DNA of 64,000 nucleotides. It comes from Cordylochernes scorpioides (Eukaryota > Arthropoda > Arachnida > Pseudoscorpiones > Chernetidae). The notes beneath the pieces are model-generated. The model did not search any database. It was not told where the DNA came from and worked only from the letters and a program-made list of their open reading frames with translations. The translations under genes were made by a program, and so were the position numbers. This document shows, one piece after another, positions 1 to 64,000 of this stretch (its first letter is position 1; the number at the start of each line of letters is the position of its first letter). The stretch is taken from positions 144,094,081-144,158,080 of the forward strand of contig CP092863.1 of assembly GCA_030710605.1 (NCBI GenBank). Reading direction: 5' to 3'.

Positions 1-6
1 TATATA

Positions 7-268
7 CACCCATACCTCGCTTTGCGTCGGGGTTACGTTCCAAAAAAAACACGACGCAAATTGAAACGACGCAAAGTGAAAATATGTGAAAACGCAATCA
101 AAAACAAAGGTGTTGCCATATTTTAGGAAAAAATTCAAAAAAATTAAAGACTCGAATCCAAAACAACGCAACTTCGAAAATCTAACGACGCACAGTGAAA
201 ATCAGTAAAAATTAAGCAGCGACGCAACTTCGAAAAAAAAAACGCAAAACGAAACAACGCAATGGGTG
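7..268. mobile_element. TA-flanked MITE of GTTACGTTCC type
   Basis: Terminal inverted repeats CACCCAT/ATGGGTG flanked by TA on both sides (5-6 and 269-270), suggesting a Tc1/mariner-like cut-and-paste origin. The inside is a degenerate series of ACGACGCAAA-like strings. Absent from the right arm at the matching (TA)n site (42215-42248), which explains the homology break. Confidence 0.6.
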
Positions 269-299
269 TATATATATAAATATATATATATATATATGT

Positions 300-540
300 A
301 GATATTGACATAAATAGAAATAATGATCGTTCACTTAATAAACTATTTCTATTTATTCAATATACAGTTACGAGCGTCATGCGTTCTTCATCTCTTAATT
401 CTTCAGTTTTCATCTCTGTCACCGTTTGCTTTTTTTTTTTGGAATGGCGCTCTCCTATTGGTTGGCTACGATCACGCCACCTTTGCCCCCCCCCCCCCCC
501 TTCCCATCATGCCGTTGGGCACTATTCGTTGATTTTTAAT
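300..540 (+). repeat. Repeat fragment with ACGAGCGTCAT start
   Basis: Shares the block TACAGTTACGAGCGTCATG, a TCTGTCACCGTTTGC block and CTCCTATTGGTTGGCTACG with 11095-11300 and, inverted, with 41985-42215 and 30800-31000. Contains a C17 run at 488-500. It belongs to the element whose complete form ends in a Helitron-like CTAG terminus. Confidence 0.65.
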
Positions 541-589
541 TTTGAAGAAGTGTACTAATTTTTCATATATTTTTTTTCTAGTCTTGTTA

Positions 590-720
590 TTACGTAATAT
601 TACCCTGTTAAAGGATGTCTTAGTCCGAAGGCTTGCCAATATAATATATCTTAAATAAATAATATCGTGCCTTTAGCTTTTATGCATTCATTGGAGAATA
701 TTTATCCATAGAAGCATAGG
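590..720 (+). repeat. Repeat carrying the GTTGAA-GAAAGC-type hairpin
   Basis: Contains CCCTGTTAAAGGATGTCTTA then GTCCGAAGGCTTGCC (604-637), followed by TCTTAAATAAATAAT. Same layout as 41537-41577 (minus) and 42282-42314 (plus). The stem is GGA/TCC. Confidence 0.6.
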
Positions 721-785
721 GCGACTCTCCCGTCAAAATTGACGTCAAAACCTGACGAATTATTGTGTACAGATTATGGACTTAC

Positions 786-950
786 TGTGGACAGTGAGGG
801 AGACAACTTTGCTGAGCCCAGCTCCCACTCCGTTGGCAGCTTGACACATGTAGTGACCAGCGTCCCCAGGTTCAGCTGCTACCAAGGACAGTGTTCCGTT
901 CTCAAGCATCTGACGTCTGTAGCCAGGAGTGACGGCGCTGTAGTGGGACC
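786..950 (-). CDS. Dscam: Dscam-like exon, second half of Ig8 (duplicate copy)
   Basis: 165-bp exon, phase 1 to phase 1, bounded by a CAG acceptor (plus-strand CTG at 951-953) and a GTAAG donor (reverse of 781-785). The translation includes GSHYSAVTPGYRR, then the second Ig cysteine in GHYMCQAANGVG and ends in LTVH. The 54 complete codons give the same residues as the + strand exon at 41167-41331. It is the last exon of the truncated minus-strand copy seen in this window; the next exon (Ig9) would lie beyond position 1. Confidence 0.88.
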
Positions 951-1084
951 CTGGCATCCACAATGTCACAGTCTTCACAACTCCAACATCACGTGAGAAC
1001 AATTGCACTGTACATCACTCTAGTAAATAAAACTGTATATCAAATTTCGAAATTATTTTAAAGGCGTAAGATTCTTTTTGAAAA

Positions 1085-1525
1085 TAAACAATTTCTACTG
1101 CCCTTACTGCAATGGAAAAATTAATGGGAGGGGCTGGCTCATCAGTGGTGAACCCTCCCAGCGGTTTGAAAATAAACAATTTCAACTGCCCTTACTGCAA
1201 TGGAAAAATTAATGGGAGGGCCTGGCTCATCAGTGGTGAACCCTCCCAGCGGTTTGAAAATAAACAATTTCAACTGCCCTTACTGCAATGGAAAAATTAA
1301 TGGGAGGGCCTGGCTCATCAGTGGTGAACCCTCCCAGCGGTTTGAAAATAAACAATTTCAACTGCCCTTACTGCAATGGAAAAATTAATGGGAGGGCCTG
1401 GCTCATCAGTGGTGAACCCTCCCAGCGGTTTGAAAATAAACAATTTCTACTGCCATTACTGCAATGGAAAAATTAATGGGAGGGCCTGGCTCATCAGTGG
1501 TGAACCTTCCCAGCAGAATCTTACG
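1085..1525 (+). repeat. 88-bp tandem array of a palindromic MITE core
   Basis: Five near-identical copies with period 88 bp, each holding TGGGAGGG, a 20-base loop and CCCTCCCA, and ending in GTTTGAAAATAAAC. The matching site in the right arm (40860-41060) has two copies. Small open frames across it are repeat artefacts. Flanks share the GCGTAAGATTCT end of the parent MITE. Confidence 0.85.
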
Positions 1526-1529
1526 CCTT

Positions 1530-2150
1530 TAAAATAATTTAGAATTTTGATAACAGATGGCGCGCTAGTGCATCATATTATAAAAACTATATATGTTATA
1601 TAAAAATATTATTTTATTTAAAATTATATTTCATAGATTCAAACTCTGTTAAATCGACCGCTAGAGGTCACTCTCTGCATATAAAAACTCATTGTTGTTG
1701 TTTTCCGATGGCCGGCTCAAACCTTTTGTACATTATGTAAATAAGTTTTTCATTTTTTTTTATTCTTACGCGTTAATCCAGGTATTACTTTTATTAAATT
1801 ATGTTTTTATATATTCCTCTAGCTCAATTAAAGCTATTTTTGGTAACTAATTTTATTTAATTATTGCCACGACTGTCGAACAATGTAATATGCTCATGGA
1901 TACCAAATTCAAGCAACAGCTAATAATTCTATAAAAATTAATCAGCAGAAAATATTTTATTTATAATATATATAGAGTAGAACCTCCATTTAGCGGACAT
2001 CTCTCCACAAAGGACAGTTTTCATTTGCAAAATTACCATTTTTTCAATTTAGAACTCTCCGGTAAGAGGACACCTCTCCCTAAAGTTCACTTAGCTCTGC
2101 AATTAGGTGTCATTTACAAGGAGGTTCTACTTTATATATATATAAGGCAT
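1530..2150. other. Intron sequence, no gene seen
   Basis: AT-rich intron with a repeat related to 40380-40860 and 51880-52110 (GACCGCTAGAGGTCA and GATGGCCGGCTCAAA blocks), and a 1975-2140 segment resembling inverted CTCCATTTAGCGGACAT units. No coding signal found. Confidence 0.5.
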
Positions 2151-2249
2151 ATCCTGACCATGCTCACATGAGCAATTCTAAATGGCAGAGCGCCATCTAG
2201 TGTAACATATATATATATAGATAGAAATTTTGCCGGGAGGATATTGATC

Positions 2250-2690
2250 TAAAGAGACAAAGGTCGTCTCTCCCGTCAAAATAGACGTAAAAACCAGACG
2301 CCATCTATTGACCGTCACCGTAAAATAGCGGCCTCGGGTCGGTGACAAAGCCACAACACCAGCTTTGATAAACTGAAAAGCGTCCACCTAGAGACCATGG
2401 TTTCGGGCTAATGGCCCTCGTCAGCCTAGGGCGGACTTTATTCCATGAGATCCACACGGGATATAATGGAATCTTGACAATCTGCCAAAGTGGTGTTTAG
2501 CTGGCAAAGTGGCTAGGCCATATCTATGGCTGAAATATATATGGAAATTTAGCCAGGAGGATATTGATCTAAAGAGACAAAGGTCGTCTCTCCCGTCAAA
2601 ATAGACGTCAATAGATGGCGTCTGGTTTTGGCGTCTATTTTGACGGGAGAGGCGACCTCTGTCTCTTTATATATATATGTGTGTGTGTAT
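2250..2690 (-). mobile_element. Hammerhead-bearing short repeat (retrozyme-like)
   Basis: A unit of about 310 bp bounded by repeated GTCTCTCCCGTCAAAATAG blocks (2262-2290 and 2580-2605) and containing a hammerhead core on the minus strand. Size, direct flanks and ribozyme resemble retrozymes or the ends of Penelope-like elements. No protein-coding capacity. Counterpart 39700-40110. Confidence 0.6.
2382..2436 (-). ncRNA. Type I hammerhead ribozyme motif
   Basis: Read on the minus strand: CUGACGA, stem II GGGC-cauua-GCCC, GAAA, then ACCAUGGU as stem III and GUC as the cleavage triplet. Flanking arms pair as stem I (GUCC and CCUAG with CUAGG and GGAC). Stem III is a self-complementary 8-mer with no room for a loop, as in dimer-acting hammerheads. 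Mirror copy at 39934-39988. Confidence 0.8.
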
Positions 2691-2843
2691 TTAAATATAA
2701 TAGATAGAAATAAAAGTTTGAATCAATTTTCAACAAAAGATGACGCCCTAAGAGGAATCTGGTAATAATTGACTAAAAACATTTGATCGTTTAAATGTAC
2801 ATTTGAATAAAAGTGGATAAAAGAAATAAGTAGATAAAGAGAC

Positions 2844-2963
2844 CTTGTTTCTTCCTCCAGAGGACTGATGGATTGGGAAGTCCTTCAGCTACACAGTCCA
2901 TTAGGACTGGTTGTCCAGCCACCACGGAGATATCTCTGGGCTCCACGGTCCATCGTGGGGGCA
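2844..2963 (-). CDS. Dscam: Dscam-like exon, first half of Ig8 (duplicate copy)
   Basis: 120-bp exon, phase 1 to 1, acceptor ACACAG and donor GTCTCT. It encodes VPPRWTVEPRD, the first Ig cysteine in VLMDCVAEG and the Ig tryptophan in VLWRKKQ. This matches the characteristic start of Dscam Ig8 after Ig7. Same protein as 39400-39519. The preceding intron is flanked by hammerhead-bearing repeats. Confidence 0.88.
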
Positions 2964-2999
2964 CTGTGTACACCTCAGTCAATTAGCTGTTTGTAGAGA

Positions 3000-4340
3000 C
3001 ATCCTAGGAATAACATGGCCAATCAGACATATCGTTCCATAAGCCGGTCCTTTTTCAGTCACCTAGCCAAGGGAATGATGCATTCTCCATGCACCGAGTG
3101 GCTATTTGGTTTGGCCCCTCGCGCTTGTCTTTATGGTCTAGCTCCATGGGGTCGACCAATCATCCCACAGGCGTCTACGAGACTTTCTTGGCCAGGTTGC
3201 TGTCCTCTTGTTTAGACTTGGTAAAACCCGTCCAATAGGACTCCTCCCCCCCCCCCTTTGGCCCCCGTATCCTTAGTTCCCAGTACTCCCTGAATCTGTC
3301 GACGAATCAAGGACTTCTAAGGTACGAGGTTGTTTCTAGAGACATGCGCAACTTTATAAATACATAACACACAACACACACACAAAAAGCCTTCATTAGG
3401 GACTTGCCCCATACAGATTCTCCCAATTGGGTAAGATAATAATCATCTTGTGTTATTTACATAGAAATTGAACTGGCTTTACTCTTCGTCTCAAAGTCAT
3501 TCACTTGTTGACTGGTCCTTACATAATGATGATCTAAAAATGTTATAGTAAGCTATTGCCTTAGATTTGTTTGCTGATATTTTTGAAAGCAATACGTAGG
3601 GTGAAATGTTGGTACATTTAATTTGTTGATATAGGGCCTTCCTCTCTGCATCAATTTATAAATACATAACAAAATATTCAAATTAATTAATATTCAACCA
3701 ATATTTTTTATTAATACCAACGTTTCGGTAACCCGCAGTCTTCCTTTTCATAGAACATCAATTTTCTTATGTTTATTTTTTTACCGATTTTTATGAAAAT
3801 GTTGAAAAGTGTGTACAGTAGTTCAATATTTTGAATACAATGATAAAAAATTTCCAACGCCTTGCTAAATACCCATTTTTATGTATTTTTCCAGACAACA
3901 GATTTTTGTTGAAACGTTGAGAAAATAAAATTTTAACTGACCGAAGTCTCTAATTCTATATACAAGTATCAGAGTCATCAATTCTGTCATCGTTTGCCTT
4001 TGTGAATGGAATGCTATTATGAAACGTTGCTATCACTTTTACCTAATATTTGAAATCTAAAATGTTCGGGAATATCGTTTTTTTTTGTATCATTTTGTTC
4101 GAAGAACAAACAGGGTCTTCTTGTTTATACATAAATATGAATGCCGGCCAGGCAGCCTCTATTTTCAGTATAATAAAAAGGATGGCAATGAGTCATCGAA
4201 ACGTTATTAAAACGGAAAAAGAAAGGTAGACCTGGATAAGTAATCATATACAGGGTGTATCAGTTAATTTGGGAATACCTTTAGCAGTTCAAAAGACAAA
4301 TACTTCCTCTTAAGGGTAGCATTTTATAAACACCATTTAG
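3000..4340. other. Intron between Ig8a and Ig7 (left arm), no gene seen
   Basis: No exon or RNA gene recognised. Includes a GT/CA short tract (3365-3385), fragments mirrored at 38040-39390, and at 3960-4020 a copy of the TCTGTCATCGTTTGC block that elsewhere precedes the tRNA-Gly-bearing repeat. Confidence 0.5.
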
Positions 4341-4348
4341 TAGTTACA

Positions 4349-4920
4349 TCATGGGGTGATTCGATGTAAAACATTATATATACAACATATAAAATACGCT
4401 AGATTTGTGAAAATTGTAATACGGGTTAGAACTGGTTGTTGTTTAAGACAAATTCGTTGAACGATCTGATGTTCCAGTTTCTTTATAAGAAAGGGAACGA
4501 AGGGTGAGATTATGGTGCCTTGGACTCCAGGGTGGTATGTCGCTTCACGTGTAACAAAATTATATATATTCATATAAAAAATACGACATATATGTAATAA
4601 GGGTTAAAACTGGGTGTCGTTATAGACCTGTTCGTTGAATGGTCTGATGTTCAGGTTGCTTTATAAGAAAGGTAAAGAAGGGTGAGATTATGGTACCTTG
4701 AACTTCCAGGGTGGTATGTCGCTTCACGTTTTACAACATTATATATATTCATAAAAAATACGAAAATATGAATAAACTGTAATAAAGGTTAGAACTGACT
4801 GTCGTTTTAGACCCATTCGTTGAACGATCTGATGTTCCCTTTTCTTTCTAAGAAAGGTAAAGAAGGGTGAGATTAGGGTACTTTGAACTTCCAGGTTGGT
4901 ATGTCGCTTCATGTGTTACA
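4349..4920 (-). repeat. Tandem copies of the Ig7 exon end plus splice donor
   Basis: Three extra units of about 180-190 bp on the minus strand, starting near 4920, 4737 and 4560. Each begins with a degenerate copy of the last 30 bases of the Ig7 exon (encoding xxHTTLEVQ) directly followed by GTACC-like donor sequence and the first intron bases. The right arm has four (37252-38030). Confidence 0.82.
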
Positions 4921-5016
4921 GGGTTGGAACTGGGTGTTGTTTAAGACCAATTCGTTGAACGGTCTGATGTTCCAGTTTCTTTAAAAGAAAGGGAAAGATG
5001 GGTGAGATTATGGTAC

Positions 5017-5304
5017 CTTGAACTTCCAGGGTGGTGTGTCTTTCCACGAGGGCCGCGCGGTTCTCAGCGAAGCAGGTGTAATTCCCAGCCATGTGTGGGG
5101 CTAGACGTCGGAAGAGAATCAGCACAGCGGAATCCTCTAGTGGCTGTAGGGTGACATCAGGACCCAAAGGTCCTCTGTTTGTACGGACCCACCCCACGTT
5201 CAGGGGTCCATCCCCTCCGATCACGGAACAGAGTAACTTCACTCTAGTCCCAGCCCGTGCCACTACTTTCTCTGGAAACGTGTTGGGATCCAACTCTGGG
5301 GCCA
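5017..5304 (-). CDS. Dscam: Dscam-like exon, complete Ig7 (duplicate copy)
   Basis: 288-bp exon, phase 1 to 1, with acceptor TTTCAG and donor AAG/GTACC. It encodes one whole Ig domain: VAPELDPNTFPEK at the start, first cysteine in KLLCSVIGG, tryptophan in NVGWVRTN, second cysteine in GNYTCFAEN, ending TTLEVQ. Same protein as 36868-37155. In pancrustacean Dscam1 this domain comes from a large alternative exon array; here a single exon occurs per arm. Its last bases and donor are repeated downstream (4349-4920). Confidence 0.9.
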
Positions 5305-5449
5305 CTGAAACAGATAACACTTAAGTTAACAGAATGCACTTAAGTTTGAAGAATATTTAGATTGGGCCACTAACACAGATAACACTTGATTCATGATAAA
5401 ATTGTGAAAAAAAGTTTTAAAATTACCAAATATTTTCTCACCATGAGTT

Positions 5450-5615
5450 TCTTTTTATTACAAAATGCTAGCTTTTAAGTGATAATCGCTCTTCAACGGG
5501 CTTAATAAAACAATATCGACTATATTCTACAAGAATATATAGTCGATGTTTTATTAAGCCCGTTGAAGAGCGATTATCACTTGAAAGCTAGCGTTTTGTA
5601 ATAAAAAGATAACAC
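5450..5615. repeat. Fold-back element
   Basis: About 75-bp arms containing CTTTTAAGTGATAATCGCTC and AACGGGCTTAATAAAAC, inverted around 5535. The arm carries a member of the GTTGAA-stem-GAAAGC hairpin family (CCCGTTGAAGAGCG ... CTTGAAAGC). Related fold-backs at 36565-36725, 45585-45690 and 52560-52735. Confidence 0.8.
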
Positions 5616-5984
5616 TTGAGTTGAAAGTTAACTTGGATGTGACCATAGAATGTAACAAATTCTGTGTAACCTCTTGTGTCCTAGGTCTCCGAAACCAGTA
5701 GCATTTGCTTAATTAATATCCAGTAGATTTATATCAATAAATATTAACAATATTCTTAAGATAAACTCATCACAATATACTTTAATAATGATATCATTCT
5801 TTTGTAGTATCCACTTCACAGTCTATTGTAAATGGTGTCCCATACCTAACATAACCTCACAACACAGTTTGCTACCCGCTCCACAAAATATTCGAAATAC
5901 TGACCTAGATTATGCAAATAAAATTGAAATCATGTTTACATATGTGCAAATCCCATATAATACCGTACATCAAAGATTTTTATT

Positions 5985-6266
5985 AAACATTTTATTCACG
6001 ATCGAACGTTGTACTGTACGTATTACATCCCAAACACGACACCAGCCATCTCTGTCTTGAGCTCCATGTACCATCTCGGTGACAGTTAAACCAGTGAGTT
6101 CCTTTAATTGGTCCATGAAGCGTGTCGGTGAGTGTCCAGGTATGTGTCGCCCAGACAGCTTTCCGGTCAGTATGGTGTACTCCATTCCCCTGTGTCGTGC
6201 GATGTGACCGAAGAATTTCAAACAATTCCGTTGTACACGCCGTACACATCCCGTTGTACACATCAC
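5985..6266 (-). pseudogene. Non-LTR retrotransposon C-terminal fragment
   Basis: The open frame reads RRVQRNCLKFFGHIARHRG, then LTGKLSGRHIPGHSPTRFMD and GAQDRDGWCRVWDVI. The FGHIAR ... GR ... DR.GWR arrangement is the familiar tail of reverse transcriptase proteins in CR1/RTE-like elements. No RT catalytic core is present, so this is a 5'-truncated relic. Frameshifted copy at 35815-36180. Confidence 0.75.
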
Positions 6267-6309
6267 AGATATCTAGGCGATGTACAAACCTATAATTATA
6301 TATTTACAT

Positions 6310-6690
6310 ATCTAAAGAGACAAAGGTCGCCTCTCCCGTCAAATTAGAAGTCAAAACTAGACGCCATCTATTGACTGTCGGCGCAACTAGCGGCCTCGGG
6401 TCGGTGACAAAGCCACAACACCAGCTTTAACTAATTGAAAGGCGTCCACCTAGAGACCATGGTTTCGGGCTAATGGCCCTCGTCAGCCTAAGGCGGACTT
6501 AATTCCATGATATCCACAAGGGATCTAATGGAATCTTGACAATCTGCCAAAGAGGTGTTTAGCTGGCAAAGTGGCTGGACCAAATCTATGGCTAAAAAGG
6601 TTTTTAACGTCTATTTTGACGGGAGAGGCGACCTTTCTCTCTTTAGATCAATATCCTCCCGGCAAAATTTCCATCTATATTTCCATATAC
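6310..6690 (-). mobile_element. Hammerhead-bearing short repeat (retrozyme-like)
   Basis: Bounded by GGTCGCCTCTCCCGTCAAA (6325) and the inverted GACGGGAGAGGCGACC (6617). Contains the same central sequence as 2250-2690, including the hammerhead core. Mirrored at 35440-35780. Confidence 0.6.
6444..6498 (-). ncRNA. Type I hammerhead ribozyme motif
   Basis: Minus strand: CUGACGA, GGGC-cauua-GCCC stem II, GAAA, palindromic ACCAUGGU stem III, GUC cleavage triplet. Stem I outer pairs GUCC/GGAC are kept; inner pairing is weaker than at 39934-39988. Confidence 0.75.
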
Positions 6691-7029
6691 ATTCAATACA
6701 AGCCTATGTTACTTACGACACAAGAGGTTACACGAAAACTGTTGAAATGAAATTTCACTTTCTATAAATCAGGCAATGTCCAATTATACAAGGCTTGTTG
6801 TTTAAGAAATCTAACCAAATAAAAAAATCGCGATATGGGTAAAATTCAAAACATTTACAATAAATTTACATATATAGTTAAACCTTTTGTTAACGGTCTA
6901 ACGCTACTTTGCATATCTAACAACAATCCAACTTTTTAAAAATTTATTCTCGTAACCATCAACTTAGGTTTAAAATAAATTAAACTTATAAAGCAAACAC
7001 ATAGAGATTCAAAAAATAAAATATTTGTA

Positions 7030-7595
7030 AATGTACCAAAGAGAGGCACCTCTCCCTTTGAAATTGAATTATGACAATGCATTTTAGTTCATTGCCCCAG
7101 AACTTTATGTAAGCGATAAAGAATGAGCTACAACATCAGTTTTGGAAAATTCAGACAAAAGCCAACAACCTGTATACCATGGTTTCAGACTATGACCCTC
7201 ATCAGTACATGGGCGGCTTCACTTCCATAACATCCTGCGAAAGGAGTTATGGAATTCAATCGAATTACCTAATAAAGGATTTTAAGCTGGTAAAGTGGCA
7301 AGGGATAATTTTCAGGCTAAAATACAACATAGCGTTGCAAGAGGATGTAGTATTCATATATATGAGAATTGACACCTCTCCCTTTAAAAATGATTTAAAA
7401 AAAACAGTGCATTTCGGTTTATAACTTCAATACAGAATGCAATGGTCATAATGAACAATAAACCTCAACTCAAGTATTCAACAAATTCAGACAAAAACCA
7501 ACCTGTATAACAAGATTTCGGAATATGGCTCTCATCATTATAGGATGGGCTATGATTCGGTATATTTTAAAGGGAGAGGTGCCTATTTTGGTACA
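7030..7595 (-). mobile_element. Tandem hammerhead-bearing repeat, second subfamily
   Basis: Three CACCTCTCCCTTT-type boundaries (about 7048, 7371 and, inverted, 7570) delimit two units of about 325 and 200 bp. The first contains a hammerhead core (7169-7213), the second a decayed one (7502-7546, with GATGAGAGCC and CCGAAATC). The tandem layout with one ribozyme per unit is expected for retrozymes. Mirrored at 34500-35060. Confidence 0.6.
7169..7213 (-). ncRNA. Hammerhead ribozyme motif, subfamily 2
   Basis: Minus strand: CUGAUGA, a short stem II with a GU pair, GAAA, ACCAUGGU stem III and the cleavage triplet GUA. Stem I pairs UGUA with UACA. Stem II (GGGUCAUAGUCU) is weak, so activity is uncertain. 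Confidence 0.6.
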
Positions 7596-7989
7596 TGCAT
7601 AACATTCTCTATCAACTTCATACACACAGGATTCATATATACAAATTATAATGACCAAATGGATATATAAAAATAAGATAAATGTGCTATACCAATATAC
7701 AATTATTTTTACATATGTATAAATAACCCCAGACCATCTGCTCTCATGTATGGGAGACACCAAGCATGAGCTGTACAATAACTAATCCAAAACAAGATAC
7801 ATATGGAACGACGTTTAAAAATTTTACCGCAAATGTTTCTTTTGAACGAAAAATCGTAATGTTTTAACGGAGAAAAAACTAATATCCCTAACCTTAATGA
7901 TGAAGTATGAAAGGATGAATCTTCTTTCTTCTTCTTCTTTATCTCCACTCAATCATATTAGGGTATCAAGTTGTGACCTTTGGTGGGGC

Positions 7990-8240
7990 CTGTTTGACAA
8001 CCATCATGACTGGGTGAAGTAGAATGCATATGCCTTTGTCATTAAGACTGGGAGCACTACCCCGTTGCAGGCCGACTTAGCTCCAAAAGAAATGGCCGCC
8101 TCTGACATGAGGAACAGACGCCATGTGCAGCTGCTCCTAACATGGAGTACAAACGCTGCTCATCCTGTATCCCTGGATTAGGAGCCCTTACAGGGTACTA
8201 TCAGCCGGGCCAGCTGAACCCAGGTTTTTTAGCGAGATTG
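7990..8240 (-). repeat. Retroelement 3'-end-like repeat
   Basis: Three copies occur: here (minus), 33870-34140 (plus) and 61010-61340 (plus). Shared blocks are TAAGGGCTC, TGTTAGGAGC, TCCTCATGTCAGAGG and TTAATGACAAAGGC, ending near a GAGTGGAGATAAAGAAG tail. Layout and A-rich tail suggest the 3' part of a non-LTR element; no intact frame. Confidence 0.5.
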
Positions 8241-8439
8241 TTACTGCTCCCCCTCCTTCTTTTTCATCCGGGCTTGGGACTGACAAAAGCGGAGAAAGTA
8301 TGAATTGTGAAGAGTGATGATAAACAGAAAAATAAAAGTGTCCAGGGATGGGAATACATGTGAATAGTGGCATTGTATAATGACACAAAGGATAATAAAA
8401 AACGTACAAGGTAAAGATAAAGGTAAAATACATATAAAA

Positions 8440-8690
8440 TGAAAGAATATAAAAGCATGAATGTTTCTTTTATACATAATACAAATTTCTACTATCCTCT
8501 TTGCGATGAAAAAAAATATTGGGAGGGCTTGGCTCATCAGTGGTGAACCCTCCTAGCGGTTTTTCGCCAATAATATATTTTTTCATCGCAGTAAGGACAG
8601 TAGAAGTTTGTTATATGTATAAAAGAAACATTCGTGCTTTTATATCCTTTCATTTTATATGTATAGATGGCGAGTTATTGCTTTGTGTAA
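8440..8690. mobile_element. Palindromic MITE with GGGAGGG core
   Basis: About 110-bp inverted arms containing AAACTTCTACTGTCCTTAC and a TAAAAGAAACATTC block surround the core GGGAGGG...CCCTCCT. Flanked by TATAGATGGCG. Other copies: 9790-10090, 27270-27375, 32000-32330, 33425-33665, 46130-46400, 56850-57080 and 62752-63480. Confidence 0.75.
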
Positions 8691-8716
8691 AGAAAAAGGT
8701 AAAATAAGATACTTAC

Positions 8717-8875
8717 CCACCACCTGTACGGCTACAGTTCCACGAGCGCTTACACCGGCTTCCTCAGCTTGGCATTCGTACCTCCCAGCGTCAACCTCGG
8801 GCTGCAAGCTCTCCACAGCCAAACGTCCCGCTGGGTCAATACGTTGTCTGTGATTGGCAGGCAGTCTGGCGCCAT
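8717..8875 (-). CDS. Dscam: Dscam-like exon, second half of Ig6 (duplicate copy)
   Basis: 159-bp exon, phase 1 to 1, donor GTAAGT. It encodes the end of an Ig domain: GARLPANHRQRIDPAGRL, then the second cysteine in GRYECQAEEAG and SARGTVAVQVV. This resembles the second half of Dscam Ig6. Same protein as 33212-33370. The acceptor is inferred from the AG in TTGGTAG and has a weak pyrimidine tract. No first-half exon was found on the distal side before the gap. Confidence 0.84.
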
Positions 8876-9429
8876 CTACCAACAAACTTTGTAACTATTT
8901 ATACATTAACAAACCAAACACATTTTAAATTAGCATTTAACAACTGTTTTGAACTACGACTCTATTAAATCTGTGATAATATATTTGCAAACAGGTGTTT
9001 ATTTTCATTTAAAAATAATTGTCATAACCAAAAATGTACATAGCTTGTAACTGTAAATAATACATCGGCAGCTTGGCGAATGTTATGTACCTAAGCTCCG
9101 ATAGGTGGCGCGCGCTGTCAGCTCGGCAAGTGTTATGTACCTAAGCTCCGATAGATGGCGGGCACGCTAGGCGGCAAGTTTTTAAACAATAGCCGCCATC
9201 TTGAGGGGTGTACTCGATCGCAAGCCGTTTGGTTCTCCGACATTACTTCCTTAATTTACCATTATTTTTATCCATTCAACTTTGTTTATTTCTTTTTACT
9301 TTCTTTTAACTATTTAAAGTCATATAATAAATTATTATTTTATTCTACCCAAACGTCACCTTCATTACTGTGACAATATTAATATAATATTAATGTGTAT
9401 AATTAATAGGCTAATCCCTTAATTGGATG

Positions 9430-9642
9430 TTCAAATCAATAAGCTTGAGGGATGAGTTTCTTTTGCAAATAAATTTATTTCGAGCTTTCGGGAAACGCCC
9501 TTCTACAGGAAAATTAAAAATAGTAAGTAAATTTACTTTATTTTTAATTTTCCTGTAGAAGGGCGTTGCCCGAGAAAGCTCGAAATAAATTTATTTGCAA
9601 AAGAAACTCATCCCTCAAGCTTATTGATTTGAACATTAATGT
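9430..9642. repeat. Fold-back element, near-perfect 95-bp arms
   Basis: CAATAAGCTTGAGGGATGAG at 9440 is repeated inverted at the other end (to 9635). Each arm contains the hairpin motif CCTGTAGAAGGGCG...CCGAAAGCTCG followed by AATAAA and AAGAAACTCATC. Counterpart 32455-32668. Confidence 0.88.
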
Positions 9643-9789
9643 GTATAGTTATCTAGAAGTTATACTCCTAGTTCCTTCTGTTGAAGGGGGGGTATGTAAG
9701 CTTGAATGTTAGAGAAATAAACTTATACAAGTAAATCAATGTAAAGTAAAAACGCGCCATCTATACTTAGCAAATGAAATAATAAGACG

Positions 9790-10090
9790 CGGATGTTTCT
9801 TTCATACACACACACACATAATTCAAACTTCTACTGTCCTTAATGCGATGATAAAATATTGAGAGGGCTCGGCTCATCAGTGGTGAACCCTTCCAGCGGT
9901 TTCTAACCCTGTAGATATATGAAATTTTATTAAACAAGTATTTGTATTGAAAATTCAAAATTATTATAGACACGTATGATTCTTTTAAAAATTAAACAAT
10001 TTCTACTCCCTTTACTGCAATGGATAAATTAATGGGAGGGCCTGGCTCATCAGTGGTGAACCCTCCTAGCGGTTTCGCCAGTTTAATCTA
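9790..10090. mobile_element. Two adjacent GGGAGGG-core MITE copies
   Basis: Cores at about 9862-9905 and 10035-10080 with the TTCTACTGTCCTTAATGCG and TTCTACTCCCTTTACTGC flanks. Mirrored at 31985-32310. No coding content. Confidence 0.65.
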
Positions 10091-10269
10091 CTATTCTATT
10101 CATAACAGATGGCGCGCTAATGCATCATAATATTTTAATAAAGAACTGTTACAAAGGTTTTTTGAAATATTTATTTTATATCTCTCAAATATATATATAT
10201 AATAACATGAAGACATTAACGTAAAACTACCGTGTATAAAATTTATAACGATTATTTTATTTATGACAT

Positions 10270-10815
10270 TTTTATTAGATATATTACAGTGACCTTTATT
10301 GAAGATACACGAGATAATAAAGGGTGTATACAGTCATAGACAAAACTTAAGGAAGTTGTACTTTTTAGCATGTATATCGGGATTGAGACAATAACTCTGA
10401 AAGATATTACAGTGACTTTTATTGAAGACACACAAGATAACCAAGTGTGTATACATTCATTGTAAAAACTTATGGAAGTTTTACATTTTACCATGTATAT
10501 CGAGATTGAGACAATATATTTGAAAGATATTACAGTGACCTTTATTGAAGACACACGAGATAACCAAGTGTGTATACACTCATAGACAAAACTTAAGAAG
10601 GTTGTACCTTTCAGCATGTATATCGGGATTCAGACAATAACTCTGAAAGATATTTCAGTGACCTTTATTGAAGACACACGAGATAACCAAGTGGTGTATA
10701 CACTCATAGACAAAACTTAAGAAGGTTGTACCTTTCAGCATGTATATCGGGATTCAGACAATAACTCTGAAAGATATTACAGTTACCTTTATTGAAGACA
10801 CAGAGATAACCAAGT
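10270..10815 (+). repeat. 123-bp tandem array (left arm)
   Basis: About 4.5 units of the GATATTACAGTGACCTTTAT repeat, each with CACACGAGATAACCAAG and ATGTATATCGGGATT. Mirrored at 31290-31815 in the right arm; related to the larger array 42480-43700 and to 22090-22430. The last unit runs into the far end of the parent MITE (ACTCATGG-type terminus near 10890). Confidence 0.85.
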
Positions 10816-11084
10816 ATCAACAAAATTGTGTGTGTATCCCCCAAAATGACAAAAACTTCCCACTTTCTCAAGTGTTTTCCATGAGTGTAAATGTAAAATA
10901 TTGGTTTTCTCAAGGGTGATATTCAATTAGTTTTCTATGCACAATATATAAATGAATAATTTCTAATTCAATATTCAATAGAAATTTTAGGAGCTGTTAA
11001 CTCTTTGTTCCAACATACTATTAATACGTCATTACCATAACAAATTATTTCTATATTTGGTATTTGTGTAGTTTGGTTAGCATA

Positions 11085-11511
11085 TCATTATATATACAGT
11101 TACGAGCGTCATGCGTCATCTCTGTCACCGTTTGCTTGGAATGGCGCTCTCCTATTGGTTGGCTACGATCACGTGGCTACGATGGCGCCGCCACTACGCG
11201 AGAAACTTTGTTTTTGACTTTGCCCCCCCCCACTCGCTTTTTGGTGTTTGTAACTATTGTGTTGGAGCGGGGCGCTCCTTATATAAATGCATATATTAGT
11301 TAATAACTAAATGGAATCCTCTCTTTCTTTTTCCCAGTAAGAGACGCCTACGGAAGCCAACAGTACACAGACAGATAAAGCACATAGGCTATAGTTATTA
11401 ACTAATATAAGCATTTATTTAAGGCGCCAATTTATAATTGTAACAAATAGTATTTGAATCAAAACATTCAATCGGGTAAAACACGGGCGTTGCCCGGGTC
11501 ATTCGGCTAGT
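11085..11511 (+). mobile_element. Helitron-like element with CTAG 3' end
   Basis: Ends in a GC-rich hairpin (ACGGGCGTTGCCCGGGT) shortly before GGCTAG/T, the arrangement typical of Helitron 3' termini. Starts near TACAGTTACGAGCGTCATG. Internal GTTAATAACTA blocks face each other at 11300 and 11395. Mirrored at 30580-31005 and partly at 41744-42150. Confidence 0.65.
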
Positions 11512-11739
11512 TTAGTAATATCAACCACAAATGTAGACACACAGGTCTTCCTTTGGAATAGCCTTTCAATAATGATTTAGAAACTTCTATAGCAGTATAT
11601 GTGTGTGAAAATCATTATTTCAATTTTTAAAGTATGATTGCAGAATTCATAATCATTCCATCTGGTATTTTGTTTTTATATAATATTTTTAATAGAAATA
11701 TCCATCATATGTTGTCAAAAGAACTTTGTATATCCATTG

Positions 11740-12290
11740 CAACTTTTGTCATTGATTCTTTCTGTTTGTCCTGATGTGGAACTAACACCTACCCACATTA
11801 TCACATGCCCAGCAATGGCCGCAGCCTTGCAGAAAATTGACATGGACCCAGAACTTCACACACCCAAGATAGTGGACATTGCTGCTGCTGTGATAGAGAT
11901 GTATGAAGACATCTGAGACTCTTCATTGGACACGACAACAACAACAGAAAATTGATATGGACCCAGAACTTTACACACCCAAGATAGTGGACATTGCTGC
12001 TGCTGTGATAGAGATGTATGGAGACATCTGAGACTCTTCGTTGGACACGACAACAACAACAGAAAATTGATATGGACCCAGAACTTTACACACCCAAGAT
12101 AGTGGACATTGCTGCTGCTGTGATAGAGATGCATGGAGACATCTGAGGTTCTTCATTGGACATAACAACAACAGAAAATTAACATGGACCCAGAACTTTA
12201 CACACCCAAGATAGAGAACAATTCTGTGATAGAGATGTATGGAGACAACTGAGGCTCTTCATTGTACACGACAACAACAAAAGCTCTTTT
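11740..12290 (+). pseudogene. Non-LTR retrotransposon 3' end with 115-bp tandem copies
   Basis: Frame CPDVELTPTHIITCPAMAAAL continues to PKIVDIAAAVIEMYEDI and a stop. The C...H..C zinc-knuckle-like spacing and position at a CAACAACAAC tail are those of jockey/CR1-type ORF2 C-termini. The last 115 bp, coding end plus tail, is repeated about four times, as if 3' ends multiplied in tandem. Mirrored at 30005-30450; diverged copy at 50090-50400. Confidence 0.7.
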
Positions 12291-12382
12291 TGTTTATGCT
12301 CTATTATAATATCAATCCTTTTATCCAGAGCTTTCATTGTTGACTGTGTTCTAAATGATATATGTTATTTAAAGTAAATAAA

Positions 12383-12462
12383 AGGGGGGTCGGTGGAAGG
12401 ATGGTCTAAACCATTGGTATTCGACCGCTACGATCCGGGATCAAATCCCGATTTGGACACTT
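12383..12462 (+). tRNA. tRNA-derived repeat head (pseudo-tRNA)
   Basis: An A-box-like TGGAAGGATGG and a B-box-like GGATCAAATCC occur with tRNA spacing, and a short stem flanks the latter. The acceptor ends do not pair, so it is not a working tRNA but probably the head of a SINE-type repeat. Counterpart 29824-29903; more decayed relative at 59858-59915. Confidence 0.5.
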
Positions 12463-12679
12463 TTTCTAATTTAAATAAAATGCTCCAATGGCTCCTGATT
12501 CTTGCAAAATTCCACCTCCACGAGCGAGTGCATGTAACTTGGTTCAGTCATACTTCTAAGTGCGAAGTCGAACTGCTTTTCATATATGTAGATAGGTGGT
12601 GTACTTACAGTAAAGGCGGTCGCCAACTTCTACCCACCATGGTTATCATGGCCTCTACCACGTTTTATAGCGATATATA

Positions 12680-13052
12680 TATATATAAAAATCAATGTTT
12701 GTTCGTTTGTATATTTGTTTGTTTGTATGTCCGGTATACAAATTCGCAGTAGTTCACTAATTCAAATCAAAATTTCCATACATAGGTATAAAAATACGGG
12801 GAAGACGATAGGCTATTATAAAAAATATATAAATCAATTATTAAAACTATATATTCAAAATATTCTACTTAGCTCACGAACAGCGCCCTCTATTGAGTAC
12901 TAAATTAAATTAGATCAAATTATGCTGATGCAAACAAATAGATAAAGCTAATAACAAAAAATTATAAAAAAAATCTTATCTAAATATATATCACTCGGGT
13001 AGATATGCACACGGGTCAATCCCGGGGCGAAGCCCAGGTCACCTGTTTAGTA
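12680..13052 (+). mobile_element. Helitron-like non-autonomous element
   Basis: Starts in TATATATATAAAAATCAATG, ends with a CCCGGGGCGAAGCCCAGG hairpin and CTGTTTAGT. The TATAAAAGTCAATGT start and CGGGCGAAGCCCGG end are typical of short arthropod Helitrons. Contains a GAACAGCGCCCTCTATTGAG block. Counterpart 29245-29615 (minus). Confidence 0.68.
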
Positions 13053-13379
13053 TATATTATTCATATATATTCTATTTTATAATATTATTTCAATTATTTT
13101 AGAAAGGTTTGAAAAAACAACTACATTGGACGGTAACTTTAAGTCGTTTCCAAATTAGTTTTATAAGTTTTAGATATTATCTTTAGAGATACAGTTTTCT
13201 ACTTGTCTGAGTAATATTCTATTTGAATGCATACATGTATCAAATAGTTCATGTAGTGGCGATAAAAATGGTAGAGAATTATGAATATGATTATTATTCA
13301 ATAAAATACACTTTTGTACCAATATTAAGGTGAATATACAAAGCTACCAGGGGCATACCAACCCTTTGTACATATATCT

Positions 13380-13600
13380 TTTTTTTTTTACAATTTTCAA
13401 AACTCATTTATATTATTATTATCCCTATATATATAAAAGTCAATGTATGTATGTTTGTATGTTTATCGGCTATACATGTTTACAATACGTAACTATTCTG
13501 ACTGAAATTTTAACAATATATCGAGTAGAATATGGAAAAACTTATAGTGAAAAATTCATGTCTCTAACCCATATATATATATATATAATTATATATTAAT
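13380..13600 (+). mobile_element. Truncated Helitron-like copy
   Basis: Repeats the head of the element at 13704-14079 (CCCTATATATATAAAAGTC, TATCGGCTATACATG, TAGAATATGGAAAAACTTA) but stops in a (TA)n tract. Counterpart 28700-28920. Confidence 0.6.
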
Positions 13601-13703
13601 AATTATTTTGAATCTATTCGTTATTATATATCAATTGTGTTGATATTTTAAAAATATTTTTATCTAATTAACTTGCATACTAATTCTTGTACATATTTCA
13701 AAC

Positions 13704-14079
13704 TAGCCAAATAACCCGTTGAACGCCCGAGTTTTACCCGATTAAATGTTTTTATTCAAATACTATTCGTTACAATTGTAAATTGGCGCCGTGGATGTCA
13801 CTCTTGTGAAACGTCCTGCTTCAAACTTTACATGTACATTAGGTCAGCTGATATTACCTCCCATCTTCACCGCTAGAGCCGCTGTTCGCGAGCGAAAGGA
13901 CATATTTGCAAATAACTCGACGAATATTCGGGATAGAGACATGAAAATTTCGCTATAAGTTTTTCCATATTCTACTCTATATACCGTTAAAATTTGAGTC
14001 AGATTAGTTACGTATTGTGAACATGTATAGCCGATAAACATACAAACATACATACACTGACTTTTATATATATAGGGAA
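13704..14079 (-). mobile_element. Helitron-like non-autonomous element
   Basis: Minus-strand element from TCCCTATATATATAAAAGTC to a hairpin in CTCGGGCGTTCAACGGG and TTGGCTAG/T. Both termini (TC and CTAG) fit Helitrons; length about 376 bp. It sits next to the tRNA-Gly gene in both arms. Counterpart 28217-28595. Confidence 0.72.
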
Positions 14080-14122
14080 AATAATAATATAAATGAGTTT
14101 TAAAAATTGTAAAAAAAAAAAA

Positions 14123-14193
14123 TGCATCGGCCGGGAATCGAACCCGGGTCACCCGCGTGGCAGGCGAGCATTCTACCACTGAACCGCCGATTC
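14123..14193 (-). tRNA. tRNA-Gly (GCC), near intact
   Basis: 71-nt cloverleaf with anticodon GCC in loop CUGCCAC, A box TGGTTCAGTGG and B box GGTTCGATTCC. The acceptor stem is sound except position 2 (A opposite G). A run of T follows the 3' end directly, a pol III terminator. The gene lies inside a repeat that recurs at 28100 and 60219, so it may be a mobilised copy rather than an isolated housekeeping gene. Confidence 0.8.
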
Positions 14194-15374
14194 TTATAAG
14201 AAATGACTATATTTGGGTATTTATTCCATTCACAAAAGCAAACGATGACAGAATTGATTGTTGATGACTCTGATACTTGTATATATATATCTTTCTTTCT
14301 TTTCTTACAAAATTTTTGTTTATCTTTAAAGTGCAAGTGTCCCTAGGGGGACATAGCGCTCTAAAACGAAATAAAGAATATAATGGGGTAAGTTTCATTT
14401 AAAAAAAAAATTCTTTTTACAAATCTCTTGCTTTTGAGCACAAAAGCCCTTCTAAGGGCTAAGGGAGAAAACACGACACATAACAAATACGTATGGAACC
14501 TTATGTTTAAATTTGATCATATTTTTGGCTATACTGTCTTGACATGGAGCATTTTAAACATCAATAACAGATATAATATCTACGATATATATTTATAATT
14601 AATCTTATTTAACAAACATTCTCTATAAATACCTCAAAAAGCTCTCCTTTTATCGTAAAATTAATGATCTATGTTTATCTGAAAATGAGGATTTTCGAAA
14701 GCTTTCGTATAAAAGATTGTCCCAAAAGTTTGTAAACACTTGCATAAAATTGAAATATCACTACACTTGTATTATTCGCCGTTATGTATAATGTCTTTGT
14801 ATTATGTATAAAGTAATTGTATTATTATATATTCGCCGTAATAATATTATTCGCCGTTATGTATAATGTATTTGTATTATGTATAAAGTAATTGTATTAT
14901 TATATATTCGCCGTAATAATATTATTCGCCGTTATGTATGATGTATTTGTATTATGTATAAAGTAATTGTATTATTATGTATTCGCCGTAATAATATTAT
15001 TCGCCGTTATGTACAATGTCTTTGTATTATGTATAAAGTAATTGTATTATTATATTTTCGCCGTAATAATATTATTCGCCGTTATGTATAATGTCTTTGT
15101 ATTATGTATAAAGTAATTGTATTATTATGTATTCGCCGTAATAATATTATTCGCCGTTATGTACAATGTCTTTGTATTATGTATAAAGTAATTGTATTAT
15201 TATATTTTCGCCGTAATAATATTATTCGCCGTTATGTATAATGTATTTGTATTATGTATAAAGTAATTGTATTATTATGTATTCGCCGTAATAATATTAT
15301 TCGCCGTTATGTATAATGTATTTGTATTATGTATGAATTAATTGTATTATTATTTTTTCGCCGTAATAATATTA

Positions 15375-16136
15375 CGAGGGGCATCCAATAAATAAGTTTC
15401 CCTATTTTTTTTTCGGCGAACGAAACGTTGTAAAAATTAGTTAATAGGTAAGAAATGGTCACTAGGATGCGTTGGAAGCTGGTGACCTTTCAAAATCACT
15501 CTACTCTTACGCGCAAGTCCGTAGCGCTTCAGTTTCCATGGAGCTACCACTGGTGAACGTGTCCACTTGCGAACTCCGTTCTGTAATTCGTTTTTTCACA
15601 GTGAAAAATGAAACTGCGGTCAATATTCATCGCAATTTAGTGTCAGTGTATGGTGAAGGATGTATGAGCATCCAAATGGTTCGCCGATGGCGTTCATGGT
15701 TCTTGGAAGGACGGCAAAACGTGCATGATGACGAGCGAAGCGGCGGCCCGTTACTGCTACGGACAATGCAGCCGTGGCTGCTGTTCGGAATGTGGTGAAA
15801 GCAAATCGCCGCGTCACCATTGACGAAATAATGATTCGACTGCCTCCTGGAATCGAAATTGGATGCTCTTCGATTGGAACAATCATGTCAGATGTTTTGA
15901 ATTTGAATTGAAAACAGGCGGAGGCGAACCACTGGCTACGAAGACTGGGCACGGCTTGGTACAAAAGTGGTATCAAAAAATTGCTACAACGGTACCAAAA
16001 ATGTTCGGACAGAAATGGTGATTATGTAGAGAAGTAGTCTATGAGTTTTATAATGAAAATAAAATAACTGTATAATTGTAAATAATGTCGTTTTTTTGTT
16101 ACAAAATAGGGAAACTTATTTATTGGATGCCCCTCG
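15375..16136 (+). mobile_element. Internally deleted mariner-type transposon
   Basis: Terminal inverted repeats CGAGGGGCATCCAATAAATA and its complement are flanked by TA (15373-15374, 16137-16138). The first frame encodes a mariner-like N-terminal helix-turn-helix region (VIRFFTVKNETAVNIHRNL, QMVRRWRSWF), then shifts frame; the last part reads WYKSGIKKLLQRYQKC, a mariner C-terminus. At 762 bp it lacks most of the catalytic domain, so it is non-autonomous. Present only in the left arm. Confidence 0.9.
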
Positions 16137-16363
16137 TATTATGTATTCGCCGTAATAATATTATTATGTATTCGCCGTAATAATATTATTCGCCGTTATG
16201 TATAATGTCTTTGTATTATGTATAAAGTAATTGTATTATTATGTATTCGTCGTAATAATATTATTCGCCGTTATGTATAATGTCTTTGTATTATGTATAA
16301 AGTAATTGTATTATTATGTATTCGCCGTAATAATATTATTCGCCGTTATGTATAATGTCTTTG

Positions 16364-16840
16364 TCTATATTAATAAAATGCAAATTTCATAAGTGGTGTT
16401 CGCTAAAAACTTTCGTTACAATGCATCAATTTCGACCAAATTTTCAACATTTATGTAAAACGAGATGGAGCAGGTTTTGCTTAACATCAAAATATTTTTC
16501 CCAACTTTAACATGCGTAACTTCGCTGTTATCGATTAAATACAAAAAAAATCAACAGAGTTAATTTTATTTATATATAAATACAAAAAAAATCAGCAATT
16601 CATTCAACTCAATCTAAAAAAATATTCAAAACAAGCAATTTTAAGATAACACCATATGTAAAACAGTCGGCCAAGAAAACAACAACGATATTACATCTTT
16701 CTCACATATTCACACACAATCTTGATTAATAATTAAAACTAATCTTTAACATTGTTTATTATACTTCATAATATATAATATTCGTTAGGCAAACTTTCAC
16801 TCGGATAAAACCCGGGCGAAGCCGGGTACACATCCGCTAG
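16364..16840 (+). mobile_element. Non-autonomous Helitron in the 75-bp satellite
   Basis: 477 bp starting TCTATATTAATAAAATGC and ending CCCGGGCGAAGCCGGG hairpin, then CCGCTAG before T. It interrupts the satellite (TCTTTG / TATTATG) without target duplication, as Helitrons do. No counterpart in the right arm. Confidence 0.85.
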
Positions 16841-17646
16841 TATTATGTATAAAGTAATTGTATTATTATGTATTCGCCGTAATAATATTATTCGCCAAGT
16901 AATAAGAAAAACACGAATTTTTGAGACAACCTTATGCAAGTACGTATACGTGTATTATGAATATAAATTACTATGTTTGAGGTGCAATGATTCCATGAAA
17001 TATTTAAAATTTTACTACACATTCGAAATTTTCAATGTATTATAAATCCATACCTCAAATAAACTTAAAATATTAACAATAACCTAAACTAAATGACTTC
17101 CTTTTGAATTCCAAGTCACAAAAAAAAGGGATAAAAGTCGAAAACTAATTACAAATTTCCTATTTTAGCCGTAGGGCGGCACTACGATCATTTCACAGAA
17201 TATTCTTTATTTTAATTTGACCAGACAACCTTTATTATAGTTTTTCCTTCAGATTTGAACATGTTAATTAGAGAGAGAGTGGGCGCCATTTTAAAACGAG
17301 GTAATTATTTACGCGATATATTATAGTTTAATTAAATGTGTATAATAAAGGAATAATAAAAGTATATTTTTTGTCATTTGAGGTAAAAGTCGGTAAAATT
17401 AATCGTGGTTTTCTTGAGAGGAAGTTGTAAAGATTTAATTAAATCCCTAGTTGAAAGGCTGCTGTCAGAAACACCTGTGAAACCTTCTTTCTGTGACAGA
17501 GGATATATATAAGTTAAAATTGTGCTATAGGGTAGATAATGTCAACTTTTTTAACCATCGTTAGAGAAATTGTGTGTGTTTATTGCAAATTCATAAGCAT
17601 GTGTTTGTTGTGTGTGTAGTGTATAGTGTGTTGTATTCTTTGTTGT

Positions 17647-17893
17647 AATACAATATAATATAATGCGGCTTGTGATTGCAAAACGACATTTGAAAATCAT
17701 CCTGCATGTGTTTCTTTTAAACGAAAAATTTAAATTTATTTCAAGGAGAAATGACAACCATTTCTAACCGTAGGAATAAGGTATGAAAGGATGAAGTGTG
17801 AAGAGTAATGATAAAAGGAAAATAAAAGTGTCCAGGGATGGGAATCGAACCCACAGTGTTCCGCTTACCGGGTAGATGCCATGTCCACTAGGC
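17647..17893 (-). mobile_element. tRNA-derived SINE with 13-bp target duplication
   Basis: 247 bp, flanked by TATTCTTTGTTGT at 17634-17646 and 17894-17906. Head contains a B box (GGTTCGATTCC) after a degenerate A box; the body includes CTTTTATTTTCC, TCATCCTTTCAT and a CAAAAGAAACAC-type block also found at 7700-7950 and 33740-34290. Shared by both arms at the same site (26238-26484), so it predates their split. Confidence 0.8.
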
Positions 17894-18814
17894 TATTCTT
17901 TGTTGTGTGCATGTTGTATCGTGTGTGTTGTGTATTGGTTGTTGTATGTGTTTATTGCAGTGCGTGTTGCGTACATGTTATGTATTGTATGTTTTATGTA
18001 TACTCTTATACTGTATTTCACGCATTTTTTGTCATGTGTGTATTGGCCATTGTTTTGCGTGCATGTGTATAAGTTATGTAGTGTATATTGAGTATATTCT
18101 GTATTTCAAGCATTTTTAATCATATGTGTATTGTAATGTATTTTTCGTGAATGTTGTGTACAAATTATGTAGTGTATATTGTGTATATTCTGTGTTTCAC
18201 GCATGTTTTTATCATATGTGTATTGTAATGTGTCGTGTGAATGTTGCATATTGTGTATTGTATGTATATTGTGTGGTGTGTATAGTTCATGTTGTGTGCA
18301 TGCTGTGTTTACGATATGTTTTATCTTGTGTATTGTTTTTGTGTGTACCTTTGTGTGTTATTAAGTGTATTGTGTGGTCTATATTATGTTGAAGTGAATG
18401 TTGTGTACAAGTTATGTAGTGTATATTGTGCATATTCTGTGTTTCAAGCGTGTTTTTATCATATGTGTATTGTTGTTTGTGTGTATTTTCATGTGTTTTG
18501 TGTGCATGTTGTATAGTGTGGCGTTTGTGACAATTGACATTTGAAACTTCTTTATTGACTTCTTAGTCATAATTTGTGTGTGTTTTCTGTATTTAAGGTA
18601 TGTTTTATCTTGTGTATTGTTTTAGTGTTTCGTGTGTGTAGTATAGTGTATTGTATAGTCTATATTATGTTGTGTGTATGCTTTGTTGAAGTTAATGCTG
18701 TGTATAAGATGTGTTTATACTGTATTGTCGTGTGTGCATGTTGTAAGTATGCTCTATCACCGTGTGTTTTGTGTACATGTTGTGTAGTGAGTGATTTTGT
18801 GTGTACTGTCGTGT

Positions 18815-19335
18815 TTCGTGTGTGACAATTGACAATTAAATAATTTTTATTGACCGCTGGTCAACAATTACTCACGAGGAGTCAAAAGGGCAAACAATGT
18901 ACATTGATCAGGAGGGCAAGGCTATCCTTAGCTTGTAAATTCCCCTGCGAATGGTGGGATGGCTGTTCCGAGTTCGCTCGAAAGCAGCGTCAAGGAAGCC
19001 CGCGAGGTTACTCCCCTGCTCAGGTGAGAGATCCCCGAGTAGATCCAATCTATCTTCGCGGTATAAGACCGCAAACATGACGGCATCCAGGGAAATCCCT
19101 GGCTCCAGCAGGGGCTCAAAGCCGGGGTCAGTGATCATTTCATTGAAGATTGTATCTAACTCCGGCATCAGATCGTCGTCGTCCTCCATCGGGGCAGGTG
19201 GTGGAAGCGGAGGTGTAGTCGTGGCTGGAGTTGACTCCTGGGGAGAGGGCGGCGCCGGCTCAGCAGGCTGAGGCGCAGGCAGAGGAGGTACACATCGCTC
19301 TACCTCCGTCATCGGAACGACCTCCCCCATCTGCG
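18815..19335 (-). mobile_element. Retroelement-like insertion with 3' TTGAC hairpin
   Basis: Minus strand: a GC-rich reading frame, then GTTGACCAGCGGTCAATAAA and a terminal AATTGTCAATTGTC. The same hairpin plus tail ends the other insertions of this domain. Its sense strand coincides with the CA strand of the host repeat. No counterpart recognised in the right arm. Confidence 0.7.
18908..19330 (-). CDS. Unrecognised 140-residue reading frame in retroelement-like insertion
   Basis: I do not recognise this protein. The N-terminal half is rich in proline, alanine and acidic residues (PAPQPAEPAPPSPQ, then DDDDLMPELD); the C-terminal half looks folded, with EPGISLDAVMFAVLYREDRL and LAGFLDAAFERTRN, ending ALPS. 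Its GC-rich, proline-rich composition contrasts with the host. It lies where other insertions of this domain carry the reverse transcriptase C-terminus, so it could be ORF1 material, the tail of a different family, or a captured gene. The start codon is at the 5' truncation edge and may not be real. Confidence 0.5.
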   Translation of the reverse strand: MGEVVPMTEVERCVPPLPAPQPAEPAPPSPQESTPATTTPPLPPPAPMEDDDDLMPELDTIFNEMITDPGFEPLLEPGISLDAVMFAVLYREDRLDLLGDLSPEQGSNLAGFLDAAFERTRNSHPTIRRGIYKLRIALPS

Positions 19336-19710
19336 TCGTTGTGTGTATGCATTGTTTAAGTACATGTTGTGTTTATACTATATTGTCGTGTGTGAATGTT
19401 GTAATTATGTTCTATCACCATGTGTTTTGTGCACATGCTGTGTAATGTGTGATTTTGTGTTAAATGTATGTGTTATTATGCGTTTTCTTTTGTGGGTGTG
19501 GTTTATTTCTTGTGTATTGTCATGTATGTTGTATGAATTCTGTGAAGTATGTATAGTATATAGTGTTGAGTGTTGTATAAGGTGTGTTAGTGATTGTTTG
19601 AGGAATATTGCATTGTAGTATGTTTTGTGTATAAGTTGTGTTTATGCTGTATCGTCGTGTGTTTTATTTGAATATTGTGTAGTTTGTATATAGTGTGTAT
19701 GTGAGAATTC

Positions 19711-19995
19711 GACAATTAAAACAAATTTATTGACAACTCAGTCAATATTTACAAAATAAGGAAGAAATTACAAAAATAATTAGAGAAAATAAAAAGATAG
19801 CGAAAAGCGTGTTCGAACCAGGGACATCAGGTTGTAAAGTCTAAACCTTTCACAGCTAGGCTATTTTGCCTTATTATATAGTAATTTAAAGAAGAATTAA
19901 TATTTAAAAATTTAAATTTTCAGCCGGGGAGTCTTCCCCACCGTACAAGTGTCCTCTTCAAGGCGATGAGGGGGTCCTCAATTCCACCACCCAGC
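19711..19995 (-). mobile_element. Non-LTR retrotransposon 3' end with tRNA-like segment
   Basis: Minus strand: GGGIEDPLIALKRTLVRWGR-type protein end, stop, 3' UTR with a tRNA-like block (19806-19873), the hairpin TTGAC...GTCAA and TAAA, ending AATTGTC. Close relative of 24935-25828 by its protein tail. Counterpart 22998-23300. Confidence 0.75.
19806..19873 (-). tRNA. tRNA-like sequence in retroelement 3' UTR
   Basis: A box TAGCCTAGCTG and B box GGTTCGAACAC on the minus strand at normal spacing, with a 5-bp arm around the B box. Acceptor ends do not pair well. Both arms have it (23131-23197). Interpreted as a tRNA-like structure or pseudo-tRNA within the element, not a working gene. Confidence 0.5.
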
Positions 19996-20141
19996 CCTAA
20001 GTAGTGTGTATGTAGATGTGTTGGGTTTATGCTGTACTGTAGTGTTTGCTGTGTGGATTCTGTGTAGTGAGTGTAGTGTATATGCTGTTTTTTATACATC
20101 ATGTGTGTTGTTTATTTTTTATGTATTGACGTATTTATTTA

Positions 20142-20352
20142 GATAAAAAATAGGCACTTCGGCCAGTTTTAGTTTTTTATGTTCGTATATAATCGATATT
20201 TGAATTCTAATTGTCAAATGTCAAAGGAGAACATAAAAATTAATCTAATTAAGATATTAACATAATTACAGGTAATTAATACGATTTTCCACTCTATTAA
20301 AATTGTTTTTAAATCAATAATGGCAAGATAGAGAGAGAGAGCTTTTTGTTGA
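20142..20352. mobile_element. Insertion with 9-bp target duplication (left arm only)
   Basis: CGTATTTAT occurs at both ends (about 20132-20140 and 20357-20365) but once in the right arm near 22868. The insert includes CATTTGACAATTA-type sequence related to 21890-22035 on the opposite strand. Family unknown; a clear presence/absence difference between arms. Confidence 0.65.
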
Positions 20353-20418
20353 ATCGTATTTATGTTGTTCCACTCAAAATCTACTGAAATGATGTTTGTA
20401 ATCAAATTTACTATTCAT

Positions 20419-20518
20419 NNNNNNNNNNNNNNNNNNNNNNNNNNNNNNNNNNNNNNNNNNNNNNNNNNNNNNNNNNNNNNNNNNNNNNNNNNNNNNNNNN
20501 NNNNNNNNNNNNNNNNNN
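20419..20518. other. Assembly gap of 100 N
   Basis: Exactly 100 Ns, a length used by convention for scaffold joins of unknown size. It lies between the two inverted arms. The left side ends inside sequence that also occurs at 22800-22840, so the left contig simply stops there rather than reaching a palindrome centre. Confidence 0.98.
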
Positions 20519-21267
20519 GTTCACATTTTAAGAATTTATCCAACTAATCCAAGTACAATTTCATTTTTATTTCGGCGACCGGCGACATCAAAGACTTTCC
20601 AATTCTTTAAGTTTTGTCCATGAGTGTAAACAAGTTGGGAGTACATCTTACGAGATACATCATTAAAAAAATCTCGATAAATATTAAAATTTATTAAGGT
20701 ATATGCATAATATGAATACAGATTTATGAAAAAAGAAAATGTTGAACACAAGTTTCTACGATCCATCAATTAGGCAACTTTTAAGTTTAAGTTTTGTCCA
20801 TGAGTGTAAACAAGTTGTGAGTACATCCTACAATGCATCTTTAAAAATCTCCATGAATATTAAAATTTATTATGATATATGCATAACATGAATACAGATT
20901 TACGAAAAAAGAAAATGTTGAACACAAGTGCCTTTAATCCATCAATTAGGAAACTAATTGTAAATACAAACTAAAAAGTTAATTATTGAGTTAACTAATA
21001 CATGGCAGATTCATCTTGAGTACCACAGGAAAAAGTTTAAAATGTGCTTACGAAATTCGAATCCAACAAATTAATATATAATTAAGTTTAAAAATATAAT
21101 TATTTTTTATAAAAATAATAAAAATTATAATTTATTAATTCTATTGACGTTATGTGGCGCTGAGTTTGTTGTTGACATAAACATGTTGTTATACCTTTAA
21201 AAAGGGTTGGTTGAAATATTGGCAAAATAAATTATTTTTAACCAATATATAGCCTTTTTTAATTAAA

Positions 21268-21312
<45 letters not shown>

Positions 21313-22085
21313 CAATAAAAAGAAAATATTTTGTCACAGAGCAATGTAATTTGATCTTATTTTCAAATATCTAAATATTTAGAAGTATCTTTATACCAAT
21401 TTCAGTTATACTGTATAATGTAAGCTTTTATATTATGATAAACCAGCGCGCCATCTGTTATGGAAATTAGAAACTATTTTAGATAATTTTACATTGCAGT
21501 AAGGGCAGTAGAAATTGTTTAATATCAAAAAGATTCATACGCGTCTATAGTGTCGAATTTTCATAATGTAATCTTTATTGATAAATCTGAAAATTTTGGT
21601 TTTTATATTTCTCAGAATAAATTCCATGACATATTTATATTTGCATAACATAGTTTTTTAATGAAGATTTTAACACTAATTAGACCAACCCTTTTATCTA
21701 ATATTTTATATCATTGCAATAAGTTCATTAGAAATAAAAAGTTGATTTTAATTATATTTTTATATCATAAGGAAAATAGGTGCCAAAACTTTGTTAAATC
21801 TACCAATTCTTGTTTGTGATGAATTATGTTTTAAAGGGTTTTTAAAGAATCTTTTGTATCTTAATAAAATTCCAGATGAAACCAAATACGATACAACCAA
21901 AATTCTCTTTTATTTATTGATTTAAAAACAATTCAAATAGAGTGGAAAATCGTATTAATTAGATGTAATTATGTTAATCTCTTAATTAGATTAATTTTAT
22001 GTTCTCCTTTGACATTTGACAATTATAATTCAACTATTAATTATGTAATTTAATTTAAAGTATTTCAAAGTAGTTTTTGTAGTAG
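20519..22085. other. Unpaired sequence next to the gap, no gene seen
   Basis: AT-rich. Contains two MITE end copies ending GTTTTGTCCATGAGTGTAAA (20612-20632 and 20792-20812), each followed by a similar ATTAAAATTTATTA segment, a (TA)n tract at 21268-21306, a TGGCGCGC/GCGCGCCATC-type repeat flank near 21450, and the repeat shared with 20142-20352. Confidence 0.6.
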
Positions 22086-22089
22086 TATT

Positions 22090-22500
22090 TCAGGATTCAG
22101 ACAATAACTCTGAAAGATATTACAGTGACCTTTATTGGAGACATACGAGATAACCGAGTGTATATACATTCATGGATAAAACTTAAGGAAGTTGTACTTT
22201 TTAGTATCTGGATTCAGACAATAACTCTGAAAGATATTACAATGACCTTTATTGAAGACACACGAGATAACCAAGTGTGTATACACTCATAGACACAACT
22301 TAAGGAAGTTGTACCTTTCAGCATGTATATTGGGATTCAGACAATAACTCTGAAATATATTACAGTGACCTTTATTGAAGACATACGAGATAATCAAAGC
22401 ATGAGCAAAATTGCCTCTGTCTCCTTAAAAAAAAAAAAAACAGATGATTGGCGACATCAACGACTTTCCAGTTCCTTAAACTTGTTCATGAGGGTACTTT
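22090..22500 (+). repeat. Short 123-bp array, complete 3' part of the MITE
   Basis: Three units of the CAGACAATAACTCTGAAAG repeat, then GAGCAAAATTGCCTCTGTCT, poly-A and the terminal CTTGTTCATGAGGGTA. Shows the array grows from the 5' part of a MITE whose 3' part stays single copy. Confidence 0.8.
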
Positions 22501-22997
22501 ACTCAATTCATAAAATACGGGACAAAAGATATCCGACTTCTCTGTATCTGAATATTCCAAATATTGATTTGTTAGATTAATTTGCATATTTCAATGATAA
22601 ATTAGTAATATTATAAATTCATTCGTGCGCCTCTAACGATCTATTCATTAATATTTATTCCTTATTTATAATAAGTTAAAAAGAGATAAGTATAGAGAGT
22701 GGAAATGCCTTCCTCAATGTCTATGAAGATAGATTTCGGACTATGTTATCTCGGATAATACAAATATGTATTTTTATTTCGCTGATAACCAATTTATATT
22801 AATAGTAGATTTGATTACAAACATCATTTTAGTAGATTTTGAGAGGAATAACATAAATACGTCAATACCCAAAAAATAAACAACATACATGATAAAGCAT
22901 GTATAAAAAAACAGCATATACACTACACTACACTCGCTATACAGAATCCACACAGCAAACACTACAGCACAGCATAAACACAACACATCTACATGCA

Positions 22998-23300
22998 CAC
23001 TACTTTGGGCTGAGTGGTGGAATTGAGGACCCCCTCATCACATGGAAAAGGACGCTTGTATGGTGGGGAAGACTCCCCAGCTGAAAATTTAAATTTGTAA
23101 ATTTTAATTCTCCTTTAAAATGTTATATAATAAGGCAAAATAGCTTAGCTGCGAAAGCTTTAAACTTTAGAACCTGATGTCCCTGGTTCGAACACACTTT
23201 TCGCTATCTTTTTATTTTCTCTAATTATTTTTGTAATTTCTTCCTTATTTTGTAAATATTGACTGAGTTGTTAATAAATTTGTTTTAATTGTCAAATTGT
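22998..23300 (+). mobile_element. Non-LTR retrotransposon 3' end with tRNA-like segment
   Basis: Protein tail GGIEDPLITWKRTLVWWGR and a stop, a tRNA-like block at 23131-23197, hairpin TTGACTGAGTTGTTAA-type, TAAATTTG, ending AATTGTC. Counterpart of 19711-19995. Confidence 0.75.
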
Positions 23301-23999
23301 CATATACACACTATACAAACTACACAATATTCAAATAAAACACACGACAATACAGCATAAACACAACTTATACACAACACATACTACAATGCAATATTTC
23401 ACAAACAATCACTAACACACCTCATACAAAATTTTACACTCTATATAACACACATACTTCACAGAATTCATACAACACACTGGACAATAAACACACGAAA
23501 TAAACCGCACACACACAAAACAACACATACATATGTATAATAAAACATGCATGTAACACAGAAAACACAAAATATCACACACTACACAACATGTACACAA
23601 AACACATAGTGATAGAACATAATTACAAAATTCACACACGATAATACAGTATAAACACAACTTATACACAACATGTACTTCAACAAAGCATACACACAAC
23701 ATAATATAGACTACACAATACACTATACAAAACACACGAAACACGACAGTACGCACAAAATCACACACTACACAACATGTACACAAAACACATGGTGATA
23801 GAGCATACTTACAACATGCACACACAACAATACATTATGAACACAACTTATACACAACATGCACTTCAACAAAGCATAAATACTACATAATATAGACCTC
23901 ACAATACACTATACAACACACGAAACACTACAGTACACACAAAAACAATACACAAGATAAAACATACCTTAAACACAGCATACACAACATGAACTACAC

Positions 24000-24210
24000 T
24001 TCCTTGATGGGCTCATCGAGCGCACTCGGGACTCGGTTCCCTTGATCCGTAGGAGACTATCGGAGTTCAGGGCTGCTTTGCCATCCTATGATCCAGACCC
24101 TCCCTGAGGACACCCTATTGAAAAAAATTCCAAAAGGAATTGTCCGTGCTCAGGCCTGGGCTCCTGACAGAGTCAGGATAATTGTAATTAATTAATTGTA
24201 ATTTTTTTCC
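24000..24210 (+). mobile_element. Short retroelement fragment with 12-bp target duplication
   Basis: Flanked by CATGAACTACAC at 23988-23999 and 24211-24222. The 211-bp insert has a GC-rich start (CTCATCGAGCGCACTCGGG), then GGAATTGTCCGTGCTC and a T-rich tail after AATTAATTAATTG. Probably a 5'-truncated retroposon; family not recognised. Present only in the right arm. Confidence 0.75.
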
Positions 24211-24934
24211 CATGAACTACACACAACACACAATATACATAAAATACACACTACACAACATGTACTCAAAACACATGGTGATAGAGCATACATACAACAT
24301 GCACACACGACAATACATTATAAACACAACCTATATACAACATGTACTCAACAAAGCATACACACAACACAATATAGACCTCATAATACACTATACAACA
24401 CACGAAACACAACAGTACACACAAAAACAATACACAAGATAAAACATGCCTAAATACAGAAAACAGACACAAATATTGACTAAGATGTCAATAAAGATGT
24501 TTCAAATGTCAATTGTCACAAACACCACACAATGTACACACACTATACAACATGCATACAAAACACATGAAAATACACACAAACAACAATACACATATGA
24601 TAAAAACACGCTTGAAACACAGAATATACACAATATACACTACATATTAGGTACACAACATGCACACAAAACACATTACAATACACACATATGATAAAAC
24701 ATGCGTCAAACACAGAATATACACAATATACACTACATAACCTATACACAACATGCACACAAAACACATTACAATACACATATGATAAAACATGCGTGAA
24801 ACACAGAATATACACTACATAACTTGTACACCACATGCACTCAAAACACATTACAATACACATATGATTAAACATGCGTGAAACACAGAATATACACTAC
24901 ATAACTTGTACACCACATGCACTCAAAACACATT

Positions 24935-25740
24935 GGGCGGCACCCACGACCCAGCTGCTGGACCTCCCTATCATCGGCGGCTTCCGGTTCCTCCGCCCAC
25001 CGAATCTCCTGGCTCCCTCGCGCTGGGTCGGCGCACGAGTCCGGGACCTGGGGGACGACGACCACCATACCATCGTAATACCCCACCCAACGCGCTCCGC
25101 CCTCGCCGACGCTGCTGCCCTCGCCGCCTTCTGCCGGAGGATCGTGGCGGAGAACATCCAGGCGAGTTACCGGGTTCCCAGCCTGGCCGAGGCCGTTGTC
25201 CTGCGCGGAACGACAAAGCCTCTCGCCCACATCACCACCCGCTCGGCCCGTCGCGCCCTGGATCGCCCGCGCCTTGCGGCCCTGCCCATCCACCGGCTCC
25301 TAGCAAGATGGACGCCCACCGTTGACGTGCCTCCCAGGGTGGATTGGACCTCCCTCCGACGCGGCGCCCTCTCGGGGCACAACGCCGACGTCGCCCTGCG
25401 GCTGGCCCTCCATGCCCTGCCTCATCCAGACCACCCAGCATCTGCCGGTCCCTCATGCCCTGCCTGCGGCTCCAGCGATGGCTCCCTGGGCCACCGATAC
25501 TGGGGGTGCAGAACCATCAGACCCCTCATCCTAGAAGCCTTCAACATCATAGGCAGACCCCCTGACCTCCAGGCGTGGATATTCGGGACCGGCCTCGAGC
25601 AAGACGACATCTCCATCCTCTCGTCGGCCAAGTCTCGAGTCTACCGGCACTTCATCCGGGTTGGCCTTCTTGGCAGCGCCGAGGACCCCGTCATCGCCTG
25701 GCACAGGACTCTCGCCCGCTGGGGAAGACTCCCTGGCTGA
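24935..25740 (+). CDS. Non-LTR retrotransposon ORF2 C-terminal region
   Basis: The open frame runs in from the flank, so its first codons are fortuitous and the true protein is truncated at the 5' end of the insert. Visible parts: an alanine/arginine-rich stretch, DWTSLRRGALSGHNADVALR, a zinc-knuckle CPACGSSDGSLGHRYWGC (C-x2-C-x8-H-x4-C), and a tail ending WHRTLARWGRLPG. The zinc knuckle followed by a short tail is the usual C-terminus of non-LTR reverse transcriptases. No polymerase or endonuclease motif is left. Confidence 0.8.
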
Positions 25741-25828
25741 ATTGTATCTATTTCATCTGTATATATGTCCTTTTTAATCTTGTAAAAGTTGACTAAGGTC
25801 AATAAATGCTTTTCAATTGTCAATTGTC
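24935..25828 (+). mobile_element. 5'-truncated non-LTR retrotransposon with 14-bp target duplication
   Basis: Flanked by ACTCAAAACACATT at 24921-24934 and 25829-25842. It is markedly GC-rich against the host. It encodes the C-terminus of ORF2 and a 3' UTR with hairpin TTGACTAAGGTCAA, then TAAA, and ends in the duplicated CAATTGT. No poly-A. Insertion into a CA repeat in CA-sense orientation resembles the (AC)n-targeting habit known for R1-clade elements; clade membership here is inference. Confidence 0.88.
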
Positions 25829-26237
25829 ACTCAAAACACATTACAATACACATATGATAAAACATGCGTGAAACACAGAATATACACTACATAACTTGTA
25901 CACCACATGCACTCAAAACACATTACAATACACATATGATAAAACATGCGTGAAACACAGAATATACACTACATAACTTGTACACCACATGCACTCAAAA
26001 CACATTACAATACACATATGATTAAACATGCGTGAAACACAGAATATACACTACATAACTTGTACACAAAATTCACGCAAAACACATTACAATACACACA
26101 CGATAAAAAAATGCGTGAAATACAGTATACATAAAACATACACTACATAACATAAACGCAACATGTACTGCAACACAACATACATACAACACCCAATACA
26201 CAACACACACAATACAACATGCACACAACAAAGAATA

Positions 26238-26484
26238 ACCTAGTGTACATGGCATCTACCCGGTAAGCGGAACACTGTGGGTTCGATTCCCATCCCTGGA
26301 CACTTTTATTTTCCGTTTATCATTACTCTTCACATTTCATCCTTTCATTCTTCATTCCTACGGTTAGAAATGGTCGTTATTTCTCCTTAAAATAAATTTA
26401 GATATTATGTTCAAAAGAAACACATGCGAGATAATTTTCAAATGTCGTTTTGCAATCACAAACCGCATTATATTATATTGTATT
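26238..26484 (+). mobile_element. tRNA-derived SINE with 13-bp target duplication
   Basis: ACAACAAAGAATA at 26225-26237 and 26485-26497 flanks 247 bp. B box GGTTCGATTCC in the head. Same insertion as 17647-17893 in the other arm. Confidence 0.8.
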
Positions 26485-26499
26485 ACAACAAAGAATACA

Positions 26500-27224
26500 A
26501 GACACTATACACTACACACACAACAAACACAAGCTTATGAATTTGCAATAAACACACACAATTTCTCTAACGATGGTTAAAAAAGTTGACATTATCTACC
26601 CTATAGCACAATTTTAACTTCTCTATCCAATGTCACAGAAAGAAGGTTTCACAGGTGTTTCTGACAGCAGCTTTCAACTAGGGATTTAATTAAATCTTTA
26701 CAACTTCCTCTCAAGAAAACCACGATTAATTTTACCGACTTTTACCTCAAATGACAAAAAAATCTACTTTTATTATTCCTTTATTATACACATTTAATTA
26801 AACTATAATATATCGCGTAAATAATTACCTCGTTTTAAAATGGCACCCACTCTCTAATTAACATGTTCAAATCTGAAGGAAAAACTATAATAAAGGTTGT
26901 CTGGTCAAATTAAAATAAAGAATATTCTGTGAAATGATCGTAGTGCCGCCCTACGGCTAAAATAGGAAACTTGTAATTAGTTTTCGACTTTTATCCTTTT
27001 TTTTTGTGACTTGGAATTCAAAAGGAAGTCATTTAGTTTAGGTTATTGTTAATATTTTAAGTTTATTTGAGGTATGGATTTATAATATATCGAATATGTT
27101 CGAATATTTAGTAAAATTGCAAAATTTTCATGGAATCATTGCACCTCAAACATAGTAATTTGTATTCATAATACACGTATACGTACTTGCATAAAGTTGT
27201 CTCAAAATTTAGTATTTTCCTTAT
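26500..27224. other. AT-rich spacer, no gene seen
   Basis: Mirrors 16890-17640. No open frame, repeat unit or RNA gene recognised beyond low-complexity AT sequence. Confidence 0.5.
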
Positions 27225-27535
27225 TACTTGGCGAATAATATTATTACGGCGAATACATAATAATACTATTTTAGAGGCGTAATATTCTTTTTAAAAATAA
27301 AACAATTTCTACTGTCCTTACTGCGATGGAAAAATTAAAGGGAGGGCCTGGCTCATCAGTGGTGAACCCTCCCAGTACATCGTAACATAATAATACAATT
27401 ACTTTATACATAATACAAAGATATTATACATAACGGCAAATAATATTATTACGGCGAATACATAATAATACAATTACTTTATACATAATACAAAAATATT
27501 ATACATAACGGCGAATAATATTATTACAAATAATA
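27225..27535 (-). repeat. Short 75-bp satellite with a MITE insertion
   Basis: CGGCGAATAATATTATTACG units on the minus-sense strand, about three in all, split by a GGGAGGG-core MITE (27270-27375) that is absent from the left arm. The left arm has about 11 units plus two other transposons. Confidence 0.85.
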
Positions 27536-28099
27536 CAAGTGTAGTGGTATTTCATTTTTATGCAAGTGTTTACAAACTTTTGGGACAATCTTTCATACGA
27601 AAGCTTTCGAAAATCCTCATTTTCAGATAAACATAAATCATTAATTTTACGATAAAAGAAGAGCTTTTTGATGTATTTATAGAGAATGTTTGTTAAATAA
27701 GATTAATTATAAATATATATAGTATATATTATATCTGTTATTGATGTTTAAAATGCTCCATGTCAAGATAGTATAGCCAAAAATATGATCAATTTTAAAC
27801 ATAAGGTTCCATACGTATTTGTTACGTGTCATGTTTTCTTCTGTAGGACTTTCGTGCCCGAAAGCAAGAGATTGGTAAAACGTAATTTTTAAAATGGAAC
27901 TTATCCCTTTATATTCTTTATTTCGACTTAGAGCGCTATGTCCCCCTAGGGACACTTTCACTTTAAACATGAACAAAACATTGAAAGAAAAGAAAGAAAG
28001 ATATTTATATATACAAGTAACAGAGTCATCAACAATCAATTCTGTCATCGTTTGCTTTTGTGAATGGAATAAATACCCAAATATGGCCATTTCTTATAA

Positions 28100-28170
28100 G
28101 AATCGGTGGTTCAGTGGTAGAATGCTTGCCTGCCACGCGGGAGGCCCGGGTTCGATTCCCGGCCGATGCA
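28100..28170 (+). tRNA. tRNA-Gly (GCC), near intact
   Basis: 71 nt, anticodon GCC, A box TGGTTCAGTGG, B box GGTTCGATTCC, T run directly after the 3' end. As in the left-arm copy, acceptor position 2 is A opposite G instead of the usual C. Whether it is expressed cannot be told. Confidence 0.82.
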
Positions 28171-28216
28171 TTTTTTTTTTTACAATTTTTTTAAAACTTA
28201 TTTATATTATTATTAT

Positions 28217-28595
28217 CCCTATATATATAAAAGTCAGTGTATGTATGTTTGTATGTTTATCGGCTATACATTTTCACAATACGTAACTAATCTGACTGAA
28301 ATTTTAACAGTATATAGAGTAGAATATGGAAAAACCTATAGTGTGAAAATTTCATGTCTCTATCCCGAATATTCGTCGAGTTATTTGCAAATATGTCCTT
28401 TCGCTCGCGAACAGCGGCTCTAGCGGTGAAGATGGGAGGTAATATCAGCTGACCTAATGTACATGTAAAGTTTGAAGCAGGACGTTTCACAAGAGTGACA
28501 TCCACGGCGCCAATTTACAATTGTAACGAATAGTATTTGAATAAAAACATTTAATCGGGTAAAACTCGGGCGTTCCACGGGTTATTTGGCTAGTT
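28217..28595 (+). mobile_element. Helitron-like non-autonomous element
   Basis: TCCCTATATATATAAAAGTC start, ACTCGGGCGTTCCACGGG near the end, then TTGGCTAG/T. Counterpart of 13704-14079. Confidence 0.7.
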
Positions 28596-29244
28596 TGAAA
28601 TATGTACAAGAATTAGTATGCAAGTTAATTAGATAAAAATATTTTTAAAATATCAACACAATTGATATATAATAACGAATAGATTCAAAATAATTATTAA
28701 TATATAATTATATATATATATATGGTTTAGAGACATGAATTTTTCACTATAAGTTTTTCCATATTCTACTCGATATACTGTTAAAATTTCAGTCAGAATA
28801 GTTACGTATTGTAAACATGTATAGCCGATAAACATACAAACATACATACATTGACTTTTATATATATAGGGATAATAATAATATAAATGAGTTTTGAAAA
28901 TTGTAAAAAAAAAGATATATGTACAAAGGGTTGGTATGCCCCTGGTAGCTTTGTATATTCACCTTAATATTGGTACAAAAGTGTATTTTATTGAATAATA
29001 ATCATATTCATAATTTTCTACCATTTTTATCGCCACTACATGAACTATTTGATACATGCATGCATTCAAATAGAATATTACTCAGACAAGTAGAAAACTG
29101 TATCTCTAAAGATAATATCTAAAACTTATAAAACTAATTTGGAAACGACTTAAAGTTACCGTCAATGTAGTTGTTTTTTCAAACCTTTCTAAAATAATTG
29201 AAATAATATTATAAAATAGAATATATATGAATAATATATACTAA

Positions 29245-29615
29245 ACAGGTGACCTGGGCTTCGCCCCGGGATTGACCCGTGTGCATATCTACCCGAGTGA
29301 TATATATTTAGATAAGATTTTTTTTTATAATTGTTTGTTATTAGCTTTATCTATTTGTTTGCATCAGCATAATTTGATCTAATTTAATTTAGTACTCAAT
29401 AGAGGGCGCTGTTCGTGAGCTAAGTAGAATATTTTGAATATATAGTTTTAATAATTGATTTATATATTTTTTATAATAGCCTATCGTCTTCCCCGTATTT
29501 TTATACCTATGTATGGAAATTTTGATTTGAATTAGTGAACTACTGCGAATTTGTATACCGGACATACAAACAAACAAACATACAAACGAACAAACATTGA
29601 TTTATATATATATAT
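29245..29615 (-). mobile_element. Helitron-like non-autonomous element
   Basis: Counterpart of 12680-13052; minus strand, hairpin CTGGGCTTCGCCCCGGG near its 3' end at about 29250-29270. Confidence 0.68.
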
Positions 29616-29823
29616 ATATCGCTATAAAACGTGGTAGAGGCCATGATAACCATGGTGGGTAGAAGTTGGCGACCGCCTTTACTGTAAGTACACCACCTAT
29701 CTACATATATGAAAAGCAGTTCGACTTCGCACTTACAAGTATGACTGAACCAAGTTACATGCACTCGCTCGTGGAGGTGGAATTTTGCAAGAATCAGGAG
29801 CCATTGAAGCATTTTATTTAAAT

Positions 29824-29903
29824 TAGAAAAAGTGTCCCAAATCGGGATTTGATCCCGGATCGTAGCGGTCGAATACAATGGTTTAGACCATCCTTCCACC
29901 GAC
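29824..29903 (-). tRNA. tRNA-derived repeat head (pseudo-tRNA)
   Basis: Counterpart of 12383-12462, with the same B-box-like GGATCAAATCC and unpaired acceptor ends. Confidence 0.5.
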
Positions 29904-30004
29904 CCCCCTTTTATTTACTTTAAATAACATATATCATTTAGAACACAGTCAACAATGAAAGCTCTGGATAAAAGGATTGATATTATAATAGAGCATAAAC
30001 AAAA

Positions 30005-30450
30005 AGAGCTTTTGTTGTTGTCGTGTACAATGAAGAGCCTCAGTTGTCTCCATACATCTCTATCACAGAATTGTTCTCTATCTTGGGTGTGTAAAGTTCT
30101 GGGTCCATGTTAATTTTCTGTTGTTGTTATGTCCAATGAAGAGTCTCAGATGTTTCCATACATCTCTATCACAGCAGCAGCAATGTCCACTATCTTGGGT
30201 GTGTAAAGTTCTGGGTCCATATCAATTTTCTGTTGTTGTTGTCGTGTCCAATGAAGAGTCTCAGATGTCTCCATACATCTCTATCACAGCAGCAGCAATG
30301 TCCACTATCTTGGGTGTGTGAAGTTCTGGGTCCATGTCAATTTTCTGCAAGGCTGCGGCCATTGCTGGGCATGTGATAATGTGGGTAGGTGTTAGTTCCA
30401 CATCAGGACAAACAGAAAGAATCAATGACAAAAGTTGCAATGGATATACA
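30005..30450 (-). pseudogene. Non-LTR retrotransposon 3' end with tandem tail copies
   Basis: Minus-strand frame CPDVELTPTHIITCPAMAAAL to PKIVDIAAAVIEMYGDI. The 115-bp end is repeated about four times toward 30010. Counterpart of 11740-12290. Confidence 0.7.
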
Positions 30451-30579
30451 AAGTTCTTTTGACAACATATGATGGATATTTCTATTAAAAATATTATATA
30501 AAAACAAAATACCATTATTGAAAGGCTATTCCAAAGGAAGACCTGTGTGTCTACATTTGTGGTTGATATTACTAAACTA

Positions 30580-31005
30580 GCCGAATGACCCGGGCAACGC
30601 CCGTGTTTTACCCGATTGAATGTTTTGATTCAAATACTATTTGTTACAATTATAAATTGGCGCCTTAAATAAATGCTTATATTAGTTAATAACTATAGCC
30701 TATGTGCTTTATCTGTCTGTGTACTGTTGGCTTCCGTAGGCGTCTCTTACTGGGAAAAAGAAAGAGAGGATTCCATTTAGTTATTAACTAATATATGCAT
30801 TTATATAAGGAGCGCCCCGCTCCAACACAATAGTTACAAACACCAAAAAGCGAGTGGGGGGGGGGCAAAGTCAAAAACAAAGTTTCTCGCGTAGTGGCGG
30901 CGCCATCGTAGCCACGTGATCGTAGCCAACCAATAGGAGAGCGCCATTCCAAGCAAACGGTGACAGAGATAACGCATGACGCTCGTAACTGTATATATAA
31001 TGATA
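30580..31005 (-). mobile_element. Helitron-like element with CTAG 3' end
   Basis: Counterpart of 11085-11511. ACTAGCCGAATGACCCGGGC at 30577 marks the 3' terminus read on the + strand. Confidence 0.65.
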
Positions 31006-31289
31006 TGCTAACCAAACTACACAAATACCAAATATAGAAATAATTTGTTATGGTAATGACGTATTAATAGTATGTTGGAACAAAGAGTTAACAGCTCCTA
31101 AAATTTCTATTGAATATTGAATTAGAAATTATTCATTTATATATTGTGCATAGAAAACTAATTGAGTATCACCCTTGAGAAAACCAATATTTTACATTTA
31201 CACTCATGGAAAACACTTGAGAAAGTGGGAAGTTTTTGTCATTTTGGGGGATACACACACAATTTTGTTGATACTTGGTTATCTCTGTG

Positions 31290-31815
31290 TCTTCAATAAA
31301 GGTAACTGTAATATCTTTCAGAGTTATTGTCTGAATCCCGATATACATGCTGAAAGGTACAACCTTCTTAAGTTTTGTCTATGAGTGTATACACCACTTG
31401 GTTATCTCGTGTGTCTTCAATAAAGTTCACTGTAATATCTTTCAGAGTTATTGTCTGAATCCCGATATACATGCTGAAAGGTACAACCTTCTTAAGTTTT
31501 GTCTATGAGTGTATACACACTTGGTTATCTCGTGTGTCTTCAATAAAGGTCACTGTAATATCTTTCAAAGATATTGTCTCAATCTCGATATACATGGTAA
31601 AATGTAAAACTTCCATAAGTTTTTACAATGAATGTATACACACTTGGTTATCTTGTGTGTCTTCAATAAAAGTCACTGTAATATCTTTCAGAGTTATTGT
31701 CTCAATCCCGATATATATGCTAAAAAGTACAACTTCCTTAAGTTTTGTCTATGACTGTATACACCCTTGGTTATCTCGTGTATCTTCAATAAAGGTCACT
31801 GTAATATATCTAATA
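31290..31815 (-). repeat. 123-bp tandem array (right arm)
   Basis: Counterpart of 10270-10815, about 4.5 units on the minus strand. Open frames across it are repeat artefacts. Confidence 0.85.
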
Positions 31816-31984
31816 AAAATGTCATAAATAAAATAATCGTTATAAATTTTATACACGGTAGTTTTACGTTAATGTCTTCATGTTATTATATATATATTTG
31901 AGAGATATAAAATAAATATTTCAAAAAACCTTTGTAACAGTTCTTTATTAAAATATTATGATGCATTAGCGCGCCATCTGTTAT

Positions 31985-32310
31985 GAATAGAATAGTAGAT
32001 TAAACTGGCGAAACCGCTAGGAGGGTTCACCACTGATGAGCCAGGCCCTCCCATTAATTTATGCATTGCAGTAAAGGGAGTAGAAATTGTTTAATTTTTA
32101 AAAGAATCATACGTGTCTATAATAATTTAGAATTTTCAATACAAATACTTGTTTAATAAAAATTCATATATCTCCAGGGGTTACAAACCACTGGGAGGGT
32201 TCACAACTGATGAACCAAGCCCTCCCAATATTTTATCATCGCATTAAGGACAGTAGAAGTTTGAATTATGTGTGCGTGTGTATGAAAGAAACATCCGCGT
32301 CTTATTATTT
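31985..32310. mobile_element. Two adjacent GGGAGGG-core MITE copies
   Basis: Counterpart of 9790-10090; cores at about 32010-32055 and 32190-32235. Confidence 0.65.
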
Positions 32311-32454
32311 CATTTGCTAAGTATAGATGGCGCGTTTTTACTTTACATTGATTTACTTGTATAAGTTTATTTCTCTAACATTCAAGCTTACATACCCCCC
32401 CTTCAACAGAAGGAACTAGGAGTATAACTTCTAGATAACTATACACATTAATGT

Positions 32455-32668
32455 TCAAATCAATAAGCTTGAGGGATGAGTTACTTTTGCAAATAAATTT
32501 ATTTCGAGCTTTCGGGCAACGCCCTTCTACAGGAAAATTAAAAATATAAAGTAAATTTACTTACTATTTTTAATTTTCCTGTAGAAGGGCGTTTCCCGAA
32601 AGCTCGAAATAAATTTATTTGCAAAAGAAACTCATCCCTCAAGCTTATTGATTTGAACATCCAATTAA
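32455..32668. repeat. Fold-back element, near-perfect 95-bp arms
   Basis: Counterpart of 9430-9642. The second arm has the well-preserved hairpin CCTGTAGAAGGGCGTTTCCC followed by GAAAGCTCG (32579-32606). Confidence 0.88.
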
Positions 32669-33211
32669 GGGATTAGCCTATTAATTATACACATTAATAT
32701 TATATTAATATTGTCACAGTAATGAAGGTGACGTTTGGGTAGAATAAAATAATAATTTATTATATGACTTTAAATAGTTAAAAGAAAGTAAAAAGAAATA
32801 AACAAAGTTAAATGGATAAAAATAATGGTAAATTAAGGAAGTAATGTCGGAGAACCAAACGGCTTGCGATCGAGTACACCCCTCAAGATGGCGGCTATTG
32901 TTTACAAACTTCCCGCCTAGCATGCTCGCCATCTATCGGAGCTTAGGTACATAACACTTGTCAAGCTGAGAGTGCGCGCCACCTATCGGAGCTTAGGTAC
33001 ATAACATTCGCCAAGCTGCCGATGTATTATTTACAGTTACAAGCTATGTACATTTTTGGTTATGACAATTAATTTTAAATGAAAATAAACACCTGTTTGC
33101 AAATATATTATCACAGATTTAATAGAGTCGTAGTTCAAAACAGTTGTTAAATGCTAATTTAAAATGTGTTTGGTTTGTTAATGTATAAATAGTTACAAAG
33201 TTTGTTGGTAG

Positions 33212-33370
33212 ATGGCGCCAGACTGCCTGCCAATCACAGGCAACGTATTGACCCAGCGGGACGTTTGGCTGTGGAGAGCTTGCAGCCCGAGGTTGACGCT
33301 GGGAGGTACGAATGCCAAGCTGAGGAAGCCGGTGTAAGCGCTCGTGGAACTGTAGCCGTACAGGTGGTGG
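33212..33370 (+). CDS. Dscam: Dscam-like exon, second half of Ig6
   Basis: First exon of the gene that I can see on the + strand. Phase 1 to 1, 159 bp, ending GTGGTGG/GTAAGT. Residues GARLPANHRQRIDPAGRL lead to the DxGxYxC Ig motif (DAGRYECQAEE) and the closing strand GTVAVQVV. The preceding exon (first half of Ig6) should end in phase 1 with a G; nothing convincing lies between 20519 and 33211, so the intron is either over 12 kb or the earlier exons are missing from this scaffold. Confidence 0.85.
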
Positions 33371-33424
33371 GTAAGTATCTTATTTTACCTTTTTCTTTGC
33401 ACAAAGCAATAACGCGCCATCTAT

Positions 33425-33665
33425 ACATATAAAATGAAAGGATATAAAAGCATGAATGTTTCTTTTATACATAATACAAACTTCTACTGTCCTTACTGCG
33501 ATGAAAAAATATATTATTGGCGAAAAAACCGCTAGGAGGGTTCACCACTGATGAGCCAAGCCCTCCCAATATTTTTTTTTCATCGCAAAGAGGATAGTAG
33601 AAATTTGTATTATGTATAAAAGAAACATTCATGCTTTTATATTCTTTCATTTTATATGTATTTTA
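33425..33665. mobile_element. Palindromic MITE with GGGAGGG core
   Basis: Counterpart of 8440-8690, starting right after the Ig6b exon region. Arms contain ACTTCTACTGTCCTTACTGC. Confidence 0.75.
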
Positions 33666-33719
33666 CCTTTATATTTACCTTGTACGTTTTTTATTATCCT
33701 TTGTGTCATTATACAATGC

Positions 33720-34380
33720 CACTATTCACATGTATTCCCATCCCTGGACACTTTTATTTTTCTGTTTATCATCACTCTTCACAATTCATACTTTCTCCGC
33801 TTTTGTCAGTCCCAAGCCCGGATGAAAAAGAAGGAGGGGGAGCAGTAACAATCTCGCTAAAAAAACCTGGGTTCAGCTGGCCCGGCTGATAGTACCCTGT
33901 AAGGGCTCTTAATCCAGGGATACAGGATGAGCAGCGTTTGTACTCCATGTTAGGAGCAGCTGCACATGGCGTCTGTTCCTCATGTCAGAGGCGGCCATTT
34001 CTTTTGGAGCTAAGTCGGCCTGCAACGGGGTAGTGCTCCCAGTCTTAATGACAAAGGCATATGCATTCTACTTCACCCAGTCATGATGGTTGTCAAACAG
34101 ACCCCACCAAAGGTCACAACTTGATACCCTAATATGATTGAGTGGAGATAAAGAAGAAGAAGAAAGAAGATTCATCCTTTCATACTTCATCATTAAGGTT
34201 AGGGATATTAGTTTTTTCTCCGTTAAAACATTACGATTTTTCGTTCAAAAGAAACATTTGCGGTAAAATTTTTAAACGTCGTTCCATATGTATCTTTTTT
34301 TGGATTAGTTATTGTACAGCTCATGCTTGGTGTCTCCCATACATGAGAGCAGATGGTCTGGGGTTATTTATACATATGTA
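33720..34380 (+). repeat. SINE-body and retroelement 3'-end repeats
   Basis: 33740-33780 shares CATCCCTGGACACTTTTATT with the SINE at 26238; 33870-34140 is the counterpart of the 7990-8240 repeat; 34170-34290 again resembles the SINE body (TTCATCCTTTCAT, CAAAAGAAACAT). Confidence 0.5.
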
Positions 34381-34499
34381 AAAATAATTGTATATTGGTA
34401 TAGCACATTTAACTTATTTCTATATATTCATTTGGTCTTTATAATTTGTATATATGCATCCTGTGTGTATGAAGTTGATAGAGAATGTTATGTATATAC

Positions 34500-35060
34500 C
34501 AAAATAGGCACCTCTCCCTTTAAAATATACCGAATCATAGCCCATTCCTATACTGATGAGAATCATAATCCCAAACCTTGTTATACAGGTTGGGTTTTGT
34601 CTGAATTTGTCGAATACTTGAGTTGTGGCTTATTCTTCATCATGACCATTGCATTCTGTATTGAGGTGATAAACCGAAATGCATTGTTTTTTTTTATCCT
34701 TTTTAAAAGGGAGAGGTGTCAATTCTCTTGTATATGAATATCACATCCTCTTGCAACGCTATGTTGTATTTTAGCCTGAAAATTATCCCTTGCTACTTTA
34801 CCAGCTTAAAATCCTTTTCAGTAAATTCGATTGAAATTCATAACCTATCTCGTAGGATGTTATGGAAGTGAAGCCGTCCCTGTACTGATGAGGGTCATAG
34901 CCTGAAACCATGGTATACTGGTTGTTGGTTGTTGTCTGAATTTTCCTAAACTGGTGTTGTGACTTATTCTTTATCACTTACATAAAGTTCTATACTGGGG
35001 CAATGAACTAAAATGCATTGTCATAATTCAATTTCAAAGGGAGAGATGCCTCTTTGGTAC
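34500..35060 (+). mobile_element. Tandem hammerhead-bearing repeat, second subfamily
   Basis: Counterpart of 7030-7595, with CACCTCTCCCTTT or its complement at 34510, 34710 and 35040. Contains the hammerhead at 34878-34921 and a decayed one at 34545-34590 (CUGAUGAGAAUC, with CAAAC instead of GAAAC). Confidence 0.6.
34878..34921 (+). ncRNA. Hammerhead ribozyme motif, subfamily 2
   Basis: CUGAUGA, stem II GGG-ucauag-CCU, GAAA, ACCAUGGU stem III, cleavage triplet GUA, and stem I CCCUGUA against UACUGG with one mismatch. Confidence 0.65.
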
Positions 35061-35439
35061 ATTTACAAATATTTTATTTTTTAATTCTCTATGTGTTTGC
35101 TTTATAAGTTTAATTTATTTTAAACTTAAGTAGATGGTTACGCGAGAATAAATTTTAAAAAAGTTTGATTGTTAATAGATATGCAAAGTAGTGTTAGACC
35201 GTTAACAAAAGGTTTAACTATATATGTAAATTTATTGTAAATGTTTAGAATTTTTCCCATATCGCGATTTTTTATTTGGTTAGATTTCATGGAAAACAAG
35301 CCTTGTATAATTGGACATTGCCTGATTTATAGAAAGTGAAACTTCATTTTAACAATTTTCGTGTAACTTCTTGTGTCGTAGGTAACATAGGCTGGTATTG
35401 AATGTATATGTAAATATAGATGGAAATTTTGCCGGGAGG

Positions 35440-35780
35440 ATATTGATCTAAAGAGACAAAGGTCGCCTCTCCCATCAAAATAAACGTCAAAAACCTTTTA
35501 GCCATAGATTTGGTCCAGCCACTTTGCCAGCTAAACACCTCTTTGGCAGATTGTCAAGATTCCATGAGATCCCTTGAGGATCTCATGGAATAAAGTCCGC
35601 CTTATGCTGACGAGGGCCATTAGCCGGAAACCATGGTCTCTAGGTGGACGCCTTTCAATTTGCCAAAGCTGGTGTTGTGGCTTTGTCACCGACCCGAGTC
35701 CGCTAGTTGCGGCGACTGCCAATAGATGGCGTCTAGTTTTGACGTCTATTTTGACGGGAGAGGCGAACTTTGCCTCTTTA
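35440..35780 (+). mobile_element. Hammerhead-bearing short repeat (retrozyme-like)
   Basis: Counterpart of 6310-6690, bounded by GTCGCCTCTCCC and GGGAGAGGCGAAC. Confidence 0.6.
35595..35649 (+). ncRNA. Hammerhead ribozyme motif, stem II damaged
   Basis: CUGACGA, GGGC-cauua-GCCG, GAAA, ACCAUGGU, GUC. The G in place of C at the end of stem II breaks the closing pair next to GAAA, so this copy is probably weak or dead. Confidence 0.65.
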
Positions 35781-35814
35781 GATATGTAAATATGTAAATA
35801 TATAATTATAGGTT

Positions 35815-36180
35815 TGTACATCGCCTAGATATCTGTAATGTGTACAACGGGATGTGTACGGCGTGTACAACGGAATTGTTTGAGATTCTTCGGTCACATC
35901 GCGTGACACAGGGGAATGGAGTACACCATACTGACCGGAAATATGTCTGGGCGATACATACCTGTAAACCCACCAACAAGCTTCGTAGACCAATTAAAGG
36001 AACTCACTGGTTTAACGGTCACCGAGATGGTACATTGAGTTCAAGACAGAGATGGCTGGTGTCGTGTTTGGAATGTAATATGTACAGTGCAACGTTCGAT
36101 CGTGAATAAAATGGCTGGCGTCGTGTTTGGGATTTAATATGTACAGTACAACGTTCGATCGCGAATAAATGATTAATAAA
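35815..36180 (+). pseudogene. Non-LTR retrotransposon C-terminal relic
   Basis: Counterpart of 5985-6266 with frame breaks. A short segment (GTGTTTGGGATTTAATATG and following bases) is duplicated near 36110-36170. Confidence 0.65.
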
Positions 36181-36549
36181 ATCTTTGAAGTACGGTATCA
36201 TATGAGATGTGCACATATGTAAACATGATTGCAATTTTATTTGCATAATCTAGGTCAGTATTACGAATATTTTGTGGAGCGGGTAGCAAACTGTGTTGTG
36301 AGGTTATGTTAGGTATGGGACACCATTCACAATAGACTGTGAAGTGGATACTACAAAAGAATGATATCATTATTAATGTATCTTGCGATGAGTTTATCTT
36401 AAGAATATTGTTAATTTTATTGATATAAATCTACTGGATATTAATCAAGTCAATGCTACAGGTTTCGGAGACCTAGGACACAAGAGGTTACACAGAATTA
36501 GTTACATTCTATTGTCACATCCAAGTTAACCTTCAACTCAAGTGTTATC

Positions 36550-36735
36550 TTACAATGAGTTTCTTTTAATTACAAAACGCTAGCTTTTAAGTGATAATCG
36601 CTCTTCAACGAGCTTAAAACATCGACAATATCTTACAAGATTTCTTGTAGGATATAGTCAATGTTTTATTAAGCCCGTTGAAGAGCGATTTTCATTTAAA
36701 GGCTAGCGTTTTGTAATTAAAAGAAACTCATTGTG
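36550..36735. repeat. Fold-back element
   Basis: Counterpart of 5450-5615. Arms contain AAACGCTAGCTTTTAAGTG and the GTTGAAGAGCG hairpin motif, separated by TCTTACAAGATTTCTTG. Confidence 0.8.
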
Positions 36736-36867
36736 AGAAAATATTTTGTAATTTTCAAACTTTTTTTACAATTTTATCATGAATCAAGTGTTATCTGTTT
36801 CAGTGGCAATTCTAAATATTCTTCAAGCTTGAGTGCGTTCTGTCAACTTAAGTGTTATCTGTTTCAG

Positions 36868-37155
36868 TGGCCCCAGAGTTGGATCCCAACACGTTTCCAG
36901 AGAAAGTGGTGGCACGGGCTGGGACTAGAGTGAAGTTACTCTGTTCCGTGATTGGAGGGGATGGACCTCTGAACGTGGGATGGGTCCGTACAAACAGAGG
37001 ACCTTTGGGTCCTGATGTCACTCTACAGCCACTAGAGGACTCCGCTGTGCTGATTCTATTCCGACGTCTAGCCCCACACATGGCTGGTAACTACACCTGC
37101 TTCGCTGAGAACCGAGCTGCTCTCGTGGAGCGTCACACCACCCTGGAAGTTCAAG
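36868..37155 (+). CDS. Dscam: Dscam-like exon, complete Ig7
   Basis: 288-bp exon, phase 1 to 1, acceptor CTGTTTCAG, donor CAAG/GTACAC. It encodes a full Ig domain with cysteines in KLLCSV and GNYTCFAEN and the core tryptophan in VGWVRTN. Its position between Ig6b and the VPPRW-type Ig8 start fits Dscam Ig7. The final 30 bases plus the donor and intron start are repeated four more times downstream (37252-38030), giving extra potential 5' splice sites. Confidence 0.92.
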
Positions 37156-37251
37156 GTACACTAATCTCACCCATCTTTCCCTTTCTTATAAAGCAACCCG
37201 AACATCAGACCGTTCAACAAACAGGTCTTAAACAACACCCAGTTCCAACCC

Positions 37252-38030
37252 TGTAACACATGAAGCGACACACCACCATGGAAGTCCAAGGTACCATAAT
37301 CTCGCCCTTCTTTACCTTTCTTTTAAAGAAACTGGAACATCAGACCGTTCAACAAACAGATCTATAACGACACCCAGTTCTAATCCTTATTACCCTTCTT
37401 ATATATATGACGAATTTTATATGAATATATATAATGTTGTAACACATATAGTGACATACCACCCTGGATGTCCAAGGTACCATAATCTCACCCATCTTTC
37501 CCTTTCTTATAAAGAAACTGGAACATAAGACCGTTCAACGAATTGGTCTTAAACGACACCCAGTTCTAACCCTTATTATAGTCTTTACATATATGTCGTA
37601 TTTTATATATGAATATATATAAATTTGTAACACGTGAAGTGACACATCACCCTGGAAGTTCATGGTACCATAATCTCACCCATCATTCCCTTTCTTAGAA
37701 AGAAACTGGAACATCAGACCGTTCAACGAATGTGTGTGGGTCTTAAGCAACAGCCAGTTCTAATCCTTATTACCCTTTTTACATATATGTCGTATTTTTT
37801 ATATGAATATATATTATGTTGTAACACGTGAAGCGACATACCACCATGGAAGTTCAAGGTACCATAATCTCACCCATCTTTCCCTTTCTTAGAAAGAAGC
37901 TGGAACATCAGACCATTCAACGAATGGGTCTTAAACAACAGCCAGTTTTAATCCGTATTACAATTTTCACAAATCTAGCGTATTTTATATGTTGTACATA
38001 TAATGTTTTACATCGAATCACCCCATGATG
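37252..38030 (+). repeat. Tandem copies of the Ig7 exon end plus splice donor
   Basis: Four units starting near 37252, 37438, 37624 and 37820 (186-196 bp). Each begins GTAACAC, then a degenerate copy of the last exon codons (for example encoding RHTTMEVQ), then AAG/GTACCATAATCTC. The third has ATG/GT instead of AAG/GT. The rest of each unit is intron sequence. Confidence 0.85.
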
Positions 38031-38039
38031 TAACTACTA

Positions 38040-39380
38040 AATGGTGTTTATAAAATGCTTTCCGTAAGATGTAGTATTTGTCTTTTGAACTGCTAAAGGT
38101 ATTCACAAATCAACTGATACACCCTGTATATGATTACTTATCCTGGTCTACCTTTCTCTATCTGTTTTTATAACGTTTCGGTGACTCATTGCCTTCATTT
38201 TCATTATCCTGAAAATAGAGGTTGCCTGGCCGGCATTCAAATTTATGTATAAACAAGAAGACCCTGTTTGTTCTTCGAACAAAATGATACAAAAAAACGA
38301 TATTCCCGAACATTTTAGATTTCAAATATTATGTAAAAGTGATAGCAACGTTTCATAAAAGCATTCCATTCACAAAAGCAAACGATGGCAGAATTGATGA
38401 TTCTGATACTTGTATATAGGATTAGAGACTTCGGTCAGTTAAAGTTTTATTTTCTCAACGTTTCAACAAAAATCTGTTGTCTGGAGAAATACATAAAAAT
38501 GGGTATTTGGCAAGGTGATGAAAATTGTTATCATTGTATTCAAAATATTGAACTACTGTACACACTTTTCAACATTTTCATAGAAATCGGTAAAAAATAA
38601 ACAATAGAAAATTAATTTTCTATTGAAAGAATGAAAGCGGGCTATCGAAATGTTGGTGTTAATACAAAATAATGGTTGAAAAGGAATATTTGAATATTTT
38701 GTTATGTATTTATAAATTGATGCAGAGAGGAAGACCCTATATCAACAAATTAAATGTACCAACACTTCACCCTACGTATTGCTTTCAAAAATATCAGCAA
38801 ACAAATCTAAGGCAATAGCTTACTATAAACCTTTTAGATTATCATTATGTAAGGACCAGTCAACAAGTGAATGACTTTGAGATGAAGAGTAAAGCCAGTT
38901 CAATTTCTATGTAAATAACACAAGATGATTATTACCTTACCAAATTGGGAGAATCTGTATGGGTTAAGTCCGCAATAAAGGCTTTTTGTGTGTGTGTGGT
39001 GTGTGTTATGTATTTATAAAGGTGCGTATGTCTCTAGAAACAACCTCGTACCTAAGAAGTCCTCTATTCGCCGGCAGATTCATGGAGAACTGGGAACTAA
39101 GGGTACGAGGGCCATAGAAGGGAAGTCCTATTGGAGCGTAAGACAGGTTTTACCAAGTCTAAACGAGAGGACAGCAACCTGGCCATGAAACTCTCGTAGA
39201 GGTCTGTGGGCTGATTTGTCGATCCCATGGAGCTAGACCATAAAGACAGGCGCGAGAGGCCAAACCATTCTCGGTGCGTGGAGAATGTATCATTCCCTAG
39301 GTGATTGAAAAAGGATCGGTTTATGGAACGAGAGGTCTGGGTGGCCATATTATTCCTAGGATGTCTCTATAAACAGCTAA
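38040..39380. other. Intron between Ig7 and Ig8a, no gene seen
   Basis: Mirrors 3000-4340. Includes AACAAGAAGACCCTGTTTGT and its inverted neighbour, a GT tract at 38983-39000 and repeat fragments; no exon recognised. Confidence 0.5.
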
Positions 39381-39399
39381 TCGATTGAGGTGTACGCAG

Positions 39400-39519
39400 T
39401 GCCCCCACGATGGACCGTGGAGCCCCGAGATATCTCCGTGGTGGCTGGACAACCAGTCCTAATGGACTGTGTAGCTGAAGGACTTCCCAATCCATCTGTC
39501 CTCTGGAGGAAGAAACAAG
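39400..39519 (+). CDS. Dscam: Dscam-like exon, first half of Ig8
   Basis: 120 bp, phase 1 to 1, acceptor TGTACGCAG, donor CAAG/GTCTCT. It begins VPPRWTVEPRDISVV, which is close to the start of Dscam Ig8, and holds the first cysteine (LMDCVAEG) and tryptophan (VLWRKK) of the domain. It joins in frame to 41167-41331. Confidence 0.9.
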
Positions 39520-39699
39520 GTCTCTTTATCTACTTATTTCTTTTATCCACTTTTATTCAAATGTACATTTAAACGATCAAATATTTTAGTCAATTATTAC
39601 CAGATTCCTCTTAAGGCGTCATCTTTTGTTGAAAATTGATTCAAACTTTTATTTATATCTATTATATTTAAATACACACATATATATGTATATATATAT

Positions 39700-40115
39700 C
39701 TAAAGAGAAAAAGGTCGCCTCTCCCGTCAAAATAGACGTCAAAACCAGACGCCATCTATTGACGTCTATTTTGACGGGAGAGACGACCTTTGTCTCTTTA
39801 GATCAATATCTTCCCGGCAAAATTCTCATTTATATTTTAGCCATATATATGGCCCAGCCACTTTGGCAGCTAAACACCTCTTTGGCAGATTGTCAAGATT
39901 CCTTTAGATCCCGTGTGGATCTCATGGAATTAAGTCCGCCCTAGACTGACGAGGGCCATTAGCCCGAAACCATGGTCTCTAGGTGGACGCTTTTCAGTTT
40001 GTCAAAGCTGGTTTTGTGCTTTGTCACTGACCCGAGGCCGCTAGTTGCGGCGACGATCAATAGATGGCGTCTGGTTTTGACGGGAGAGGCGACCTTTTTA
40101 TCTTTAGATCAATGT
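39700..40115 (+). mobile_element. Hammerhead-bearing short repeat (retrozyme-like)
   Basis: Counterpart of 2250-2690. GGTCGCCTCTCCCGTCAAAA at 39713 and GGGAGAGGCGACC at 40083 bound it; a third, inverted GGGAGAGACGACC lies at 39776. Confidence 0.62.
39934..39988 (+). ncRNA. Type I hammerhead ribozyme motif, well preserved
   Basis: CUGACGA, stem II GGGC-cauua-GCCC, GAAA, palindromic ACCAUGGU stem III and GUC cleavage triplet. Stem I is strong: CCUAGA pairs perfectly with UCUAGG, and GUCC with GGAC beyond an internal loop. All core bases fit the hammerhead consensus (CUGANGA, GAAA, UH). Confidence 0.85.
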
Positions 40116-40119
40116 CCTC

Positions 40120-40850
40120 CCGGCAAATTTCCATATATATATATATATATATGTTACACTAGATGGCGCTCTGCCATCTAGAAATGCTAATGTGAGCGGT
40201 CAGACTATGCCTTATACAGTAGAACTTCCTTGTAAAGGACACCTAATTACAGAGCCAAAGTGTACTTTAGGGAGAGATGTCTTCTTACCAGAGAGTGGCT
40301 AAATTGTAAAAATGGTAATTTTGCAAATGAAAACTGTCCTTTGTGGAGAGATGTCCGCTAAAGGGAGGTTCTACTGTATATATATATATATATATTATAA
40401 ATAAAATATTTTCTGCTGATTTTGTAATATTTTGAAATATACAGTATTATTAGCTGTTGCTTGATTATGGAATCCATGAGTATTTTACGTTATTGTTTTG
40501 CAGTCGTGGCAATAATTAAATAAAATTAGTTATCAAAAATAGCTTTAATCGAGCTAAAGGAATATATAAAAAACATAATTTGATAAAGTACTGCCTGTCT
40601 AAAGGCGTAAGAATAAAAAAAAATGAAAAACCTATTTACATAATGTACAAAAGGTTTGAGCCGGCCATCAGGAAACAACAACAATGAGTTTTTTATAGGG
40701 GAAGCGTGACCTATGGCGGTCTGTTTAACAGAATATTTGAATCTATGAAATATAATTTTAAATATAATAATATTTTTATATAACGTATATAGTTTTTATA
40801 ATATGATGCACTAGAGCGCGCCATCTGTTATCAAAATTCGAAATTATTTT
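40120..40850. other. Intron sequence, no gene seen
   Basis: Mirrors 1560-2220: a GAGAGATGTCCGC repeat pair, (TA)n at 40375-40395 and the GAGCCGGCCATC repeat. No exon recognised. Confidence 0.5.
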
Positions 40851-40859
40851 AAAGGCGTA

Positions 40860-41065
40860 AGATTCTGCTGGGAGGGTTCACCACTGATGAGCCAGACCCT
40901 CCCATTAATTTTTCCATTCCAGTAAGGGCAGTAAAAATTGTTTATTTTCAAACCGCTTGGAGGGTTAACCACTGATGAGCCAGGCCCTCCCATTAATTTT
41001 TCCATTGCAGTAAGGGCAGTAGAAATTGTTTATTTTCAAAAAGAATCTTACGCCTTTAAAACAAT
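40860..41065 (-). repeat. Two tandem MITE-core copies
   Basis: Right-arm counterpart of the five-copy array at 1085-1525, with GCGTAAGATTCT and its inverse at the two ends. Copy number differs, two against five. Confidence 0.85.
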
Positions 41066-41166
41066 TTCGAATTTTGATATATAGTTTTATTTACTAGAGG
41101 GATATACAGTGCAATTGTTCTTACGTGATTTTGTAGTTGTGAAGACTGTGACGTTATGTATGTCAG

Positions 41167-41331
41167 GATCCCACTACAGCGCCGTCACTCCTGGCTACAG
41201 ACGTCAGATGCTTGAGAACGGGACACTGTCCTTGGTAGCAGCTGAACCTGGAGACGCAGGACACTACATGTGTCAAGCTGCCAACGGAGTGGGAGCTGGT
41301 CTCAGTAAAGTTGTCTCCCTCACTGTCCACA
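41167..41331 (+). CDS. Dscam: Dscam-like exon, second half of Ig8
   Basis: 165 bp, phase 1 to 1, acceptor TATGTCAG, donor A/GTAAGT. It encodes RRQMLENGTLSLVAAEPGD followed by the DAGHYMCQAANGVG motif with the second Ig cysteine. Last exon within the duplicated arm; from here on the gene is single copy in this window. Confidence 0.9.
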
Positions 41332-41499
41332 GTAAGTCCACAACCTGTACATAATAATTCGTCAGGTTTTGACGTCTATTTTGACGGGAGAGGCCCCCCT
41401 ATGCTTCTATGAATCAATTTTCTCCCGGCAAATTTCCCATCTATATTTTACATCTGTACACAGTGAATTTATATAGTGAATAAGAAGGAATAAAAACCA

Positions 41500-41600
41500 A
41501 AGGTGACGATATTCTTTATTTAAGATATATAATCTTGGCAAGCTTTCGGACTAGCCTCGGAGACAGCCTTCAACAGGCTAATATTACGCAATAACAAGAA
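41500..41600 (-). repeat. Repeat carrying the GTTGAA-GAAAGC hairpin
   Basis: Minus strand 41577 to 41537: CCTGTTGAAGGCTGTCTCCG, then AGGCTAGTCCGAAAGCTTGC, followed by TCTTAAATAAAGAATATC. Same family as 590-720 and 42250-42370. Confidence 0.65.
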
Positions 41601-41743
41601 ACTAGAGAATATATATATATAAATAGTATTTTTTTTAATTAAAATTCAACGAGTAGTTGATTATTATTCCGATAAATGGCACCAGCCATCAGCAACTTTT
41701 CAGTTGCACGATAAGGGGAGGCCTTCATACATATATATAAACT

Positions 41744-42150
41744 AGCCGAATGACCCGGGCAACGCCCGTGTTTTACCCGATTGAATGTTTTTATTCAAAT
41801 ACTATTTGTTACAATTATAAATTGGGGCCTTAAATAATTGCATATGTTAGTTAATAACTATAGCCTATGTGCTTTATCTGTCTATGTACTGTTGGCTTCC
41901 GTAGGCGTCTCATACTGGGAAAAAGAAAGAGAGGATTCCATTTAGTTATTAACTAATATATGCATTTATTGAAGGAGCGACTCGCTCCAACACAATAGTT
42001 ACAAAAACGAAAACCCAAGTGGGGGAGGCATGATGGGGGGTGGGTAGGCAAAGGTGGCGTGATCGTAGCCAACCAATAGGAGGCCGCCATTCCAAAAAAA
42101 AGCAAACGGTGACAGAGTTGATTAGGAGATGAGGAATGACGCTCGTAACT
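41744..42150 (-). mobile_element. Helitron-like element with CTAG 3' end
   Basis: ACTAGCCGAATGACCCGGGC at 41742 is the 3' terminus read on the + strand; the other end shares ACGCTCGTAACTGTATAT with 11100. The left arm has only the distal part of this repeat (300-540). Confidence 0.65.
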
Positions 42151-42211
42151 GTATATAGAATAGAAATATTTTATGAAGTGAACGATCATTATTTCAATTT
42201 ATGTCAATATC

Positions 42212-42249
<38 letters not shown>

Positions 42250-42250
<1 letters not shown>

Positions 42251-42370
42251 TCTCTCTAGTTTCTTTTATTCACATTAATATCCTGTTGAAGGAGGTTATT
42301 GTCCGAAAGCTTGCCAAGATTATATCTCTTAAATGAAGAAACTCGTCGCTGCTAGCTTTTATTCCTACTT
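42250..42370 (+). repeat. Repeat carrying the GTTGAA-GAAAGC hairpin
   Basis: TCCTGTTGAAGGAGGTTATT then GTCCGAAAGCTTGCC (42282-42314), followed by CTTAAATGAAGAAACTCGTC. Confidence 0.65.
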
Positions 42371-42439
42371 CGAAATGATGTCTGGGGTGATTCCTTCTCT
42401 TGTAATGTGTAAATACATATACAACACACACACCCGGTA

Positions 42440-43795
42440 CACAAAAGCCTTTATAAACTCATAAAGTCTTAAACTCATAGACAAAACTTAAGGAAGTTGT
42501 ACCTTTCAGCATGTATATCGGGATTCAGACAATAACTCTGAAAGATATTACAGTGACCTTTATTGAAGACAAACGAGATAACCAAGTGTGTATACACTCA
42601 TGGAAAAAACTTAAGGAAGTTGTACCATTTAGCATGTATATCGGGATTCAGACAATAACTCTGAAAGATATTACAGTGACTTTTATTGAAGACACTCGAG
42701 ATAACCAAGTGTGTATACACTCATGGAAAAAACTTAAGGAAGTTGTACCTTTTACCATGTATATCGGGATTCAGACAATAACTCTGAAAGATATTACAGT
42801 GACTTTTATTGAAGACACAAGAGATAACCAAGTGTGTATACACTCACGGAAAAAACTTAAGGAAGTTGTACCTTTTACCATGTATATCGGGATTCAGACA
42901 ACAACTCTGAAAGATATTACAGTGACTTTTATTGAAGACACACGAGATAACCAAGTGTGTATACACTCATAGAAAAAACTTAAGGAAGTTGTACCCTTTA
43001 CCATGTATATCGGGATTCAGATAACAACTCTGAAAGATATTACAGTGACTTTTATTGAAGACACACGAGATAACCAAGTGTGTATACACTCATGGACAAA
43101 ACTTAAGGAAGTTGTACCCTTTACCATGTATATCGGGATTCAGATAATAACTCTGAAAGATATTACAGTGACTTTTATTGAAGACATACGAGATAACCAA
43201 GTGTGTATACACTCATGGAAAAAACATAAGGAAGTTGTACCTTTTAGCATGTATATCGGGATTCAGACAATAACTCTGAAAGATATTACAGTGACTTTTA
43301 TTGAAGACACAAGAGATAACCAAGTGTGTATACACTCATGGAAAAAATTCAAGGAAGTTGTACCTTTCAGCATGTATATCGGGATTCAATAACTCTGAAA
43401 TATATTACAGTGACCTTTATTGAAGACACACGAGATAACCAAGTGTGTATACACTCATGGAAAAACTTAAGGAAGCTGTACCTTTCAGAATGCATATCAC
43501 ATATCAGGATTCAGACAATAACTCTGAAAGATATTACAGTGACCTTTATTAGAGAAACACGAGATAACCAAGTGTATATACACTCATGGACAAAACTTAA
43601 GGAAGTTGTACCTTTTATCATGTATATCGGGATTCAGACAATAACTCTGAAAGATATTACAGTGACCTTTATTAGAGAAACACGAGATAACCAAAGTGTG
43701 AACAAAATTGTCTCTGTCTCCTTAAAAAAAAATCACAGACAACCGGCGTCATCAAGATATAAAATTTCCTCAAATTCTATCCATAAGTGTATATT
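42440..43795 (+). repeat. Large 123-bp tandem array from a TA-type MITE
   Basis: Ten or so units of 123 bp, each with ATGTATATCGGGATTCAGA, GATATTACAGTGAC and CAAGTGTGTATACACTCATG. Because 123 is 41 codons, frames stay open for 129-178 codons, but they have no other coding sign. Ends in the unique MITE 3' part (ACAAAATTGTCTCTGTCTCC, CCATAAGTGTATAT) at 43700-43795. Confidence 0.92.
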
Positions 43796-43799
43796 GGAT

Positions 43800-44600
43800 T
43801 CGCCATGGAGTCTAAAATGGAGAATTATTTATAAAGTGAAAGCTTTTTTTATACAGAAATAGAAATAAAAGTGACTAGTGTTTATGGAACAAAAATCGCC
43901 TACTACACGGAAACAAAATTCGACAGCATAAAATCGAATCCAAATAACATTTAAACATAATAATGCAGATTATATAGACAGAAAACCATAATTAGGGCAA
44001 TTAGTCTCATACAAGGTTTAGTATGATAAAGATAAGTCAGAGAAAAACAGAAATAAAGATATAAAAGATTAAAGCATGCTTATATTTACAATACAATAGT
44101 TTAGAAATGTTATGCATATATATATTTACATTAATATATACACATATGTATATATACATTCAATACCAGCATATGTTACCTACCATTAATATAATCAGAT
44201 AAATTAGTTTAGAAATGTGAAAAATAATACAAAATTGAATTTTTTCTTGGATCATGTGGATAAATTCAGAAAAAAGGTGTTTCCTGATCGTGCAACTGAA
44301 GAATCTATCGGAATAAATATCAATTACCCGTTGATTTTTAATTATTCTAGACTTTTTACTTAGTTCAGAAAAGTAATGCATATATAAATTAACATCAATA
44401 TATACACATATGCATATATATACATTCAATACCAGCATATTTTACCTACGAAATAAGAAGTTACACAGAAACTGTTGGAGTGAAGTTTCACTTTCCATAA
44501 ATCAGGCAATAGACAATTATACTAGCCTTGTAGAATTTATTGAATCCAGCCTCAATAAAAGGCGGGATGAATTACTAAACTATAAAATAGTTAAAATATT
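43800..44600. other. Intron sequence with a dispersed repeat, no gene seen
   Basis: ACATTCAATACCAGCATAT occurs at 44156 and 44422, followed in the second by TTACACAGAAACTGTTGGAG and AAATCAGGCAATAGACAATT, also found at 6690-6800. No exon recognised. Confidence 0.5.
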
Positions 44601-44718
44601 AAAATGCATAGGCTACTAGCTTTCGGGCTCCAAGCCCTTCAACGGGTACTCCAAGCCCCAAGCCCCAAGGTACCCGTTGAAGGGCTTGGAGCCCGAAAGC
44701 TAGTAGCCTATGCATTTT
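44601..44718. repeat. Perfect hairpin with hammerhead-like motif
   Basis: Arms of about 48 bp (AAAATGCATAGGCTACTAGC and complement) enclose a short ACTCCAAGCCCC spacer. The right arm contains CCCGTTGAAGGGCTTGGAGC then CCGAAAGCTAG, with stem GGGCT/AGCCC. Confidence 0.9.
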
Positions 44719-45232
44719 AATAAAAAAAAATTCTCTTCGTTTTATAGCTTTTTACAATTCATTAAGAGAAATTTCGTGATTCTCGTTAAAATGAATTACT
44801 AAACATTCACAATAAATTTACATATATAGTTCAACTCTTTGTTACCGGGCTAACGCTATTTTGCATATCAAACTTTTTAAAATAAATATTCTTGTGACCA
44901 TCTACTTAGGTTAAAAATGAATTAAACTTATAAATAAAATATAGAAAATGAGAGAATGCATTTGAATCATATTTGAATATAAGAAAACAACAATAATGAA
45001 CTTATAAAGGGAAAGCCGTGACATCTGGCGCTTGATTTTAAAGAGTACTTTGATCTAGGAAATAAATTTGATATCAAATAATATTTTTATATAACATATA
45101 TATTTATATAAACATATAGATTTATCCAACCCACATAATTTTGATATGATCTATAATAATTTTGGTTTTCTAGAAGTTTTTTTTTTTAAATAATTTAAGC
45201 TTTCTAACTTGTTTTGTTTTCGTTTTCTCCAG

Positions 45233-45374
45233 GGCCTCCCAGCTTTCCCGCCAAATTTTCAACCGTCTCTGTACCACGTGACCATACTGCGCAGCTCTCC
45301 TGCGCAGCGTCAGGAGACCAACCTCTAGAAATTTCCTGGGAGAAAGATAAACAACCACTTTCATCAAATCCGAG
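45233..45374 (+). CDS. Dscam: Dscam-like exon, first half of Ig9
   Basis: 142 bp, entering in phase 1 and leaving in phase 2 (CCG AG/GTAATT), acceptor CGTTTTCTCCAG with a strong pyrimidine tract. The translation PPSFPAKFSTVSVPRD is followed by the first cysteine (AQLSCAASGD) and tryptophan (ISWEKDKQPL). This matches the Dscam Ig9 pattern, in which a GDxP stretch precedes the tryptophan strand. Confidence 0.88.
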
Positions 45375-45579
45375 GTAATTATATGTAAATATTTCTATTT
45401 ATCTGTGAATAATCTATTTTATTATCATTCAAGATAACCAAGTGTAAACATAATTACCCCTGTGTCCTTAAAAATCACCAGCCGATATCAAAAACTTTCC
45501 ACTTTCTTAAATTTTTTACATAAGTTTATATGAAAACATGATTATGTATTAAATTTACAAAGTATTATCTCACAATGAG

Positions 45580-45695
45580 TTTTTTTTATTTCAAAACGCT
45601 ATCTTTCAAGTGATAATCTCTCTTCAACGGGCTTAATAAAAGTGATTATCACTTGAAAGCTAGCGTTTTGTAATAAAAAGTAACTCATTGTGAGA
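45580..45695. repeat. Short fold-back element
   Basis: AAACGCTATCTTTCAAGTGA and its complement around CTCTCTTCAACGGGCTTAAT; one arm is shortened. Same family as 5450-5615. Confidence 0.75.
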
Positions 45696-45699
45696 AAAT

Positions 45700-46125
45700 A
45701 TTTTGTAATTTTAAAACGTTTTTCATAATTTTATCATGAATAATGATTAAGTACGTTGGCCAGCAAGTCAGTAATAAATAAAAATGGGATTGTACCGAAT
45801 AAAGTATAACAATTTGATAAAAAAACAAACAATTATCTAGGCGAGAGTTCAAGCTGGAACATTGTAGTAATGTGGAAAAAAAAATAGTACAAATGTGAAA
45901 TTGTACTGGGATAATGGGAATTAATTAAACTTAATTGCAATAATGGTCAGGACCATTTTTATTGTCCGGTTTATAGAACTGAGGTTTTGGGAACCTTAGT
46001 TGTATAAAGAAAAACATAAGGATGAAGGCGAAAGATTTTTTTGTATGGTTGAAACACTAGCTTCCAACGTCTCGGTTCTCCTTAAGGTAAATGAGAACAT
46101 AGACAACAAAACATGAAAACATTAA
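45700..46125. other. Intron sequence, no gene seen
   Basis: AT-rich; an AATAGTACAAATGTGAAATT segment recurs near 57325. No exon or RNA gene recognised. Confidence 0.45.
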
Positions 46126-46129
46126 GACA

Positions 46130-46400
46130 CGAATGTTTCTTTTACACATAAAAAAAAACTTTTACTGTCCTTACTGTGATGAAAAATATATTGGGAGGGC
46201 TTGGATCATCAGTGGTGAACCCTCCCAGCGGTTTCGCCAATTTAATCTACCAGACCGCTTCTCTTGGAGCTCTAATACTGTATTGGATCATTCCACTTAT
46301 ATATACTACACTGAAGGGTAGAATCTTAGAAATGGTATTCAAGTAAACTGTGGACATAGGCTTAAGGACAGTAGAATTACAAATACTTACCTTATTTTTA
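46130..46400 (+). mobile_element. Long GGGAGGG-core MITE
   Basis: Carries the core plus an extra block (CTTGGAGCTCTAATACTGTA, CACTGAAGGGTAGAATCTTA) also present, inverted, in 62752-63480 and partly in 56850-57080. It shows the long form of the MITE family. Confidence 0.7.
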
Positions 46401-46689
46401 AGGTGTAATGTATATTATAAGAAATACCATATCTATATATGATATATAACATTTGTGCATATATCTAAACCAAATAACACAATATTATTTCGTTTAAATC
46501 TATGCAGATGGATTGCTCCTTTTTTAATCAATATTTCTCACAATAAGCTTAGAAGTAGTTTACAAATTGTGATCTACAAATATAGAAATTATTAAAAGTT
46601 TATTTTAAAATAAAATGATAAAAAGAGAGCAATTTCTCGAAATATTTTGAGAAAAAAAAATCGTTTCACTTTAACATATTCAGGTACGA

Positions 46690-46922
46690 TTTTTTTATAT
46701 GTACTCATGAAAAAAACTTAAGGAAGTGGAAAGTATTTTATATCGCCGGTCGTTTTTTTTTTTTTTTTTTTTTTTTGAAGGAGACAATTTTTTATTCACA
46801 CTTGGTTATCTTGTGTGTTTTCAATAAAGGTCAATGTAATATCTTTCAGAGTTATTGTCTCAATCCCGATATACATGGTAAAATATACAACTTCCTTAAG
46901 TTTTGTCTATAATTGTATATTG
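46690..46922 (-). mobile_element. MITE with one 123-bp unit and poly-T
   Basis: TACTCATGAAAAAAACTTAA at one end and AAGTTTTGTCTATAATTGTA at the other; internal GGAGACAATTTTTTATTCAC and one TTATTGTCTCAATCCCGATA unit. A long T run (46748-46775) separates the two halves. Confidence 0.75.
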
Positions 46923-46924
46923 TG

Positions 46925-47590
46925 TGAGAGTTTAATTGATAATAATTATTAATTATTTAATTATCAAACTTAGTACACGTGTTACAAGTCCTGCTAATTA
47001 GGGTAGGTAATTAGCAAAAGGTCTACACATGTGGAAAGCAGTTCGCCCTTTCCCTTATAAGGGTGCAGGAACCTCTTTTGGTTACTTCAATTCTCAAATG
47101 TATTTGGAATTCTGTAAGAAATCGACGGTCATTGAAACATTTTTTTAGATGAAACATCAAGCTTCTAAAAATAATGTGAAAAAAAAAGCATAATTGAGTG
47201 AAATTGTACATGTATCAGTTGGATAAATTAACAATAAAAAACAAGGTTTATCCTTGTCTTGCAACTAAAAGTTGCTGATGTATCGATTATTTGATATTTA
47301 TTCCGATAGATGGCGCAAGCCATCAGTAACTTTTAGTTGCACGATCAGAATATGCCTTTTATTTCTTAACTTCCAATGTTTGTTTATTTCCTTTTTTTTT
47401 ACATTTATATTGTAACATCAATGCGCCCTACACATTTATTCAAAATATTCTATGATATTTATTATTTATTTAAAACAGGTTATTTAGATTATCATCATTC
47501 CTTTTTATAGTTTCATTCCTTTTGTAATATTTTATTGTCCATATATATATCTTGATTGGTTATTGGAATAAATGTAGGGCGCATTAAAGT
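46925..47590. other. Intron sequence with small palindromes, no gene seen
   Basis: 47240-47350 contains facing AACTTTTAGTTGC/GCAACTAAAAGTT arms and GATAGATGGCGCAAGCCATC, a motif also at 41665-41710 and 57540-57600. No exon recognised. Confidence 0.55.
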
Positions 47591-47593
47591 TGA

Positions 47594-48600
47594 TGCAACA
47601 ATATTGTAACATAGTATTTCTTAATTTTATCATTTTTTATTTAACAGAGTGGTCATTTTTATGTTTATATCTTGCGAATCTGTAAATTTCCCTCGTGGCT
47701 TATCTTTTGTTTACCTTTGATAGTTTGTCCTTCCCTGGAATAAATTTTGTTTCCTCCTGAAGTTTTTGTCTTCCCTAATTTTCCACGTGGCATTATTAAT
47801 ACAAGGGTGTTCATTTTATTGATTTGTATAACATATTTTCTCTCTCTCTCCTCTGACAAAAAAAAAGTTAAATGTATTTAGGATTGGATTCTGTAGGATA
47901 ATGGTTGTCTAAATTTGTCGATTTCTACCATCTTCCTCAAACTTCATTTATATTGTAGCGAAGTATTTATTATTTTATTAACAGAGTATCATGTAAACTT
48001 CCTTCATTGCTTATCTCTTTTGTTTATGATTCATAGTTTGTTCTTAAATAAAATTGCCGTGTCATCCTGAAGTTTGTCTTCCTAATTATCTACATAACTA
48101 TATTGTAGCAAAGCATTTATTATTTTAATAACAGAGTATCCCTGTACTGTTGTATTGTTACCCTGTAAGCTTCCCTCATTGCTTATCTTTTTTTTTATTC
48201 ATAGTTTGTTCTTGCCTTAAATAAATCCTGAAAGTTTCCCTTCCTAATTTTCTACATGATAATATTGTAGCGAAGCATTTATTATTTTATTAACAGAGTA
48301 TCATTTTTGATGTTCATATTTTTGATACTATGTAAACTTCCCTCATTGTTTATCTTTTGGTTATCATTCATAGTTTGTTCTTAAATAAATCCTGAAGTTT
48401 GTCTTTCCTAATTTTCTAAGTGATAATATCGTAAAAAGTATTTATAATTTTATTAACAGAATATCATTTTTTATGTTTATATTTAGCTTCTCTGTAAACT
48501 TCCCTCATTGTTTATCTTTTGTTTATGATTCATAGTTTGTTCTTGTTCGTAAATAAAATTTCTGTGTCATCCTGAAGTTTGTCTTTCCTAATTTTCCACG
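47594..48600 (+). repeat. 160-170-bp tandem repeat upstream of Ig9b
   Basis: About five diverged units, each with TTTATTAACAGAGTATC, GTAAACTTCCCTCATTG, TTCATAGTTTGTTCTT and CCTGAAGTTTGTCTTTCC. Each contains an acceptor-like ATTAACAG/AG. The last unit runs into the Ig9b exon region. Confidence 0.8.
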
Positions 48601-48659
48601 TGGCATGGTATGGAAGATTACGAAGCCGTGTGTTGACAGATTGAATACGTGTGTGGCAG

Positions 48660-48802
48660 ATATTCTGTGACAAGAACAGATGACGGGGCGACATCCCTGT
48701 TGACAATCACAGGATCTGGAAGACAAGATTCTGCACTCTTCACTTGTATGGCCACCAACACCTACGGCAATGATGAAACCAATATACAGCTGGTAGTACA
48801 AG
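48660..48802 (+). CDS. Dscam: Dscam-like exon, second half of Ig9
   Basis: 143 bp, phase 2 to 1. The acceptor GTGTGGCAG was chosen because only this AG restores the phase left by 45233-45374 (joined codon AGA); the AG at 48638-48639 would not. It encodes YSVTRTDDGATSLLTI and the second cysteine in SALFTCMATNTYGND, a near match to the Dscam Ig9 end. A 160-170-bp tandem repeat lies immediately upstream (47594-48600). Confidence 0.87.
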
Positions 48803-48849
48803 GTGCTTCTTTTTTTAATTACCTTTTCTTATTTATACTCTGTTACTTT

Positions 48850-49640
48850 TTTGAAATTGATATTTTTAATCCTTTTTTTATCCGGGTCAAATTTCCAACA
48901 GAATAAATCCTAGCATCCCAAAATCCCCGCCTGAACAAAATTCTGAAAAGAATAAAATTCCGATTTCCCAAAATCCTGACAGGGAGAAAATCTCTTCAGA
49001 AAACATCTTAACAGGAATAAAAAACTTGACATCTTAAATTCCTGAAAAATTAAATTAGAAAGATGAATAATGTGAAATATAAATAATACAATAATAATAA
49101 ATAAAAATAAATAATACAAACCTTCAATTAAATAATAGCGTACTAGAATTAGAATTTATAAGAGACAGTGGTTCTGTTTTTAAATTGACTGTATCGTTCA
49201 ACCAGGCCGTATCATCCACCATGCACCTATATTTTCAAAATTTTGTTTTTAACATACAAATAATGTAATATATATTTTTTCTCTCCCTTTCAATATCATA
49301 AATATTTAAAATATCTAAATAATAATTTGTATAAAATAGTATTTATTATTAATTTATTAACGTGATACTCCTGTTGAAGGACTGACAAGTCCGAAAGCTT
49401 GAAAATAAATATTTGAACAAGAAACTTAACCCTGGAAGCTTTATTTACTTTATAATAAATTGACACACTTTCATGATTTGAAACCTATATTGAATTATCA
49501 ATTTTATTTTTTTGGAAATTTTTTTGGTATTTTGTCTCTATCGGGATTTTAATCTGTCTGAATTTTCTCCCTGATAGGATTTCTGCTGACGGGATTATGT
49601 CCGGAATTCCTTTTTTTCTTCCACTATTTGAATATATATG
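48850..49640. mobile_element. Inverted GGGATTTT repeats with embedded hairpin motif
   Basis: AATCCTGACAGGGAGAAAAT-type sequence at 48900-49050 faces TTTTCTCCCTGATAGGATTT-type sequence at 49530-49620, as in a terminal-inverted-repeat element. Between them, 49370-49401 holds TCCTGTTGAAGGACTGACAA then GTCCGAAAGCTTG, with a 4-bp GGAC/GTCC stem. Confidence 0.55.
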
Positions 49641-49649
49641 ATGAGGTTT

Positions 49650-50080
49650 TCTGATAGGGCTTTGATAGCTTCGAGTATATAAAGATTCAATGGAATTTAT
49701 ATCAGTCTCAGACAGCTATATAGGAGTAAAAACAGATGCTATTTTAACATCGAAGGATCTCTATTAATCTCTCTCTCTTCTTCCCATGCTTCTCGTAGGA
49801 TAAGTCTGGATTTACAGAAGTTCTTTGTTGGTCATTTGGTCTAACTGTCGGGAAATGAAACTTTCCAGATTCTGAAAATGTAGGTTGGAGATTCTCCAAA
49901 CTACTTCTTAAGATATAATGAAGAAGAAAGTATAAAAATTCCAGTATTTAACGCTGATGCTTTGTCACAATCCGAGATAATTCAACAAAATACAAGGAAA
50001 AGTCAAATATGCAACATAAACGCTGAGATAAGAATTAAAAAAACAACAAAAAAAGTCTAAGAAACGGAACACTATATGAT
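49650..50080. other. Intron sequence, no gene seen
   Basis: No repeat unit or coding signal recognised apart from a purine-rich AAAAACAACAAAAAAAG stretch just before the retroelement relic. Confidence 0.4.
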
Positions 50081-50089
50081 AATACATCC

Positions 50090-50400
50090 AGATGGCACAA
50101 GAACCTATAGGACATGTAACAACTGTCCTGGTGTGGAACTAACACTTACCTACATATTCTCATGTCCAGTAATGGCCGCAGCCTTTCAGAAATTTGACAT
50201 AGACCCAGAACAGCAGCTTTACATACCCAAGATAGAGGAAATTACAACTGCTGTGAGGTAGATATACGGAGACACCTGAGGCTCTTCATTGGACACGACA
50301 ACAACAACATAAAATTGACATGGACCCAAACTTTACACACCCAAGATAGAGGACATTGCGACTGCTGTGAGGTAGATATACGGAGAAATTACGGAGAGTG
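50090..50400 (+). pseudogene. Non-LTR retrotransposon 3' relic
   Basis: Reads CNNCPGVELTLTYIFSCPVM then YIPKIEEITTAVR, related to CPDVELTPTHIITCPAM at 11770-11880. Followed by a second partial copy of the end (50315-50390), again with CACGACAACAACAAC between. Confidence 0.7.
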
Positions 50401-50769
50401 TTCGTCACTGATGAGCCTAGCCTTTCCATTTAATAATGCCTATCATTGCAGTAATTATTTGGAGATAATGATTCATAACATATATCATAAGAAAGTATTT
50501 GTTAAAAATAATATTTAAACATTTTACCGATATATGGCGATTAAAATACAAATATTTGCTTGTTCATATCAATTCAGACATCTCTGATTATATATTTATG
50601 ATATGTTTTCTCTCATCAAATTTCCATATTATATATCTTAAAATTACTGCATGTCTGAATACTAATCAATACTCTCTTTATAAACATAGTAATTTTTATT
50701 GATTTATTTTTGTAAGTTACTTTCGAATAGCAAGGCTTATAGATTAACATGTAATAAATATGTACGTGT

Positions 50770-50985
50770 ACACTCATGTAAAAAACTAATGGAATTGAAA
50801 ATTATTTTATGTCATTGTCTTTTTTTTTTTAAGAAGAAGAAGAAAGAGGCAATTTTGTTCACACTTGGTTATCTCGTGTTTCTTCAATAAATGTCACTGT
50901 ACTATCTTTCATAGTTATTATCTGAAAACTCTGTATATATGATAAAAGACACAATTTCTTTAAGTTTTGTTTATGAGTGCCAATA
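50770..50985 (-). mobile_element. MITE with one 123-bp unit
   Basis: TACACTCATGTAAAAAACTA and AAGTTTTGTTTATGAGTG ends, CACTTGGTTATCTCGTG inside. Diverged relative of 59312-59462. Confidence 0.7.
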
Positions 50986-50989
50986 TGCA

Positions 50990-51530
50990 AAAAGGTGTGT
51001 TTCAACACAACTCTCAATAAATGTACAACTGGCTGAATACTGCGCTGACTGATATCACCTTTATACTTTTGAATATTTTACATTTTATAAAGCTGCGAGT
51101 GACATTCGAAATAACTCAACGAATCCGATGTCTTCTAATGACCAACTGGGTGAATGAACTAATTAATTAACCCCTGAGACTTTATATTCCGACTTTAGAT
51201 ATCCTTCTACCCTCAATCCATCCATGTATAACACTGTATAGATGTCTGATAATTATGTATATTTCTGTCAATACTACTTATTATTGTTCTTTAAGGAAAA
51301 TCTATGCTTGTTTTCGACTGCTTGTATATAAGTTTATGATAAGTCCTTCTTTTCTTTTTTCTTCTTATTTGATACATTGTAAATTACATTGCTGATTACT
51401 GGTTCTATTACTGTTATTCCTGTATGTACTCTACATTTCTGATAGGAGAATCTGTATAAGACCAAAAGGTCATAATAAAGCTTTTTTCTGTTGTTGTAAA
51501 TATGCAAAGAAGTAGGGAAATATAAAAATT
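50990..51530. other. Intron sequence, no gene seen
   Basis: AT-rich, with a T/C-rich stretch (51345-51370) and no exon recognised before the FN1a acceptor. Confidence 0.45.
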
Positions 51531-51544
51531 CCATATGTTCACAG

Positions 51545-51676
51545 AGGCTCCCGGACCACCGAGTGACGTGACCCTACAGTCCAAGACAGGAAGGAGTGTC
51601 ACAGTGTCCTGGACGTCACCTTACACTGGCAACAGCCCGATTGTCCGTTATCACATCTTTGTCTCCAACGTCACAG
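51545..51676 (+). CDS. Dscam: Dscam-like exon, first half of FN1
   Basis: 132 bp, phase 1 to 1, acceptor TGTTCACAG, donor CAG/GTAGTA. EAPGPPSDVTLQSKTG leads into the FN3 tryptophan (VTVSWTSPYTGNSPI) and YHIFVSNVT. The SPYTGNSPI segment resembles the first fibronectin III domain of Dscam. An N-glycosylation sequon (NVT) lies at the exon end. Confidence 0.9.
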
Positions 51677-51829
51677 GTAGTATCCTACATATTTGCATAT
51701 CTTCATATTTACATATTGGGTTGGTAGAGAGAGAGAGATTGAAACCTTTTATTACATCATTCATATAAGGTTATATATATACAAAATAAATATATATATG
51801 AATATATAGGAATAAATAAGGATAAATAG

Positions 51830-52130
51830 ATAGATATAATTGTAAAATAAAAATTGATAAATATACATGTTATATTAAAATATTATTCTATTTAAAATTA
51901 TATTTCATAGATCCAAATACTCTGTTAAATCGACCGCCAGAGGTCATGCTTCCCCTATAAAAAACTCGTTGTTGTTTTCTCCCGATGGCCGGCTCAAAAC
52001 ATTTGTACATTATGTAAATAAGCTTTTCATTTTTTTATTCTTGCGCCTTAAGCCAGGCAGTACTTTTACCAAATTATGTCTTTTATACATTCCTTAGCTC
52101 AATTAAAGCAACCTCTGATCAAAACCATTA
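51830..52130. repeat. Dispersed repeat copy
   Basis: Shares AAATCGACCGCCAGAGGTCA, GATGGCCGGCTCAAA and CCTTAGCTCAATTAAAGC with 1640-1830 and, inverted, with 40540-40760. Confidence 0.65.
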
Positions 52131-52136
52131 TTATTT

Positions 52137-52960
52137 TTATTTCAAGATTTTTAACCACGACTGCATTACCATAGCATAATATTCAACATGATCTAAATTC
52201 AAGCAGAAAATCTCATTCATTTTTTTATATAACATACATATATATATAAGGTCTTCATTCCCACAGAATGGGCAGGTCGATGTGATGTGTCTGGTGTTAC
52301 CCACCTCAAGACCAAGATGGTACTTGTAGATAGTAGCTTTCTCCACAGAGAGAGAGGACTGATTTAAACCGTCGATTCTCGATTTCCACGAGCCGAGATC
52401 GAAGAGCATTGTACACTTTCTTAAAGATGTTTATTCATTATAGATAGAAAATCCATTGTAGTTTTTAATGCTTTAGAAACTTCTCAAAAATTTAACAGAT
52501 ATGTGTGAAATATATAAAATACCATAAATATTTTTCGCGATGACTTTTATTTTTAATTTTTAAATGCTAGATTTCAAGTGATAATCGCTCATTAACAGTC
52601 TTAATTTAAAAATATCGGCAATTTTTCTTACAAGAAGTGTGTTTGCAAGTATTTTAATTCAGAACACTTCTTGAAAGAAGTTGCCGATATTTTTTAATCG
52701 AGCCTTTTAAAGAACGATTAACCCTTCATTTTGATATGAAAAGGAAATTATTGTGAGAAATCGTTGTGGCTTTTTAGAGGTTTCTCTCTCTATTATATCT
52801 TGTACCATCTTGGTCTTGAGTTGAGTAGCACCAGCCATCACATCGACCTGCCCACTCTGTGAGAAAGAACTCTCGCAGTCCATCGATGGCGGAGTCTTTC
52901 CCGCGGTGGGCGCCACCAATGACGACATTGTATATATATATATATATATACCATGTTTTC
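52137..52960 (-). pseudogene. Inverted retroelement relics around a fold-back
   Basis: 52240-52409 (minus) reads SRIDGLNQSSLSVEKATIYK and TSTCPFCG, reminiscent of the C-terminal region of a non-LTR polyprotein with a CxxC knuckle. 52790-52870 holds the same sequence in the other orientation (CCATCTTGGTCTTGAG, ACATCGACCTGCCCACTCTG). A fold-back (52560-52735) with TGATAATCGCTC lies between. Confidence 0.55.
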
Positions 52961-53239
52961 TCCTGTAGATGGGCGTTCGTGCCTGAAAACAATATCAACA
53001 ACAAAAGCCTTTATTGAGGACCTCTCGTCCTATAAAGGATTCGCCAGTTTACAGAGTAATTGAAAAGAAGAGAACTAAGAATACAGAGATATAAGTAGTA
53101 GGTATAGTATAGTATTTTCTACACTGTGACTATATACAACAGCAGCAACACGTCTTTTACTGGAATCAAAGTCCCATACAGGATTCGTCATTCTAATCCT
53201 TACAAAGATTATTTACATATAATTATTTACATCAATTAG

Positions 53240-53395
53240 ATTATGTATATAGCTTCCCTTTCTCTTCAGCCGTCTTCCAAAATTTGAACAACGCAAACGC
53301 TCCAGCTCTGTTTTTCACCACCTCCTTCAACAAGAGCTCCAAAGAGAGACCCTCAAGGCCTATTTCCCTGAGGAGCACATCGTGCCTGAAAACTA
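53240..53395 (-). pseudogene. Retroelement-like reading frame remnant
   Basis: Minus strand reads HDVLLREIGLEGLSLELLLK, then AGAFALFKFWKTAEEKG and a stop. The pattern looks like the tail of a non-LTR polyprotein; exact family not recognised. Confidence 0.4.
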
Positions 53396-53399
53396 GAGA

Positions 53400-54150
53400 A
53401 TACAAACGTCTTTGAAAAGATACTTTCCCTGGAGGCCTGATATATTTTACTTACTATGTATATTTATCAATTATATTAATATATTTACACATTTATTTAT
53501 TCATATATTAATAATTATTTTATCTTATTTATTCAATTTTGTATTTAACCATATATAACCATAATTTGAACGATGTAATAATATAGAGTCAATCTCTCAC
53601 TTTCAGTTTTACCTTTAAGCATGTGTGGAATATATTTCATGGAAATATGTAAAGGAGAAAGATTTTTATTAAGATGGTAGTTAATGAAAGACTGTAATGG
53701 ATATCTTTCAAAGACTCAAGTCATTTCTGTGGATAATAAGCGCTTCATTAGATATATCTTATGGAGTCGTGTAAAGTAGGTATGCTGTAGAGATATTATA
53801 TATATTGTTGCACTAAGTTGCAGCTATGCGGGGTCGTCGACCTTGGTTTCTTCCTTCTTGGTGGTATACACGTTTCCCGAGCGGGTTTCCATATTCAAAA
53901 CAAATAAATAAAAGTAAAAGTAAATAAAAATAAATTACCTTTCAAAGTTATTGTATTTATTTATTCGTTGTCTTCCTCGTAGGCCGTGATCCGTAGTCTT
54001 TCTCTAGGTCCTCTCTCGCTCCAATAACCAATCAAGATATATGTACAATAAATATTACAAAAGGAATGAAACTATATAGAATAAAAATAAAATCAGTAGC
54101 AATGCGCTTCTTTATTCGTTTAAAGTGCAATCTTTAGTATCTTTATAATC
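53400..54150. other. Intron sequence, no gene seen
   Basis: AT-rich, nothing recognised except scattered short repeats. Confidence 0.4.
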
Positions 54151-54154
54151 CTTC

Positions 54155-54240
54155 TACATGCATGTGGAAGGATTATAACGATCCGAAGGCTTACATTTCT
54201 AACAAATAAAGAAACGCATTACTACTGTTTTATTTTATAC
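54155..54240 (+). repeat. Hairpin motif copy
   Basis: ATAATCCTTCTACATGCATG folds back on TGGAAGGATTAT; then CGATCCGAAGGCTTAC and AATAAAGAAACGCATTAC. Member of the GTTGAA-stem-GAAAGC family with stem GGAT/ATCC. Confidence 0.6.
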
Positions 54241-54377
54241 TTCATTGCAATTTTCTCTTTTAATAGAGATATTAGTGTGAGATCCTATGACAAATAGGTA
54301 TTATTGGGAGGTTCGGATGATGTAGAATGAATTGACAGAAGGGTTTGAATGAAGGCGTGACAAAGAGGTGTGTCCAG

Positions 54378-54545
54378 AGATATGGAATGGCTCCGCCCAC
54401 ACGACGACAGTGGCCGGGACAGACACCGTAGCCTCGGTATCCGGGCTGAAACCTGCTACTGAATACACCGTTAGAGTGGCCGCAGAGAATGGTGTGGGGC
54501 GGGGAGATCCTAGCTCTGCCCTCTCTGTCAGGACGGAGGAGGAGG
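54378..54545 (+). CDS. Dscam: Dscam-like exon, second half of FN1
   Basis: 168 bp, phase 1 to 1, acceptor TGTGTCCAG, donor GAGG/GTAAGC. It encodes EIWNGSAHTTTVAGTD, the fibronectin LKPATEYTVRVAAENGVG motif and SSALSVRTEEE. The tyrosine of EYTVRV is the conserved FN3 core residue. The following intron starts with a 45-bp minisatellite. Confidence 0.9.
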
Positions 54546-54559
54546 GTAAGCCATCTATG

Positions 54560-55035
54560 CCCCGCCTATATACGCCACGCCCACTTATACCTGACCCATC
54601 TATGTCCCGCCCATCTTCCCAATCCCTTATATATTCCCCTCCCATATATGACACGCCCACTTATACCTGGCCTATCTATGCCCCTCCTATCTACGCCACA
54701 CCCACTTATACCTGAGTAATCTATACCTCTCCTCTCTAAACCACGCCCACCTATACCTGTTCCAACTATGCCCCGCCCATCTACGCCACGCCCACCTATA
54801 TCTGGCTGATCTATGCCTCACCTTTCCAAACCACGCCCACTTATACCTGGCCAATCTATGCCCCGCCTATCTAAGCCACGCCCACTTCCTGGGTAAACTA
54901 TTCCTCTCCTCTCTAAGCATCGCCCACCTATACCTGGCTCATCTTTGCCCCGCCCATCTACGCCACGCCCACGTATACCTGGCTAATCTATGCCCCACCT
55001 TTACGAACCGCGCCCACTTATACCTGAATTTGATG
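54560..55035 (+). repeat. About 45-bp C-rich minisatellite
   Basis: Roughly ten diverged units of CACGCCCACTTATACCTGG, then a CTATGCCCCGCCTATCTA block, directly after the FN1b donor. Strongly pyrimidine-biased on the + strand, unlike the surrounding AT-rich intron. Confidence 0.88.
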
Positions 55036-55234
55036 TTAATAATTTCAAATACATCTCTGTTAATCATTTCGCTCAAAAATCTATTTTATAGACTTCTTCT
55101 TTATTTTGATCCTACGCTTATCATCATGTATTTTCATCATTCGTGAACTAATTACCGTCATATATGCCACTCCACCAACTTAAACATCTTTTTAGAAAAT
55201 TTGACCGATTTCCTAACGTATATCGCTAGATGTT

Positions 55235-55530
55235 ATGAAATGGAAGCAGCCCCTGTACTGATGAGGGCCATAAGCCCGAAAGCATTGTATACAAGTTAGA
55301 TTTTTGTCAAGATTTTCCAAAACTGGTGTTGTATATAATTATTTTTCACCATTAGTAAAAGACGTTACTAGTGTTGATAAACATAATGCATTGTCCTGAG
55401 GCATAGTTAAAGGGAGAGGTGTCTTTCTAGATACCTATAATATGTATATTTTTATGAAATAAAGTTGGGAAAGGATGATATTTATTCACAAATAGAGGCA
55501 CCTCTCCCTTTGAAAATGCAAATATATATA
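55235..55530 (+). mobile_element. Hammerhead-bearing repeat, subfamily 2
   Basis: Contains the motif at 55251-55295, then AAAGGGAGAGGTGTC (55408) and CACCTCTCCCTTTGAAA (55499). Related to 34500-35060. A further boundary copy lies at 56336-56352. Confidence 0.6.
55251..55295 (+). ncRNA. Hammerhead ribozyme motif, stem III decayed
   Basis: CCUGUA, CUGAUGA, stem II GGGC-cauaa-GCCC, GAAA, then GCAUUGUA and UACAAG. Stem I and stem II are sound; stem III (AGCAUUGU) no longer pairs well. Confidence 0.6.
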
Positions 55531-56204
55531 TGTCGTAGCCGTCGTGGTCAAATGAAAGGGCGCAACCATTATGCTTACAATCCCCAAGAATCAGTTCCAG
55601 CCAAGCGAACAGCGCACCCGCGATGTCTGCCACCTTTATTTTTGTACAGCTTTATAGATGGATGAATTTGCATATTTACATTTTAACACAAGCTTAACAT
55701 ATTTACATACTTATTTTGACGAAAATAAATTATATCTCTTGGGCATAAATTATACATATTATGACATATATATATATTGTCGCGGAGATGAATAAAGCAA
55801 GGGCAAATTTGGGAATAATTAATTTATTATAAAGGTGTGTATTTACCTTTTAATTCTCCAATAAAATTATATACAAGAGGTATTTAAGGGAGGAGAGTCA
55901 GGTAATAAAAACAACTTATCCCAAGGTAAAGATAATAATAATGAGCGTCGTCAGCCACCGAGGCGTCCCGTTTTTCCTTTTTTGCAGATCATATTCCGAG
56001 AACCCTTCACACCTGTGGAACCCCCCGGGGTCCAGGGATGATTGACAGGTTTCCCATCTGGATGGAACTTCTTGATAATATAATAAAAAGGGTTTGGTTT
56101 TGTCTGAAGTTGCCTAAACTGGCGGTATGACATATTCTTTATCACTACCATTATGTTTTGCACTGATATGATAATCATAATGTATTGTTTTAAGAGAAGG
56201 ACTC

Positions 56205-56300
56205 GTCAAACATCATCTTGAAGAAGGAATCGTCATAGTCCGAAAGCTTGCCGATCAGATAGCACAAATAAAAGAAACACGTCCCCGTAAACTTTGATTC
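56205..56300 (+). repeat. Hairpin motif copy
   Basis: ATCTTGAAGAAGGAATCGTC then ATAGTCCGAAAGCTTGCCG (56214-56252) and AATAAAAGAAACACGTC. The flank GATTCCTTCTTCAAGATGTT (56288) is its inverse. Confidence 0.6.
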
Positions 56301-56442
56301 CTTCTTCAAGATGTTGTATTTTTTAATGGATTTTTAAAGGGAGAGGTGCCTCTTTTAGTACATATATATATTTTTTAAATTTGATTTTCTATCTAAAAGG
56401 TATTCTTACCTTAATATTAAAATCGGTTCCATGAAGTTAATA

Positions 56443-56713
56443 CACCTATCCCCCGATTTACACGGTAGATACGTTCCTGAGAAAAACGTGTAAATCGGGG
56501 GATAGGTGTACACAGAAATAAAAATAAAATGCATTGACAGGTTAAAAATATCTAGTCAGCACATAAGCTCGGGAGATTCCTCGTGAGATGTGTACACAGC
56601 GCATGTGTTCAATCACAGTAGCATTTAGTATAGTGCGATGAAAACTTATTTGGAAAACCGTGTAAAAGCGAAAACGTGTAACACAAAGTACCGTGTAAAT
56701 CGGGGGATAGGTG
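56443..56713. mobile_element. TA-flanked MITE with ATCGGGGGATAGGTG ends
   Basis: CACCTATCCCCCGATTTACA and its complement, flanked by TA at 56441-56442 and 56714-56715; 271 bp. A second copy of the inverted end lies at 56490-56510. Contains TAGATACGTTCCTGAG, similar to the 7-268 element. Confidence 0.8.
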
Positions 56714-56849
56714 TAGTTGTTAAACATGTTGATTCAATAATAAAATGTGATAAAGAGCGCAACTCCTCGAAATAAATATGTTTAGTGTTATTGTGTAAAT
56801 ATAACAATCCAGGTAAGCTTGGTTTACACTTTTAAATATATAAAATGGA

Positions 56850-57080
56850 AGGATTTAAAAGCACGAATGTTTCTTTTATACATAATACAAACTTCTACTG
56901 TCCTTACTACGATGTAAAAATATATTGGGAGGGCTTTGCTCATCAGTAGTGAAACCCTCCCAGCGTATGTGTGTATTGTATCATTCTGCTTATATATGCA
57001 ACACTGAAGGGTGGAATCTCAGAAATGGTTTTCAAGAAAACTATGGACATAAGCTTATTGGACAGTAGAATTACATTTAA
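56850..57080 (+). mobile_element. GGGAGGG-core MITE, partial long form
   Basis: ACTTCTACTGTCCTTACTAC, core GGGAGGGC...CCCTCCC, then ACTGAAGGGTGGAATCTCAG and TAGAATTACA. Located just before the FN2a exon. Confidence 0.7.
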
Positions 57081-57160
57081 CCGTATTATATATACTTTCA
57101 TTTTATATATTCATATGGCACGTTATTGCTTTATGTTTACACATGTAAATATGTTTACAG

Positions 57161-57231
57161 TACCTGAAGGACCACCTCTGGATATCCGAGTTCATCCAAC
57201 AGGAGCCCAGTCTCTTAAAGTGACATGGAAG
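57161..57231 (+). CDS. Dscam: Dscam-like exon, first half of FN2
   Basis: Small 71-bp exon, phase 1 to 0, acceptor ATGTTTACAG, donor AAG/GTAATA. It encodes VPEGPPLDIRVHPTGAQ and the FN3 tryptophan in LKVTWK. It ends exactly after TWK, where the next exon begins with PP, reproducing the Dscam FN2 sequence pattern. Confidence 0.88.
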
Positions 57232-57422
57232 GTAATATTTGCATATTGTCTACTATAGTTTGCATACTAGTTTATATAGTTGCATACCTGTTTATATATT
57301 TATAATTATACTAGCCTATGTGAAAATATAGTACAAATGTGATATTGTACTGGGATAATCCGTTTCATGATTTTTCAGGATGCTTGAATGACCAGTTTTT
57401 TGGTGTTTGAGGTACAGCTTGC

Positions 57423-57464
57423 ACCACGCTGATGAGGGCCAACAGCCCGAAACGCGTCCGTGGT
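57423..57464 (+). ncRNA. Minimal type I hammerhead ribozyme, apparently intact
   Basis: Only 42 nt: stem I ACCACG/CGUGGU (6 perfect pairs), CUGAUGA, stem II GGGC-caaca-GCCC, GAAA, stem III ACGCGU, cleavage triplet GUC. Every invariant core base is present. Stem III is a self-complementary hexamer that cannot form a looped helix, so cleavage would favour a dimer, as known for newt satellite and Penelope-type hammerheads. A decayed relative is at 61403-61440. Confidence 0.88.
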
Positions 57465-57599
57465 TAGCATTTATTGATTAATCAAGAATGGGTATTTGGC
57501 CAATTCTGGAATAATTAAAAATCAACGAGAATGGTTGATATTTATTCCGATAGATGGCGCAAGCCATCAGCAACTTTCAGTTGCACGATAAGGAGATGC

Positions 57600-58850
57600 C
57601 TTTTTCATAATATACTAGCTTATATTTTCTAGTGTATATAGTTTATATACTGGAAAATATATAATTTACATACTAGTTTATATAGTTGCATACCTGTGTT
57701 TATATATTTACATACCTGTGTTTATATATAAGTTACATTATATTAGCTTATATTTACCCGGGCAGTTGGCGTTTCTTGCGCTCCAGGGGCCTGGGTTATT
57801 CTTATTTCTCTCTATAGCCTATATTTTATAATTATCTCTCATAAAGTTGACCTACTATAGCTTATATAATATACATACTATACGATGCATTAGTACGCCA
57901 ATTGTTATAGAAATTCGAACTATTTTGACGCTTATGCTTCTTTTAAAAAAATATCAATTTTCTTCTGCCCTTACTGCAAATAAACTGGCGAAACTGCTGG
58001 GAGGGTTCACCATAAGCCAGGCACTTACATTATTCTATCATTGAAGTAAAGGTAGTAGAAAATTGATTTATTCTTAAAAGAATCATATTTCAAATATAGA
58101 AAAAAATAGTTCAAAATTTCCTGTCTGCTCAAAATGCTTCAACTCCACTCCAGCACATATCCTGGACTGTATTGGAGTTAAGACCTATACAAGATCCCCA
58201 AAACTATAGTAGAAAAAACGTATTGCTTCCAATTTCATGACCTGGTGTAATCTTAACCATGAGATAATAAAAAGGAAAAATAAAGCATCCATTTCTTATA
58301 TTGTTGCGTTGACAAAGAATATCTTCCGTGGGTACAAAGGATCTTTAAAACTTTATTTAAGCCTAATCGTTGATAAAATTACAGAAGAGTGCAAAAATAA
58401 AACAACAATAAAGAAAACGGCAGTTTCAAAATCACCAACTGCAGCACAGTGAAGGAAAGCAGGAGCAGAACAGGAGACAGAAGTTGGTAGAACCTTCTAG
58501 AATCTTCCAAGAAGTACACCGGCGTTGGCGGTAAGCAGCAGTCTGACCTCTTGAGACAGCAGCTTGCTTGGAGTACACCACATAGCTTCATTCTTCTACC
58601 TCCATATATATACCGGAGTAGATCTTTCCAGAACGGTCATGGTTGGTTAGCCAATCAGAAAGCCGCCAGCGCTGAGCCTTGCGCAATCGCTACTGATTGG
58701 TCAATCAGTTGTTCTTCGATTTTTCTACATTTTTCTTGAACGTTCTAAATCATTATTCTGGAATGCGCTTTTTTTTTATGTAACAATATATAGATAACAC
58801 GTTATCACCTTATAATTAAGTATTTGTTATTGTCATATCCTCACTCTCTA
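57600..58850. other. Intron with repeat fragments, no gene seen
   Basis: 57890-58080 is a decayed GGGAGGG-type MITE (CTGGGAGGGTTCACCAT). 58450-58740 is less AT-rich, with no recognisable protein. No exon before 58863. Confidence 0.5.
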
Positions 58851-58862
58851 CACGCCGTGCAG

Positions 58863-59097
58863 CCTCCCCACTCCGGGCTACAACACGGTACCATCCAAGG
58901 CTACTACGTGGGCTACCGTGCCGCAGCTGCCGACGGGGAACCCTACCAGTACAAGAACGTGGAGGCGAGTCGAGGCACCACCAGCTACCTCACAAACCTA
59001 CGACGTCTCACGCGCTACGGCGTTATCGTACAGGCTTACAACGGTGTAGGCCCCGGGCCTCGCTCTGATGAGGCCTTCGCTACAACACTTGAAGCTG
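58863..59097 (+). CDS. Dscam: Dscam-like exon, rest of FN2
   Basis: 235 bp, phase 0 to 1, acceptor CGCCGTGCAG, donor CTG/GTAGGA. It encodes LQHGTIQGYYVGYR, then LTNLRRLTRYGVIVQAYN and GVGPGPRSDEAFATTLEA. The GxIxGYxVGYR and VQAxNxVGPGPxS strings are hallmarks of Dscam FN2. The next exon follows after only 427 bp, leaving little room for the FN3-FN4-Ig10 exons expected at this point. Confidence 0.92.
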
Positions 59098-59311
59098 GTA
59101 GGAAACATCTTTGTTTGTCAACCTCAACTATATAATCTTATTCCTTTTGTGTAATGAATTGTAGATCGAAAGGTGTAAGTAGTCATATGGCTATATGATG
59201 TTCTTTTCTGATTCCGGTTTCGACACCGAAATAAAGACTCATAGACAAAACATAAGGAAGTTTTACCTTTTATCATTTATATCGGGATTCAGACAATAAC
59301 TCTGAAAAATA

Positions 59312-59462
59312 CACTCATGGACAAAACTTAAGAAAGTTGTAACTTTTAGCATGTATATCGGGATTCAGACAATAACTCTGAACAAAATTCCCTCCGTCTC
59401 CTTTGAAAAAACAGACGACCGATCATATCAAAGACTTTCCACTTAAGATTTATCCATGAGTG
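59312..59462. mobile_element. Complete TA-flanked MITE containing a 123-bp-type unit
   Basis: CACTCATGGACAAAACTTA and TTTATCCATGAGTG are the inverted ends, flanked by TA (59310-59311, 59463-59464). Inside are one ATGTATATCGGGATTCAGAC block and the unique CGACCGATCATATCAAAG part. This is the simple form from which the tandem arrays appear to derive. Confidence 0.85.
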
Positions 59463-59524
59463 TATATATACCTTGCACTCTATGTTGTAGAAAAAAGTAT
59501 TCAGAAGGGAATGGTGTGTTCCAG

Positions 59525-59620
59525 CACCTCCAACTTCCCCCACAATATCAGTAGCTAGTACGACCTACGATTCCATCACTGTACGCTGGACACCACTACC
59601 AGAGGCGACTGAAGTTAAAG
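59525..59620 (+). CDS. Dscam: Dscam-like exon, first half of an FN5-like domain
   Basis: 96 bp, phase 1 to 1, acceptor GTGTTCCAG, donor AAAG/GTTAGT (weaker donor). It encodes APPTSPTISVASTTYDSITV and RWTPLPEATEVK. The start resembles Dscam FN5 better than FN3, and pairing with 60706-60895 supports this, but the assignment to FN5 rather than FN3 is by eye only. Confidence 0.8.
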
Positions 59621-60218
59621 GTTAGTTGGTGAACAATACTTCTTCAATTGAAAATAATCAAAGAAACCTTCAACCAGAAAATAACGTTCATAATCTTTAC
59701 TCATCGTGACTCCACGTACTGTCCTATGTAATATATAAAAGGGAGTACCTGCATCTGTAAAGAAAAAAAATGTTTATCAAAATATTCCGAGAGATTGCTC
59801 CCTCTTTATCAATTTATTTCGCAGTCCTATGTATGCTACCGGGATTGATTGATTAGTGTAAAACCTTTGATTTTAGATGTAACGACCCGGGATCAAACCC
59901 CGCACATTGGGTAATTCTTTTAATAATATAAGTTTGATTCTTCAATGGCTTCCAATTATTGCAAAAGACCAATACCATCAGTGAATACAAGTAACTAAAC
60001 GAGGCTTTGGCACACTTGTAAATTCAAAAGTCTAACTGATCTCAAAATATGTAGCCATGAGGTGCACTTACAGTAAAAGCAGTCTCTTTATACCTACCAT
60101 GATTATTATTAAAATATACAGTTATCAGCGTCATAATCAAGCAACAATTCTTAATCAATTCTGTCACCGTTTGCTTTTTTGAATGGAATAAATACCCAAA
60201 TTTGGCCATTTCTCATAA

Positions 60219-60289
60219 CCATCGGTGGTTCAGTGGTAGAATGCTCGCCTGCCCCCTGGGCGGCTCGGGTTCGATTCCCGGCCGATGCA
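60219..60289 (+). pseudogene. tRNA-Gly pseudogene
   Basis: 71 nt with intact B box GGTTCGATTCC and T run after the 3' end, but the anticodon arm is broken: CUCGC faces CUGGG, and position 37 is C. Preceded by the same TTTGGCCATTTCT flank as the 14123 and 28100 copies, so the tRNA travels with the repeat. Confidence 0.8.
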
Positions 60290-60344
60290 TTTTTTTTTTT
60301 TTTACAATTTTTAAAACTAATTTATATATTATACAAGGATGACA

Positions 60345-60437
60345 TCCACGGCGCCAATTTATAATTGTAACGAATAGTATTTGAATAAAAGCATTTAATC
60401 GGGTAAAACCCGGGCGTTGCCCTGGTCATTCGGCTAG
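60345..60437 (+). mobile_element. Helitron-like 3' end
   Basis: GGCGCCAATTTATAATTGTA, then CCCGGGCGTTGCCCTGGTC and CGGCTAG/T. 5'-truncated copy of the 13704-14079 family, again next to a tRNA-Gly copy. Confidence 0.7.
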
Positions 60438-60447
60438 TAGCCTATAA

Positions 60448-60631
60448 CAGGGTTCGGCAAACCTTTTAGTCGGAAGAGTTAAAAGTTACAATTTACAAAA
60501 TTTCTAAATTTTTAAAGAGCCACATAATATTTTCTTACCAACAATGAATAGTACTCACATAAATAATATTTACGTAAGGAACTATATAAAGAGCCGCATG
60601 TGGCTTGTTAGTCGCAGTTTACCGACATCTG
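60448..60631. mobile_element. hAT-type MITE with 8-bp target duplication
   Basis: CAGGGTTCGGCAAACC at one end and TTTACCGACATCTG at the other, flanked by GCCTATAA (60440-60447) and GCCTATAC (60632-60639). GAGCCGCATGTGGCTTGTTA near the end is typical of widespread animal hAT MITEs. 184 bp, no coding content. It inserted at the end of the Helitron fragment. Confidence 0.85.
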
Positions 60632-60705
60632 GCCTATACCATATGTACTCGGGATAATAAAAAGTTGTGAAATGTTGGTTGACACATAACACTGTGTGAC
60701 GACAG

Positions 60706-60895
60706 AATACACGGTCCATTCCAAAGGAGACGGAGATGACAAGTGGAGACAGGAACGTGTAATTGGATCAGCACGACAGCATGTTGTTCGAGGAGCACGA
60801 TGTTGGTACACGTTACGCTCTATTCATGACAGCTGCCAACAGTCTGGGTACTGGAGAGCCGGGAGATACTGTAGTGACCAGAACACGTGGAGCAG
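60706..60895 (+). CDS. Dscam: Dscam-like exon, rest of FN5-like domain, with frameshift
   Basis: 190 bp between acceptor GACGACAG and donor GCAG/GTATTT. The first part reads EYTVHSKGDGDDKWRQER; the second reads HDVGTRYALFMTAANSLGTG and VVTRTRG in a different frame. An exon of 189 bp would join phase 1 to 1, so there is one base too many, near 60760-60770. The second half matches the Dscam FN5 end (GTxYxLxMTAxNxxGTGEPS). Either an assembly indel or a real inactivating mutation. Confidence 0.75.
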
Positions 60896-61009
60896 GTATT
60901 TACATATATTACCTTATATACTATTTCTCTATGTATTTGTACATTTATCACCATTTGAAAAATAGTACAAAAGTGAATTTATTCTTGGATCAGGTAGATA
61001 AATTATAAC

Positions 61010-61340
61010 TCCGCCATTGCCGGTCCAAGCATAGATGAAACAGGAGGAGAGGGAGCAGTAACAAGCTCACTAAAAAACCTGGTCTCAGCTGGCCCGGGTG
61101 ATAGTACCCTGTAAGGGCTCCATATCCTGGATGAGAACGTTTGTACTCCATGTTAGGAGCGGCTGCACATGGCGTCTGTTCCTCATGTCAGAGGTGGCCA
61201 TTTCTTTTGGAGCTAAGTCAGTGGCCTGCCACTGAGTAGTGCTCCCAGTCTTAATGAAAAAGGCAGACGCAATCTACTTCACCCAATCATGATGGTTGTC
61301 AAATCTCTTTTCAAGTCTCAAGCTTTACAAGCTCGACACC
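61010..61340 (+). repeat. Retroelement 3'-end-like repeat
   Basis: Third copy of the 7990-8240 family: TACCCTGTAAGGGCTCC, TGTTAGGAGCGGCTGC and TCCTCATGTCAGAGG, with GATGAGAATGAAAAAGAAG tail. Confidence 0.5.
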
Positions 61341-61499
61341 CTAATATGATTGAGTAGAGATGAGAATGAAAAAGAAGAAGATAAATTAAGAAAAAAGGCA
61401 TTTCCTGACGAGGGCCAACAGCTCGGAACGCGTACATGGTTAGCTTTTCTTGATTAATCAAGAAACGGTATTTGGCCAATTCTGGAATAATTAAAATCT

Positions 61500-61643
61500 G
61501 AAACTGAACAAACTGCTCTTCACCTTATCTACGACTGTCCGAACTTTACAGAAGTGAGACATCGATTGTTCCCTGATCTAAATGATTTAACTCTCTTACA
61601 TCAGCCACTTTGTCTATATACATTTCTGAACTCTGTCAAATGA
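61500..61643 (+). pseudogene. Non-LTR retrotransposon C-terminal remnant
   Basis: Reads ETEQTALHLIYDCPNFTEVR, then HRLFPDLNDLTLLHQPL and a stop. ETxxHLxxxCPxFxxxR is a common end of non-LTR polymerase proteins. A 3' UTR-like AT-rich tail follows. Confidence 0.7.
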
Positions 61644-61845
61644 TGCATCTAAATATTTAATTCTAAGTTCTAATTTGTTTGTTTCCTCTGTAATAGGCGC
61701 AAATATTTTAATATCGCACCTTGTTGATTAATAAATTTAAAAAATGGCAATATTTCTTGAATATTGATCACGCGTCTTATATTATCTTATGTTTAATAAA
61801 TCTTTATTCTGTTGGTATATTGCTGACATAGGTTATGTGTCCCAG

Positions 61846-62134
61846 CTCCTGTATCACCTAAGAAGGAAGTATTTATCACTGCGAATGGTACCTCAGCCAT
61901 TCTATCTCTGGATTCCTGGCAAGATGGTGGTTGTCCCATTGACAACTTCACTGTCCAACTCCGCGGTGCATCTGGGGGAGCAGAACGTCGTCTTAGAGTC
62001 CCTCCTTCTTCTACCAAGATGGTTCTTCCTGGACTTATCCCTGGACGGGACTATATCCTCAGAATGACGGCGAGAAAATGCTGCTGGACTCACAGAGGCG
62101 GAATATCTCTTTAGAAGTCCACCTATCTCTTCAG
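61846..62134 (+). CDS. Dscam: Dscam-like exon, FN6-like domain, with frameshift
   Basis: 289 bp between acceptor ATGTGTCCCAG and donor TCAG/GTAGGT. APVSPKKEVFITANGTSA is followed by LDSWQDGGCPIDNFTVQLR, with the WxDxGCP motif typical of Dscam FN6, then LIPGRDYILRMTA. Near 62069-62075 the frame breaks: the expected continuation (AAGLTEAEYLF) lies in another frame, consistent with loss of two bases or gain of one. The next exons (membrane segment onward) are not seen before 64000. Confidence 0.78.
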
Positions 62135-62139
62135 GTAGG

Positions 62140-62750
62140 TAGAAATACACTCATGGACTTAGGGAAGTTGTACATTTTAGTATGTTCTAATTGTTTAAAT
62201 CTACTGGATATTAAAGAATTAAAAAGGTTTCAGTGATGGGTTTCTTTTTATTTTATTATAACCGTCTCAAGTTTTCAGGCATCTTCATGCCCTTTTACAG
62301 GGGAACATATATAATGAATAAAACGACGCCTGATGCCAAACTACTACAAATATATATACATACACACACAAACATATATATATATATTAATAGTTTTTTT
62401 TTGGAAAAAAGAGGAAAAGTAAAATATTAAGAACTACCGATTTTGAATTTATTTTGAGCCAGAACAGCAAGCTAATTCTGTATCAAATAGTATAGTTATC
62501 TCTAATTAGCTTAATTTTATATTAGGAAAAATATTATCATGGTTCTGTCTTTGCTCTTCTCTTTAAAACTTTCTCTTCGCTTATTCCTTTTTTCACCCAG
62601 CCTATGACGCGTAACTGCCGATTCTTTGCTGGTGTTACTTTTTTTTATTTATTTTTTTATTATAATATATTCTAACTAATTATTTAATACAATTTTTTTA
62701 AAAACAAACCTCACATGTTTAAATTAAATTTAAAAAATTATAAATCTATA
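62140..62750. other. Intron sequence, no gene seen
   Basis: 62195-62300 (minus) contains another hairpin-family copy (CCTGTAAAAGGGCATG ... AAAACTTGAG with AAAAAGAAACCCATC). No membrane-spanning exon found. Confidence 0.5.
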
Positions 62751-62751
62751 C

Positions 62752-63485
62752 GCGTTATTGCTTTGTGTTAATTTATTCCTAATGACCTTGTCTTTATAGT
62801 TTGCTGAAGAGCATTGCTCGAAGCAAATATTTGAATATAATTCTACTGTCCTATAAGCTTATGTCCATAGTTTACTTGAAAACCATTTCTAAGATTCCAT
62901 CCTTCAGTGTAGCATATAAAAGCAGAATGATCCAATACAATATTAGAGCTCTGAGAGGCGGTCTGGTGGATTAAATTGGCGAAACCGCTGGGAGGGTTCA
63001 CCACTAATGAGCCAAGCCCTCCCAATATATTTTTCATCGCAGTAAGGACAGTAGAAGTTCGTTTTATGTATAAAAGAAACATTCGCGCTTTTAAATCCTT
63101 TTATTTTATATGTATAGATGGCGCGTTATTGCTTTGTGTTAATTTATTCCTAATGACCTTGTCTTTATAGTTTGCTGAAGAGCATTGCTCGAAGCAAATA
63201 TTTGAATATAATTCTACTGTCCTATAAGCTTATGTCCATAGTTTACTTGAAAACCATTTCTAAGATTCCATCCTTCAGTGTAGCATATAAAGCAGAATGA
63301 TCCAATACAATATTAGAGCTCTGAGAAGCGGTCTGGTGGATTAAATTGGCGAAACCGCTGGGAGGGTTCACCACTGATGAGCCAAGCCCTCCCAATATAT
63401 TTTTCATCGCAGTAAGGACAGTAGAATTTCGTTTTATTTATAAAATAAACATTCGCGCTTTTAAATCTTTTTATTTTATATATAT
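62752..63485. repeat. Two tandem copies of a 369-bp MITE unit
   Basis: GCGTTATTGCTTTGTGTTAA at 62754 and again at 63123; each unit holds the long GGGAGGG-core MITE with CTGAAGAGCATTGCTCG and GGTCTGGTGGATTAAATTGG. Units differ at few positions. Confidence 0.88.
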
Positions 63486-64000
63486 ATATACAATAGGATA
63501 TTTTTGAATAGTTTCGCCTCAGGTGGCGTTTTATTTATATGTTCTCCTGTAGGAGGGATGCCTGAATACTTGAGACGGTGTTTTAATGATATAAAAGGAA
63601 ATTCATCTTCTCTGGAAACCTTTTTTAATTGTTTAATTTTCAATATTTATATCGGGATTCAGACAATAACTCTGAAAGATATTACTATGACCTTAATGAA
63701 GACACACGAGATAACCAAGTGTGAACAAAATTACCACTGTTTTTCCTAAAAATACTTTCCAACTTTAGAAATTCCAAGGTTTCAGCAGAACTAATAGAGG
63801 ATATGCTTGCTTCTTACTGATAAGCAACACTTGCAAAGTCGTTTCATGCTGGAAATAAGAGTGTCCAAGAGTTTATTTGGGATTTAAAACCAATTTCTGT
63901 TAAAGATAATTTGTCAGTTCCTTGGTGGTTCTTGGCAAGGGCTTATACCTTCCTTCCTAGATAGTCCCAAGTATAGTTCTTTGGGATTTAGGTCGGAAGA
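63486..64000. other. Window end, repeat fragments only
   Basis: 63545-63585 has a decayed hairpin-family copy (CTCCTGTAGGAGGGATGCCT). 63650-63745 is one partial 123-bp-type unit joined to the MITE 3' part (GTGAACAAAATTACCAC). No exon recognised. Confidence 0.5.

What the first reader, a model, noticed from the sequence alone, without database searches (positions are those of the whole stretch)
57423..57464. Intact 42-nt hammerhead ribozyme with palindromic stem III
All invariant hammerhead bases, a perfect 6-bp stem I, a 4-bp stem II and a GUC cleavage triplet are present. Stem III is the self-complementary ACGCGU, which predicts cleavage as a dimer.
Basis: partly seen in the sequence, partly recalled or inferred. 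Interest (0 to 1): 0.8.

Follow-up and report, generated by a model that had tools for sequence, protein, structure and literature searches.

The report
Hammerhead ribozyme in a retrozyme copy
The motif is a genuine hammerhead ribozyme sequence inside one short, truncated copy of a very abundant ribozyme-bearing retrotransposon, and the scars its copies leave suggest that Penelope-type retrotransposons move it.

Summary
57423-57464 carries every hammerhead core base, a 6-bp stem I, a 4-bp stem II, a palindromic ACGCGU stem III and a GUC site. It is not a lone ribozyme. It lies in a 317-bp insertion (57307-57623, including 13-bp target-site duplications identical at 12 of 13 bases) in an intron of a Dscam-like gene. 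The insertion is a 5'-truncated, head-to-head copy of an HHR element with a ~338-nt unit that forms tandem arrays elsewhere. A degenerate HHR pattern has 22,012 exact matches in this 2.62-Gb genome (control 0). Two more HHR families lie in the window; family A has 10,008 pattern matches.

This is a new member of a known kind: animal type I HHR "non-LTR retrozymes". The informative part is the insertion scar. Copies end at one of two 3' positions ~35-50 nt apart, and head-to-head insertions mostly carry one of each: 13 of 16 in one set, 14 of 16 in a second. Two adjacent reverse-transcription start sites and an optional 30-40-bp "tail" are published as unique to Penelope-like elements. That supports the proposed, unproven Penelope mobilisation of animal retrozymes. 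Cleavage, RNA circles and the mobilising enzyme were not tested.

The parts
57423..57464 (+). type I hammerhead ribozyme, family C; predicted cleavage 3' of C17 at 57458
57307..57319 (.). left target-site duplication TATACTAGCCTAT
   Evidence: family D4
57318..57358 (-). inverted (head-to-head) arm, unit positions 241..201; its outer end is the long, tailed 3' end
57360..57614 (+). forward arm of the retrozyme copy, unit positions 278..194; ends at the short 3' end; carries the HHR
57611..57623 (.). right target-site duplication TATACTAGCTTAT (12 of 13 identical to the left one)
   Evidence: family D4
61398..61446 (+). truncated family C copy (61405-61496) with a decayed HHR (core GGAA in place of GAAA; 5' strand of stem I lost)
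2381..2436 (-). family A HHR, head-to-head copy
6443..6498 (-). family A HHR, head-to-head copy
35595..35650 (+). family A HHR (duplicate of 6443-6498 within the inverted duplication)
39934..39989 (+). family A HHR (duplicate of 2381-2436)
7163..7217 (-). family B HHR; a weaker, decayed HHR match lies at 7496-7550, 333 nt away in the same orientation
34873..34927 (+). family B HHR (duplicate of 7163-7217); decayed partner at 34541-34595
55246..55301 (+). family B HHR, diverged copy
57161..57231 (+). putative exon upstream of the HHR-bearing intron (read by eye: AG before, GT after; FN3-like reading PEGPPLDIRVHPTGAQSLKVTWK); its frame gave no Pfam match
58794..59135 (+). open frame with the next FN3 segment of the Dscam-like gene, downstream of the HHR
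   Evidence: fn3, 1.8e-7; Dscam 7y8s, 4.7e-18

Best explanation
57423-57464 is the hammerhead ribozyme of a non-autonomous, non-coding retrotransposon of the animal retrozyme kind, present here as one 5'-truncated copy in an intron of a Dscam-like gene. Proposed cycle. A tandem array is transcribed; pairs of HHRs on the multimer, joined through the self-complementary stem III, cut it into ~338-nt units; the units are probably ligated into highly base-paired circles. A Penelope-like reverse transcriptase/GIY-YIG endonuclease acting in trans copies such RNA at staggered breaks in AT-rich DNA, priming from both broken strands and starting at one of two nearby sites on the RNA. The two truncated copies meet head to head, usually one with the short 3' end and one with the tailed 3' end. 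Shown here: HHR anatomy, covariation, unit length and tandems, two fixed 3' ends, head-to-head arms mostly with exactly one tail, target-site duplications, many GIY-YIG genes in the genome, one element of that kind with the same scar. Inferred: cleavage, dimer action, circles, and Penelope enzymes as the mobilisers.
For: HHR and covariation: 10 HHRs of groups A, B, C and C2; 114 of 120 cells paired; 20 cells changed on both sides and covariation score 0.587 against 0.307 (sd 0.035), 0 of 500 shuffles reaching either. Copy number: 22,012 exact HHR patterns for C/C2 and 10,008 for A, reversed controls 0. Unit and tandems: 338-340 nt in L005, L006, L008, L032; five HHRs at exact 338-nt spacing among the first 100 places. 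Non-coding and self-paired (unit of L032): longest stop-to-stop stretch in three joined units 63 codons; circular fold -109.5 kcal/mol, z -7.5, 0 of 100 shuffles as low. Two 3' ends: the 40 forward copies end at unit 185-198 (32 of 40) or 240-247 (8 of 40), while 5' ends vary. One tail per head-to-head insertion: 13 of 16; second set 14 of 16, 13 by alignment plus L075 by eye. Neighbours under 1500 bp among the first 100 places of each pattern: C 7 head-to-head, 8 tandem, 1 tail-to-tail; A 9, 2, 0. Shared flank strings of 9 or more bases: 16 of 40 against 6.2% of mismatched flank pairs; 12 of 13 against 20.5%. Penelope machinery: 146 GIY-YIG matches, 150 scored of 17,015 candidates; PLE-type HHR-like motifs in 14 of 30 such loci (no shuffle control). 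L073 is head to head with one arm ending just before an ATG and the other 36 nt longer from that ATG. Published: a Penelope-like enzyme starts reverse transcription at two adjacent internal sites, which account for an optional 30-40-bp tail called unique to these elements (PMC11167929, abstract and passages).
Against: No cleavage, RNA or circle data. In the Anolis Penelope-like element HHR mutants did not affect insertion in vitro and no RNA-seq reads began or ended at the HHR site (PMC11167929, passages), so HHR cleavage may not be needed for this kind of insertion. No autonomous Penelope-like element carrying the C unit was found; 4 of 30 GIY-YIG loci hold C-like fragments, about what the window's density would give by chance (my estimate). 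Exceptions to the one-tail rule: first set 1 with no tail and 2 with an intermediate outer end (5 further copies dropped); second set L090 with another outer end and L084 unresolved. The first 40 copies were chosen for similarity to the window copy and some are duplicates (L005/L006, L030/L031; L004/L011/L027 share a 5' end). Targets are AT-rich, so part of the duplication signal is simple sequence. In the first set the link between arms is modest (Fisher p 0.033). In one search two of five measures do not clearly exceed shuffles (pairs changed on both sides 27 of 500; further pair types 399 of 500), and stem III gives no covariation support. L072 and L073 were fetched partly because the listing showed inverted GIY-YIG pairs there, and the 10-mer flanking L073 is part of a local tandem repeat.
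Confidence: 0.78

Rival explanations
1. Families A, B and C are not independent retrozymes but pseudo-LTR (pLTR) arrays left by formerly autonomous Penelope-like elements that lost their open reading frame. This overlaps with the best explanation and differs in origin, not in the way copies insert.
For: HHR at a fixed place in the unit, one-tail pattern, and an ATG at about the start of the tail in family C (unit position 194, short ends at 185-198) and in 7 of 9 family A loci, as in the autonomous element L073. Solo pLTRs are reported in rotifers (PMC3846280, passages).
Against: No autonomous element with these pLTRs was found among 34 GIY-YIG loci looked at. The HHRs have a longer stem I than the PLE-type motifs of this genome (by eye). 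In family A the ATG is missing in L076 and L077. The tail frame of C in L006 runs 47 codons and does not resemble the start of the L074 frame (by eye).
Confidence: 0.4
2. A SINE moved by an ordinary LINE, with 5' inversions made by twin priming.
For: 5' truncation and 9-15-bp target-site duplications are also LINE features (the LINE comparison is recalled). A LINE-like frame lies at 24868-25740 (my reading).
Against: Twin priming is expected to leave the outer end of the inverted piece at a variable internal position (recalled). Here 14 of 16 inverted outer ends sit at the two fixed 3' positions.
Confidence: 0.12
3. An exapted intronic hammerhead acting in maturation of the Dscam-like transcript, in the manner of the amniote HH9/HH10 ribozymes.
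For: Same strand as the gene, between coding segments. Best sub-threshold Rfam match is HH9.
Against: Lies in a high-copy insertion with target-site duplication; best other copies 99% identical over 180 nt. A lone HHR with a loop-less stem III is expected to be weak.
Confidence: 0.03
4. Chance match or satellite repeat without ribozyme function.
For: Tandem arrays do occur.
Against: 0 of 100 shuffles for the strict pattern, covariation, dispersed copies with target-site duplications.
Confidence: 0.03

Closest known systems
Animal non-LTR retrozymes (Cervera and de la Pena 2020, PMC7229834; parts 1-2 of 6 and passages seen)
   Same: Type I HHR in non-coding tandem units (RNAs of ~170-400 nt), low G+C (unit of L032 40%), dimers to large multimers, highly self-paired, in a genome that also has Penelope-like elements with minimal HHRs.
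   Different: Stem III without a loop (ACGCGU; ACCAUGGU in A and B). The insertion architecture found here was not in the parts and passages seen. No RNA was tested.
Penelope-like elements and their small HHR variants (PMC3846280 and PMC11167929, passages; Lunse et al. 2017 known only from a reference list)
   Same: Head-to-head arms, optional tail between two 3' ends, target-site duplications (8-10 bp in the passages, about 9-15 here), partial tandems, HHR.
   Different: No open reading frame. Longer stem I than in the PLE-type motifs found here (by eye).
Rfam RF02275 Hammerhead_HH9
   Same: Core and fold.
   Different: 25.1 bits against a gathering score of 52; HH9 as an amniote intronic HHR is recalled.
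Axolotl HHR_Amex1 as described in PMC7229834 (passages)
   Same: Weak helix III of one pair capped by a palindromic tetraloop, a reading that fits ACGCGU; dimers cleave better.
   Different: Sequence and host; loop 1-loop 2 contacts not tested here.

Membership tests
Hammerhead ribozyme, type I | invariant core CUGANGA...GAAA...UH | tested here: met
Hammerhead ribozyme, type I | three helices with open-ended stem I, supported by covariation | tested here: met
   stem I 5 of 6 pairs and stem II 1 of 4 pairs changed on both sides; stem III almost invariant, no covariation support
Hammerhead ribozyme, type I | score above an Rfam hammerhead gathering threshold (a library criterion, not a defining one) | tested here: not met
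   (25.1 of 52 bits for HH9)
Hammerhead ribozyme, type I | self-cleavage after H17 | not testable with these tools
   none
Animal non-LTR retrozyme | non-coding tandem unit of ~150-450 bp with one HHR | tested here: met
   HHR spacing 338-350 nt in C/C2; 319 nt in A
Animal non-LTR retrozyme | highly self-paired unit RNA | tested here: met
   z -7.5 for the unit of L032
Animal non-LTR retrozyme | expressed linear and circular unit RNA | not testable with these tools
   no RNA data
Penelope-type insertion | head-to-head arms | tested here: met
   21 of 40 copies have an inverted arm; close-neighbour pairs 16 head-to-head to 1 tail-to-tail
Penelope-type insertion | two 3' ends, the longer (tail) on one of the inverted ends | tested here: met
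   13 of 16 and 14 of 16
Penelope-like element, autonomous | RT and GIY-YIG open reading frame in the element | tested here: not met
   no stretch over 63 codons in the unit; hence not filed as an autonomous Penelope-like element
Non-autonomous derivative of a Penelope-like element | an autonomous element that shares the unit | tested here: inconclusive
   none among 34 GIY-YIG loci looked at, a small part of 17,015 candidates

The most novel reading that the evidence does not exclude
Animal retrozymes are parasites, or stripped-down descendants, of Penelope-like elements. Each head-to-head insertion is made by two reverse transcriptions primed from the two broken strands under a rule that gives one arm the short 3' end and the other the end that runs ~35-50 nt past an ATG. 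The missing mobiliser of animal retrozymes would thus be readable from insertion scars.
Probability: 0.5. Interest if true: 0.6.

Novelty: new member of a known kind. Interest (0 to 1): 0.42.

Why it matters
Published work proposes, from shared HHRs, tandem copies and co-occurrence, that Penelope-like elements mobilise animal retrozymes, and leaves it open (PMC7229834 and PMC7761336, passages). The scars here give a direct structural test: two fixed 3' ends, head-to-head arms and mostly one tail per insertion, in three sequence groups (A, C, C2) and in one autonomous Penelope-like element of the same genome. With tens of thousands of copies the rule can be counted exactly and used to infer how Penelope enzymes prime both strands.

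Tried and rejected
Chance motif: rejected. Stand-alone intronic ribozyme with a host role: not supported, as the locus is a high-copy insertion. Free folding of the monomer: the minimum-energy fold pairs part of the core and the energy is not exceptional, so only a constrained comparison was used.

LINE twin priming: disfavoured because the outer ends are fixed. Autonomous partner: looked for in 30 GIY-YIG loci plus 4 larger regions, not found. Viral contigs: the C/C2 HHR pattern has 0 matches. Family B copy number: not completed. The Dscam-like gene suggests an animal, perhaps an arthropod (inference).

An earlier count said 14 of 16 for the first set; the recount gives 13 of 16, used here. 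Rows dropped before that count: of 21 copies with an inverted arm, L006 (near-duplicate of L005) and L008, L018, L028, L040 (arm runs to the end of the fetched stretch). L014, whose arm ends 2 nt from the stretch end, was kept. In one search the ends of L082 were set by eye; the others are those. The second set is all 16 head-to-head pairs found among the first 100 places listed of 22,012 (C/C2) and of 10,008 (A). In one search only the A pairs I had picked by eye were typed; one search repeats the count on all 100 with the same result.

Full report
Observation. The 42 nt at 57423-57464 read ACCACG-CUGAUGA-GGGC-CAACA-GCCC-GAA-ACGCGU-C-CGUGGU. The strict pattern, up to 3 mismatches, has 2 matches in the window and 0 in 100 dinucleotide shuffles. 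Rfam does not call it at gathering level; the best permissive match is Hammerhead_HH9, 25.1 bits against 52. Folding energy alone is unremarkable (z -1.56).

It is one of many. The window holds HHR motifs in three families: A (four copies, stem III ACCAUGGU), B (three copies plus two decayed matches, stem III ACCAUGGU or a variant) and C (the finding plus a truncated, decayed copy at 61405). The pairs 2424/39946, 6486/35607 and 7205/34885 mirror one another because the window contains a large inverted duplication. Two C-type HHRs from elsewhere in the genome (C2; L053, L068) differ by compensating changes in stems I and II. Over 10 HHRs, 114 of 120 cells pair, 20 cells are changed on both sides, and the covariation score is 0.587 against 0.307 in shuffles, 0 of 500 reaching it; slid structures pair in 20 to 41% of cells. 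Two other measures do not clearly exceed shuffles (27 and 399 of 500), and stem III almost never varies.

The element. A 180-nt probe from the HHR on gave 43 matches, 40 scored of 851 first-look candidates, at 94-100% identity. The 40 full-length places were fetched. The HHR recurs every 338-340 nt in L005, L006, L008 and L032. Genome-wide, a degenerate HHR pattern has 22,012 exact matches (11,034 and 10,978 on the two strands; reversed control 0). In the first 100 places the second stem II pair is G-C, C-G or a wobble in 98 of 100 (my reading of the list). Pattern A has 10,008 matches, control 0. The unit of L032 has no stop-to-stop stretch over 63 codons, and its circular form folds at -109.5 kcal/mol, 7.5 standard deviations below 100 shuffles.

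Insertion anatomy. The 40 forward copies end at unit position 185-198 (32 of 40) or 240-247 (8 of 40), whereas 5' ends are scattered. Of the 40, 21 have an inverted piece abutting the 5' end, head to head. After dropping 5 (one near-duplicate, four whose arm runs to the end of the stretch), 14 of 16 inverted pieces have their outer end at one of the same two positions, and 13 of 16 insertions have one short and one long end; 1 has two short ends and 2 have an intermediate outer end. As a second set I took all 16 head-to-head pairs in the two pattern listings (9 of A, 4 of C, 3 of C2). Exactly one tail: 13 by alignment, and L075 by eye; L090 has another outer end and L084 is unresolved. Shared flank strings of 9 or more bases are found in 16 of 40 copies (mismatched flank pairs 6.2%) and in 12 of the 13 aligned loci of the second set (mismatched 20.5%); several are AT-rich simple sequence.

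The window copy fits the pattern: left duplication 57307-57319, inverted arm 57318-57358 with the long end outward, forward arm 57360-57614 with the short end, right duplication 57611-57623, 12 of 13 identical. It is less than one unit and has one HHR, so a cis dimer is impossible at this locus.

Who moves it. [quoted passage not shown] The Anolis element cleaves and extends both strands and starts reverse transcription at two adjacent internal sites; the sequence between them is the optional 30-40-bp tail, called shared between and unique to these elements (PMC11167929, abstract and passages). The two 3' ends found here, ~35-50 nt apart, look like that. The same paper reports that HHR mutants did not affect insertion in vitro, which speaks against a need for HHR cleavage in this kind of insertion. 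In this genome GIY-YIG domains are abundant (146 matches, 150 scored of 17,015 candidates), and PLE-type HHR-like motifs lie in 14 of 30 GIY-YIG loci (no shuffle control). Of four regions fetched around long GIY-YIG frames, three hold head-to-head pairs (L072, L073, L074); L072 and L073 were picked partly because the listing showed inverted pairs. In L073 one arm ends just before an ATG and the other runs 36 nt further from that ATG; the 10-mer GATTCAGGTA stands on both sides, but the target is a repeat that contains it. In family C an ATG likewise lies at about the start of the tail (unit position 194), and in family A in 7 of 9 loci. This is the basis for the Penelope reading. It is structural, not biochemical, and no autonomous element with the C unit was found.

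Known or new. Animal type I HHRs in short tandem units, expressed as circles of ~170-400 nt, are described, and Penelope-like elements are named there as a strong candidate mobiliser (PMC7229834, parts 1-2 of 6 and passages; PMC7761336, passages). Small HHR variants of Penelope-like elements that cleave as dimers are the title of Lunse et al. 2017, seen only in a reference list; that paper and Cervera and de la Pena 2014 are not held. So the finding is a new member of a known kind. I did not find the head-to-head, one-tail architecture stated for retrozymes in the listings or in the passages seen; this is not proof that it is unpublished.

Host gene. Neighbouring frames encode an FN3 segment whose best solved relative is Dscam (7y8s, 4.7e-18) and an Ig segment whose best-ranked chain is titin (3.4e-20, no single stretch passing on its own) followed by Dscam (3dmk, 4.4e-10). 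The exon just upstream of the HHR gave no Pfam match. The HHR is on the coding strand between coding segments, so the pre-mRNA would contain it. I see no evidence for a host role.

Noticed in passing
window 693-18233 and 25918-41425: Large inverted duplication (larger pieces 87-97% identical) that includes an Ig exon of the Dscam-like gene at 4916-5320(-) and 36852-37256(+), plus the same HHR insertions on both arms; old segmental duplication or assembly effect not resolved.
   Followed up: partly
window 14123-14193(-), 28100-28170(+), 60219-60289(+): Three tRNA-Gly(GCC)-like genes with altered acceptor ends; possibly heads of a tRNA-derived SINE (inference).
   Followed up: no
window 42470-43700, 10281-10815, 31273-31807, 22085-22397: A ~123-bp tandem repeat, open over 122-180 codons in places (KEVVPFTMYIGIQTITLKDITVTFIEDTRDNQVCIHS-like on one strand).
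   Followed up: no
window 61385-61496: Truncated family C copy that starts exactly at C3 of the HHR core behind a short inverted tail-like piece, then runs into a frame like the end of a LINE reverse transcriptase (by eye).
   Followed up: partly
L074 4215(+); L042, L044, L045, L051, L054, L057-L060, L064-L068: PLE-type HHR-like motifs (CTGACGA..GACAAAAG..TTTTGTC GAA ACGTC and an AGCT type) near GIY-YIG genes; ACGU and AGCU could also be self-complementary stem III strands.
   Followed up: partly
L084 1-440: Internal tandem duplication of a ~115-nt HHR-containing part of the C unit, giving three closely spaced HHRs on one strand.
   Followed up: no
window 15466-15798(+): Mariner-like transposase fragment (my reading of the frame).
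   Followed up: no
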